The notes below the pieces were generated by a model. It was not told where the DNA came from, did not search any database, and was given only the letters and a program-made list of their open reading frames with translations. The translations under genes and the position numbers were made by a program. A stretch of 64,000 nt of DNA. Source: Odontesthes bonariensis (taxonomy: Eukaryota > Chordata > Actinopteri > Atheriniformes > Atherinopsidae). Positions 1 through 64,000 of the stretch are shown piece after piece. The first letter of the stretch is position 1. Each line of letters starts with the position of its first letter. The DNA lies in NCBI RefSeq assembly GCF_027942865.1, contig NC_134509.1:28962197-29026196 (forward strand), given 5' to 3'.

Positions 1-980
1 TAAAAGCACAGAGTAATGTTAGCCAGACGTCAGTCCAGTTGCACAAATCAGTTTTATTGCAAAACAGCTGAGCCATCTTCAGGAATGTGAGTATCCCTTT
101 ATGTCACACCTGATTACAAGCTGTTGTCACTTCATCTGACTGACTGTAGAGTCCAAGAGATTTGTGCCTGCACTAATATAGTTGTGCGTCTGCATTTGAG
201 TGGTCTGCTCCTCGAGTTTCAGTCAGACCCTTTCTGAGCTTTTAATAAAACACTGGCTTGTGGTGGGAGAGCTGCAAGATTTTGTCAAGTGTGCATAATC
301 ATGTGTGTGCACTCCCTTTGTTGAATTGTACAGTGATGTAAAATCACACCACGCAAGCGGAGTTGGCTGTTTGTGTGAGTGTGGCTACCCCACCTTCAGT
401 TTTGCATCCAGAAGGTTCACTAAAGCAAAATTGCAGCAGCCAAGAGTGTAATCAGATTAGAGGCTGGTAGACCTTCTAAAGTTTCACATGGAGATGGCTG
501 GCATCTCACACCATCCATAACACACACACCATTGTGTCCACAATAGACTGGTGCTGGTCAGCTGACAGACCTCTGAGGACCTGATGAGGGGAGGATTTAT
601 GGAGCTGAGCCACAGAGTTTACTCGTAGATTACTGAGAGACCTAGTTTGAAAGTTAATGCTTACATTGAATATGTTATAAATAATTAACTGACTTTTAAC
701 ACTTTCTTTTCAAAATTCTTAATCCATTTATATTTCACTGTTTCAAATGACTTATTAATTTGCAATATTTAGGTCCTCTGTCCCAATGTAGCATCTGTGT
801 TTGCCGTTTCTTCATCATGTAATAAGTTTAGGCCTGAATCTAACACTTTCATTGTGGTTTTGTTTTGTCTCACAGGAGATCCAAAATCCCAAGAAGTTTG
901 TTTTTTCATAGAAATACTTTAAGTGTAAAAAATAAATTAATTTACAAAATAGTTTGCAGAAAGAAAATGCCATTTCCTAC

Positions 981-3900
981 CTCTCTTCTCCCCAGTGAAG
1001 GGCACCAGGTCTTCTTTGTCAGGGTGTTCTTTGGCCTGTTTCTCCAGATGGGCCAGGAGGTTGTCTCTCTGAAATGTTCCTGTTGGTTCTTTCTTGGTCT
1101 GGTCCTTCTGCCTCATCCCAGCAGGCAACAATGCATTCTAGAAAATGATAGGAATTTACATCATTTGAAAGAGTGGCTCTAGATATATAGCCCTATTACC
1201 TCTAAAATAACTCTATGCAATAGTTCAACAATTAATCTCTACAGGATGAATCCTTGCGATATATTAATTTCTCTCTATGGCCACCATGAAGCTGAAAATC
1301 TATTTATTTTATCAAGGAGATGCCTTGACAATTATTACATGTATTATCATAGATTCAGGTACATGTATCTAGCGCCACCAGCAGGTCATTTGTAATATCT
1401 ACTGAATGAATAACGCAGCATGATATATCAGTGATCATTTTTCTTTTATGCTGCCCCCTCTCCCATTGAAATAAACAAACATTTCAAGACAGGCTTGCTG
1501 CCCACAGATCACTTCATCATGAATCATTTTGTATTTCATGTAATTGTGGGTCTGCTCTGACCTGAAACAAATGAGCCAATCACACACGGACTACTTTACC
1601 ATGACAGAAGTTCCACTCTTCATTCAAGTACATTTGGATGTTTGTTTTCACAAGTTCGGCACACGGCTCTTAATGATGTCATCATGACTGTTTTTTGACT
1701 GGTATCTCGTTCTTGCTGGGAACTACTATTTTAAATTCTGAACCAACCTATTTTTGGTTCCAATGTCCGGTACATTGATAAAAGTTTAACTCTCTGTTAG
1801 TGAAAGAGCTCCAACAGAGATGCTAGCATGGCTGTATGTGTCTCTTTCGGACTTTGTCAGTAGAAAAGGAGCGTTATAATATTCAGCATAAATACAGTAA
1901 AGCAGAGATTATACTTGAGCAAATCAAGCCTTTTGTTCTGTAACAAATTCAATGAGCTACTGAGTCACTGAAGCCTGAAATCAAGACTGAACTAAGATAC
2001 TTTTCAGGATGACCATAGACCAAACATGTTCATCACGACTGAACAGGAAAACACCTGAGTGAGGTTTCAGAAGAAATGTTTGATCCTCTGTACAAAAACA
2101 TTATCAGAATTCATGTCAAGTTAAGCTACACATGCTGCAGACATAGTGGTGCAGTATCTTTGTGCTGGTAAAAGTAAATCCCATATCTGTCCCTGTCTGT
2201 GGACACAAGATCAAGAAGTTTCTCAGGCCATTACAGCACACCAAGTTATTTTCAACCTAAAGCAACATGCAAGACCAACTCTTAGAGGCGCTACTTATAG
2301 CTTCATATCTTATCTCTGCTCTCAGCACTCAGAGATCTCGATATTCAAGTGTTGATATGGACATTTAAAACCTGCACCAACACATTTATTTGCTACTTAG
2401 GATTAAAATGGCTAACAAAATCCTATAATTAGAAGTTGCAAACTTAGCACTGGTTTTTAATTTTTGTAATATACTGACAAATGTACTCCGTACAAAGCAC
2501 TCTTATTCTTTCCCATTTAGCTGTGTTGAGTCTCTTCTGTCTCTTTAGCAGCTCAGTGCTTCATAACACTTACAGCTGGTCATTTTGTCTGCATGCAGTT
2601 AGATGATTAGTCAGAGGGTACAGCATGTTATTCATGTAACTGTCATTTATGCTGATGTGCCAGGATGGGACCACGATGTCTGAGAAGAACTAAACAGAAC
2701 AAGCTAGGCTGGGCTGAACTGTGAAACAACACGTGTACAAAGACAAAATGTTCTCTTGAAGACTGTTTAACTATCGATTAAACTATTTTTTCAACAGTCA
2801 CGGTACATCTCACAGACGTGTTTTTCAGTCCAACGTGAGGCATTTTCAGAGCTTTTACAGGAACTGATGTGGGACACCTTGCTTACAGTATGTTTCAAAG
2901 CAAATGGGCACTTTACTGTTGTGTAACAGGTGGCAAGGCACAACCAAGCCTAACATGCACACACACACTGCCCTCTCACTGTGTCCTCTGTTTACGTCAT
3001 GGAGCCCCTGCAGTTGCTCACTGCTGGCATCGGTCTCTCTCTCACACACACACACACATACACAAACACATAGGGTCCTCCATATCAACCCTACCAGTCA
3101 TCCCCTTGGCATTGAAAGGGACTCCAGTCTCTTTACGAGCAGTTAGACATTCATCTGAAAGCTATTACAGCCAATGTCAGCACGTCAACTCAAGATAAAT
3201 CTGTGTTCTGTCTGTGCATGCAGAAATAAAAACATCTAAAAGATCAACACAAAGTCAGTCCCTACGGATGTTTTGTAATTGCTTTATTTGTAGCTAATAC
3301 AAAATGAGAAATATTATAATTAAGAGCAAAGACTAAACAGCTGCAAAGCTTTAACATTATAACAATACCCATCTTGACTTTATGACAGTTGTGTCAATTT
3401 CCCTCATGCTTAGAGATACTACATTCTTTCCTGTACTTCCTCGGTCATACTTGATGTAAAGAATCTGAGGTAATTAATGTACTTGTACTTGTTTTATGTT
3501 ATACTGCTATTACTTTTTAGTCTACTACATTTATATGACCACTGTAGTTACTGGCTACTTTAAAGCGGATTCAATCTTCAAAAAGCCTCGATCATATCGC
3601 AAAAGTTATGAAATAGGGTTAGGTTGGGACAGAGCCATGTTTACCACTATGTAGCATCCCTTCATCTTCTAACAACAGTCTGTAAACATCTGGGAACTGA
3701 GGGGACCATTTGATGGACCTTTGAGAGAGAAATGTTGTCCCATTCTTGTCTGATATGAGACTCTAGCTGCTCGACAGTCGTGGGTCTTCTTTCCTGTATT
3801 TTGGTTTAATCTTTGCATGATAGAACTTTAACATGCATTTGTGGATGGCATGGTGAACTGTGTTCACAGACAATGATTTCTGAAAGTGTTCCTGAGCCCA

Positions 3901-4701
3901 TGCAGTGAGCCCATGTCAGAATAATTTCTATTTTTAATGCCGTGAAGATCACAGACATCCAATATTAAGGTCTGAGATAGGTTTGTGCACACAGAGATAT
4001 CCCAAGATTCTCTGAATCTTTTGGCGATATCATGTACTGTAGATGATAGAATATTCATAGTTTTCACAATTTTACATTTAAGAACCTTATTCTGAAATTT
4101 CTCCACGATTTGTGGACACAGTTTAACACAGACTGTTGATCTTCCCTTCTGAGAGACTCTGTCTCTCTAAGGTGCTCTTCTTACACCCAAACATATCACT
4201 GACCCGTTGCCAGTTAGTTTACATGGTGAACAAAATATGGGTTCATGAGATGTGTAAATCATTCCATTCTGTGTTTATCTACATTTTACACAGCGTCCTA
4301 GCCTTTTTGGAATTGGGGTTGGACATAGACATACTGTAAAATACAGTGGAAACCATAAAAACATTATTTTTACTTTAATTAGTAAATTAGGTACATTTGA
4401 ATACACAGTACTAATACCATTAAAAAGAAAAAGAAAAAGCTGCTATCACCTTGAAGCAGTTCACTGTAGTGTATTACATTAGTGGTTCCAATAAGCCTGT
4501 ATCACCCCATAACTCTCCACTGAAACCAACATTCTGACAGACACCCCTCCTTATGGACTTAAAGGGTTGTGAACTTACATCAGGATCAAGCTCCTCTAAT
4601 TCATCCTCTAACCGCTGCAACTCCTCCTCTGAGAGTTTCTTCAGCAGCTCGTCCTCGTCTATGTCCCTGTACTTCTCCATCTCCTTCTTCAGCACCGACA
4701 T
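981..4701 (-). CDS. tmod1: Tropomodulin 1, N-terminal coding exons (partial gene)
   Basis: Tropomodulin caps actin filament pointed ends and binds tropomyosin in sarcomeres and membrane skeletons. Two coding exons are visible: 4701..4579 (ATG at 4701, 41 codons, ending ELDPD before a GTAAGT donor) and 1137..981 (starting NALLPAGMRQKDQ, ending GEKRG before a GTAGGA donor). They join in phase, as ELDPD-NALLPAG, and match the tropomodulin N-terminal tropomyosin/actin-binding region (EKYRDIDEDEL, LEKQAKEHPDKEDLVPFTGEKRG). The ATG at 4701 was chosen by alignment with the family start; an in-frame ATG four codons upstream (4713) is possible. The rest of the gene, including the leucine-rich-repeat cap, lies beyond the left edge. 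Being next to tdrd7 in the same orientation supports tmod1 over its paralogues. Confidence 0.93.
1138..3615. other. tmod1 intron, no gene seen
   Basis: Intron between the two tmod1 coding exons. It holds AT-rich unique-looking sequence and a short CA/TG microsatellite near 3042-3068. The small ORFs here lack splice context, codon bias or family resemblance. The 1-980 stretch left of the second exon is likewise plain intron. Confidence 0.6.
3616..4322 (-). mobile_element. Degenerate Tc1/mariner-like DNA transposon
   Basis: Sits in the tmod1 intron. Minus-strand translation of 4106-3864 retains a decayed helix-turn-helix stretch (STVHDIAKRFRESWDISV) typical of Tc1-like transposases, followed by scrambled frames. 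The plus-strand ends (GGTTGGGACAG on the left, GGAATTGGGGTTG on the right) match termini I associate with abundant fish DNA transposons. The middle (DDE region) is largely deleted. The family name is from memory of fish repeats and was not checked. Confidence 0.6.
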
Positions 4702-5029
4702 TATGGACAGCACGCCTGGAAAAATAGATGTTGTCTATTACAAAATGCAACCATAACAGCTGAGTCTTACTAAAGAAGAGTACATTACATCATACACAGG
4801 TGTGACCAAATGGCGGGCAGGTAAAGATAACTGTGGATAAAATAAACATTCAAATCCTCACTAAAATACTGTGTTTTGCCAGCTATCATTTAATTTTTTG
4901 ATACTTTTACCGTATCTTTTACCTCTTGAGATTCAGTAATTGGAAATCAAAGGAAACGTTTTACTTGAATCATTATCATCACTTTTTCCTGTGACGCTGA
5001 GTCAACAGACATTCAGACAGCTGCCTCAC

Positions 5030-5087
5030 CTCAATAAAACCTCCAAATGAGAAAGACAAGATGAAGATGATCAGGAGTCTGGAAATT
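5030..5087 (-). other. Possible 5'UTR exon of tmod1 (proximal)
   Basis: The minus strand has a pyrimidine-rich AG acceptor just before 5087 and a GTGAGG donor after 5030, about 0.3 kb upstream of the first tmod1 coding exon. There is no useful open frame. It could be an alternative untranslated exon, but this rests only on splice-site resemblance. Confidence 0.25.
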
Positions 5088-5223
5088 CTGAGATTTTTTG
5101 GGGGGGAAAAAAATGTGTTGATGGAAACAGCCAAGACAATGGTTTATCAGTGGAAGAAGATGTAGATGTACAACATACGCTAACTGAGCATCACGTGTTG
5201 TTCTTACTTCTGACTATGCTCAC

Positions 5224-5303
5224 CTCAATGATCCCCACCTCAGGGGTAAAACAGCATAAAAAGGCAGCAAAGTGCCTGAAGCGCTTCAAGGAAAGCAAGA
5301 CAC
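5224..5303 (-). other. Possible 5'UTR exon of tmod1 (distal)
   Basis: On the minus strand, a TTTTTTCAG acceptor precedes 5303 and a GTGAGC donor follows 5224. The exon would end in ATTGAG, like its neighbour at 5087..5030, so the two might be alternative leader exons or old duplicates. No protein is evident. Confidence 0.25.
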
Positions 5304-5699
5304 CTGAAAAAACAAAATGAGAGAAATGTGAGAAAATAGATTATAAAGCTTTTACTAAGATGGAAATGTGGTCAACTAGCTAATGCTATGTGCACTGCTA
5401 ATGAACAGATCTGTTATTTCCTCTTCTTTTACTGTATTTCTTAATTAGTGGTTAGCTGGTTTTAATTTGGGATAGTTGGTCTTTAATAAAAGTTTGACGA
5501 TTTTGGACTGTGCTTATTTGCTTTGTTCCAAAATATTTGGAGAGAAAAATTGACAACACTCTCGCTTCTGTTTAGTGAATATGACACAACAACCAGCAAC
5601 TTGTTAGCTTCTGGTCATATGAAAAAGACACCCTCTTTCCACGCTAAGGTTTTGCTTATCGACATAATAATAAAATCATGGTCAAACATATGCACTTTG

Positions 5700-5752
5700 G
5701 TCTCTCCTTTCCTCCTTGGCATTGTGTTAACACACACACCTGAACAAAAATC
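5700..5752. mobile_element. Short Tc1-like transposon remnant
   Basis: A short stretch (TTTCCTCCTTGGCATTGTGT and following bases) resembles part of the element at 8540-9100, where a near-identical TTTCCTCCTTGGCACTGTAT occurs. It is a small relic in the tmod1 5' region. Confidence 0.4.
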
Positions 5753-6384
5753 TCAGAGTAATGTAACTCAACTGTTGGGTTAGTTTCATGCCTGAAGCCC
5801 ATTTCGTTTTATAGATGCAGCAGGGAAAAAAAAAATTTTTGTATATGTTGTAGGTAGGTTTATCAAAAGAGAAGTAGTTTTTAAAGCATAAATCTAACCA
5901 ATTGGTTTAGGTGCATAAACACAACCAAAAAGCAAATAAAAGGGACTGTAAAAGATGGCAGTCATGGGTATACAGTAACCACATCCTCAAATGTGGACGT
6001 TTTAATATGTTAAAGCTTCTAAACATTCCTTTAGTCTTACAGTATATTTAACAGAAAGAAAAAGAAGTGGAATTAAGCACTAATTCGTCTCTTTTTAAGT
6101 AACCAAATGAAACCAAACCAAACCAAAATGTTTGGTCCTATAGAGGTCCAGAATTAGTTAGAAACCTATTTAGTCTCAGTTAAACACACTGGTACACTGT
6201 ACAGTGGCTGAAGTTTGGATGCCGAAACCGAATGTCTCTATTTTACCCAATTCATAGTCACAATTAATGTGGCTAACAATTGTCCAACCTTTAAGCAAAT
6301 CTGTACATTTACAACTTTGTGAAATCTGGGCTTTAACTCACTAATTCATGACAAGTTATGACCTATTTAAAAAATAAATAAATA

Positions 6385-6545
6385 AATAAAGGTGTGGTCT
6401 ATATTGACAGTGGAAAGAAGTCAGGAAAATGGGCAGAGAGGGGGAAACTAGAGACAGCACAGGGCCCCTGGCCAGGATTCGAACTACAGCCTCCGGTTTA
6501 TATGGAGGGCCGAGTCAACCCACTGACCTACCCAACATCCCAAAA
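6385..6545 (-). mobile_element. tRNA-derived SINE remnant
   Basis: On the minus strand a B-box-like GTTCGAATCC is followed by a pyrimidine-rich stretch (CCCCTCTCTGCC) and TTTATTTATTTA. This layout matches the SINE at 54848-55040. It is degenerate and not a functional tRNA. Confidence 0.5.
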
Positions 6546-7989
6546 CATTAAAAATTTAAATGAACCCACAGGGGATTTTTTTTATTATCATAATACATAA
6601 TTACAAGAAATCTATCCACAGCTTTGTGGCAAGAGACAGTTCAATGACTGCATTCTTTCTATAATAAAAAGTAATGTCAAAGGTGTCATCAAAACGCGTA
6701 AACTGCAGCTTTCCTTTCTTTCTCAAAGGGCTCTGAAGAAAAGGGTAACACTTTTTTCTTTCTTAGATAGCAGTGACGACACAATGGTTATCTTTTTTTT
6801 CTCTCCAATTCTGTCCTGGTGGTGGAAGCAGATTTGGAGAGGAAGGATCAGCTGCAGCTGATCTTTTCTGGGTCTCAAAACACCTAACACTCATCACAAG
6901 GGACGTCTCTGAGCCTTGGGTCAGATTCAGAGATGTGTTGAGGTGACAATGATAACATGACACTTTCTATAATCTTAAATAGCATGCATCAAATAATGAG
7001 ATTATTCACAAATTAAGCAGAAACTGTTTGGCTCAAGCCCAAAACCAGCCAAAGAGGAGAAAATTCAGCGAGTACAAATGTGGGTGCAAACTTTTCCTTT
7101 TCATGTCACATATGTCAGCAAGTGTACTTTGGCTGATCTCCGAAGAAGCGGGGTCAAGCTTGCTGTTCTTTTCTTCTGCTTTCTCTAACGCCATGACAAG
7201 TTTCCAAATACTTGAGATCAAGAACCGGGCTGAACGCCAAACAACATTGCAAGTCAACTGGAAGACATCGACATGCTCTGATGATATCAAACAGACCCTT
7301 GAGTGTTTTTATAAAGTTTCTGCAAGCTTCTGCTCCATTGTGGGGACATTCACGGAGCTAAGACCAAAGAAAACTGGAGATGACCTGAGCCAGAAGGTAG
7401 TCACAGAAATTTGACGTGACTCTCTTCCTCTATCTGCTCTCCTGTGAGCACAGCCTTTGTCAAAGTTCTAACCTATAAAAAGGTGTTTTTCCAGCACTCT
7501 CTTCAGTAAATCCATCAAGTTAAATATAAACTTTGGTGAACTTGTGAGTTTTGTTTTTCTACACTCACATGCTCTCAGAGTGGCCAAAACCTCTTACAGA
7601 CAATAAATCAGAACATTAAACAGAGCAGGAAGTTAAACGACAGTGACTTTTGGATGTTTAAGAAGAAAACTTCCTGCTCAATGTCTTCAAGCAGCAGAGA
7701 TGTGTAACTGACACGTCTTACGTCAGTAAAATCTCCGGCTGCCACAAAAAGTCATGCTACAAAATCCAGTTCTCTACCAGCAATATAACAACAAAAAAGA
7801 CAAATCACACATTTTTATTCTAATATCTTAAATAGGTCATTACATATCAGTCAAACTGGAGCTTCCCATTGAAAATGGGAAAGATTGAAGTACAATAAGA
7901 AAGAGTGGGGAGAGGAAAGCAATTTTATGTTACAGTCATGTGAAAAAGAGATTTCAATTCTAAGATTTTACATATCAGGACATAATAAA

Positions 7990-8516
7990 AAAAAAACATT
8001 TAGTGAAATCTTTACACTGGCTTCCAGTCAGTCACAGAATAGATTTTAAAAGCCTGCTGATGGTTTACAAATCCCAGAACGGTTTAGGCCCAAAATACAT
8101 CTGTGATATGTTCAGAGAATATAAACCCAGCAGAGCTCTTAGATCCAAGGACTCAGGTCAGCTGGTCCAGTCCAGAGTCCAGACTAAACATGGAGAAGCA
8201 GCATTTAGCTGTTGTGCTGCAAACAAGTGGAACAAACTGCCAGTGGAGATTAAACTTTCACCAAATGGAGACATTTTTAAATCCAGGTTAAAGACATTTC
8301 TTTTCTCATGTGTCTATGCATGAAATATCTTTTAACTTATCTGGATTGTTGCTTGTTTTTAAATTCATTTAAATTATTTTATTTGTTTCTCTTTATATTA
8401 TTTTATGTATTTTTAATGCTTCTTACACTCCCTGCTGCAATGCTTTTATTTTATGTGAAGCACTTTGAATTGTTTGTACATGAAATGTGCTATATAAATA
8501 AATTTGATTTGATTTG
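7990..8516 (+). mobile_element. 5'-truncated LINE L2/CR1-type fragment
   Basis: Plus-strand frame 8003-8323 encodes the C-terminal end of an L2-like reverse transcriptase (SLHWLPVSHRIDFKSLLMVYK, then GPKYICDM, KHGEAAFS and FKSRLKTFLFSC). The same module ends the 711-residue L2 ORF near 42 kb. The 3' part has the usual CACTTTGAATTG and GTGCTATATAAATAAA signals and ends in short ATTTG repeats. It is a dead copy within the tmod1 5' region. Confidence 0.85.
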
Positions 8517-8539
8517 CATCCCATGATTCAATTTCATGT

Positions 8540-9100
8540 AGAAGCACCTTTAGCATCAGTACCTTGTAACTCTCACATTGTTGAGGAGTTTTGATCACTC
8601 TTCTTTACAATGTTACATCAATTCATTGACGTTTGCAGCATTTGTTTATGAGCATCTCTCTTTTCAGGTTCCAACTACAGCACTTCAGTCACATTGAGGT
8701 CTGGACTTTGACTGGACCACTGCAACACCTCAGTTATCCTGCAGCAGATTTGCTGCTGTCCTTGGGATCATTTTCCAGTTACATGAGCCAATTTTTGACC
8801 AAGCTTCAATTGTCGAAAAGATGGCTTCATATCGACTCTGGAATACTTTAGTGTACAGAGGGCTTCAAAGTCGAATCAATGACTTCAAGGTGCCCGGGTC
8901 CTGTGGCTGCAATTGCTTCCCAAAGTTAACATCTGATGTCTTTCCTCCTTGGCACTGTATTAAAGCACACATCCGAATGCTGCAGACCAGAAAAACTCCT
9001 GCTTTTATGGAGATGATCACATTTGCTGATGATCAATTAATCATGTGTGTGTGGTTATCAGCCATGGCTGCTACTTCCCTTTAAATTCCTGTGAAAGCAG
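8540..9100. mobile_element. Internally deleted Tc1-like DNA transposon
   Basis: The sequence runs through motifs I recognise from a widespread fish Tc1-like element: GAGGTCTGGACTTTGACT, a CTTGGGATCATTTTCC block, AGGTGCCCGGGTCCTGTGGC, and a GATGATCAATTAATCA end. The copy is about a third of the length I would expect, so most of the transposase region is missing. Superfamily is from memory; orientation was not determined. Confidence 0.5.
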
Positions 9101-10239
9101 TAAAGGTATACAGAGTTTTCCCACAAAGTTTCTGCATTTTGACTCAATTTTAATTAAATAAACAATGACATTGAGTACTATGTTATGTTTTGTTGTTCAT
9201 CTGCATTTACCTCATCCTTAAACCTGGTAAAAACCAGGTGATTTAATTTTATTTTCTTATTATGTCCTGATACATGAATCCTTAGAATAGAAAAGTTGTG
9301 TACTTTCTTTCTCTAATGGCAAAGGAATTCTAGCCTCAAGACTTACGCTGTCAGAATGGCCCCGAAGAAAACAGCTGAGAGACAACTGGCTTCTCTCAGC
9401 AGCATCACAACGCATGTACACAAAAAGGCTGTGTGTGTGTTTTCTGCCGGGACTGCAATGCAGGGGTCCATTTCTCTTTAAATGAAGGTGTTTTTTGCAG
9501 ACCAAATTAAGCTGTCCTTCATTTTGTTGAGGACTCTGCACCCGTCTGTGTCTGCGCCTGTTACACCCCCCCCTCTGCACTCTGGATACCAGTAGGGAGT
9601 CATATATCATAATCTGTATAGTGAGGGACATGGCAGCTCACTCGCTGCCTTAGACCTGAGGTCAGGCCATTTGTGCATTCTGCAGAGGTCAAAATGTCGC
9701 CATGTTTTGTCAACTGTCCCTTCACTAATCAGAGTGTGGTTTCAGGTTGGCTGCTAATGTGATACATCACTAAACCAAGAGGTGAATGGCAAACTTCTGA
9801 ATGCATTTGAGCGTGTTTTAGATGAAGCACCAGGCAGCACTGAGGCAATGATGACCACTCTGCTGAAGAGCATAATCAAAATAAAATTAAGTTCAACTTA
9901 TCAAGAGTGGTGTCAGTATAATTCACATATGTTGAGCTTTTATGTGATTAAAGCAGTTGTCATTGCTTCTCTCTCTCTGAGGGACTTTTGTGTAAGGGTG
10001 CGTTGTTTTCATGACCGAAACCTCCAAAACCATTCTCCACAAAGATGTAGATGAACAACAAGTTATATGAAAATAGTTTTTCTTTGTTTTCAAGAGGAAA
10101 CCCTCATTATTCTCACTGACATTCATTCTGTCCATGTAACTTTTTAAACTATCAGCTGCAAAGTCAGTCTTCACTTATTTGACTGCGTTACTGTCCGCAG
10201 ACTGTAATTTTTGCATTAATTTACGTACCTCCTCCAGCG

Positions 10240-10249
10240 CTATTTATAG
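10240..10249 (-). promoter_or_regulatory. MEF2-like/TATA-like box, candidate tmod1 promoter
   Basis: CTATTTATAG is a perfect match to the palindromic MEF2 consensus. Read on the minus strand, CTATAAATAG can also act as a TATA box for transcription toward tmod1. It sits beside a GC-rich stretch (about 10225-10620) in otherwise AT-rich DNA, between tdrd7 and tmod1. MEF2 control of muscle actin-filament genes is well known; use of this site is inference. Confidence 0.4.
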
Positions 10250-11907
10250 ACAATCGGCCCCGCTGGGTGACAGCAACGAATACTTTGACCAGATATGGTT
10301 TCCCTCAGAGCCGCCTGGAGTCGCAGTGCGCGGTCCGCTCCGATGCAGGCGCGCAAACCCGGGAATCCGCAAAAACTCCGCTACACGGAACCGTCCATGG
10401 CCCGCAGATGCTCTCGAATCATCCAGCAGATTTCAGCGTGAACACACGGTTTCCCTCCTCAAGTGCCGGTCGACTCTCCTTGCGTTTGCGGAGGCTGAAT
10501 CTCATCTCCCGCAAAGGACAAAGTAAACTTATTGGGAGAGATCCTCCTCCTCTCCTCCTCCTCTCTCCCCCCCCCCACACGGGGCAGCCCTGTCACTCCA
10601 GTGATGTCATGAAGTGAACCAGTGGTTAGGAACTGTAAGCTTCATCTCCCTGGGTTTTGTTTTTCCAATGCAAAGCCACGTATTTGCGAGGATGTCAAAC
10701 AAGGTAACACTCCGCAGCATTTTCGCTTGACAACTGCAAAGGTACAGCCAGGAAATTGCCCTCTATCAACCGTTTGTTGCCATCATTTCTGAGGAAAAAC
10801 GGCGCCCCGAAACTTTATTATAGCACATAACAAGTATTTAAGTTATATTTGCAGCTGAAATTAAGTTAGCTGGCTTGTTTTCATTTAGCTTAATATTGGG
10901 TACCAACAGAGGCATGAAAAGTCTTCTGGTTTGAGTCCACTAGGTGGCTGACTCAAGTGTTGGGGCCCCTTCAAAGAGCGATCACAGGACACGTCTGAGC
11001 AGACTGAGGGATCTCTTAACTAACTGTTGGAGGGAGGAACATAAAATACTTTTTCACACTTTTCCCCACATCTAGGGATTTTTGTCTCTTTATTTCTAAT
11101 CATGTGGACAGTATAAAGTGCAGATCTTGGCATCTTGTGCCTGGGGAAAAAAAAGGGGAAAGCACATTTTGAATGCCTTTAAAATTCAATCAGTTTGATA
11201 CCTCTGTTGTGGAATTTATTTTGGATCTGACAAAAAAACACTTTGGTAAAAGGCCATGCAATAGTGCCATTTGTTCATGCTGAAAAAGCTGCTCATATTT
11301 TCAGAATGCCAGTCTATCCATGTTCAAACTTGAGCTTTACCTCCACCTAATGAAGAGCGCAACATGCAATAAAATGATTGTGAATAGACTTTTATGTTCC
11401 AACACTTAAGTATAGCAGGGTAACAGACCAAACATGTTCCCATCATAGAGGTTCCAAAAAATACGCAGAATAGTGCAGTAATTCAAGTCCTATTAGTGTA
11501 AAACATATATACATAAATGAAAAAGAAATGCAAAATAATCCACACCACTGCATTCATAAGGCACAGCAAACAGATTAAATACATGTGAAAAGTCACAAAC
11601 ACAGAAATATTCAACATACTTCTGACAATAACTTGAAAAAACAAAGTAAGCTGCTTGATTCAAAATAATTGCTCCTGCATCAGTCATATTTAATGATTTC
11701 AACTTTTTTCCAAGTTAAGGAAGAAGAACCAGAATATAAACGAAGGTCTGAGGAAGTGACTGAGGACGTTTCCTGCTGCTTTTAACAATGGAAAGAACAA
11801 ATAAAAGAACCATCAAAAGAACAGTTGTTGTTTGATCAAACTGTGTTGCTGGGTTTAAATATGAGTCAAAAGTCTGGTTAATCTACCACCGAGCTGGCGG
11901 GTACATC
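10250..11907. other. Intergenic: GC-rich promoter candidate and tdrd7 3' flank
   Basis: The first 370 bases are rich in CpG and C runs, fitting a promoter-associated region for tmod1. From about 11907 leftward lies the tdrd7 3'UTR; TTTATT on the plus strand (AATAAA on the minus strand) occurs near 11087 and 11215 as possible poly(A) signals. I see no gene here: the 115- and 116-residue overlapping plus-strand ORFs reflect high GC. Confidence 0.5.
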
Positions 11908-14376
11908 TTAAACAGCTGAGGACAACTCAACCCCAATGTCAGCCATGATGCTGTGAATCCAAAGGTCGTTGTCCTCCAGTGTAGTGTCCACCAGGTAAAC
12001 CGTTAACCTGCGCTTCCACGGCTCGCCTTTAACTTCCGACACATCCTGCACACTCTCCACCTGTGCGACGAGTGCTCGTTTCTCTACGTGATTCCTGAAT
12101 AACATGGACGCCTCCTCTGACCATTGGTGCTTCGGCAGGCCTGCATGAAGGACAGGACAAAAAAAAAAGAAAAAGTGAGTCTTTGGATTTCATCAACAAG
12201 AATGATGCAATGGATCCACGTTAAAGGTGGAAAACTGAGTAATCATAAAAAGAAAGAGGAAAAAGGTGGTACTCAACTCAACTTTAGTGATACAATTGAA
12301 GTGTGAGACAAATTGTTCTTTTAACACTGGAGAATTATTTCCAGAGGAACTAACATCTCATCAAAAATGACTTAAACCTTACAATAAAGTTAAAAAAAAC
12401 AAACAAATAAATGTATACTCAGAAAAACTCACCTGCCAGTTGTGCAGCAATAGACTGGAAGGGAAGCTGTCTGAATTCCTCGATCAGAGGTCGGAACAGA
12501 GTGTTGCGGACCAGCTCGTGTTGACCGTAGTCCAACTCGTAGACAGAAACCAACCCGTTGGCCAGAATCCCCTTCACCTGCACACGGTGCCAACTGAGAG
12601 AAGCAGACATCAAATAACACTGGAGCCTTAGATAAAGTCAGGGGATCTCTGTCTAACCCCAACATATAGAAAACAAGTGGAGACAAGTAATCTTTTAAAG
12701 AAGTTTCCTTATACAACAGAGTTTGATGTTGTTCAGTCTAGTGTAAACAAACGGGGGAAAAAGAAAAAAATAACATATTTCTCCAGACAAGTTACTATCA
12801 CAACATATTCTAGGGTTGGAAGAACATGGCAAGCTGAATGCGTTAGATTTGAGCCTGGAGCACAGGTTTGGGAGCCACGTGTCTACCGGGTGCGTGTTAA
12901 TCACTCACTTCTTGTCAATTTTAGCAGCGTAGATGTCTCCTTTCTGGATGTGCATGGCTGTGTTGGTGTTCTCTTTCTGGTTGTAGTAAAATACCATTTC
13001 CCCCATCAGCACCACCAGTTTGTTCAGGTCCTGCCATGGCTGCAGTACAAAGTAGCCTGGGTGGCACGCCACCGGCACAAACACATCCATATTCTGACCA
13101 GCCTGGAAGGAAACAAGGAAAATGGGGAAGTGTATATCGTGAAAAGGTTTTGATTATCATGTGCCGATGTCGAAGTAAGATTTGTTTTGCCCTCAAAATA
13201 TTAAAGGCAACAGTTATTCAGCTGATGCTTGTTGCATTATTATGGACAAAAAGTCCCACACATGCACAGCTAGCAACTAGATGTTCCCTATTTTTTCCCC
13301 ATTTTAGGTACCAATTAAATCCAAATGAAGGCTGATTACAGTATTTCCCACTCTGACTACTATGAAAGATCAGAGGCTGCTTTGCCTTTGAGAACATCTT
13401 CATATTAGGCATGTCTGTGTGTTCACGGTCCGATTCAGTTGTTGCTAATAAACATTTTCACTGTTCAGCAACAACTCAGGGACTAAAAACGACAAGACTG
13501 ACCAATTTTACGAGTCTGGAAGACAGCTGGAAGACAGCTGGCAGCCCATTTTCAGTCTCACTGTGCAAGTCTGAAGTCTGTGGCTCAGTCAAAAAAATAC
13601 TAAACTGGCATCATTATATCAAATCATTCAGAAGGGTAACCCTTTCAGTCCAGTGTAAATCTCTTTATTCCATCTTTAAGTTGCTCACAGGCTTTCCCTG
13701 AGAGGAAGTGGTTGTTGCTTATTTATTCAACCTTTATTCCCATCTTATTTTATTTCCTTTGTTTAGTCAGGAAGGTCCCACTGAGAACAGAAGGAGCAAG
13801 CAGTTCTGCTTCGATCTGAATGTACGCCAGGAGCATATAAAAGAAGTCCCGTTGTAAATTTTGCATCATAATGGCTGGTGTGATGTGACAGAAGGCTTCT
13901 AAAGCATCAAACAAAGTGTAATGGTGAGTGCAAAAGCTTCACTACCTTTATTATGAAGCATAACGCAGCATGGTATACCAAATCCAGTTTTTTTTTGAGT
14001 AAGGATGAAGATGCAAATAGATAATATCTCCATGGTCTAGCTTTTTCTTTTTGTTCTAAATGGAAAAAAGAGGCCCAATTCAAGACACCCCTGCTAGAAA
14101 CTGCTCCATTATCTGGCATATTAGCAAAAGGTCACGCGGCCGAAAGGAAAAACCAGTGTAGATCCAGTTAGATTTGAATATAATAACATTTTTAAAGCGT
14201 GTATAATTTGCAAAGACTTTTCATTCTATACACATTCATATTTACTTTCCAACCTCTTTAAGCTCGTAACAATGAGACCATTTTAAGTAAACATTTGTTT
14301 TTCCGCTGAAAGGCATCTCGGATTAAAAAGCTATAAATTGCTTAATGTCAGCAAAATTTAATTTGGAGGTCTAAAA

Positions 14377-14410
<34 letters not shown>

Positions 14411-17400
14411 ACTTTGTGAGGTGGGGAAAAAAAATAATAAACCAAAACTTCCTTTTTGTTAACACCACATATATCTTTTACAGGCATTTTCTAAAGATTC
14501 TGGTAAAATCCTCCATTATCAGACAACACTAATGTCCATCCATCCATTTAATATACCCGCTGAATCCGTCGGTCAGGTCGCGGGTCAAATACAGCTGCAC
14601 ATCTGACATACACAACTCTAAAAAAAAGTCACACACCTGGGGGAGCTCCAGTGGAGGAGGCAATGGAAGTGGCTGCAGCCTATTTTTGGTTGCTTCTTCC
14701 TCTGCTCTGTGACCTGGTTGGGTCGAGGCCTTAACAATGGGGTTTGGGAATGAGTTGCTCAAAGGCAGAGCAGTGAGACCTAGAATTAAACACAGAAATA
14801 AATAAACACAGCAAGAAAGTCAAAAGCTGGGCACGTTAATATAATATCGATTGATTTACTGTATTTCCTCTGATTTGTCTGTTGCTGGGAGCTGTTTTAG
14901 ACCAAGACTGGATTTTGTATCTGATGTGCATTATTACCTGAGCTCACGCTGTTGTTGCCAGTGCAGGAGATTGTATTGTTGTTCTGTGTTATCAGTTTCT
15001 GCCACAACTTCGACTGTGCCAGCTCATGGTTTATGCTCTTGTGCAGCTCTTGACCATTGCCCCCGATGAACAGGTACATAAGAACCACGTTTTCGCCATT
15101 ATACTCCTCTGATTTCAAGACCTAAAATGAGCAAAAAATGCGCTGATTGACAAAAGCAGGAACCAAAATATTTGCCACATGGCAAATCTGCGTTTGGGCC
15201 TTTTGCGTACTACCAACTCTTTGGACATCGATAGCAGATCCTTTAAGTCCTGTAGGCTGTTGGTTGGAGCTGTTACACATCAGACTTGTTTCTGCACATT
15301 TCTGAACACCCCATCATCAGCTTATGGTTCATTCCTCATTGGGTCAATGTAAGCATCACATTGCAACATCATTTACCACTCTTAAAAGTATCTGGCATCC
15401 TCCGACCCAGTGCGACACCCAAGAATGTGATGCCGTAAATCACTCAGATCTTTGCCATGTGCGGTATTCTTCTGAATCTATATCATGACTATCAGCAGTG
15501 GCTGCTCACCGGAAGTTTAACAGGTTCTAAACCTAGACAAGTGCTGCTATCATGAATGCAGTTTGCATCAGTGAGTGGTCATGTTTTGGCACTTTGATGG
15601 GCAAATTCCAATTTACTAAGTATCTCCATTTGCCTCATTTGTGAGCTTCAGTACGATGTGTGTATTCCAAACATCATCATAATATACTTAGTACATCATT
15701 AATCATACACAAGATTCTACCTCAAACAGTAAAGTGGTGATCATATTTGTTTCCAAACTAACTTTAGGACAGATGCTACCTTCATTTTACAGTGGTCAGC
15801 TCCCAGGACCACCTCTTTGAGCCACAGAATGGCCTCGTGGCTCCAGTCTCTGTCTGGAACAGGGAGCTCAGCAAGGCGACATTTATTAGCCTGTGGAGAA
15901 CACAGTTGGGAACTTTTACTTGCGTTGCTCAAGTACCATCTAGGGAAACACATTTGAACAAGAATTACCAAAAGTGGCTGATGAGCAACCTATTTACAGA
16001 CCACTTTACAGAACAAACCATCCAAATTTCTGTTTTCCTTATCAACTGTTTTACAAAGACACTTGGTCCTTGTCCACAAGTCACTAGGTTTTTTGGAAAA
16101 TTAAAAAAATAAAATAAATAATGGACCTATGGACACAAGTTATAAATTAATAAGAGAGGATTCTATTTCAGCCAGTAGATTTGTTGAATTTTAAGATTAA
16201 TCTGCTTACACAGACACACAAACTGACCTGTGGTGGGATGAAGGTGAAAACATTCTGAAAAAGTGGAGGAATCTCTCGAAGATCAGTGACCTCAACAGTT
16301 GCTGAGACCCCCAAGTCAATGAAGAGAATCTCTATCACTCTGTTGCTGTACATGCTTGTGATCTGAAAGAATAAGCAGCAGAATGTGACAACCTCACTTA
16401 CTTTTTTTTGGCATGAGATTGCCCTAAAGATGAATAGATTTTTAGGATTCTCGTTCTTACCTCGGCTCTGGCCCACTTTCCTTTGTGGCGAGCAAAACAG
16501 AACTTGCCATAGAAAGGTCTAGACACCAGGAACTCGGATGTCATCTAGTAGGGACAATTACATGAATAGAATTACTGGACTCTCCTTCAGAAATGTTAGC
16601 TGGCAGATGTTTTCAGCTACCAAGGCAAACATTTATGTTTCACATCGCAGATTGGAAGGTAGCGACACCAGGCGTCAACATTATTGTTCTTATGACTGGG
16701 TTTAACTAAAGTTTTGCTGGTTTTTAAATCACTTATCTGACTGGAAATTTCTGTGTGCCTGTATAAGTTTGTTTTAGTTCAGCTCTCAGTGAAAGGCTCT
16801 GTTTGAATAACAGCTTTGAACACTGCAACATACGCAAGCGGACTTCCTGTAATCAGAAACCTACTGAACAGAAATCACGTATTTCATATGCCAACGCTTG
16901 ACAAATCAACATATTCCATAATACTTGTGTGGTGTGTGGCACTAATGCCTCTTTTATCTCTGCTTTCACTTAATTTAGCCCATTTTAAAACATTTACAGC
17001 ATTTTTTTTGTTTTGATTGAACTCATTCCATCTTTCTTTACAGCCCAGATTACTCTGTACTCCAACAGAGTTTCCAACTAACATCTCCTCACACTGCATT
17101 TCTACTGAAAATAATGCCAGCAGCTGAAGACCGTATCTAGTGGTTTCCAGGGTTTGATTATGGTGAAAAGAGAAAGAACCTGCGGCTGCCTCCTGCTATA
17201 CAACCAACAAGAAGACATCTCCAGGGCTTTGCTTTTCATAGCTTTTATATCATCTTCATATTTTCATGAAGCTTACCAGAATTCTTGAATTGACTTCTTG
17301 ATGTGATCTAGTGACAAGTACTTCTCAAAACCACTCATTCATGAGGTGGGGGTGTAGATTTGTATCCCTTCACAGCACATATGAGGGATCCCTCTTCACT

Positions 17401-20400
17401 CTAAGCCAACCTCAATTTATTTCCTTGGTTTTCTTCTATTATAGCACTTCCAATACTAGGGAAGATAGACACATTTGTGTAGAGTGAAGTGCTGTCTACC
17501 TGCGAGATGAAGTAAGCCTCTGTTTCGTCCAGTAATTTTTTCAGTCTTGCAGTTCCTCGGGACGGCAGCTGGCAGTACATGGTGCCATCTGCACACACAT
17601 CTGAGACAAACACGTCCTGATAGATGACATGTACCTACAGGCATAAGAAAGATCAATGTTAGACAAGTGTGTGCCACTGGGGGCTGAAAGGTCACTACTT
17701 TGATTCAAACTGAGCTAAAAAAAAAAAATCTGCAGAGGTGCCAAAATGCATTTGACTACTGCAGTACAAGGCAGAGGAATATGAGAAAGGAGCACCAGCT
17801 CCACCCGGTGGGAACACCAGGGTGTGACACCGAAGGAAAAAACTGACACTTTTCTTTTCTTAACACATCATTTACCCCACCACACAATATTGTGATCATG
17901 TTAGCGTACCGAGAGAGGGTTGTTCATGGACTTGTCCTGTAGAGTCTTCAGGCAGCTGGAGTTGATGTTGATGTCCTCATCTTGCGATGTATCATAAAGC
18001 ACTGCCACGGGCATTTCATTTTGTTGACATGGCTCTAATGTTTCCATTAGGAGGATCTTCCCAACTGCCAACTGCTCTAAGGAGGACAGAACCGATGGGT
18101 GGGAGCTGAAAGCCTCTAGCCCTGACAGGAGGAAGAGAGAGGAGGGAGACATTTTTCTTTTTTTTGGGGGGGGGGGGGGATAATGCTTTACAAACTTTAT
18201 ATTAGCATTTCTATAGGCCATATTTTATGTACCTGCAAGCTTGACATTATTAGCTTGCAAGGGCAGAGAGAGGAAGTCCTGGTGCAGCTTTAGCAGATTA
18301 TTCCCATCAGTCTCCACAGAGAAGCCGTGGTCCACAAAGTACACCTGCCACACAGACAAAAGGCACTTATCAGCATGTGGCCGCCGTACTGAGCAGTCAG
18401 TTGGCCTAGGTCTAATCCTGATGTCGAAATAGCAACCTTTTCACTTTTAGAACGTTGCACACATTTCAGTTACTGTGAACTAAAATTACATTTATGAAAC
18501 TGAAAAACATGATGACGACTAAGCAAAATACCTTGACCCTGTTGGGGTTCGGAAGCCCTAAGACTTGCGCTCTGGTCACATCGTCTCCGTCCTCCCCTCT
18601 GACTGCTACCAGCTGACCAACGATGGGGTCGGACAGAAGATGCTGTGTGGACCTTGGGCTGTAGAAGGATTGCATGACATCCTCCATGGCTTCCTGAGCG
18701 GTGGAGTAGTTCTCCCCAACATATCTGAACAGAGATATATTTAAACACTGTACAGCAAGCTTCAAAAACATTAACATGGATTGTGGCAAAAAGACAAATT
18801 ACGGAGTGCAGAAGTGGGAGCTAATACTGTTCGTCACATTTGCTTATCTTAGGTCAGAATCAAGATGTTCAAAGATGTCAAGTGTTCTTAACACCCTAAT
18901 GAGCCTGAAAGTGTTATCAAGTTTGAAAAGACAAAAACTAAAGAAAATATCAGTCTTACATAATGTTTGCTGAACTATTCGTTGTTAAGTTGTTTTAAAC
19001 TTATGATCATTTCTTACTATTATATACCAATAGGGGTGATGATGAGTGAATCCGCTCTACTGTTCTTTAAATAACATCAGTGCTATCCATTAAGAAGAAA
19101 CAACTGATCTAATTTGATAAATTCTTTGAAAAAATGTGGGATCACGTAAATCAGGTACCTCTTGGTTAAAATAAAGATATACACCTGAGTCTTCATGAAT
19201 AATGTGCCGCACCTTATAGTAACAGCATTACTGCTCCTGGCTTCAGTAACAAGCACTGAGGAATACTGTCCTGATGGAGGAGTGAGACGTGGTGGAACCC
19301 CGGGACCCAGGACCTCCAAACCAGAAGGCAGAGGGTTGATTCTGTACTGCTGGCTTTCATGGCCGCTTCCAAGGTTCTCATTTACTGGTCTGGAGTTGTA
19401 CAAGATGGCCTGACCACAGGACAGCGCATCAACACACACAGTTACAGGTTTACAGACAAGACAACGTTAGGCAGTTCTTGAGCTATTCAAAGAATTAGCA
19501 GGTTGCTCTACAGATGCAGTTAGAAATACAACTGATGGAAAAGTCTGTTTTCTCCAACTCAAATCATCATTCCAGCTAATCACTTGTTTAAAAGCAAGGG
19601 TTACCTTCTAAAAGCAGGAGAAAAAGTGTTGCGTAATAAGATTTGACCATCGTTTAGACTAAATTCATACATTTTTCACTCCATTAAGCACCGAGCCATC
19701 TCATCCTCTTACCTTCTTCTTGTTATTTGGGAATGGATATTCAATGTTGCATATATCAAGCAAAACAGACAGGTTGTCCAAAAGCTGTTCAGGAAATGAC
19801 ATCTTGTACGTGTCCATGAAAAGCTTGGGCAAAGCATGGGCCCACAGCCCTTTGCTGTACTTGGAAAGAAGCTCCTTTATTCTCTGGCGGACCTCAGCTG
19901 GCACAACAGCAGAAGAATTCGAGGACGGACAAGGAGCAGAGTTGGAGGACGGAGAAAATGTCACATTTAAAAGAGGTAAAATATCTCTGTCGAGCTGGAG
20001 GGGGGAAGCCACAGGAGACGAGTTGGTTGATGTTAGGCAAGTCCAGGTCGGGGCTAATGGGGGAGTACTTTGGTTGTGGGTAATTGTGGGAAAGTTGCGA
20101 TCATCTTTGCATCCACCGTGGGCATCGACTGCAAGATTGGCGCACTGGGGCAGTCGGAGAGGCTGATTTGGCTTGAGGACAGGGCTTCGTAATGTTACTG
20201 GAGACGGCACCTTGCCCGAAGCAGCATTAGCAGCTTGTGGAGGAAAAATGAAGTTGGGCTTAGCAAGGGGGCTTTTTGGGGAAACTATAGGTTTAGGAAC
20301 GGGAGAAGGGGGGAAGGTTGTAGGAAGCTGTTCAGGTGTTGACGGGCGAGAAGAGGCAAGTCTGGTGAGGGAGCTTGAATCAAAGGGTGATACTAAAGAG

Positions 20401-23400
20401 GAGCTGAAGCTATTCAAAGGGATTGCACTGGGCTTCGGAGGCAGAGGAGGGTAAATCAGTCTGTCAGCTCGGTTGGTGATGGAAGGTTTCTCCACCTGTG
20501 GGAGGCAGATGAGTGAGAGACAAAACAGGAGGCTTACAACATTTTGTCTTTTTCAATTACGGAATAGCAAATACCACTTTGGTACAACACTTGGTTTGAT
20601 TTGAAAGGGAAGTCAAATGTGTACATGTTAAACAATGTAATGGCTATCCGTCCTCTTGTGTCAATAATCAAAACTAAAAAATGTCAAAACCATAATAAAC
20701 TAAATTAAATCAAATGGCCACTGAGACACCTAGGGAGTGAATTTACGCAGGTAAAATGAGTCCATTGTCCAGGCAAAATAAAATAGGTTTCTTTAGGTTT
20801 ATTCAGGGTGCTTGCTCTTTTTCCAAATTAAAATTCCAGACTTTTTTAAAGCTGATACCCCCCCAAGACCTTAACTTTATGTACTTGTAACTTGTGTGCC
20901 TACTGCCTACTTCATTGGTTGAGATTGTACCAACTGTGTTTATTAGAAATGTTAGTTTTTAAAGGCTAGTATTCAATGAACAAATGCATTATTCACAGTA
21001 AATTATGCTTTTACTGATGAAAACGTTTCAAAACATGAAAATCACAAGTACATGAATTTCACATCAAACAAGTGTCACAAAAACTATCTATAAAAAAAAT
21101 GAATGGATGGATGAATGTATGTAGAATTCAGTCTCTTCACTCACATCTCATCCCATTAGGCTAATACAGTACGTGACCAGTTAGTAAAATTATAGTTTTA
21201 TAGCCTACCTTCCTATTTCACATTTCACAATGCCTTTGAGCATACTGTAAAATTCTACCATACATTTATTTTCCATACTTTATTAAGACTTTCACACAAA
21301 ATTCAAGACTTTTCCAAGGTCTGGAAAACAGTGCTTCAAAATTCCATACTTATTAAGACTTTCAAGACTTGCGCAAGCACCCTGTTATTGCTCCAACCAA
21401 GCAAACGAACAAAGAACAATGGCCTTTGGCCTCTCTTGCCCTGGTAAAAAGCATTAGCCCTCCCAGGTGCCTGCTCACCTGTGACTGCCTGCCTATCTAA
21501 GTAAACTCTCCCAGTACGCCCCAGCTAACCAGTGCTTTCAAAATAAAAGCATAATTAAATACCCAAATGAACTCAAACAATACTAAATATCATAAACAAC
21601 CAAAAAAGGTGTATTCCCCAAACTAAACCCCCAAAAGATAACTAAATAATAAGTGAGCCAAATATTACAAAATAACAAATAGCTCCTACAAACAACATGA
21701 CAGTGTAACTCATGCATTCTGTAAATTAAAATAGTGTTTTACCATACAGACGTCCGGCCACTTTTCAAGGTCCACGAGCGCCTGAGGATGGAGCTTCTGA
21801 CTGAACATTTGACTGTAGACCTCTGACAGTTTGGACATCCACAGTCCATTAGAGTACTTCGTCAGGAGCTGCGTTATTCTGCTGTGCACTAACGCCACAT
21901 CATATAGATCAGTCTGCATGAAGAGATAATGCATCAATGATCCCTTATTGGAAACTTTCTAGTTATTCTTCATCTCACTGTCCAAATGAGTTCTATCCTT
22001 CAACAACTCAAATAAAGCACCTGATGATGGAGACCTACTGACTACGCACGGCGTAAATGTGGATTCAGTGTGAATGAATACCCCGAATTATGTCTCGACC
22101 ACCTGCATATTACTGCGAAATGGGAATGTGTGGAAACACAGCAGTTTGAGTAAAGACAAAAGTTCTCCACCTGGGACTTGCTGGGTCTGGGAGCTGGTTG
22201 TAGAAGAGACTCTGAGAAACAATGCAAAAGGAGAAATAAGGTTAAGAAGTTCTCACATTCTGATAAAAAAAAAAAAAAAAAGGGTAACGGTGCGTTCACA
22301 CCAGACGCGGTGCGAATGATCGCACTGCATTACTCGCGCGAGTGTTGCCGCGGGTGTAATTTGAATTTACTCGCCTCATTCGCGCGAGTAAAAAACGAGT
22401 GAATAGCTCAAGGGGCTATCCATTTCATTCTCTCATCAACCATGGCTGATATAAGTACCATCGCGTCCTTGTACCTGCTGTGGCAGTCCGAGATTCGTCT
22501 GAAACGCACACGCCGTCGTGTCTGGGTCAGTGACATCATCCGGTGGTGCATTCAGCTCGGATAATTTCACCGCCTTCTCCAGGAGTTCCGTCTGGATGAC
22601 GGCCGCTTCCTGCGGTATTTCAGGCTCACCAGGACCCAGTTTGATGACCTGCTCGGGAGGATCGGTGCCGTGATCTCTCGGCAGGACACCAACTACAGGC
22701 GCTCCGCAGCTGAAATGGAGCTGCACCGATTTCAGGTGATCACGGCACCGCAGCTCCATTTCAGCTGCGGAGCGCCTGTCCATCTGTCTCCACGACACTG
22801 TCGTCCAGAATCTCAACGCTGATAGGCTGTCTGACTCGAATATTTCGCCAAAGTTGGATTTTTTGAACTCGCGCGGATCGCATATTTTCACTTGCGCGGC
22901 GGCAATCGCCTCACCGCGCCGCCGGCTCGAATCCGCGTCTATTCGCGTCTTTGCATTGACTTTGTATGTAATCGCGTCTGGTGTGAACGCACCGTAAGAT
23001 CTTTCAAGTTCTCACTTACTTGTAGGATTCCTGTTTACGGAGTTAACCAAGCATGTCTGTGTCCTGTTGGCAACACAGTCTTTTTAGACTAACAAGCCTT
23101 AATAAGAAAAATCAAATAGCCGAAAATTTTATTGTCTGATTTTCAAGGCTCAACAGTTCTAAGAGAAGAAATGACCACGTTGGACATTAATATAACTCTC
23201 TATATCCAATGTTTAGGCTTTCGGTACCACTAAAAGTAGGGTTAAACACTCAGTACAAATACTTGAATTCATTAAAACCATGATAAATATACTCTGAATG
23301 CAAACTGGCCTAAACTGAAAGAAGAAAAGGGTTTTGAGATTAGTTGAGACGTATTTATACATTCGCCCACATGTTCACCTGTTGGGTGGGACTTTCTGTT

Positions 23401-24683
23401 TTGCAGCTGGCTGTCTGTGTTCGACGGGGGTGATGGAGCTCAACTTCTGATCCAACTGCCTGATGTTTGGGAGGAACACAAGTAAAAATGTTATTTTGGA
23501 TTAGAATTCACTCGAGACTAAGAAATTCCTAAATGGCTAAAATAGAAGGAAATAATAATTACAGGAAGCAATCATCACCAGGAATTTTTTTTATTTATTT
23601 ATTTTTAAACAGAACCAAGCTGAGAGTGCATCGACTATCAGAATTTCTGACTACTGCTACTCAGACATAAAGTTAATAATGTCACCTGTAGTCTCCTGAG
23701 GCGCTGCAGCCTCTGTGGCCTCCACGGGGCCAAGATTGGTTTGCCGTCAAAGTGGAATGATTTCTAACAGACGGCTGGCGAAGAGAGGACCTTGGTGTCA
23801 CTAAAAGCATACAAAAAGAGAATACAGGTCAACTTTAAGTTTAGAGAGAGGATATGCATCAGAGTGTGCATCATAATAGAGCAGAGCCCTGCGCACCACA
23901 GATTTCAGATACAGACAACTAAAAATGTGCCTTTTCGCTTAAAAAGGACTCCAGAGAAGCAGCGGTGACTTCGCCCTCAGAACCTCTGAAATGGAAATCC
24001 AATGATTGTGTTGGTTTGTTTTTACCGTTTCTGGTTATAAAAAAAATGAATAAATACTAATTTTATTTGTAAAAATGAAAAAAAAATTGGAATACAAAAT
24101 CTTAAAATTCCGTCACTGGCTTTTGAAGTACAGCTGCTCCAAATAGCAAGTGTCTCGTACCATTAAGAATGTAGGGGTTGGAAGGTTTGAATCTCATCTT
24201 GCAGTTGACGACTTGGGAGCGACCCGACTTCTTCCCGCTCCTCTGCTTGGCAATCAGCTCAGCAATGTGAGCAGTTTCTTGACACACTGCAGCAAAGCAT
24301 TTCAGCTGCAGAACAGAGTCATTAGTACTGTTAGAAACATACAAACTGCCACGTAAACGTCAGAACACTGCTAAGGATTTAGAAAAATCTTCTGAAGCCA
24401 CAAACAACAGCTCAGACTTTCTAAGATCTTTGACGGTATGCAGGGATGCAGAACAAAAAAAAATGAAACCAGCTCTTACCTCTCCTGTGCGGTATTCTAA
24501 TCTCACCACGGAGGGAATGCTTCTGAGGTAGTCCTCCAGCTCTGAGAAGCCCAGCTTCCTCAGGGGGATGTTCTCTCCGCACAGTGAGCGGTACTCTGAC
24601 TGGAGGCTGGTTACAGACACACCGCTCTTGCTCGACTGGAGCACAGATCTCAACATTTTCTTTATGGACTCGCTATCCGACAT
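11908..24683 (-). CDS. tdrd7: Tudor domain-containing protein 7 (TDRD7)
   Basis: TDRD7 is a germ-granule and lens ribonucleoprotein scaffold. Coding exons: 24683-24480, 24305-24161, 23800-23686, 23459-23379, 22211-22171 (uncertain), 21913-21743, 20495-19713, 19409-19213, 18724-18532, 18344-18233, 18121-17910, 17634-17500, 16544-16461, 16362-16228, 15890-15780, 15121-14938, 14779-14637, 13102-12909, 12593-12433, 12140-11908 (TAA). Every join was phase-checked and works except around exon 5. LOTUS/OST-HTH domains: exons 1-2 (KMLRSVLQS), exon 6 ([14 protein letters not shown]), end of exon 7 ([19 protein letters not shown]). Three Tudor domains: exons 9-10 (VYFVDHGFS), 13-14 (ILFIDLGVS), 18-19 ([13 protein letters not shown]). 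Exon 7 (783 nt) begins with a long Pro/Ser-rich linker. The total is about 1,210 codons, close to mammalian TDRD7. ATG 24683 ([11 protein letters not shown]) starts the conserved LOTUS domain. Confidence 0.96.
14364..14410. repeat. (AT)n microsatellite in tdrd7 intron
   Basis: An A-run is followed by an uninterrupted AT dinucleotide array at about 14380-14408, in the intron between the exons at 14779-14637 and 13102-12909. Confidence 0.9.
14537..14586 (-). mobile_element. Fragment of GGATG-tailed SINE 3' end
   Basis: TCCATCCATCCA followed by ACCCGCTGAATCCGTCGGTC is the reverse complement of the 3' tail of the SINE family found whole at 30776-31103. It lies about 50 bases from the donor of the tdrd7 exon ending at 14637. 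Confidence 0.7.
20804..21384. mobile_element. Non-autonomous DNA transposon with CAGGGTGCTTGC inverted ends
   Basis: Perfect 12-bp terminal inverted repeats (CAGGGTGCTTGC on the left, GCAAGCACCCTG on the right) are flanked by a 5-bp TTATT on both sides (20799-20803 and 21385-21389). The interior is AT-rich with repeated AAGACTTTCAAGACTT-like subterminal motifs and has no transposase. It is 581 bp, in the tdrd7 intron between coding exons 7 and 6. The superfamily is not certain. Confidence 0.7.
22288..22994 (+). mobile_element. PIF/Harbinger-type element with decayed transposase
   Basis: A 707-bp element in a tdrd7 intron. It has 22-bp perfect terminal inverted repeats (CGGTGCGTTCACACCAGACG and inward) and a TAA target duplication on both sides (22285-22287, 22995-22997), as expected for PIF/Harbinger. 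Plus-strand translation from ATG 22442 gives an N-terminal stretch, a stop near 22563, then [20 protein letters not shown] and [15 protein letters not shown]. These are characteristic of the region before the catalytic core of HARBI1-like transposases. The catalytic domain is missing and is replaced by a hairpin-forming inverted repeat (22695-22779). Confidence 0.85.
22695..22779. repeat. 30-bp perfect inverted repeat inside the Harbinger element
   Basis: The arm at 22695-22724 is the exact reverse complement of 22750-22779, around a 25-bp loop. The core is CTCCGCAGCTGAAATGGAGC. The loop side also carries GATCACGGCACC, the reverse complement of GGTGCCGTGATC at about 22665, so a longer stretch seems to have been copied back in inverted orientation. 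Confidence 0.9.
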
Positions 24684-24890
24684 CTTGGTAAACAAAGACT
24701 GACATAGAAACAACACCATTAAACACATTCGTTCTATGGATGCCAGAAACCCATCAGCCACCAGTCCTTATAAGACAATATCAGAATCAAATCGTTTGTT
24801 GTCGATCAACTTAAGGCATTAAATGGACTCTGATGGATGCGACTGCTTCAAGAAGACGCGTGGAAATCTTTTGTTTTCTTTCCTTTCATT

Positions 24891-25237
24891 TAGGGATGCA
24901 CCGATAGCACATTTCTTTAAACCGAGTACAAGTACAAGTACTTACCGATACCGAGTACTAATCAAGGCCATTACAGTTCTTACAATTAAACACATTTTGT
25001 TTTCTTTAGGCATATTCAACCCAAATACAACTGCACTCTGTGCATTTTAGTAATAGAAAACTACTCTTAGTGCAACATATTGTTTTAACATTGTAACTTT
25101 CACACATGGCAGGAAAATTAAGCTCCTGTCACACTGGTATCGGTTCTGTAGTATCGGAACACTTTAATGAATAGTGAGTACGAGTACACAAACATGATAA
25201 CGGTACCGATACTGGTATTGCTATCGGTGCATCCCTA
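24891..25237. mobile_element. hAT-type MITE
   Basis: A 347-bp element with inverted ends TAGGGATGCACCGATAGC and GCTATCGGTGCATCCCTA. An 8-bp direct duplication CTTTCATT flanks it (24883-24890, 25238-25245). The 8-bp duplication plus TAGGG ends is typical of hAT elements. The interior consists of GAGTAC and CGATACC motifs with no transposase. Confidence 0.88.
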
Positions 25238-25944
25238 CTTTCATTCCTTTTTAAGCTGGAACTGATGTTCCACATCAGTGACACGTGTGAATACACCTCT
25301 GAGCCAGAGAGGAGGATAGTGACAGAGGTGAAAGGAGCTGTGCATGTAAGGGCTTAGCTGGTACTGTGGAAAAATGCTGCTCTGGGCTGCTGTTGTCAGT
25401 CAGCTAATTCCACTATACTTTCTTGATGGGTCCCTTCAGCAAAAGTGATATAAAAAATCCTAGAAATCAACATTTTTTTTGACACTTTCAGAGCTCAAAT
25501 CTTTTAATCAGCTTTAGCCTTAATGAGAACTATAAGGTTTTTTGTTAATTTTTTTAAATATTTTGTACACTTTTTATGCCATTTTTTGGCACAATAGCAC
25601 CCTTTGTTTAACAAGAAAAGGGGAAGGTGGTGGTTGATGGATGGATGGATCAAAATGTGTCATTTCTGTTGCCATGAGAGGGAGGCGACTTTGGACACAA
25701 ACACAAAATTTCTCAAGCACATTCACAGCACACGTTTACCTCACTACCAACTCACCCAGATCTACTTTTGTTGTGATAATATATTTTATTTCTTTGCCAT
25801 AATACAACAACACCAAAAACACAGCAGAGCTCCATTCCATTCCTACATCAACTAGTGGTTAATGTTATTTCGTGAAATTTAAAAAAATAATAATAATTTT
25901 AACCCAAAGGCTCAGATTGAAAAAGTCACAGGTATCACCTTAAA

Positions 25945-26475
25945 GGGGAACTCCGGGGCATTTGAAGCGCAATCCCATTGCTAGAGGTTGTCAAATACTG
26001 ATAGTAGGACACAGACAGGTGCAAATCGGCGCTCCCTGTGCGGAGATTGCGCTGTTTGCGCAGCCTGTCATGTGAGGCTAATACGTGGTGGCTAAGGGGC
26101 AAGCGCTAACCCTTCCACGTAAAACAACAACTTGTAACAACCGGTAAGTGACATGCTGTTTATAAAGTTGTTTTCTAACGTCCCCATGCCAGTAATGTGA
26201 GAACCATGCATATGGTTTTGATGGTAAGGCTTGTGACTTTATTGTCGGATGGTTTATAAAGTGGTGTGACGTTTCTGCAGTGTGCAAGTTGTTGTTTTAC
26301 GTGGAAGGGTTAGCACTTGCCCCTTAGCCACCACGTATTAGCCTCGCATGACAGGCTGCGCAAACAGCGCAATCTCCGCACAGGGAGCGCCGATTTGCAC
26401 CTGTCTGTGTCCTACTGTCAGTATTTGACAACCTCTAGCAATGGGAATGCGCTTCAAATGCCCCGGAGTTCCCCT
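25945..26475. mobile_element. TTAA-flanked foldback MITE (piggyBac-like)
   Basis: Two inverted arms of about 190 bp (25945-26134 and 26285-26475) are near-perfect reverse complements, separated by a 150-bp unique centre. They begin AGGGGAACTCCGGGGCATTT. TTAA is present at both outer edges (25941-25944, 26476-26479), the target duplication used by piggyBac transposases. No coding capacity. Confidence 0.88.
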
Positions 26476-28161
26476 TTAAGTGACGACTAAATTAGACTAC
26501 ACTAGATTTCAGACAACTATTGTTAAACCGTAAATTTTCAAACTCAACATTTTCCAGAAGGCCTGTGTGCAACACGTGAACAATATTGAGTTGGTTCACT
26601 TTGACTGGTCCTGAAATCATACGGCTTTTTAATATCAAAGAGGGCTTCATCATTACAATAGTTTGCATTCTAAAATTGTGTTTTCAGGGAAGTATTTCTG
26701 TGCTACCACATTGACTATGTCAAGACATTTCCCCTGCCAGCTTTAAAGGCAGAAATAACACTTTAAGTTTGGTGGCACTGAAGTGGAGACTTCTTTAACC
26801 AAAAGAAAAAGAAAAAAAAACAGGTATCACCATGAAACCTCAAAAGTATTTCTACACTATTCATCTCATTTTTCTGTAACGCAAGTCTTCTGAAATGTTG
26901 TTTAATTAGGCAAATGACATAGCGCATTGTCAAATTGCATGTAAGTTAATGCAAGAATACAGAAATAAAAACTCTCAGATGATTTATGTCCAATTGTCTG
27001 TGAGGTTTTAGTTGCTAACGAGCAGGTGCGCCATTTTTTTTCTTTCTCTGTGTTATACCAGGTCGGCATTACAGCAGCAATATGTGACGTTTTGGAGATC
27101 GACTTTTGGACTCTACTCGTTATTCTTCGAGAAAACAGAAAACCCCATAGGTTTTAGGTTTAACGCTGATAATATGGATATTGTGGACGTGAGCTGGCGC
27201 CTGGCGGCTAACTGTTAGCTCAAGGCTATTCATTAGAAGCTAAGGATATAAATTAACTTTACCATATATGACTGCACCAGCCAAACTTTTTTTGCACTAT
27301 GCAATTAAGTATGCTCAAAATTAATGAAGGATTAAGAGGATTAAATGTGAACAGTACCTGTGTAATGCAATAAAACAGCTAGCCAAACGGACGTACTTCT
27401 TCTTTGGACGCAGAGAACTCAAGCAAACGTTCACGCCCACAAGTTCAAAATGGCAGAACGTTGCACGTTCCTTAATTTTAGAAAATCTATAATATTGGGA
27501 TTATACTTATGTCACAGTCATTGTGTAAACTACGAACTAGAACATGTGTATATTTCTTATAGAAACTTGTAAATCTTGCAGAAAACGTATGCCGCCTTCA
27601 ACTTTTGTTGGAACTTTTAAATACTTAGAATATAAAATGATTTTTTTCTGGAACTATATTAAACCACTTATCTTGTTTTCACTTATTTTTATGTCGTATG
27701 TATGTTGTATTTTCAGCTTCTTCAATTTGAAGAAAAAGGTTCAATCTTAACCACACTTGTCTCTTTTGCTTGTAGTGGCTAAATACAAACTGTGCGTGTT
27801 AATCTTCTACAAACTGCAAATTAATGTTTATTCAAAATATATAATATGTAAACATGACCAAAAATATGAAGTAAATAGAACTTAAGTTTCCACCTTTTTA
27901 GAGCCTGCGTCACCTGACAAAATTGATATCTTTTCTCATAAACTGGTTCCATCTCAAAGACAGTGCTTGGGTTTTAACTTAACCAGGTGCTATTCATCTG
28001 AAATAGCCAGGAGAAATGAAACGTGCACAAAAAAAAAAGCTCAGGTCCTCTAAGGTTTACCTTGCAGTTTAAATCGGACTTAAGCACACCTTTTCTTGAC
28101 TTTTGCTCTGACCATTCAGCTACACAAGAGGGCCAATCAAATGTCCTTGTAGAGTTTATTC

Positions 28162-31100
28162 TTAACAGTCTTCCTCTGGTGTGATGATGATTTCTGGTGG
28201 TGCCACTGACTGGCGGCTCTGCGTTTGAGAGGCCATGACCCAAGTCCGCACTGCTGTATCTGGCTGAACAGATGATGATGAGGAGAGGTGTTGTTTTCTA
28301 AGCAGGATCAGATGAGGGTTCTTCAGTAAGGTGTAAAGCAACGTCCAGCGCCTCCTGGCACGGTTATTCACAGGGTCTCCTGGAAAAATAAAAGTGACAG
28401 GGAAACAAAAGCAGGAGAAAGTTTAGATAGCATGAAGGTGAAAGCTTAAAGTTGACTGTTGATTATGTAAAAACACACTCCTCTAACCTGATGGAGAATT
28501 GTCAAATGAGGAGTATGTAGATGCATTGTGCCGCTCCAGTATTTTGGAGACCAGCAGCCGGCAGAAACACACCATAACTGGGTTGTTATGGTAATGGTCA
28601 GCAAAGATCATCCCGATCCATGTTCTGTACCCTGGGGCGTAAAGGAAGTACATTTCAATCACAGTACAATTACAAAAAAATGTATTACAAGAGTTTACAG
28701 TATTGTGATATTGAAAAATCTTAAAAATGGAACAAAAATGAGACAGTACAGCTATATTTACTGGCTGGCTTACATAAAATATTTAAAGTGGGTCTAGGAC
28801 AAAAGAATATATGTAGTTGAACAGCGATACTTTTTGGCCAAGAAGGAATGATAACAAGGCTGTCACGAATCTTTCTACTTCCTCTTTTTGTCTTGTTTAT
28901 TATCTGTCACCAAAAATGAAAATCTAAACTATATTTTGAAATTGTATCTCATCACACAAACTATCCTTAAGACAAAGAGCACCCTATGTTCTCTGAGAAA
29001 TACCGCCATCTCGTGGAAAATGTGGATGTAAGCAGGTAACAGCCATGCTTGGGTGTAATCCTGTAAAACTCCCACAAACACCATCAATATCAAACAGTAA
29101 AGATAAAGAAAAAAAGAATTCTAGTAGGATTTAAGCCTACCGGCATCCATGGTTTCATATCCCCTCTGCATTATAGTCCGGTCTATTCGGGACACCAGCC
29201 ATGTTCCCACCAAAATGCTATTCAGCAACCTCATTATGCAAGTACTGATCCCCATCACCACGTTGTAGAAAAAAAAGAAGTAGTTGAAGCAGTGGAATGC
29301 CTTCCTGGGATGCAGAAGAAGTTACAGAAGTTACAGTACTCACTCTGAATCATAGTAACTTATTCTATTTGATAATTGACATAAGAGTGTCTGTCTCACT
29401 GAAGACAGTTCTTTATATTATTGGGTTGGTTGCATGACAACTTATATATATATTGCCCTTACTGTAGTTGCTGAATTAGAATTATATCTAAAAGTTTTGC
29501 ACGGGGCTTCATATAATCTGTATCTGCAAGTTTCAAGAGGCCACCGGAGCAGGTAAGAAACTCAGATATGATGATGATTCCATAGCTTGCAAATTAATCA
29601 TACGCTTCATAGTTTTAGAATATACCAACCTGTTGTTGAGAGCCAGAGGCTTCTGTTTATCTGTGGGAGACATTTTGTCTTGAAGGAAGAAGACCTGAAC
29701 GAGAACTACTTGGAGGATCAGCAAGCCGATCACCAGCCCAATTGTCAGACTGAGAGACACAAAAGAAATGGAAAAACTCAGCAAGCGTATCCATCCATTC
29801 ATATACCCATAAAAAGTCACAAAAAGAGCAGCCTTACAGTATGATTCCCAGGTTTAAGAGCATGCTCTGTACTCTTCCATGCTGGATGGGAAGAACCAAC
29901 ACATAGACCAACAGCAGAGCAAACATAAAGTGGACAAAATGGACAATCAGGTACCCTGAACAAAATAACAGAGAAAACACATCCATCAACACAAATAAAT
30001 ACTGATCTGCAACAGAACGAGACTCGAGAACGAGATTTGTTTTTAAGACCTAGATTTTAGGCTGTAGCTGTCAGATCTGTTTGTTGATTAATATCATGAC
30101 AAAGCATTGTAAAAAAAATACATGAGCAGTGTCTTTTTTGTCGAATTTATGTTTTTAGATTATGACAGGCTTACCCCATAGTGTAAAAGCTATTTGCCAT
30201 CCAGAGTATCTTGCAATGGAAGCCTGTGAAATTCAACAAGAAAACTAGTTTGTGCATTTCAAATAGGTGGTAATAATCAAAGCTGTAAACATATGTAAAC
30301 ACAGAACTGTTTGGACATGTACAGTACCCTTAAACCCTAAATTAAAAACTCAGATGCTTACTCGTGCTCAAACATCCTGTTTGTGTTTTGACTAGGGTAG
30401 TTTTTTTATGGTGGGGGGAAACATCCATATATCTTTTCATCAGTACATCATACATTGTGACTTAAGTGCCACAACTTCAAATTATCATAGTCTTTTGTAC
30501 CCATTTGGCCTGGAATTCATCTGCTCATGGACAAAGGGGCAGTACGGGGTGGCATTGGCTTCCTAGCATATGACTGGTCCCACCAATAAACCCCTTAAAA
30601 ATTATGTTTTCTTTTCCATTTAAATCAATTGCTCCATCAAAAATATTTTCAAGGATTATGTGCTTTGCCACTTTTCATATAATGCCACCTGCATTTTAAG
30701 CTGAACTACTCAAGAATTGTCACAATGGCTACTTTTGTACATGAAAGACATTATTCCAACTTTTGATCTCAAACTATCCATCCATCCAATCCATTTTCTG
30801 TACACACTAAATCCATCGGTCAGGTTGCGGGGGGGCTGGAGTTGCCATCGGGCAACCCTGGACAGGTCCCCAGTCCATCACAGGGCAACACACAGACAAA
30901 CACACTCCAAAGGACAATTTTTTTAGAGACACCAATTAACCTAACATGCATGTTTTTGGACAGTGGGAGGAAGCCAGAGTACCAGGAGAGAACCCACGCA
31001 TACACAGGGAGAACATTCAAACTCCACATAGAAAGGCCCCAGCCGGGAGTTGAACCTGTAACCCTCTCGCTGTGAGGTGACAGTGCTAACCATCACACCA

Positions 31101-34100
31101 CCCGATCTCAAACTCCATAACACAATATTACAGTTCTGGGGTTTGTATGAGTTCCACACAGAATATTCCAGTCACATTCCCATCTACGTTTTACAGAGCA
31201 TAGTCCTCATGCCATTAATGTCTCAGGGCCATATATGCCCCTCTATGCAACTGCAATGTTTGCACCCAATCCGAAGCTGTACCCCTAAAAACAGAATTGG
31301 CCTGTGCAGGTTTGTCCCTTGTTTTTACCACAGCCTCCCTGTTCTTCCTGTTCTGTCCCTTCTCAAAAATAATCCCAAAGTCACTTGTAATAAGGACTGC
31401 TGAGAACTCTGTGTAAAAGTGCAATTAATGTGTACATGTCTGCATACTGCGACTAAGATTGGAATACTTCACACAGCTTAATTTGATTATTGCTTACTCT
31501 AATCATGACTTTATTTACGTTAAGGTAATCAAACAATGGTAGAGTTCTAAAATATATGCTAAAATATCATGAAATTGCCCCCACACTTGCTACTGCGACT
31601 GTATGTGTTTTACTTACTACACTAATTGCTGATTTAGGGTTGTGAAACTTCTCAGGAAGAAATCCCTTTTGTCCCTTCCATAGCCTCTTCAAGTGTTTCC
31701 TTAGGAAAAAGTTAATGATGTAAATGATCACAGTGAATGCAAATATGTAAATGCAAGCATTCTCACATACTTATAAACAAAATCAGGGAATTTGTATCTA
31801 TGTTAATCAGCGTTGGAATTTCCCCTTGGGGATTAATAAAGTATAATTGATTGATTGATTGATTTGATATCATTTATTTCCCACCTGTAACAGGCCAAGA
31901 TATGGAAGGTGTAAGCAACAGAGTTTAGACTGGCAAAGATGGTGGTGGAAAGCCAAGACTCTTTGACAAACAAAAAAAACCCAAACAAATAAACATAGAG
32001 GCATTACTATTAATCAAGAAGGCAGAGAGAGCAAATCTGGTGAAAAATCTTCAAAATTAGTCTGAGTTGTTTAAAGTCCATCTTCAACAGCTTTTATGAA
32101 TAATCCCACATGTCATAAATACCCCCTCCCAACTGTCTGGTGGAACAACTTACTCCTGGCCACATAAATGAATTCCTCCAGCTGTGGTATCATGTATCCC
32201 AGAGCTTCAGTCTCATTACAAGAGGTAACCAGATGTTTCAGTGTATCCTTCCAGTGTTCTATCTGGTTAAAGACATCATCACTGACAATATAGTCTGCCA
32301 GTGTCATCTAGAGAGATGCAGAAACACACATAAGCACAGATGTCAGTGTATGAATGATCTGTATAACACAAAACAAACTAATGGATTGAGTGTATGATAT
32401 TGCTACATAAAATCAAGATTTTCCTCACCATATACAGGCCTATTAGGGATATAATAAGAGTGCCAATGATCCTGTTGGGAAACTTAAAGTAGGGATCCCA
32501 CTCATACACTTGTCTCTGGAACCAGCTGAGGGGTTCACTACAACACAGAAAGTAAAAACACCCCATTTGTGTGTGTAAGCTTGTGCAGCTGCTTTCCATT
32601 CCAAAGTGTTCATATGGATTATTTCTACCCTCTAACAATATCTGCTCAAGGAGTGTAAGCTCATTTAACTTTGTTTAAGAAATTCTTCCATTCAGAACAT
32701 CCTGCAATGTCACCAAGGCCGACAGCCCGCTCTCCATGCATTATGCTGGACACCCAATCACCTGAAATATCTATTAGTGTTGTTTGAGTCATTTTACCAG
32801 CAAAAAACTAACATTAACATTAGTTCCATATCTGCCAAGCAAACTTAAGCCCTAACCCCAGCGTATCCACGGCTGAGCGTTATCTGCTTTTTTACACTAT
32901 ACTACCTCAACTACTGCTTACCACTGCATCTTATCTTAATTTACTGCTATAGTTAATCTTTTCTTTATATTTATATATTTACTTTATATACTGTATATCT
33001 CACTATTGTCATACTAGATATACAGATACAATGACAACAACAATTAATCTATTTGAAACGCTGAAAAAACTATGACTGTAAGACCTTCCTTCTTTTGATT
33101 TTAGTGCAACTAGTCTAACAGTGGCATTGTCCTTATAATGTTTTTTTCTCTTTAAACTTTTGCTCATATGATGTCAAACTAGTTGGAATAATGACTCCCC
33201 CACCTGCACTGGAACTCACCAAGCTGGACTTCAAGTCATTCTGCACTTGACTTCAGTACTACGACATTCCTATTCAGTAGAGGTAACAAACACACGTTCT
33301 TTTTTTTATAGATTTTTTAATGGATTATCTCTATAAGATTATTCATTACTCATTGAAATTAAGTGGTCTCTACAGGAAAAAATTAATTAAATTGTGAGCT
33401 TTTATTTTAAGAGTGGGGCTGTAAGGTGGTCTGGTTGTTTGCACTGTCACCTCACAACAAGAGGGTCCCTGGTTAGAATCCAAGCTTGGTCCTTTCTGTG
33501 TGGAGTTTGCATGTTCTCCCCATGTTTTCATGGCTTTTATTCCAGGTATGGCTTTGTCTCACCATCCAAAAATGCATGTTGAATGCATGTTACTTAAATT
33601 GGTGTCTCTAAATTGGCCCTGGGAGTGAGTGTGAGTGTGTATGTGTTTGTTTTTCTCTATGTGGCCCTGTGATGGAGGGGTGACCTATCCAGGGTGTGCC
33701 CTGCCTTTTACCCAATGACAGCTGGGATAGGCTCCAGCCTACGAGTGGTTGACAGCAATATGAATCGTAGCTGCAGTGGTGTAAGTGTAGGTGACTTTCT
33801 GCATCTACCTGGGCTCAGCTGCTCTTCTCAGCAAACGCTTAACATGCAGTGCCTGGTGTTGCTCAGCTTTCTCATCATGGTCCTGGTAGGAGATTTACCA
33901 TATGCATACTCATAAACACCTCTATACATTACCATTTTAGATTCTAAGATTTCTTTTGTTAGGACAGTAGCCTACTTTATGTAAGTTCTCGTACGGATGT
34001 TTCACAGAAAAAGACAAAAAAAAATTAAATAAAGAATTAAGCCACACGTACATGTGATGTAAACTCTGATGTGGGGCTTACAAGGTTTTTCCTACCGCTG

Positions 34101-36795
34101 CAAATATGGGGAAAGAATCGTGCAATTTATGCAACAGTCATACTGACCTCTAGTTCCAGTTGCAGACGTATTCGAACATCTTTAACCAGCATGTAAATAA
34201 ATCGTCCCAAGAGGAAGATGAGTGAGAGGATGGAGGGCCACTGGGAAATTATCTTCTGGTGTTTACCCAGAGGCTTTAAAATCATAAACGTATCATGAAT
34301 ACAAATACAGGCAACAAAATCAAATGTTTTGCAGGGTCTAACATATATTGGTGTTGGAAACCCACTGGTTGTATATCTGCTTGGTTGTACATTGCAATTG
34401 ACATCACACTGGGTTTGGTACCCAACTACCTTACCTTACCCCCGGGGCAGGTGATTGTATCCCAGAGAGTAATAATAATCCTACAAACAAAACAGTTAGC
34501 ATTCTTAAAAATATGGCATGTTTTTACTATGCTATAATTGTGAAAGCCCCACGGTTGTGAGCATGTAATGTGTGAATGTTTACCAGGAAAGAGAGTAGAG
34601 TATTCCTAACACTGCCCCGGCCATTCTGAATGGTGTGGACAGACAGGCAAAAAATGGGAAATACACCAGGCCCACCTCTAAAGCTCCAACCAGGTACAAT
34701 ATAGCTGAGGTACAGAGTCACATAACATTCAGTTATAACATAATCACACATGCATGTGTACTGTACCAATCTCAGAGAATAGGTTTTTACCTCTGGCCCA
34801 GGATGGGACAGTGAAGGGAACATAACGTTCAGAGAAGAGCAGTAAAACGCTGTTTGCCACGGCACCAAAGGCAAATCCATAAGTCCAACGGTTACTGAGG
34901 TTGCCTATAGTATCCAAAGGCCTGGGGCACAATGATGTTGTATTACAGAGAAACAGAGATAAAGTGATTCTTGAGGAATCTTGAAGAAATATTTAAAAAA
35001 AGAATGGTTGCATGTTACAACTATTGTAAAATGTCTCATGTCAGACTTCAGGCTATAAAACTGTCTTTTTTTCTTTCTTTTTTTTTACATTATCATTACT
35101 GTTGTTGACTTACACCACAATTCCAAAACGTCCATCTAAAAAAGGCAGTCTGTGGTCGATAGGCAGTCTCTGGGCTCGCCTCTGGAGGAATGACAGGACC
35201 CCTACAATTAGCACCTGGTAGAAAGAATATCAGTACAGAATATCCAAAAAACTCATTCAGTAATGATTTGAGAGCATCATGAGTGGCAGTCGGCTAACAT
35301 TACATTGCATCTCTAACTTCAAGGATTATTTTGTAAAAGTAATGTCTTATATTTGAATCCCAACATTGTCCTACTCATCTGCTCATTAACTGTCACTTTA
35401 ATGAAGAAGCATTTGGCCAGAATTGATGGCATACTCTATGCTGCTATTGTCTGGAACATCAGGGAACCAGCCATTCGTTCTGACTGGTGTAATCTAAGTT
35501 CTCATCAACCACTTATAACCAGATTCTTGTATCAATTTTTCATTTATGGACTTTGAGACGTTATTTCCCAATCAGCCTCATATTTGTTTTGATTGATATC
35601 CAATTTCTATTTCTCCATTCTGTCAAGGGCCGATTCATTATCATATGTCATCAGGGCTTTATAAAACAAAGAAATCTGCCTCTTCCTGTTTAGGTTTAGG
35701 TAAGATTTTCTATCTGTGATAATGGGGGTTCCAATATGATGAAAACAATCATTGACATAAAGACCTTCGATTGTCTTTAAACCGTTGACTACCCGGATTT
35801 TAAAAGCATCATCTACTCTTCCTGCACTGAAAAATCTATTACCCCATAGGGGAGATAAGCGAGATGGAAGGGGTGTCCCCAACATGTTGGTGTACTCACA
35901 CCTGACTGTAATCTTAGATATTCTTCCTGTTATTTTTGCATTATTTAGAATTTCCAGATAACATAGGAAAGAAAAGAACAATGGGTAAATTTGAGTTACA
36001 GGGTAAGTTTGATCCCACACTCCTTCTTTTTGGAAAAGACACCAGTTGTGTGAAATGTGTTTGTCATGCATGAAGCAAACGTAATTTTGTGTGATTTAGA
36101 AAAAAATTGTTGTAACTTGACCAACAGCGGTATTTTCCACTGCCATGCACCAAAGTTTTATTTCTGAAAAAACTGCGTAGAAGTAAAAATATTTACTGTG
36201 AAACATGGCTCAGCCTGCGTCATTGTGTTACGCACTGAAAAAACACACAAAAAAAGATCAACTTACTGCTGGTATGAGTGAGAGATGCAGGAAAAGTTCC
36301 ACAGAGATTTTATTCTGACAATCCTCAATTGTAGAGGTTGTGGAGTTTCTGAAAAAGTACAAGGGTAAATCACAATGTAACATAACTTATGTGAAGTAAA
36401 AAGGCACACAACAGAACAGGGGTCACAAAATGAGCACAACTGAAAGCGATAGACATGAAAAGGACTGATACCAGGCTAACTCAGACAGCAACTTAAGTGA
36501 AACAAACTTTAAACAAACTACACTAAACCGATTGATAATACCAGATCAAAGGTTGAAAGAAATGAACGTCGCAATAAATTAATTAGTTTCTAAATCTGCG
36601 GAGCACATCGAGAGTGTGCAATGTATTAACGCTTCATGTTCATTTTTTAATACTTAGCTTAAAAAAATGTTTACATCAACTTAGAATTAATAGCAGCAAA
36701 GTGGTGAGCACTGTATCACATTGCTCTTTAGTGTCTGTACTTGAATTGTTTGAAGTCTGTACTTACACATGTTCCTCTGCGTTTCTTATCATCAT
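28162..36795 (-). CDS. stra6l: STRA6-like retinol-binding protein receptor (RBPR2)
   Basis: A multipass membrane receptor that takes retinol from RBP4 into cells outside the eye (family knowledge). Eighteen coding exons: 36795-36767, 36348-36267, 35214-35114, 34921-34791, 34704-34584, 34480-34435, 34273-34148, 33882-33809, 32537-32429, 32307-32154, 31960-31885, 31699-31618, 30223-30175, 29955-29838, 29749-29630, 29304-29141, 28631-28488, 28379-28162 (TAA). They total 1,944 nt, in frame throughout, giving 647 residues (human STRA6 is 667). Family hallmarks: an N-terminal Cys segment then the first membrane helix ([17 protein letters not shown]), [20 protein letters not shown], a calmodulin-binding-like basic stretch ([13 protein letters not shown]), and the C-terminal [18 protein letters not shown]. 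Only ATG 36795 ([10 protein letters not shown]) keeps phase with exon 2; an NST glycosylation site follows. Exon 6 uses the second of two overlapping GTAAGG donors to stay in frame. Confidence 0.95.
30776..31103 (-). mobile_element. Full-length tRNA-derived SINE with GGATG tail
   Basis: On the minus strand a tRNA-like head (GTGATGGTTAGCACTGTCAC as A box region, AGGTTCAACTCC as B box) leads to the body GTGTGGAGTTTGAATGTTCT and a TGGATGGAT tail. An 11-bp duplication GATCTCAAACT flanks it (30765-30775, 31104-31114). The tail resembles that of RTE/Rex3 LINEs, the likely helper. It lies in a stra6l intron. Confidence 0.88.
33416..33757 (+). mobile_element. tRNA-derived SINE, second copy in stra6l intron
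   Basis: Same family as the copy at 30776-31103 but in plus orientation and older. It shows the head (TGTTTGCACTGTCACCTCAC, then GGTTAGAATCC), GTGTGGAGTTTGCATGTTCT and GGGATAGGCTCCAGCC, and the GGATG tail has been lost. Its right edge is only about 50 bases from the small stra6l exon at 33882-33809. Confidence 0.8.
35600..36065 (-). mobile_element. LINE-1/Tx1-like reverse transcriptase C-terminal relic
   Basis: A minus-strand frame of 154 codons lies in stra6l intron 2. It contains [20 protein letters not shown] followed by [11 protein letters not shown]. This pattern (an FxxGRxDxxF then GLKTIxDLY segment) is what I associate with the tail of fish L1-type ORF2 proteins. No splice sites tie it to stra6l. 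The class assignment is tentative. Confidence 0.45.
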
Positions 36796-37655
36796 TGATA
36801 AGCCAGCTCATTGACGCCAAGAAGTCTTTATTTCTGCTCTACTGAAAAGAGAAAGGAAGTGACTGTGGATTAGAATAGTTTCCCTTTTCCTGGTTTCAAG
36901 CATGTGACACATTTGACCTTTGACCTCAGGATTCAACGTTTTCTATCTGTTCTTTTTTTTAACATCCTCTGTGTGTTTGTCTTTTGTCAACTTCATTGTT
37001 GACACACTTTTAGAGCCTGTTCATATATCTCTCTTCTATCACACACACACACAGAAATGATACTGACTGCTGTGTTACTTAGTATACGGAGTCTAAACAG
37101 TGAGCTCACCCACTGATATATCCAGCAAATCATTTACCCACTGCTGTCACCTGACACAGGAAAGTTTCACTGCATTTTCTGAAGCATAAAACCAACTCTC
37201 ATTTCTTATCCATTTCCCTCTGTTTTCAGGTTCAGCAGGTTCAGTGAAAATATATAATTATAGGCTTTATTCTGCTAAATTTAGCATCTCCCACTCTCAA
37301 ATACACAATCCCCACCACTTTTTAAATGATTTGGGATTTAATATTACAAAAACAGGAATACCAAACAAATACGTCACAGTGGTTCATATAAAGGGTTTAT
37401 GTAAAGGGTTACTTTAACAATTCATTAGTCTTTGGGAGGAGGGGGAAACCACAAGACACTCACCTCATCGATCGAATGCCAGGTATGAATCATCATGAGT
37501 TCATGTTAACTGCGGTCCATTTAGGCTCCAAGGCAAAATGTGACCACTACTTTTTCAAATATGAAATATCTTAATGGAATAGTTCCAATAATAAAAACAG
37601 AAGACAAGTACAAGACATTTGTGAACCTTAACAATGTGTCCAGGTTCCTGTCATA
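36796..37655. other. Intergenic upstream of stra6l
   Basis: Contains the likely stra6l 5'UTR and promoter, and unique AT-rich sequence. I see no gene, RNA or repeat array. The duplicated SPINK unit begins at about 37657 (CATCTGGACCAACATCTGTG), matching the junction at about 56135. Confidence 0.5.
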
Positions 37656-38469
37656 CCCATCTGGACCAACATCTGTGAAATTTATTCAAACTTGAAAAGA
37701 AAGTTCATTTCTGCATAAAATACAAAATACATAAAATTGCTTTCTCACTTGCCAAGAATTTTAACAAGCTATCTACCCTAACTTTTTGGTCAGATTGTAT
37801 TTTACCCAAATGCATTACACCAAAGGTGTAATTAAGCTTTGATACAACAAACATTTGATCTCAACAGCTTTTACTTTGCTAATAGGACTCAATTACGGGA
37901 CAATTCCAAAATATATGAAGTTACATTGTCCCCAGTAGTACCCAGACGCTGGTGTCGCATTCAGCAAAACTTTCTACTCTGATTATAAACCCATTTCAGT
38001 TTCTTACTCTATATTTGTACTTTTATCAAAGTAATCCCTGAGTTGCACTTATCCACAAATATCTGCTTTATGTCAATTTTGAGCGTCAGTGAGATGGCAG
38101 TGTTTTTTCTGGCCTGTGTTAGTCAAGATTACACAATGACAAGTAATGCTTTTAAAATCAGTTAATTGGACATTAAATCCACCCTTCAGTTTTGAGAGAA
38201 AGGTGAACCAGATGTCCACTTTCCAGCTGGACAACTTGTCTTCATGAGTAATCTTGCTGAGTTCATTTCCCAGTACAGATAGGAGAGAGAGATCCAGCTA
38301 ACTACATTAGCTTTTTAAACCACACTTTTAAAGACTGATCACAAACACACTGATGATTGAACTTTTTTATTCATGGCAATGAATTTGGAGCAGCTGATGT
38401 CATTCTTTGAGATCATTTTTGACTTGATCACGATTAGCCTCTTTGCGATGACGTCACCAGCCATGCGCG

Positions 38470-39617
38470 TCAGCAGCTTTCCTCTTTCATGATCAAAATG
38501 TCCTTCTTCGTTTTACTGCGGAGAAAACATGACATGATATGGTCTTGATTTAGTTTGTCAGCTGAGACTTAGTTCAACATTGTAAGTAAACAAAGAGCAA
38601 GGCAAGACATTCTTCTGAGATAACAGGCATCAAATTTGACATATTTTTCATAGGGTGTGTGGGGGAGCTGGACATAAAGTGATAAAAGTGATGGATGTCA
38701 TTTGTGTTAAAAGACAGAGAACCTTTCATCAATAGAGGACGACATAAGCGCTTTATTCTCTATAAAAATCAAATGGGATTGTGAAGTAATGTGTGAATGC
38801 TGTGAGTGTGGAGCAGCTGTGTGTACTCACTGTCTCTCGACACAGAGAGCACACTCATTGGGGTAAGTGTTTCCATCGCTGCCACACACAGGGTCAAGAT
38901 TATAAGGGCATGCCAAAATCATCGCTGTGTAGGGACACGAGGGCTGCCAAAAATATAAAAGTTAGAATCTGATATAAAATTCTAATAGATTTTGACACGA
39001 CTTTAAAGATCAGTAAACAAGAGAGATTATCTTTCTATTTGTTGTTCTGCACACGCACGCAGCACAACACAAACATACTTTCCCATATATACCTGTGAAC
39101 ACAAAAGTTTCTAGTAATAAATCAATGTTACCTTTCTCATGGGTCCAGACTTGTCCGCGGCATCTTTAAAACAAACACTTTTTAAAATGAAGAATAAAAT
39201 AACCTCCCACCTAATACAGACTAAATATAACAGGCTTACTGAAACAAATGACATGAAAGGAGGTTGGAAATAGAAAAAGGCAACTAATGAATATAATACT
39301 ATAATATTTTAGTACAGTATCTATGAAAGCATGTCATCAAGTGTTTCGTATCTTACATTTAAAATTTAGATCATTATCATTATTATGTCTCTGTGACATG
39401 AAAATAAAAGTTTATGGTGATAAGTGTCAAAGACGTTGCACAGAAATAGTTCTAATTCTAAAAAGAAAGAGTTAAACCGTCCTTTATCATTTAAATATGA
39501 CAGAGTTCAGACCATCATACTTCAAAAAGTAGCGTGTTTCTTTTCAAAAGTATTTAAATCTTTACCTGCAATGACACAGATGAGCAGTAGTCCCAGAAAA
39601 ACAGCTTTCCCAGCCAT
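38470..39617 (-). CDS. Kazal-type serine protease inhibitor, copy A (P1 Tyr)
   Basis: Secreted SPINK-like inhibitor of 80 residues in four exons: 39617-39566 (ATG, hydrophobic signal [15 protein letters not shown]), 39163-39132 (DAADKSGPMRK), 38943-38831 (most of the Kazal domain), 38515-38470 ([14 protein letters not shown] then TGA). All phases join. The six cysteines have spacings 8-7-10-2-17; the last four spacings equal those of SPINK1, whose first spacing is 6. The Kazal core [12 protein letters not shown] is intact. The reactive loop is CPYNLDPVC, so the residue at the SPINK1 P1 position is Tyr, predicting chymotrypsin-like targets. First and most diverged of three intact tandem copies. 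I cannot name the orthologue. Confidence 0.93.
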
Positions 39618-40220
39618 GATGTTGTTGGATGAATAACTCAGAATAGCAGTGAGTGTAGCTCTGTTTTACAGGTACTTTTATTGCTTGTGGGCGTGGTATA
39701 GTGGGTTGAGCAGCTGATGAAAACAGACACACAACCCCTTGCAAACTCTAGAAATGTAGTCATCAACACACATTACTCACACAAACAAACATGATGTGAA
39801 CATATTTTTTGTTTAATCAGTAGCTGCAAACTTCCATGTGACCAGCCCACATTTGCTTTTTTTATATCCAGCACACAACCAAAGCAAAAAAAGCAAGGAT
39901 AACCAAATCAGGAGTCTTTTTTTTTTCAAAATGTATGAATCTTTTTTAATGTAAAGAGTAACTATGCACAATGGGTAACAGACACAAACAGCTTTAATAC
40001 TTAAAAATGTAAACAAATAATAATATTGAGCACAAGAAGAGAAATTCCACCTTAAAACATCCCTTCACGTCTCTTTATGTCTCTATCATCTCTGCTTTTC
40101 ACCATTTCACATAAGCCTTTGCTCTTTATTTCACGTTAGGAACTAATCTTTTACTGCTCTTTTTTATCTCAATTATGTCAGCGTTCCAGTGCAGAGATTT
40201 GTTTTACATGTTTCACTTGC

Positions 40221-40540
40221 TCAACTCCCGGCTGGGGCTTTTCTGTGTGGAGTTTGCATGTTCTCCCTGTGTATGCGTGGGTTCTCTCCGGGTACTCCGG
40301 CTTCCCCCCACTGTCCAAAAACATGCATGTTAGGTTAACTGGTGTCTCTAAAATTGTCCTTAGGAGTGAGTGTGAGCGTGTCTCTGGTTGTTTGTCTGGT
40401 TTGTCTCTGTGTGGCCCTGTGATGGACTGGTGACCTGTCCAGGGTGTACCCTGCCTCTCACAAGATGATCGCTGGGATAGGCTCCAGCCCCCCCTCGACC
40501 CGACCGACGGATTCAGCGGGTATAGAAAATGGATGGATGG
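40221..40540 (+). mobile_element. 5'-truncated GGATG-tailed SINE, breakpoint at its tail
   Basis: Inserted after TTTCACTTGC upstream of copy A, at exactly the same site as the SINE at 55528-55848 upstream of copy B. It starts TCAACTCCCGGCTGGGGC and ends in GATGGATGGAT. Instead of the expected second TTTCACTTGC, the tail runs directly into CCCTGAGTTGCACTTATCC, which belongs to the 3' flank of a SPINK unit. A recombination breakpoint therefore sits here. Confidence 0.85.
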
Positions 40541-40727
40541 ATCCCTGAGTTGCACTTATCCACAAATATCTGCTTTATGTCAATTTTGAGCGTCAGTGAG
40601 ATGGCAGTGTTTTTTCTGGCTTGTGTTAGTCAAGATTACACAATGGCAAGTAATGCTTTTAAAATCAGTTAATTGGACATTAAATCCACCCTTCAGTTTT
40701 GAGAGAAAGGTGAACCAGATGTCCACT

Positions 40728-41229
40728 TTGCAAGGCAAGGCAAGGCAAGGCAAGGCAAGGCAAGGCAAGGCAAGGCAAGGCAAGGCAAGGCAAGGCAAGG
40801 CAAGGCAAGGCAAGGCAAGGCAAGGCAAGGCAAGGCAAGGCAAGGCAAGGCAAGGCAAGGCAAGGCAAGGCATCTTTATTTATATAGCGTATTTCATACC
40901 ACAGGCAACTCAATGTGCTTTACATAAAGACAAGGCATTTAAAATAACAGAAAAACAAGCAATTTATAGAGAATAAAAAATTAGAATAAAACTTAAAACA
41001 CAGTTAAAAGCAATCAAAGAAGAGGGGAAAAAGAAAAATATAAACTCAACCATAAGCACAGTGAGAGAGAAATGTTTTTAACCTGGATTTAAAAGTGCTT
41101 ACAGTTGGGGCTGATTTCAGTTCTGTTGGTAGTTTGTTCCAGTTGTGTTCAGCATAACAGTTAAAAGCTGCTTCACCGTGTCTAGTTTGAACTCTGGGCT
41201 CCATTATCTGACCTGAGTCAGTAGATTCC
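40728..41229 (-). mobile_element. 5'-truncated L2 LINE with expanded (CCTTG)n tail
   Basis: Interrupts the 3' flank of the broken SPINK copy: CAGATGTCCACTTT on the left and CCAGCTGGACAACTTG on the right are contiguous near 38210 and 56740. The left end is the tandem pentamer (listed separately), then TTTATTTATATAGCG and CAATGTGCTTTACATAAA. The body matches the end of the L2 ORF at 41.9 kb (AGCTGCTTCACCGTGTCTAG). Confidence 0.85.
40732..40872. repeat. (CAAGG)n pentanucleotide array
   Basis: About 28 uninterrupted CAAGG copies, the 3' tail of the flanking minus-strand L2. The L2 at 41689 carries the same motif only three or four times, so this tail has expanded. The repetitive frames translated from it (Leu-Ala-Leu-Pro-Cys repeats) are artefacts. 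Confidence 0.97.
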
Positions 41230-41474
41230 AGCTGGACAACTTGTCTTCATGAGTAATCTTGCTGAGTTCATTTCCCAGTACAGATAGGAGAGAGAGATCC
41301 AGCTAACTATATTAGCTTATTAAACCACACTTTTAAAGATTGATCACAAACACACTGATGATTGAACTTTTTGATTTTTTTTTTTTAATTTGGAGCAGGT
41401 GATGTCATTCTTTGAGATCATTTTTGACTTGATCATGATTAACCTCTTTGCGATGACGTCACCAGCCATGCGCG

Positions 41475-41520
41475 TCAGCAACTTTCCTCTTTCATGATCA
41501 AAATGTCCTTCTTCGTATTT
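41475..41520 (-). pseudogene. Orphan fourth exon of a broken SPINK copy (copy D)
   Basis: The last Kazal exon is preserved (acceptor CTGCGGAG on plus, coding [17 protein letters not shown]), with one Lys-to-Asn change relative to copies A-C. Its 3' flank starts abruptly at about 40541 and its upstream intron is cut at 41604 by the transposon nest. The intron resumes for about 35 bases at 52528. Exons 1-3 are absent. Confidence 0.88.
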
Positions 41521-41688
41521 CTGCGGAGATAATCATGACATGACATGGTCTTGCTTTAGTTTGTCAGCTGAGACTTAGTTCAACTTTGTGTCATTGTACG
41601 TAAATGTGATGCTCATGGAATGTGAGCATCACATTTATATTATTTCTGTGAAAGAAATATGTTAAAATAAGCCAGAATGGTCAATTAA

Positions 41689-44039
41689 TAGGCAAAGCAA
41701 GGCAAGGCAATTTTATTTATAGAGCACAATTCATACACAGGGCAATTCAAAATGCTTTACAGCTACACAAAATCACAAGAAGGCAATAAAACCATTAAAA
41801 AGGAATAAAAAAAACTAAAAGAAAGAAATTAAAAAAGAAAGAAATTTAAGACCCATTAAAATAATCATTAATTAATTAAAAAGTGAAGAGTGCAGATAAA
41901 ATACTTTCAGGTGTCATATGCACAGCTAAATAGAACTGTTTTCAGCCTGGATTTAAACATTGTCAGAGTTGAGGCCTGTCTGACATCTTCTGGAAGACTG
42001 TTCCAGATTTTAGGGGCATAAAACTGAAACGCAGCCTCACCTTGTTTAGTCCTGACTCTGGGCACCAGCAGGAGACCCCTCCCTGAGGTTCTCAGAGCCC
42101 GAGTTGGTTCATATGGCTCTAACATGTCAGAGATGTACTTTGGCGCTTGACCGTGAAGAGACTTGTACACAAGCAGAGCTGTTTTAAAGTCTATTCTCTG
42201 AGCGACAGGAAGCCAGTGCAGAGACCTGAGCACTGGACTAATATGGTCGTATTTCCTGGTTCTAGTCAGGACTCGAGCAGCAGCGTTCTGGATGTACTGC
42301 AGCTGTCTTACAGCCCGTTTAGAGAGCCCAGTGAGCAGGCCGTTACAGTAGTCTAACCTGCTGGAGACAAACGCATGGATCAGTCTCTCTAAGTCTGGTT
42401 TAGACACTATTCCTTTGATTCTGGCAATGTTTTTTAGATGGTAAAAAGCTGCTGATGTTACAGATTTAATGTGGCTGTTAAAGTTCAGGTCTGAGTCCAA
42501 TATTACCCCGAGATTTCTAACTTGATAGTTAGGGTTTAGAGAGAGAGTCTCAAGGTGACTGATAACACTTTCTCTTTGTTTCTGTGGGCCACAGACAATG
42601 ATTTCAGTTTTGTCTGAGTTTAGCTGGAGGAAATTGTTTTGCATCCACACACTGATCTGTTCGATGCAGCGACACAATGTATCTACAGGCCCGTGTTCTC
42701 CTGCCGTCAGTGACACGTAGATCTGAGTGTCATCTGCATAATTGTGGTAGGACACATTATAGCTGCGTATTAGCTGGCCTAGTGGAAGCATGTACAGATT
42801 GAACAATACGGGTCCCAGGATTGACCCCTGGGGAACCCCACAGATCATAGCCATTTGGTCTGAGACACAGTTACCAATTTCAACAAAATATTTCCTGTCC
42901 TGGAGATAGGACTTGAACCAGTTTAAAGCACGACCAGAGATTCCCACCCAGTCTTCTAACCTCTGTAATAAGATCACATGGTCAAAGGCAGCACTCAGGT
43001 CCAGCAGAACTAAGACTGTGACTCTACTTGCATCTGTGTTCAGGCGGATGTCATTTGTCACCTTGATCAGAGCTGTCTCAGTGCTGTGGTGGGGCCTAAA
43101 GCCTGATTGGAAAGTATCAAAAGCATTGTTAGACAGGAGAAAGTCACTAAGCTGTTGGTATACAACTTTTTCTAGGACTTTGCCTAAGAATGGCAGGTTT
43201 GATATGGGCGGGTAGTTGTTCAGTACTGTGGCATCAAGATTGCTCTTCTTTAGAAGAGGCTTAATGACAGCGGTTTTTAAGGCCTTTGGAAATGTTCCAG
43301 TCTGGAGTGAGATGTTGACTAGATGAGCAAGTTGTGGTAACAAACTGCTCAGCACAGACTTTAGGAATCTAGTGGGCAACTCATCAAGGCAGCACGTTGA
43401 TGAACTCAGACTGCAGATGGTCTCTTCGACTGTTTTGTCAGTAACAGGTGTGAAATGTGTCAGCTCTAGGTGTCTAGCTGGCTGCAGAGTAGTTATTTGT
43501 GTTGCGGAAATTATTGCATTTTTAATGCCTTGAACTTTGTCATTAAAGAATATTGCAAACTCATTACACTTAGATGTAGAAATGAGTTCTAAAGGCAGTG
43601 AAACTGGAGGGTTTGTTAATCTGTTTACTGTAGCAAACAGGACACGAGAGTTGTTACTGCAGTTTTTGATGATTTCAGAAAAATAACTCTCCCTTGTTCT
43701 ACGCAAAGTCTGGTTGAACACACATAGCTTTTCTTTGTAAGTCTCATAATGAACCTGGAGCTTTGACTTGCGCCATTTCCGTTCGGCTCTCCGGCACTCC
43801 CTTTTCTGTGCCCTGACCGACTCTTCTTTCCTCCATGGCGCCCTTTGCCTACTTTTAACCATTCTAACCTTGACAGGAGCAATGGTATCCAAAACATTTA
43901 AGAGACTTGATGTGTAAGAGTTCAACAGATCATCAACATCAGAACACAGGGTGTTCTCAAACCTAATCATTTCCATAAACTGTGTCCCTGTTCTGTCATT
44001 TATGAGTCTTCCCCGAACAACTGCATCTTGGTAAGAGCG
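41689..44039 (-). mobile_element. 5'-truncated L2-clade LINE
   Basis: A 2.35-kb element. Its plus-strand left end is short GCAAGG repeats then TTTTATTTATAGAGCAC and CAATTCAAAATGCTTTAC (3' end of the LINE). CAATTAA occurs on both sides (41682-41688, 44040-44046), a plausible target duplication. The right end cuts off the endonuclease portion of the ORF. It lies inside the composite nest. Confidence 0.85.
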
Positions 44040-44042
44040 CAA
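41907..44042 (-). CDS. L2 LINE reverse transcriptase, 711-codon open frame
   Basis: Non-LTR retrotransposon ORF2, lacking the N-terminal endonuclease but with an unbroken reverse transcriptase. Motifs in order: SGFRPHHSTETALIKVTNDI (finger), VLVLLDLSAAFDH (motif A, catalytic Asp), CGVPQGSILGPVLFNLYM (motif B), HNYADDTQIYVS (motif C), LQLNSDKTEIIVCG (motif D), and the C-terminal SLHWLPVAQRIDFKTALLVYK. Compared with relatives, which usually read AAFDTVDH, three residues after the motif-A Asp seem missing (AAFDH). The frame runs through the element edge at 44042, so the annotated Met is not a native start. The lack of stops implies a young insertion. Confidence 0.85.
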   Translation of the reverse strand: MRSYQDAVVRGRLINDRTGTQFMEMIRFENTLCSDVDDLLNSYTSSLLNVLDTIAPVKVRMVKSRQRAPWRKEESVRAQKRECRRAERKWRKSKLQVHYETYKEKLCVFNQTLRRTRESYFSEIIKNCSNNSRVLFATVNRLTNPPVSLPLELISTSKCNEFAIFFNDKVQGIKNAIISATQITTLQPARHLELTHFTPVTDKTVEETICSLSSSTCCLDELPTRFLKSVLSSLLPQLAHLVNISLQTGTFPKALKTAVIKPLLKKSNLDATVLNNYPPISNLPFLGKVLEKVVYQQLSDFLLSNNAFDTFQSGFRPHHSTETALIKVTNDIRLNTDASRVTVLVLLDLSAAFDHVILLQRLEDWVGISGRALNWFKSYLQDRKYFVEIGNCVSDQMAMICGVPQGSILGPVLFNLYMLPLGQLIRSYNVSYHNYADDTQIYVSLTAGEHGPVDTLCRCIEQISVWMQNNFLQLNSDKTEIIVCGPQKQRESVISHLETLSLNPNYQVRNLGVILDSDLNFNSHIKSVTSAAFYHLKNIARIKGIVSKPDLERLIHAFVSSRLDYCNGLLTGLSKRAVRQLQYIQNAAARVLTRTRKYDHISPVLRSLHWLPVAQRIDFKTALLVYKSLHGQAPKYISDMLEPYEPTRALRTSGRGLLLVPRVRTKQGEAAFQFYAPKIWNSLPEDVRQASTLTMFKSRLKTVLFSCAYDT

Positions 44043-44204
44043 TTAAAAAGCTTCTCAGTGTCACCAGTAGGGGGCAGTGTGGGCAGTTGCTTCTCCGCAA
44101 CTCTTGTTTACTTCCTCATTCTATCGAGCAAAGCTACACTGAACAGAAGCAAACGGCCGCCTGTCTCATTCTTTCTCCTGTTTTACAGGTTGATGGTGTT
44201 TTAA

Positions 44205-45881
44205 AGGTCCTATGGCATGAAATTTTCATTTTTTAAGGTTGTTTAACATTAATATGAGATTCCCTAGCCTGCCTGCGGTCCCCCAGTGGCTAAAAATGAC
44301 TATAGACCTAAACCATGCACTGGAAATTATTCTCCGCCTTTGGAAATGTGACCATGCAGATGGCCTGATCGGGAAAGCTGCCTGTTATGACGTGGCACCT
44401 GTTATGACGTGGAGGTTGTTTCCACCCAGAGCCAATAAACTGCCTTTCCCCGCCCACAGCTCTTTGGCCAGCTCATTGCTCTGTACGTAAAAAATCTGTT
44501 TAGAGCTCCTGCATCAGAACCTCTAAAGAGCCAGTGGACAGATTTTGTTTTTTTCTGGGAAAGTGACGACAGAACCGAAGAGATTTGTGTATGTGTGCGC
44601 CAAATATTTCACAGACGAATGTTTCCAGAACTTGGGCTTATACCGAGCCCAAGGGAGAGCCCAGACACCCTGCGGAGGAAACTCATTTCAGCCGCTTGTA
44701 TTCGCGATCTCATTCTCTCTGTCACTACCCACAGCTCGTGACCATAGGTGAGGGTTGGAACATAGATTGACCGGTAAATGAGAGCTTCGCCTTATGGCTC
44801 AGCTCATTTTTCACCACAACGCGCCGATGCTGAGACCACTGCAGACACCGCACCGATCCGCCTGTCAATCTCCTGCTCCATTCGCCCCCTTACTTGGGGA
44901 AGGATCTCATTCCAGAGTAAGTAATTTAACGCTCTATTATTGTGTTGCTTTCCTGTATGTACAGTATAGTTACATAGCTTGTTACCACAGGAAAGGGTTT
45001 GTATCGTTAGCAGCTAACGTTAGCTAACGGTTAGCTATGCAGCTAATAGCATCTGCACGCTCTTATCTCTGTCAACTGGGCTGTTTGAGGTGTTTGCATG
45101 TCCATGAGATGGTTAGCTCGCTCATTTTAGACCAAAACCCCTACTTCAAGCTTCCTGAAGAAGAATGAATCCGCAAATTCAGTGCATTTCATCAGGATAA
45201 TGATTAATTCATGGTTCCAGTCAAAACGGTCAGTCTGTCTGTGTCGTTAGCTCTGCAGCTAATAGCTCGGTCACTGTCGCTAATGTAACGGTAAATAGCA
45301 TGAGGTATGCGAGTGGACACCTCATTTACTGTAACACGAGTGTTGTGTACTTATTAGTTGTTTTGATAGCCTTCCTGCTGTTGGTGTTATGGCGCGCACG
45401 ATATCTGCCTTTCCCCTGATTGAAATGACTCACGCTACGTGCATCTTTGCAAAACAGAGCAATCAGCTGAGAATGTCAAAATTCTCACTCCTGCTTTCCC
45501 CTTCACGCACCCCTTTTTTTGCTGTGTCTTGTGTAGCACTTGCTTGATGTTTGACTGTGTTAGGAGAGTTGTTCAGTAACTAGTTCGTCATATTGTCAAA
45601 GTAAGCTCATATCAACAGGTTTCGCTAGTTTTACGGCATAGGGCTGCCGTACCATCTACGTGCCATAGCGATTCACAAAACATTTGCGCAAGGTACCACG
45701 GGCGTAAGTAAGGCCACACCCCCACTAAACAGCTCAATCTGGGGATCCTAAGGAAAGTTCATTTTTGGGACTGGCTGTAATTCAGAATTTTGGGGAAAAA
45801 AACTCAGATACAGTATTAGGGGACCACTAAAGCCTATAAAAATATATAAAAGCCTCCATTTATTTTCATGCCATAGGAACT
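44205..45881. mobile_element. TTAA-flanked non-autonomous DNA transposon with Rex3 inside
   Basis: Inverted ends AGGTCCTATGGCATGAAA and TTTTCATGCCATAGGAACT are bounded by TTAA at 44201-44204 and 45882-45885. The body includes TCAGATACAGTATTAGGGGA and CCTAGCCTGCCTGCGGTCCC, which I recognise as a common teleost repeat. No transposase. A Rex3 piece occupies about 44651-44918. Assignment to piggyBac rests on the TTAA only. Confidence 0.7.
44651..44918 (-). mobile_element. Rex3 (RTE) fragment
   Basis: The block AAGGGAGAGCCCAGACACCC continuing to GATCTCATTC is near-identical to 46515-46580 in the larger Rex3. It extends further (GTGACCATAGGTGAGGGTTGG) into a part deleted from that copy. Dead internal fragment. 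Confidence 0.75.
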
Positions 45882-46087
45882 TTAAAACTTATATAACTAC
45901 CCACATTTGTGTTATACATCTAAATATGATGTTAGATCGATTTCTTAAGGGTACTGGCAATGTTTGGATATTTTTCTGAGCAAGTGGCAAAGCATATTGT
46001 TCTATGTGTGATCCAAGATGGCGCCATGGTAAACTTCTTTTTCTGTTGTGACCAAACCAGGTCGTAGTTTCTGGCTCCAGCACATTT

Positions 46088-46185
46088 CCATCCATCCATC
46101 CATCCATCCATCCATCCATCCATCCATCCATCCATCCATCCATCCATCCATCCATCCATCCATCCATCCATCCATCCATCCATCA
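46088..46185. repeat. (CATC)n tetranucleotide array, Rex3 3' tail
   Basis: About 24 copies of CATC (GATG on the element's own strand) form the 3' tail of the minus-strand Rex3. The repetitive WMDG and HPSI reading frames here are artefacts of the array. Confidence 0.97.
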
Positions 46186-46597
46186 TCTTCCGCTTCTCCG
46201 GGGGTCGGGTCGCGGGGGCAGCAGCTTAAGCAGAGAAACCCAGACATCCCTGTCCCCGGCCACTTCCTCCAGCTCTTCTGGGGGGACCCCGAGGCGTTCC
46301 CAGGCCAGCCGAGAAACATAGTCTCTCCAACGTGTCCTGGGTCTTCCCCGGGGCCTCCTCCCAGTGGGACGGGCCCGGAACACCTCACCAGGGAGGCGTC
46401 CAGGAGGCATCCTAACCAGATGCCCGAGCCACCTCATCTGACTCCTCTCGATGCGGAGGAGCAGCGGTTCTACTCCGAGCCCCTACCGGATGACCGAGCT
46501 TCTCACCCTATCTCTAAGGGAGAGCCCAGACACCCTGCGGAGGAAACTCATTTCGGCCGCTTGTATTCGCGATCTCATTCTTTCGGTCACTACCCAC

Positions 46598-47798
46598 TAG
46601 GGCTGACGGCAAATAATCGATTGGTCGTTGGTCGACCAAAAAAATTACCAGTCGACCAAATTCCATTGGTTGATTAGTCGCAGGAAAAAAAAAAAAGCCG
46701 CGTCTCGTCAAAGGGCTCCCGGGACTTTTAATTTGAAGGGCTTGACAAAGGAAGACGTCAAACAAATCAAAACGGTAATTTCGTGTCACAAGGACAGAAC
46801 GATCAGTTAGCGCGTAACCCGTCCTGGGGTAACGTCCAAGAAGTTCGTTGCGCAGGGCACACTTTGCAGCGGTGCATCAATGCGGCTCTTAAAAAAGATC
46901 CCATTTGCCTTGTCATAGCAGCTGCCAGACGTCTTTTTGGACATTTTAAGAAAAGTGCCAAGGGCCTTGGCCTTGGCCCAAGGCTACAGCGGCTCTCACT
47001 GAAAAACAAATACAACAGAACGTTGTTGAACACAAACTCATCCAGGATGTCTCCACGAGATGGAACTCCACTGCATGTTGGAGCGCCTTCTGGAACAGAG
47101 GTGGCCGGTCACCGCTGTACTTTCTGACCCCGTTACCACACACAGATCACGGCCGCGCTGTCATCCTCGCGCAGCAACAGGTTTATTTATTTTATTTTGG
47201 TGACGTCTTTTCATGTTTATGAGCATGGGCAGCGTGGCAGAGAGATGCATTAACATCTTGTGAAAGTAACTCGGTAAGTGTGACCATCGGCTTCAGCACC
47301 GACACTGTCTGTTATCCTCCATTGGACCGTGGTGAGATCCAAATCGCGGTCAGAATGTTCAAAGTCCGTCTGTCTTTCTGATTATTTTTTGTGACACATT
47401 CAGAATGTCAAAATCTGAAATAATTTGCCCGTGTAAAGAGAGGGCAGACTTGAAGCACCCGGCTTGTGCGCTTGTAAAATTCTGCTTGTCAGCCAATGGT
47501 CACTAACGTCGGGTTTTTTCTCACTCTCCGACAGAGAAGAACTGAGCAGTCAATTGATTTTTGTGTAGGCTATAGGCCTAGTGTTTAGACGAACCAGGAA
47601 ACATTTTGGTAAATGCGCATAGATGCGGCAGCCGGGCATTAAAGGTAAATGTTGTTGTTTAAAAAAAAAAAAATCAAATTTTTTTTTATTTATTTATTTA
47701 TTTATTTTTTTTGGGGGGGGGGGGTCGATTAGTCGATTAATCGGAGTAAATGACGACCACTGGTCGATCAACAAAATCCTTGGTCGTGGACAGCCCTA
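46598..47798 (+). mobile_element. hAT transposon relic nested in Rex3
   Basis: Ends TAGGGCTGACGG and GGACAGCCCTA, with an exact 8-bp duplication CTACCCAC (46590-46597, 47799-47806) of Rex3 sequence. Plus-strand frames keep broken pieces of a ZBED-type hAT transposase: AGHTLQRCINAALKKDP near 46857 and a shifted MLERLLEQRWPVTAVLSDP near 47075. Subterminal motifs repeat GTCGACCA and GATTAGTCGA. 1,201 bp, inactive. Confidence 0.88.
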
Positions 47799-48390
47799 CT
47801 ACCCACAGATTTGGAGGTGCTGATTCTCATCCCAGCCGCTTCACACTCAGCTGCAAACCACTCCAGTGAGAGCTGAAGGTCACGGCCCGACGACGCCAAC
47901 AGAACCACATCGTCCGCAAAGAGCAGAGACCCGATTCTGAGGTCGCCAAAACGGACCCCCTCAACGCCTTGGCTGCACCTAGAAATTCTGTCCATAAAAA
48001 TTATGAACAGAATCGGTGACAAAGGGCAGCCCTGACGGAGTCCAACCCTCACAGGAAACATGTCCGACTTACTGCCGACAATGCGGACCAAACTCTGACA
48101 CCGTTCATACAGAGACCGAACAGCCCATATCAAGGGGTCCGGCACTCCATACTCCCGGAGCACTCCCCACAAGAGTCCCCGAGGGACACGGTCGAACGCC
48201 TTCTCCAAGTCCACAAAACACATGTAGACCGGGTATAGAGCTGGTCTACTGTTCCACGGCCAGGACGAAAACCACACTGCACCTCCTGAATCCGAGATTC
48301 GATTATCCAGCGGATCCTCCTCTCCAGTACCCCCGAATAGACCTTACCAGGGAGGCTGAGGAGTGTGATCCCCCTATGGTTGGAACACAC

Positions 48391-48912
48391 TGTTATAAAT
48401 TGGCTTTATTCTTAGACTTTATGTATTCATATTCTGTAGTTCTCTAGATGATCTATTTTCCTAGTTTGTACGGTACACTCTGCTCATACAACGCAAATGT
48501 ATGTCCAACACTTTAAGATGACGTAGCGGGATAAAATAACTGGGTCAGATAAAGCGTCTCTTAGGACAGATAGGTCTGGTGCAGTAGATACACGCCTGAA
48601 ACAACACTCACACACACACATCGCTTATCACATCCAAAGAACATGACGAAGACGGTGGATGGCCTGCTCACAGCATGAGTAAATATTCAATGATGCGTCA
48701 TCAAATGTAGGTACAACCTCTGAGATAAGGGTGAACATAAATATGAAATGTTTCCAGATCTCGGGGCTTGGCGAGACGGATTTCATGCGAGAACTCTGTC
48801 TCTCCAAGTCCAGTGCTGATACTTGACCTGTGACCTCCAATAAATACTTTGTTTAACTTAAGACTGCTCCAACTGGTTCTTGGGCTTCCAATATAAAGAA
48901 CCGGATCTAACA
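48391..48912 (+). mobile_element. Solo LTR nested in Rex3
   Basis: A 522-bp segment beginning TGTTATAAATTGG and ending CGGATCTAACA interrupts the Rex3 sequence, which would otherwise read GGAACACACCCTCCGG. A poly(A) signal AATAAA lies near 48840, in the right place for an LTR on the plus strand. Flanking tetramers are ACAC and GCAC, a 3/4 match that may be a decayed target duplication. No internal retroelement genes are present, so this is a recombined solo LTR. Family unknown. Confidence 0.7.
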
Positions 48913-50262
48913 GCACCCTCCGGTCCCCTTTTTTAAAGAGGGGGACCACCACCCCAATCTGCCAGTCCAGAGGCACTGCCCCCGTTGTCCACGCGATGCT
49001 TCAGAGGCGTGTCAACCAAGACAGCCCTACAACATCCAGAGCCATGAGGAACTCAGGACGAACCTTATCCACCTCAGTTTTTTGACCACCTTGGCAACCT
49101 CAGCCCCAGGAATGGGGGCCCCACGTCCAAGCTCCCCAACTCTGCTTCCTCATCGGAAGGCGTGTCGGTAGGATTGAGGAGGCCCTCAAAGTATTCCCCC
49201 CACCAACTCACGACGTCCCTAGTTGAGGTCAGCAGAGCCCCGCCCTCACCATACACGGTGTTGACGGTGCACAGCCCCCCCCCCCTGAGCCGCCGGATGG
49301 TGGACCAGAAACTCTTCGAGGCCAGCCGGAAATCATTCTCGATTGGCCTCCCCGAAATCCTCCCAAGCCCGAGTTTTTGTTTCAGCAACCGCCGAGGCCG
49401 CGTTCCGCTTGGCCTGTTTTTACCCATCAGCTGCTTCCACAGTCCCACTGGCCAAAAAGGCCCGATAGGACTCCTTCTTCAGCTTGACGGCTTCCCTCAC
49501 CACTGGTGTCCACCAGCGGGTTCAGGGATTGCCGCCAAACAGGTACCGACCACCTTACGGCCACAGCTCCGGTCGGCCGCCTCAACAATGGAGGCACGGA
49601 ACATGGCCCATTCGGGCTCAATGTCCCCCACCTCCCCCGAGACATGGCTGAAGCTCTGCCGGAGGTGGGAGTTGAAACTCCTCCTTACAGGGGATTCCGC
49701 CAGCCGTTCCCAACAGACCCTCACAATACGTTTGGGCCTGCCAGGTCTGACCGGCTTCCTCCCCCACTAGCGGAGCCAACTCACCACCAGGTGGTGATCA
49801 GTTGACAGCTCCGCCCCTCTCTTCACCCGAGTGTCCAGGACATACTGCTGCAAGTCTGACGATACAACCACAAAGTTGATCATCGAGCTGCGGCCTAGGG
49901 TGTCCTGGTGCCAAGTGCACATATGGACACCCTTATGCCTGAACATGGTGTTCGTTATGGACAGTCCGTGACGAGCACAGAAGTCCAATAACAAAACACC
50001 ACTCTGATTCAGATTGGGGGGGGGGGGGGGCGCGTTCCTCCCAATCACGCCTTTCCAGGTGTCACTGTCATTGCCCACGTGAGCATTGAAGTCCCCCAGC
50101 AGGACGAGGGAGTCTCCCGGAGGAGCACTCTCCAGTGCCTCCTCCAGGGACTCCAAAAAGTGTGGGTACTCTGAACTGCTGTTCGGTGCATAAGCACAAA
50201 CAACAGTCAGGACCCGTCCCCCCACCCTAAGGTGGAGGGAGGCTACCCTCTCGTAAACCAAT

Positions 50263-52047
50263 AGCAGTGTTTAAATCTGTCATATGACTTTATGGATGCC
50301 ATTTTGAACCCCTTTTCTGCAGACATTTTCACAGGGAGGAGCCTCAACACTTGACTTGATCACAAACACTTGACATTTTTCAACTGGTAAAAAATATATA
50401 TATTCGATAAAAGGCGAGTTAAGTTCATTATTCTGTAGTTTATTGCACTGTACTTGATCATTAAATAATAGAAAATGTGTATGTTGCCATATGGCAACAC
50501 CGTACCATTATGAATTGTTAGCCTGGCATGTTGATAACATTTAGTATTTAGTTATAGGCCTATATTGTTTAAAAGCATCTTGTAAACTTTATGGACTCAG
50601 GCTCCACAACCATGTAGAATCATTTAGTTATTTTTTCAGGTCCATCAATTTGACAGATACACATTTGACTGTTGTAGTAAAGTGTAGTAATGGTCTGGCC
50701 TGCAACTTTGAGCTGTACACTGGTGCAATCTTGCCAATGGAAGGAATGCCAGACATCGGGGCAAGTGGCAACGTCGTTTTACGACTTGCGAGCATAATGC
50801 CAGGCAACCAGTCCCACAAGATGTTTTTTGATAACTGGTTCACCAGTGTAGATATCCAAGTCGCTCTCCAGAAGAAAAAGATCCACTGTGTTGGAACAGT
50901 GCGCCAAAATTGCCTGGCAGGGTGCAGCTTCTCTGCAGATCTGGCAATGAAAAAGAAAGGCAGGGGGACCTTTGAAGAGAAAAAAACCGAGCATGATGAA
51001 GTCCAGCTCAGGGCAGTGAAATGGTATGACAACCGTGCTGTCACACTCCTCTCAACCTTTGGCTCAGCTAACCCCACGGTGTCTGTGCAAAGATGGGACA
51101 AGAAACAAAACGAAGCGCTGGAGGTTACGTGCCCAAGTATCGTCCAGACCTACAACAAAAGCATGGGAGGAGTGGATCTCCTAGATTCACTCATTGCTCT
51201 TTACCGAACGAAGCTGAGGTCTAGGAAATTGTACTACAGGATTGTGTTCCACATGATGGATTTCACCCACGTCAACGCCTGGCTCTTGTACCGCAGGGAC
51301 TGCAGCATCCCACAGAGAGAGGTCCACAGCCTACTCCAGTTCAAAAGTGAGGTTGCAAGCTGCCTTTGCATGCCTTTGTATGGAGAGGAAAGTCCTGAAG
51401 AAGAGGGGAAGACCCTCCCAGCATATTGAGGCAGAGCTGGCCAGGAAGAGGAACAGAGGTCCCACTTCACCAGTGCCACCAGCAGCTGTGCGTCAGGACA
51501 ACACTGATCACTGGCCTGTCGTCATGCCAAAAAAGGGCCGATGCAAATACCCAGGCTGCACTGGTATTGTCAGAGCTCAGTGCACGAAGTGTGATGTCTA
51601 CCTGTGCCTCACAACTGAGAATAACTGCTTCATCAATTTCCACAAGCAGTAAGGCAAAGACGGCCAAGACACTCAGATCATATCCAAACAATTACTCAAA
51701 TGATATAGCACAAAAATTTGAATTAAACGATGAAAAATGTCTTTTTAAATGGTTTTTACTTTCAAATGAGATGCATTCTTAACTGTTCAGGCTACTGGGG
51801 ATTGTTGAGACTATAACATGAGTTTTTAAATAAATGTTGTTACAATTTTAAACAAAACTCTCTTGTTTTCATTACTTTCCACTATCGTACAGTGTTGCCG
51901 TATGGCAACGAATCCTAAAAACTACTAAAAAAATAATATTTTCTGAAAATGTCTCTTGATTATGTTTACTTGGTCTATTTTAAGACAAAAAAACACCCAA
52001 AACTTTTTTTTTTTAACAACTGGGATCACAATGCGTACCATAGAGGG
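50263..52047 (+). mobile_element. 5'-truncated piggyBac-type transposon
   Basis: The right end reads CATAGAGGG then TTAA (52048-52051), the reverse of the TTAACCCT start typical of piggyBac elements. No matching left end is visible. A pair of 16-bp palindromes flanks the transposase: GTTGCCATATGGCAAC at 50483 and GTTGCCGTATGGCAAC at 51894. A TTTTTTCAG just before 50640 resembles a splice acceptor feeding the transposase frame. Confidence 0.7.
50641..51652 (+). pseudogene. piggyBac (PGBD-like) transposase, truncated and frameshifted
   Basis: The frame to 51429 carries the second half of the DDE domain: FELYTG, KMFFDNWFTSVD (conserved second Asp region), VKWYDNRAVTLLSTF, SIVQTYNKSMGGVDLLDS (third Asp region), and VNAWLLYRRDC. 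The C-terminal cysteine-rich domain lies in another frame (51347-51652: KRGRPSQHIEAEL, then CKYPGCTG, CTKCDVYLC, NCFINFH). One frameshift near 51350-51390 therefore separates them. The N-terminal half, including the first catalytic Asp, is absent. Confidence 0.88.
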
Positions 52048-52688
52048 TTAAGAGCAATATGTTTCTTTTTATTTATTGAGGTTAAGGTAGGAGAACATGT
52101 GAGGGCCTATATGTTTTATATTTCATGGTATTATTTTTAGGAGTTGTAAACTAAATGGTAGCTCAGTTAATTGACTGAATAAGAATGTATTAATGCAGTG
52201 GTCCACTGAACTCAAGATTATTCTTTATGAAGAATTGGAAAATGTGTGTTTTATTTGGAAACAAGAGGGTTATGCTGTAACTAGCCTATATGTATTTTGG
52301 TTTCTGATATTATGGCTGTTGTACTGCTAACTGACAATTGAATATGGAAAAACAAAATACAGAAAAGGGATAAAAGAGAAAAGGAGAGAGATATTTTGCA
52401 AATTGATAAATAAATTCTACTGAGCGAAGCTGCACTGAACAGAAGCGAACTGTCGCCTGTCTCATTCTTTCTCCTGTTTTACAGGAACCTTATCTGTGTA
52501 CAGGTATTCTGTCTGGGACCTGTTACATAAACAAGGAGCAAGGCAAGACAATCTTCTGAGATAACACACTGATGATTGAACTTTTTTATTCATGGCAATG
52601 AATTTGGAGCAGCTGATGTCATTCTTTGAGATCTTTTTTGACTTGATCACGATTAGCCGCTTTGCGATGACGTCACCAGCCATGCGCA

Positions 52689-54035
52689 TCAGCAGCTTTC
52701 CTCTTTCATGATCAAAATGTCCTTCTTCGTTTTTCTGCGGAGAAAACATGACATGATATGGTCTTGATTTAGTTTGTCAGCTGAGACTTAGTTCAACTTT
52801 GTGTCATTGTAAGTAAATAAAGAGCAAGGCAAGACATTCTTCTGAGATATCAGGCATCAAATTTGACAAATTTGTCATAGGGTGTGTGGGGGAGCTGGAC
52901 ATAAAGTGATAAAAGTGATAGATGTCATTTGTATTTAAAGATAGAGAAAATCATCACTTTGAAAGTGGGTCAAGAGGTTTCAAAATCAGCTACCCACTGA
53001 CAAAATAAATGTCCAGTCATCATCTCTCTCGCATTTTCAAAGGCTAAAAGAAGAATCACTAATAACCTCTTACTTGTTTTTATAGAAATAACTGGAAAGC
53101 TGGGAATCATTTAAATCAATTACCAAGCTTTAAATTGTTTCACCACCAGAGAACGACATAAGCGCTTTATTCTCTATAAAAATCAAATGGGATTGTGTTG
53201 AAGTAATGTGTGAATGCTGTGAGTGTGGAGCAGCTGTGTGTACTCACTGTCTCTCGACACAGAGAGCACACTCGTTGGCGTAAGTGTTTCCATCGCTGCC
53301 ACACAGAGGGGCAAGATTCAAAGGGCATGCCAAAATCGCCTCTGTGTCAGGACACGAGGGCTGCCAAAAAATATAAAAGTTAGAATCTGACATTAAATTC
53401 TAATAGATTTTGACACGACTTTAAAGATCAGTAAACAAGAGAGATTATCTTTCTATTTGTTGTTCTGCACACGCACACAGCACAACACAAACATACTTTC
53501 CCATATATACCTGTGAACACAAAAGTTTCTAGTAATAAATCAATGTTACCTTTCTCATGAGTCCAGACTTGTCCGCAGCATCTTTAAAACAAACACTTTT
53601 TAAAATGAAGAATAAAATAACCTCCCAGCTAATACAGACTAAATATAACAGGCTTACTGAAACAAATGACATGAAAGGAGGTTGGAAATAGAAAAAGGCA
53701 ACTAATGAATATAATACTAGAATATTTTAGTACAGTATCTATGAAAGCATGTCATCAAGTGTTTCGTATCTTACATTTAAAATTTAGATCATTATCATTA
53801 TTATGTCTCTGTGACATGAAAATAAAAGTTTATGGTGATAAGTGTCAAAGACGTTGCACAGAAATAGTTCTAATTCTAAAAAGAAAGAGTTAAACCGTCT
53901 TTTATCATTTAAATATGACAGAGTTCAGACCATCATACTTCAAAAAGTAGCGTGTTTCTTTTCAAAAGTATTTAAATATTTACCTGCAATGACAAAGATG
54001 AGCAGTAGTCCCAGAAAAACAGCTTTCCCAGCCAT
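52689..54035 (-). CDS. Kazal-type serine protease inhibitor, copy B (P1 Leu)
   Basis: Same four-exon plan as copy A: 54035-53984 (signal [15 protein letters not shown]), 53581-53550 ([11 protein letters not shown]), 53360-53248 (Kazal core), 52734-52689 ([17 protein letters not shown]); 80 residues, all phases good. The reactive loop is CPLNLAPLC, giving Leu at P1, which predicts elastase- or chymotrypsin-like targets. The [12 protein letters not shown] core is intact. Introns are closer to copy C than to A. Its 3' flank is cut about 160 bases beyond the stop, where a short piece of copy D intron (52528-52562) joins it. Confidence 0.93.
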
Positions 54036-54288
54036 GATGTTGGTGGATGAATAACTCAGAATGACAGATAGCAGTGGGTGTTGCTCTGTTTTACAGGTAC
54101 TTTTATTGCTTGTGGGCGTATGTGTGTGGGAACACAGCAGATGAAAACAGACACACAACCCCTTGCAAGATCTAGAAATGAAGTCATCAACACACATTAC
54201 TCACACAAACAAACATGATGTGAACATATTTTTTGTTTAATCAGTAGCTGCAAACTTCCATGTGACCAGCCCACATTTGCTTTTTTTT

Positions 54289-55155
54289 TAGGGCTGGGAA
54301 AAGATTCAAATTTTCAATCTAATTAATCACATGATTTCCTTGATTAATCACGATTAATCGCATTTGTACGCAAAATCCAAAAATGAATTCAAAAGTAGTG
54401 TATAGCTTTTAGCATTTAGTTTTATTTTAAATGTGCTGCCATATGAATGAAAGTGCCATAACATTTGTTGTGCAAACACACTTTTAACATCAGCATTTTT
54501 ATGTATTTTTTCTGTAGAAGCCTCGCTCCACTGTCTGTTTCCTTGAATGACTTGCTGGTATCAATTGTGTGCTTTGTCTTTAGGTGATATTTTAGACTGG
54601 AACTACTACGGTGATAAGACAATTCAACTTGGCAGTGTTTACAGATGACTTTGGTTCTGTCGACTCCGCCGTCTGGAAGAACTTTAAAATGAAAATGGCC
54701 GAGTAAAAGTTCCGTACCCTTCTCCATGTTTGGTGGATCCGCCAATTACTTTCTTTTCCGGTTCTGCAGCAGACAGCAGCAGACTTTTACAAAATAAAAG
54801 CCTGTGAGCAACAGAGTTTTACAATAATAAAATAAATACTAAAACAGGGGTGGTCCGTGGTGTAGTGGGTTGAGCAGGCGCCCCATGTACAAGAGGCTAC
54901 AGTCCTCGCTGCAGCTGGCCCCGGTTCGAGTTCCGCATCGGACAGCCCTTTGCTGCATGTTGTTCCCCCTCTCTCTGCTTCCTTTCTCTCTAAACTTTCC
55001 TGTCCATTAAAGGCACAAAAGCCCTCGCATTTATTTATTTTTTCATTAAAAAAAATAAAAAAATAAAACGTGCGTTAATGCGCGATAAAATATTTATCGA
55101 CGTTAAATAATTAATGCGTTGACGCAATAATAACGAGTTAATTCGCCCAGCCCTA
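54289..55155 (-). mobile_element. hAT-derived element retaining a BED zinc finger
   Basis: Ends TAGGGCTGGG and CGCCCAGCCCTA are inserted into the CTTTTTTT run upstream of copy B; both sides show CTTTTTTT, consistent with an 8-bp hAT duplication. The site is empty upstream of copies A and C. Minus-strand frame 54745-54422 encodes a BED-type finger (VICKHCQVELSYHR, LKYHLKTKH). A SINE is nested at 54848-55040. Subterminal GATTAATCAC and GTTAATGCG motifs repeat. Confidence 0.85.
54848..55040 (+). mobile_element. tRNA-derived SINE nested in hAT element
   Basis: The head has an A-box-like GTGTAGTGGGTTGAGC and a B box GGTTCGAGTTCC, followed by a CT-rich body and AAAGGCACAAAAGCCC. The head would not fold as a functional tRNA. 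Related to the remnant at 6385-6545. Confidence 0.75.
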
Positions 55156-55527
55156 CTTTTTTTTTTTATATCCAGCACACAACCAAAACAAAAAAGCAAG
55201 GATAACCAAATCTGGAGTCTTTTTTTTTTTTTTCAAAATGTATGAATCTTTATTAATGTAAAGAGTAACTATGCACAATGGGTAACAGACAGAAACAGCT
55301 TTAATACTTAAAAATGTAAACAAATAATAATATTGAGCACAAGAAGAGAAATTCCACCTTAAAACATCCCTTCACGTCTCTTTATGTCTCTATCGTCTCT
55401 GCTTTTCACCATTTCACATAAGCCTTTGCTCTTTATTTCACGTTAGGAACTAATCTTTTACTGCTCTTTTTTATCTCAATTATGTCAGCGTTCCAGTGCA
55501 GAGATTTGTTTTACATGTTTCACTTGC

Positions 55528-55848
55528 TCAACTCCCGGCTGGAGCCTTTCTGTGTGGAGTTTGCATGTTCTCCCAGTGTATGCGTGGGTTCTCTCCGGGT
55601 ACTCCGGCTTCCTCCCACTGTCCAAAAACATGCATGTTAGGTTAACTGGTGTCTCTAAAATTGTCCTTAGGAGTGAGTGTGAGCGTGTCTCTGGTTGTTT
55701 GTCTGGTTTGTCTCTGTGTGGCCCTGTGATGGACTGGTGACCTGTCCAGGGTGTACCCCGCTTCTCGCCCGATGACAGCTGGGATAGGCTCCAGCCCCCC
55801 CGCGACCCGACCGACGGATTCAGCGGGTATAGAAAATGGATGGATGGA
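55528..55848 (+). mobile_element. 5'-truncated GGATG-tailed SINE upstream of copy B
   Basis: Begins TCAACTCCCGGCTGGAGCC and ends GGATGGATGGATG. TTTCACTTGC is duplicated on both sides (55518-55527, 55849-55858). The orthologous site near copy C (about 58937) is empty, while copy A has the same insertion at 40221. Confidence 0.88.
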
Positions 55849-56993
55849 TGTTTCACTTGCACATCTTTACTTCTGTATAGTGGAAACAAAAGGCTGTTAA
55901 GCCTATAAAGTGCTCAAATTCTTAAAAAGAAAAAAAAAAAAAAAGAATTTCCAAGGACAAGGATCAGATCCTCAGTTGGTACAAGTTTGTAGATCCCAGA
56001 GATAATAGAAACCCCTTCCAAGATTTGCACAAGACAGGGCACCTGTTATGATGATCTGCCATCAATTTCAACCCTGGACGTGATTTTATTTTTTGGACTA
56101 TAAAGCATTACAAGCACAATTCTGGTGGACATGGTCATCTGGACCAACATTTGTGAAATGTATTCAAACTTGTAAAGAAAGTTCATTTCTGCATAAAATA
56201 CAAATGATTTACAATTACTATCCCCTTCCATGTGTCTTGTTGTTAAGCTAAATAATTGCTTTCTTTTTTTACCACAAAAATCATTTTAACAAGCTATCTA
56301 CCCTGACTTTTTGGTCAGTTGGTATATTACCCAAATGCATTACACCAAAGGTGTAATTAAGCTTTGATACAACAAACATTTGATCTCAACAGCTTTTACT
56401 TTGCTAATAGGACTCAATTACGGGACAATTCCAAAATATATGAAGTTACATTGTCCCCAGCAGTACCCAGACGCTGGTGTCGCATTCAGCAAAACTTTCT
56501 ACTCTGATTATAAACCCATTTCAGTTTCTTCCTCTATATTTGTACTTTTATCAAAGTAATCCCTGAGTTGCACTTATCCACAAATATCTGCTTTATGTCA
56601 ATTTTGAGCGTCAGTGAGATGGCAGTGTTTTTTCTGGCCTGTGTTAGTCAAGATTACACAATGACAAGTAATGCTTTTAAAATCAGTTAATTGACATTAA
56701 ATCCACCCTTCAGTTTTGAGAGAAAGGTGAACCAGATGTCCACTTTCCAGCTGGACAACTTGTCTTCATGAGTAATCTTGCTGAGTTCATTTCCCAGTAC
56801 AGATAGGAGAGAGAGATCCAGCTAACTACATTAGCTTTTTAAACCACACTTTTAAAGACTGATCACAAACACACTGATGATTGAACTTTTTTATTCATGG
56901 CAATGAATTTGGAGCAGCTGATGTCATTCTTTGAGATCATTTTTGACTTGATCACGATTAGCCTCTTTGCGATGACGTCACCAGCCATGCGCG

Positions 56994-58337
56994 TCAGCAG
57001 CTTTCCTCTTTCATGATCAAAATGTCCTTCTTCGTTTTTCTGCGGAGAAAACATGACATGATATGGTCTTGATTTAGTTTGTCAGCTGAGACTTAGTTCA
57101 ACTTTGTGTCATTGTAAGTAAACAAAGAGCAAGGCAAGACATTCTTCTGAGATATCAGGCATCAAATTTGACAAATTTGTCATAGGGTGTGTGGGGGAGC
57201 TGGACATAAAGTGATAAAAGTGATGGATGTCATTTGTATTTAGAGACAGAGAAAATCGTCACTTTGAAAGTGGGTCAAGAGGTTTCAAAATCAGCTACTC
57301 ACTGACAAAATAAATGTCCAGTCATCATCTCTCTCGCATTTTCAAAGGCTAAAAGAAGAATCACTAATAACCTCTTACTTGTTTTTATAGAAATAACTGG
57401 AAAGCTGGGAATCATTTAAATCAATTACCAAGCTTTAAATTGTTTCACCACCAGAGAACGACATAAGCGCTTTATTCTCTATAAAAATCAAATGGGATTG
57501 TGTTGAAGTAATGTGTGAATGCTGTGAGTGTGGAGCAGCTGTGTGTACTCACTGTCTCTCGACACAGAGAACACACTCGTTGCCGTAAGTGTTTCCATCG
57601 CTGCCACACACAGGGTCATAATTCTTAGGGCATGCCAAAATCGCCTCTGTGTCAGGACACGAGGGCTGCCAAAAAATATAAAAGTTAGAATCTGATATAA
57701 AAATCTAATAGATTTTGATACGACTTTAAAGATCAGTAAACAAGAGAGATTATCTTTCTATTTGTTGTTCTGCACACGCACACAGCACAACACAAACATA
57801 CTTTCCCATATATACCTGTGAACACAAAAGTTTCTAGTAATAAATCAATGTTACCTTTCTCATGAGTCCAGACTTGTCCGCAGCATCTTTAAAACAAACA
57901 CTTTTTAAAATGAAGAATAAAATAACCTCCCAGCTAATACAGACTAAATATAACAGGCTTACTGAAACAAATGACATGAAAGGAGGTTGGAAATAGAAAA
58001 AGGCAACTAATGAATATAATACTAGAACATTTTAGTACAGTATCTATAAAAGCATGTCATCAAGTGTTTCGTATCTTACATTTAAAATTTAGATCATTAT
58101 CATTATTGTCTCATGACATGAAAATAAAAGTTTATGGTGATAAGTGTCAAAGACGTTGCACAGAAATAGTTCTAATTCTAAAAAGAAAGAGTTAAACCGT
58201 CTTTTATCATTTAAATATGACAGAGTTCAGACCATCATACTTCAAAAAGTAGCGTGTTTCTTTTCAAAAGTATTTAAATCTTTACCTGCAATGACACAGA
58301 TGAGCAGTAGTCCCAGAAAAACAGCTTTCCCAGCCAT
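56994..58337 (-). CDS. Kazal-type serine protease inhibitor, copy C (P1 Lys)
   Basis: Four exons: 58337-58286 (signal [15 protein letters not shown]), 57886-57855 ([11 protein letters not shown]), 57665-57553 (Kazal core), 57039-56994 ([17 protein letters not shown]); 80 residues, phases good. The reactive loop is CPKNYDPVC with Lys at P1, as in trypsin-inhibiting SPINK1, so trypsin is the expected target. The core [12 protein letters not shown] is intact. This copy lacks the SINE insertion shared by A and B and may keep the ancestral upstream arrangement. Unit span about 56136-59215. Confidence 0.93.
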
Positions 58338-59215
58338 GATGTTGGTGGATGAATAACTCAGAATGACAGATAGCAGTGGGTGTTGCTCTGTTTTACAGGT
58401 ACTTTTATTGCTTGTGGGCGTATGTGTGTGGGAACACAGCAGATGAAAACAGACACACAACCCCTTGCAAACTCTAGAAACGTAGTCCTCAACACACATT
58501 ACTCACACAAACAAACATGATGTGAACATATTTTTTGTTTAATCAGTAGCTGCAAACTTCCATGTGACCAGCCCACATTTGCTTTTTTTATATCCAGCAC
58601 ACAACCAAAACAAATAAGCAAGGATAACCAAATCAGGAGTCTTTTTTTTTCAAAATGTATGAATCTTTATTAATGTAAAGAGTAACTATGCACAATGGGT
58701 AACAGACACAAACAGCTTTAATACTTAAAAATGTAAACAAATAATAATATTGAGCACAAGAAGAGAAATTCCACCTCAAAACTGCCCTTCACGTCTCTTT
58801 ATGTCTCTATCATCTCTGCTTTTCACCATTTCACATTAGCCTTTGCTCTTTATTTCACGTTAGGAACTAATCTTTTACTGCTCTTTTTTTATCTCAATTA
58901 TGTCAGCGTTCCAGTGCAGAGATTTGTTTTACATGTTTCACTTGCACATCTTTATTTCTGTATAGTGGAAACAAAAGGCTGTTAAGCCTATAAAGTGCTC
59001 AAATTCTTAAAAAGAAAAAAAAGAGTTTCGAAGGACATGGATCAGATCCTCAGTTGGTACAAGTTTGTAGATCCCAGAGATAATAGAAACCCCTTCCAAG
59101 ATTTGGACAAGACAGGGCACCTGTTATGATGATCTGCCATCAATTTCAACCCTGGATGTGATTTTATTTTTTGGACTATAAAGCATTACAAGCACAATTC
59201 TGGTGGACATGGTCC

Positions 59216-61017
59216 TCATGTTCAGTCTGGCAGATTGACGAGCTCTTAAAAACAGTTGTTGGAAATATCTCATCCTCTACGTTTGTCTTCGGTGTGGCAG
59301 TTTAAGAATGTGGACAGACAAGATTGGAATTTGGCAACAACTCTTCAAGACAGGATGAAATTGCAGTCAGGTTAGGACTGAATGAGAGAACGCACCAGTC
59401 ATCAGGTGTCTGAGCAGCTCACAATGAGAATCTTTAAAACTTAGCTGATGGATGATTCAAAGGACAAGTTTAACTTTACAAAACATTTTTCTCCTAAAGA
59501 TTATGCTGGTTGATCAAAGATACATGTTCAGCTCCATTTGGCACAGATACCGTTAGTTCACTCCACTGTTAATGTCACAAAATTGCTACTGTACATAATA
59601 TCCACATTGGCTCAGGTCTGAATTCTCCAATCATGCCCTCACAAAGGCATTTTTCCAAGATTGATTTATAATGTACACATAACCAGATTATGATTTTCTT
59701 TCCTGTTCAACATCATTTTGGTTTCAACTCCACAAATACACACGTGCCAGTAATCTGACAGCAATGAAGCAGATTCGGTCCTCTCCATCCCCTCAAATGC
59801 AGATCTGGTAGCATGCTTTAGTACACACACTAAGAACTGTAAGCACTGATAGTCCAAGGTGTGTGGCTCAGTAGAAAGCATGCAGTATACAGTATATTTT
59901 CCATTTTACTTTCAAAAACAAGTCCTCTTGTGTTCACTCTCATCAATTCCATCTAAAGAGGGCATGATGAATACAAACAAGCCAGCACGGCAGACCGCAC
60001 ATCTCAAACAGACATCAAGGAATCACTATTATTTTTTTGTGTGCGTTTTGAGTTTTTTCTACATTACAAAAATAAGTGTTTGGTGTGCTTTGATGCATGT
60101 GGATATTGGTCTAATACATTCCTTGGCAGCCTACATACATTGTTTTTTATGGAGTGGCCAAATTTTGTCTCTCCACTAGTTTAGGCACTGAGCTGGTCAA
60201 TGTTAAGGACACCAAAAACAACGAATACAAAAGACAACTTTGTTACGCGAAAACAAGGAGAGGACTCTGAAGAAGAAATGTTTATCTCACGTGAATTTAC
60301 TAAAAATTAAGAAATTGAAGATTGCACATTTGTGACTAAAACTGAATTGTAATTTGTTTTTTTTTTTAACATTATTTTTTATTATAAAACAACTGCGCTT
60401 GGTAACGAAGAGAATTGGAGGTTTGACCTGAATAAAAAAGTAGTCCATCTTTTAACAGCTGGCAGTGAATGATCCAAATGACTTTGCTTTACGTTGTCAT
60501 GAACTCTACTGAGTAGCATATTCACGGTCCCACCGACTACTGCTTACTACCTTGAGGAACTGGGATGAAAATCTCACAATATCTCCATCCGTCATCCCAC
60601 TATGTGTCCTTTTCACCTTGTAAGTAGCCAGACTTTCCAGTCGAACATTAAGATCCTGTCATTACTTCAAGTGTCTTCTTTCTTCCAGTCCACCTCGTGA
60701 AGGAGAAGCACCAGTCTCCAACCCTCACAGGACTATCTTCTCATCTTAAATACATCTATATATACGTCACTTGCATTGATTTGCATTGAGTTTTTCTTGT
60801 TTCAGTGTCTGTCATGATACCTGCAGTCTTTGCCTTAGAAAGAGGCTGTGCGCTGAGGTGCAGGCTCACTGAGAAATGAAAACAATTAAAAAATACTAAA
60901 AAGTAGAAATAAAAAATGAACATAGTTCGTCTCCCCCTCAGATTTGTGGTCCACATTTCTGAAGCTGTGGGAAGGTTGGGTGAAGCATAGGAGCTCCCAC
61001 TGGTAAATGTTGTGGAA
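59216..61017. other. abca1 3'UTR and downstream flank
   Basis: Follows the abca1 stop codon on the minus strand. Several T- and A-rich stretches could hold poly(A) signals, but none stands out. The small ORFs here have no splice context. No transposon is evident. Confidence 0.5.
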
Positions 61018-63991
<2,974 letters not shown>

Positions 63992-64000
63992 CTGGAAAAG

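Follow-up and report, generated by a model that had tools for sequence, protein, structure and literature searches.

The window analysed here, a 64,000-nucleotide stretch of a vertebrate (probably fish) chromosome, carries on its minus strand three intact four-exon genes of the Kazal (SPINK) type, c1, c2 and c3, which probably arose by recent tandem duplication and diverged under diversifying selection toward different protease targets. To this reading we assign a probability of roughly two in three. The genes and their reactive loops lie as follows.

38470..39617, minus strand: c1, SPINK-type gene, P1 Tyr, Kazal_1 51.2 bits; exons 39617-39566, 39163-39132, 38943-38831 and 38515-38473, stop codon 38472-38470
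38884..38910, minus strand: c1 reactive loop, CPYNLDPVC
52689..54035, minus strand: c2, SPINK-type gene, P1 Leu, Kazal_1 50.2 bits; exons 54035-53984, 53581-53550, 53360-53248 and 52734-52692, stop codon 52691-52689
53301..53327, minus strand: c2 reactive loop, CPLNLAPLC
56994..58337, minus strand: c3, SPINK-type gene, P1 Lys, Kazal_1 56.9 bits; exons 58337-58286, 57886-57855, 57665-57553 and 57039-56997, stop codon 56996-56994
57606..57632, minus strand: c3 reactive loop, CPKNYDPVC

All three copies have a complete 80-codon frame with GT...AG introns and pass the Pfam model Kazal_1 (PF00050) at 50-57 bits, the cut-off being 21 bits; NCBIfam returned no family for the two copies tried. With a putative signal peptide, judged on visual inspection of a hydrophobic N-terminal stretch, a single Kazal domain and four coding exons they show the architecture of SPINK genes. 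Six cysteines stand in the Kazal order in each copy (Cys 31, 40, 48, 59, 62 and 80), as does the conserved Kazal asparagine at P15' (Asn 57), whose counterpart Asn56 of SPINK1 braces the loop according to PMC8998336. The near-identity of the copies outside exon 3 asserted in the initial annotation holds, in that the proteins differ there only at residues 14 (c2), 25 (c1) and 66 (c1), the altered base of the last sitting in exon 4. The flanks of the array carry ABCA1-, RBP-receptor- and LOTUS-type exons.

Read at the exact loop positions, P1 is Tyr in c1, Leu in c2 and Lys in c3, as first claimed. On the best reading of these residues c3 is a predicted trypsin-type and c1 a predicted chymotrypsin-type inhibitor, and c2 would be of the chymotrypsin/elastase type or directed at a subtilisin-like target. 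The contact residues of the array resemble those of inhibitors already described. The SPINK1 variants in the structures 1cgi and 1cgj, which we take to be chymotrypsinogen complexes, have the loops CTYEYRPVC and CTLEYRPVC, and a SPINK2 variant selected against chymotrypsin has the loop CPYMYKPVC and a Ki of 0.35 nM (PMC6686015).

The introns are indeed highly conserved, noncoding divergence being only 1.63% (24/1475) between c2 and c3, the closest pair, 3.15% between c1 and c3 and 3.30% between c1 and c2. Against this background exon 3 of c2 and c3 differs at 8 of 113 bases, and all eight changes are nonsynonymous (pN 0.093 as compared to 0.0163 in noncoding DNA, with no change in 25 synonymous sites). 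The nonsynonymous rate is thus about six times the noncoding one (8/86 versus 24/1475 sites, p=2e-4). Changed bases in this pair amount to 7/36 in contact codons, 1/75 in the non-contact codons of exon 3 and 1/126 in the other exons.

Contact positions are here defined by alignment to published positions, namely the 10 hypervariable Kazal contact positions listed in PMC1236909 and the set of 12 given in the same source. Five of the six amino-acid changes between c2 and c3 fall on the 10 hypervariable positions (P1, P2', P3', P14' and P18'; p=0.003), and the enrichment within exon 3 is seen over all 12 positions as well (p=0.009); it is not significant for c1-c3 (0.07 for 10 positions, 0.14 for 12) or c1-c2 (0.27 and 0.41). 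Change in the 12 contact codons nevertheless exceeds noncoding divergence in all three pairs, which are not independent of one another (one-sided Fisher tests, c1-c2 p=0.0079, c1-c3 2.6e-5, c2-c3 4.1e-6), so that loop change no higher than intron divergence, the outcome that would speak against selection, was found in no pair. Where two bases changed together, at P1 and P2', a single mutation may have altered both; counted by codon the c2-c3 value is still p=1.5e-4. In the alignment of c2 and c3 the segment P1-P18' is the most changed 57-base window (8 differences; at most 5 in all-noncoding windows), a peak reached in 0.12% of 5000 shuffles; in c1-c2 (0.84) and c1-c3 (0.11) the same global scan shows no significant peak. 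These figures come from one genome of one individual and 16 variable columns of exon 3. They support diversifying selection after duplication, most strongly for c2-c3 and in part for c1, as nonsynonymous change at contact sites lies above the noncoding level. The narrower proposal that change is concentrated in the loop stands only for the excess in contact codons: since P14' and P18' are among the c2-c3 changes, and P10, P8 and P7 are additionally changed in c1, it is the contact surface that is covered and not the reactive loop alone.

The first copy fits the pattern of diversification less cleanly than the c2-c3 pair. Its proximal promoter is its most divergent stretch, above its own P1-P18' segment; the hottest 57-base window, in the promoter, holds 14 differences as against 6 in P1-P18' in the comparison with c2, and 12 as against 8 in that with c3. 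Branch-unique change in exon 3 is above the noncoding level on the branches of c1 (p=0.009) and c3 (p=0.005), and is not significant for the c2 branch alone (3/113 versus 12/1269, p=0.12).

The array also holds the remains of a further copy, and c2 has a neighbouring insertion.

40541..41604, minus strand: truncated fourth copy with the end of intron 3, exon 4 and 3' flank; exons 1-3 missing
52528..52563, minus strand: 36-base intron-3 scar, directly abutting the 3' flank of c2
54289..55155, no strand assigned: 867-base element that has inverted ends, TAGGGCTGGG/CCCAGCCCTA, and carries a fragment of a BED zinc finger (zf-BED 36.4 bits)

The two pieces of the fourth copy, 41604-41226 and 40732-40541, are separated by other sequence at about 41225-40733 and match c3 at 57122-56745 (94.2% over 379 aligned bases) and 56749-56559 (97.9% over 192). 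The scar matches c3 57154-57119 at 94.4% (E=5e-10) and was recovered again in a genome-wide search; it likely represents the remaining half of intron 3 of the fourth copy, the two halves having been driven apart by some 10.9 kb of transposon-rich insertions. The 867-base element was inserted some 250 bases ahead of the start codon of c2 and has no counterpart at c1 and c3.

We therefore picture the tandem duplication of a gene for a small secreted single-domain Kazal inhibitor into at least four copies, three of them intact. Once the copies had arisen, or while they were still arising, amino-acid change gathered on the protease-contact surface at P1, P2', P3', P14' and P18', plus P5' and, in c1, P10, P8 and P7, with signal peptide, linker, scaffold (the six cysteines and Asn P15'), C-terminal exon and introns staying nearly unchanged. 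The P1 residue presumably enters the S1 pocket of the serine protease by the canonical Kazal mechanism, and selection probably favoured trypsin-like targets for c3, chymotrypsin-like ones for c1 and chymotrypsin/elastase-like (or subtilisin-like) ones for c2. These targets may be the digestive or mucosal proteases of the fish itself, or else enzymes of microbes and parasites.

But could the copies not be much older than their introns suggest? Conversion might have homogenised the flanks of old copies, with selection blocking it across exon 3, and the contact differences would then be ancient. The head-to-tail order of near-identical units would suit such a history, as would the Leu at P2' (CTT) that c1 and c2 have in common and c3 lacks, in conflict with the noncoding sites, which group c2 with c3 (30 c1-unique sites versus 12 and 10); this conflict could stem from conversion or from parallel change. 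A cluster of 4 differences between c2 and c3 within a 50-column segment of intron 2, some 20-70 bases short of exon 3, also points this way, but was noticed post hoc. An old island should have accumulated linked silent change, and c2 and c3 show no synonymous difference in exon 3 and none at all in more than 200 bases of intron 3 after it. We hence regard great age as rather unlikely. Still less can be said for relaxed constraint, in which redundant duplicates lost their function and drifted. The high amino-acid change in exon 3 and the decay of the fourth copy are compatible with drift, which predicts change equal to that in noncoding DNA, however, and neither the roughly sixfold excess nor the near absence of change in non-contact codons of exon 3 agrees with this; frames, cysteines and Asn P15' are moreover intact in all three copies, making this a very unlikely explanation.

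A SPINK1-like gene on another chromosome, whose exon is the only match outside the array in a genome-wide DNA search, raises the question whether ectopic gene conversion overwrote exon 3 of c3. The six varying residues of c3 are all those of this gene, and at the varying codons c3 has 17 of its 18 bases as compared to 10 in c1 and 9 in c2. The other 51 bases of c3, however, contain 11 mismatches to it, the 40 matches being the same in number for c1 and c2. A single tract is ruled out, since array-type bases lie between the matching codons, and conversion would have required several distinct, very short tracts at the least, which renders it scarcely credible. Under recent duplication and selection, c3 might instead have regained the SPINK1 contact surface one residue after another, and not have retained it, with the bases in between staying array-type, the array being a self-built panel of trypsin, chymotrypsin and elastase inhibitors with one scaffold re-tipped. 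This idea is doubtful; if true, it would mean that an entire protease-contact surface has converged in nature between two paralogous loci of the same genome.

Among the best PDB matches with a single domain are human SPINK1, PSTI variants and PEC-60, with mixed scores. Like SPINK1/PSTI the array copies have a single secreted Kazal domain, and c3 shares P1 Lys, P2' Tyr, P3' Asp, P5' Val and P18' Val with human SPINK1 (five of the six varying residues) and P2 Pro-P1 Lys with the PSTI of 1tgs (CPKIYNPVC). They differ in having Asn rather than Ile or Gln at P1', a Cys 1-Cys 2 interval one residue longer than in the SPINK1-like gene, and three tandem copies with different P1 residues, the SPINK1-like gene lying on a separate chromosome. 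SPINK4/PEC-60 (1pce) appears in the PDB matches of every copy (47.0, 43.5 and 38.9 bits) but is the top match of none; the C-terminal exon presumably resembles that of SPINK4/PEC-60. The SPINK1 variants 3 and 4 (1cgi, 1cgj) and loop-randomised SPINK2 likewise vary the loop while the Kazal scaffold stays constant, but there P1 Tyr or Leu is laboratory-made, whereas the array copies are natural.

Hypervariability of contact residues in Kazal inhibitors is a principle long known; Laskowski reportedly described it in 1987 for the third domains of avian ovomucoids. Variation in those domains affects the same contact positions as in the array (positions from PMC1236909), but the ovomucoids were compared between species and the array copies are paralogues in one genome, under 2-3.5% noncoding divergence. 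A literature search at the level of listings brought up nothing on the array or on P1 diversification among fish SPINK copies.

A weak lead is a loose match to an E-box plus TTCCCA that precedes the start codons of c2 and c3 by some 107 bases, the motif being one we take to be a pancreas-type (PTF1-like) promoter site. No other loose match occurs in the window, c1 included; the stricter form is missing upstream of c2 and c3, and neither form was found at four further loci searched, among them the SPINK1-like gene.

The array thus offers a natural structure-function series, three proteins on one scaffold that differ in few residues. With it one could test directly what number of contact changes suffices to move a Kazal inhibitor from one protease class to another, and whether the defence of fish is aimed at their own digestive enzymes or at foreign ones.

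The three tandem SPINK-type genes, here called c1, c2 and c3, are intact and present as the initial annotation had described them. Each has four coding exons (52/32/113/43 bases before the stop), GT/AG introns, a product which matches the Pfam Kazal_1 profile well above cut-off, and cysteines at 31, 40, 48, 59, 62 and 80. The genes are arranged head-to-tail, and the window is placed at C4:28962197-29026196 in the 945-Mb assembly, which to judge by its context is probably that of a fish.

The array and its neighbours (window coordinates)
24360-24767, minus: OST-HTH/LOTUS domain exon, neighbour
29533-29853 and 32378-32674, minus: retinol-binding-protein receptor exons, neighbours
39617-38470, minus: c1, SPINK-type gene, 80 residues
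54035-52689, minus: c2, SPINK-type gene, 80 residues
58337-56994, minus: c3, SPINK-type gene, 80 residues
61238-61582, minus: ABCA1-type R1 domain exon, neighbour

Counted over the stretch common to the copies, noncoding differences amount to 24/1475 (1.63%) between c2 and c3, 40/1269 between c1 and c3 and 42/1272 between c1 and c2, while exon 3 differs at 8, 13 and 11 of 113 bases, respectively. The c2-c3 differences include a 4-base cluster near the end of intron 2. All eight c2-c3 differences in exon 3 are nonsynonymous (pN 0.093; pS 0 of 25.0 sites), and the codons outside this exon show one change in 126 bases, which is the background level. Kazal inhibitors are described in PMC1236909 as having 12 contact positions (P6-P3', P14', P15' and P18'), with P3 and P15' almost invariant; in the array these are residues 37-45, 56, 57 and 60. 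Between c2 and c3 five of the six amino-acid changes fall on the ten hypervariable positions (P1, P2', P3', P14' and P18'; one-sided Fisher p=0.003) and the sixth on P5'. The 12 contact codons exceed noncoding change (p=4.1e-6 by base, 1.5e-4 by codon), whereas the exon-3 codons off these positions are at background (1/75). The most changed 57-base window spans P1-P18', with 8 differences against an all-noncoding maximum of 5 (scan p=0.0012, 5000 shuffles). The proposal that change is concentrated in the inhibitory loop thus holds in its core for this pair, but has to be widened to the whole contact surface including P14' and P18'.

Diversifying selection, which had also been proposed, is supported most strongly by c2-c3 and less so by the pairs involving c1. 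In the latter, 4/7 (c1-c3) and 3/7 (c1-c2) of the exon-3 amino-acid changes are at hypervariable positions, an enrichment which is not significant (p=0.07 and 0.27) because c1 differs additionally at P10, P8 and P7. Each of these pairs has two synonymous changes in exon 3 (pS about 0.08), so that with pN of 0.105 (c1-c2) and 0.127 (c1-c3) pN/pS exceeds 1 only modestly. Taken branch by branch, c1 (p=0.009) and c3 (p=0.005) show a significant excess of exon-3 change over noncoding change, and c2 does not (p=0.12).

Kazal inhibitors bind in a substrate-like manner with P1 in the S1 pocket of the protease. For SPINK1, PMC8998336 describes Lys41 as contacting the aspartate of trypsin and Asn56 as supporting the loop, and all three array proteins carry Asn at the position equivalent to Asn56. 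Given this binding mode and the kept Asn, P1 predicts a trypsin-type target for c3 (Lys), a chymotrypsin-type target for c1 (Tyr) and a chymotrypsin/elastase-type target for c2 (Leu). These predicted classes are supported by analogy with the PSTI loop CPKIYNPVC (1tgs), with the laboratory SPINK1 variants CTYEYRPVC and CTLEYRPVC, and with the SPINK2 variant CPYMYKPVC, which was selected on chymotrypsin and is reported in PMC6686015 to have a Ki of 0.35 nM.

A genome-wide Kazal family search (89 candidates scored) gave at least 27 matches at E<=0.001. Eight of these were examined, three being the array genes; the remaining five include two SPINK-type exons, of which one is SPINK1-like (CTKQYDPVC, C18:2.97 Mb) and the other, at C18:39.00 Mb (CPLNYSPVC; C18:38996500-39004500), has a matching last exon close by. 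The contig ends about 10 kb away from the CPLNYSPVC gene, and a short CCCTAA repeat directly follows exon 3 of this gene. With 1725 bases of c3 as DNA query, the genome yielded seven matching pieces: four from the array genes, a truncated fourth copy, a 36-39-base intron scar and the SPINK1-like exon. In agreement with this, the tblastn matches listed for the 10 kb adjoining the window at each end include no further copy (best E 0.11).

Compared from the second cysteine onwards, c3 is identical to the SPINK1-like gene at all six residues by which c2 and c3 are distinguished, c1 at two of them and c2 at none; of the 18 bases at these codons 17, 10 and 9, respectively, are identical. In the remaining 17 codons the three copies are equally close to it (40/51 bases), and all five exon-3 bases unique to c3 within the array are shared with it. 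The SPINK1-type residues of c3 would therefore be either retained from an ancestral trypsin-inhibitor surface, which c1 and c2 would have abandoned, or regained. P2' is Tyr in both outgroup genes, as in c3; at P1, P14' and P18' the two disagree with each other.

Further features of the array region (window coordinates)
41604-40541, minus: fourth copy, of which nothing is left but the last part of intron 3, exon 4 and 3' flank
41907-44042, 47768-48343, 49767-50270 and 50545-51429: transposon frames (two RVT_1 reverse transcriptases, endonuclease-RT domain, DDE_Tnp_1_7 transposase)
52563-52528, minus: 36-base intron-3 scar immediately behind the c2 3' flank
54289-55155: 867-base inverted-repeat element that includes part of a BED zinc finger, a short distance upstream of c2

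On the simplest reading, a deletion would have joined the c2 flank to intron 3 of the fourth copy, and this unit would afterwards have been split by the about 10.9 kb of transposon-rich DNA, with reverse-transcriptase and transposase frames, which now separates the remains.

The 867-base element, which we take to be hAT-like, has no counterpart at c1 or c3 and may influence c2 expression. c1 is most divergent in its promoter, some 100-150 bases ahead of the start codon, where the hottest 57-base windows contain 14 (c1-c2) and 12 (c1-c3) differences. Compared with c2 and c3, a block of sequence has been replaced here and 7 bases are missing (about 39690-39740). A loose E-box plus TTCCCA match, which weakly resembles a pancreas PTF1 site, is found on the minus strand upstream of c2 (54143) and c3 (58445) and is absent from c1 and from the SPINK1-like locus.

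Taken together, the array is a textbook case of an already known kind, to which it adds the involvement of the contact surface as a whole and the match between c3 and the SPINK1-type surface encoded at another locus.
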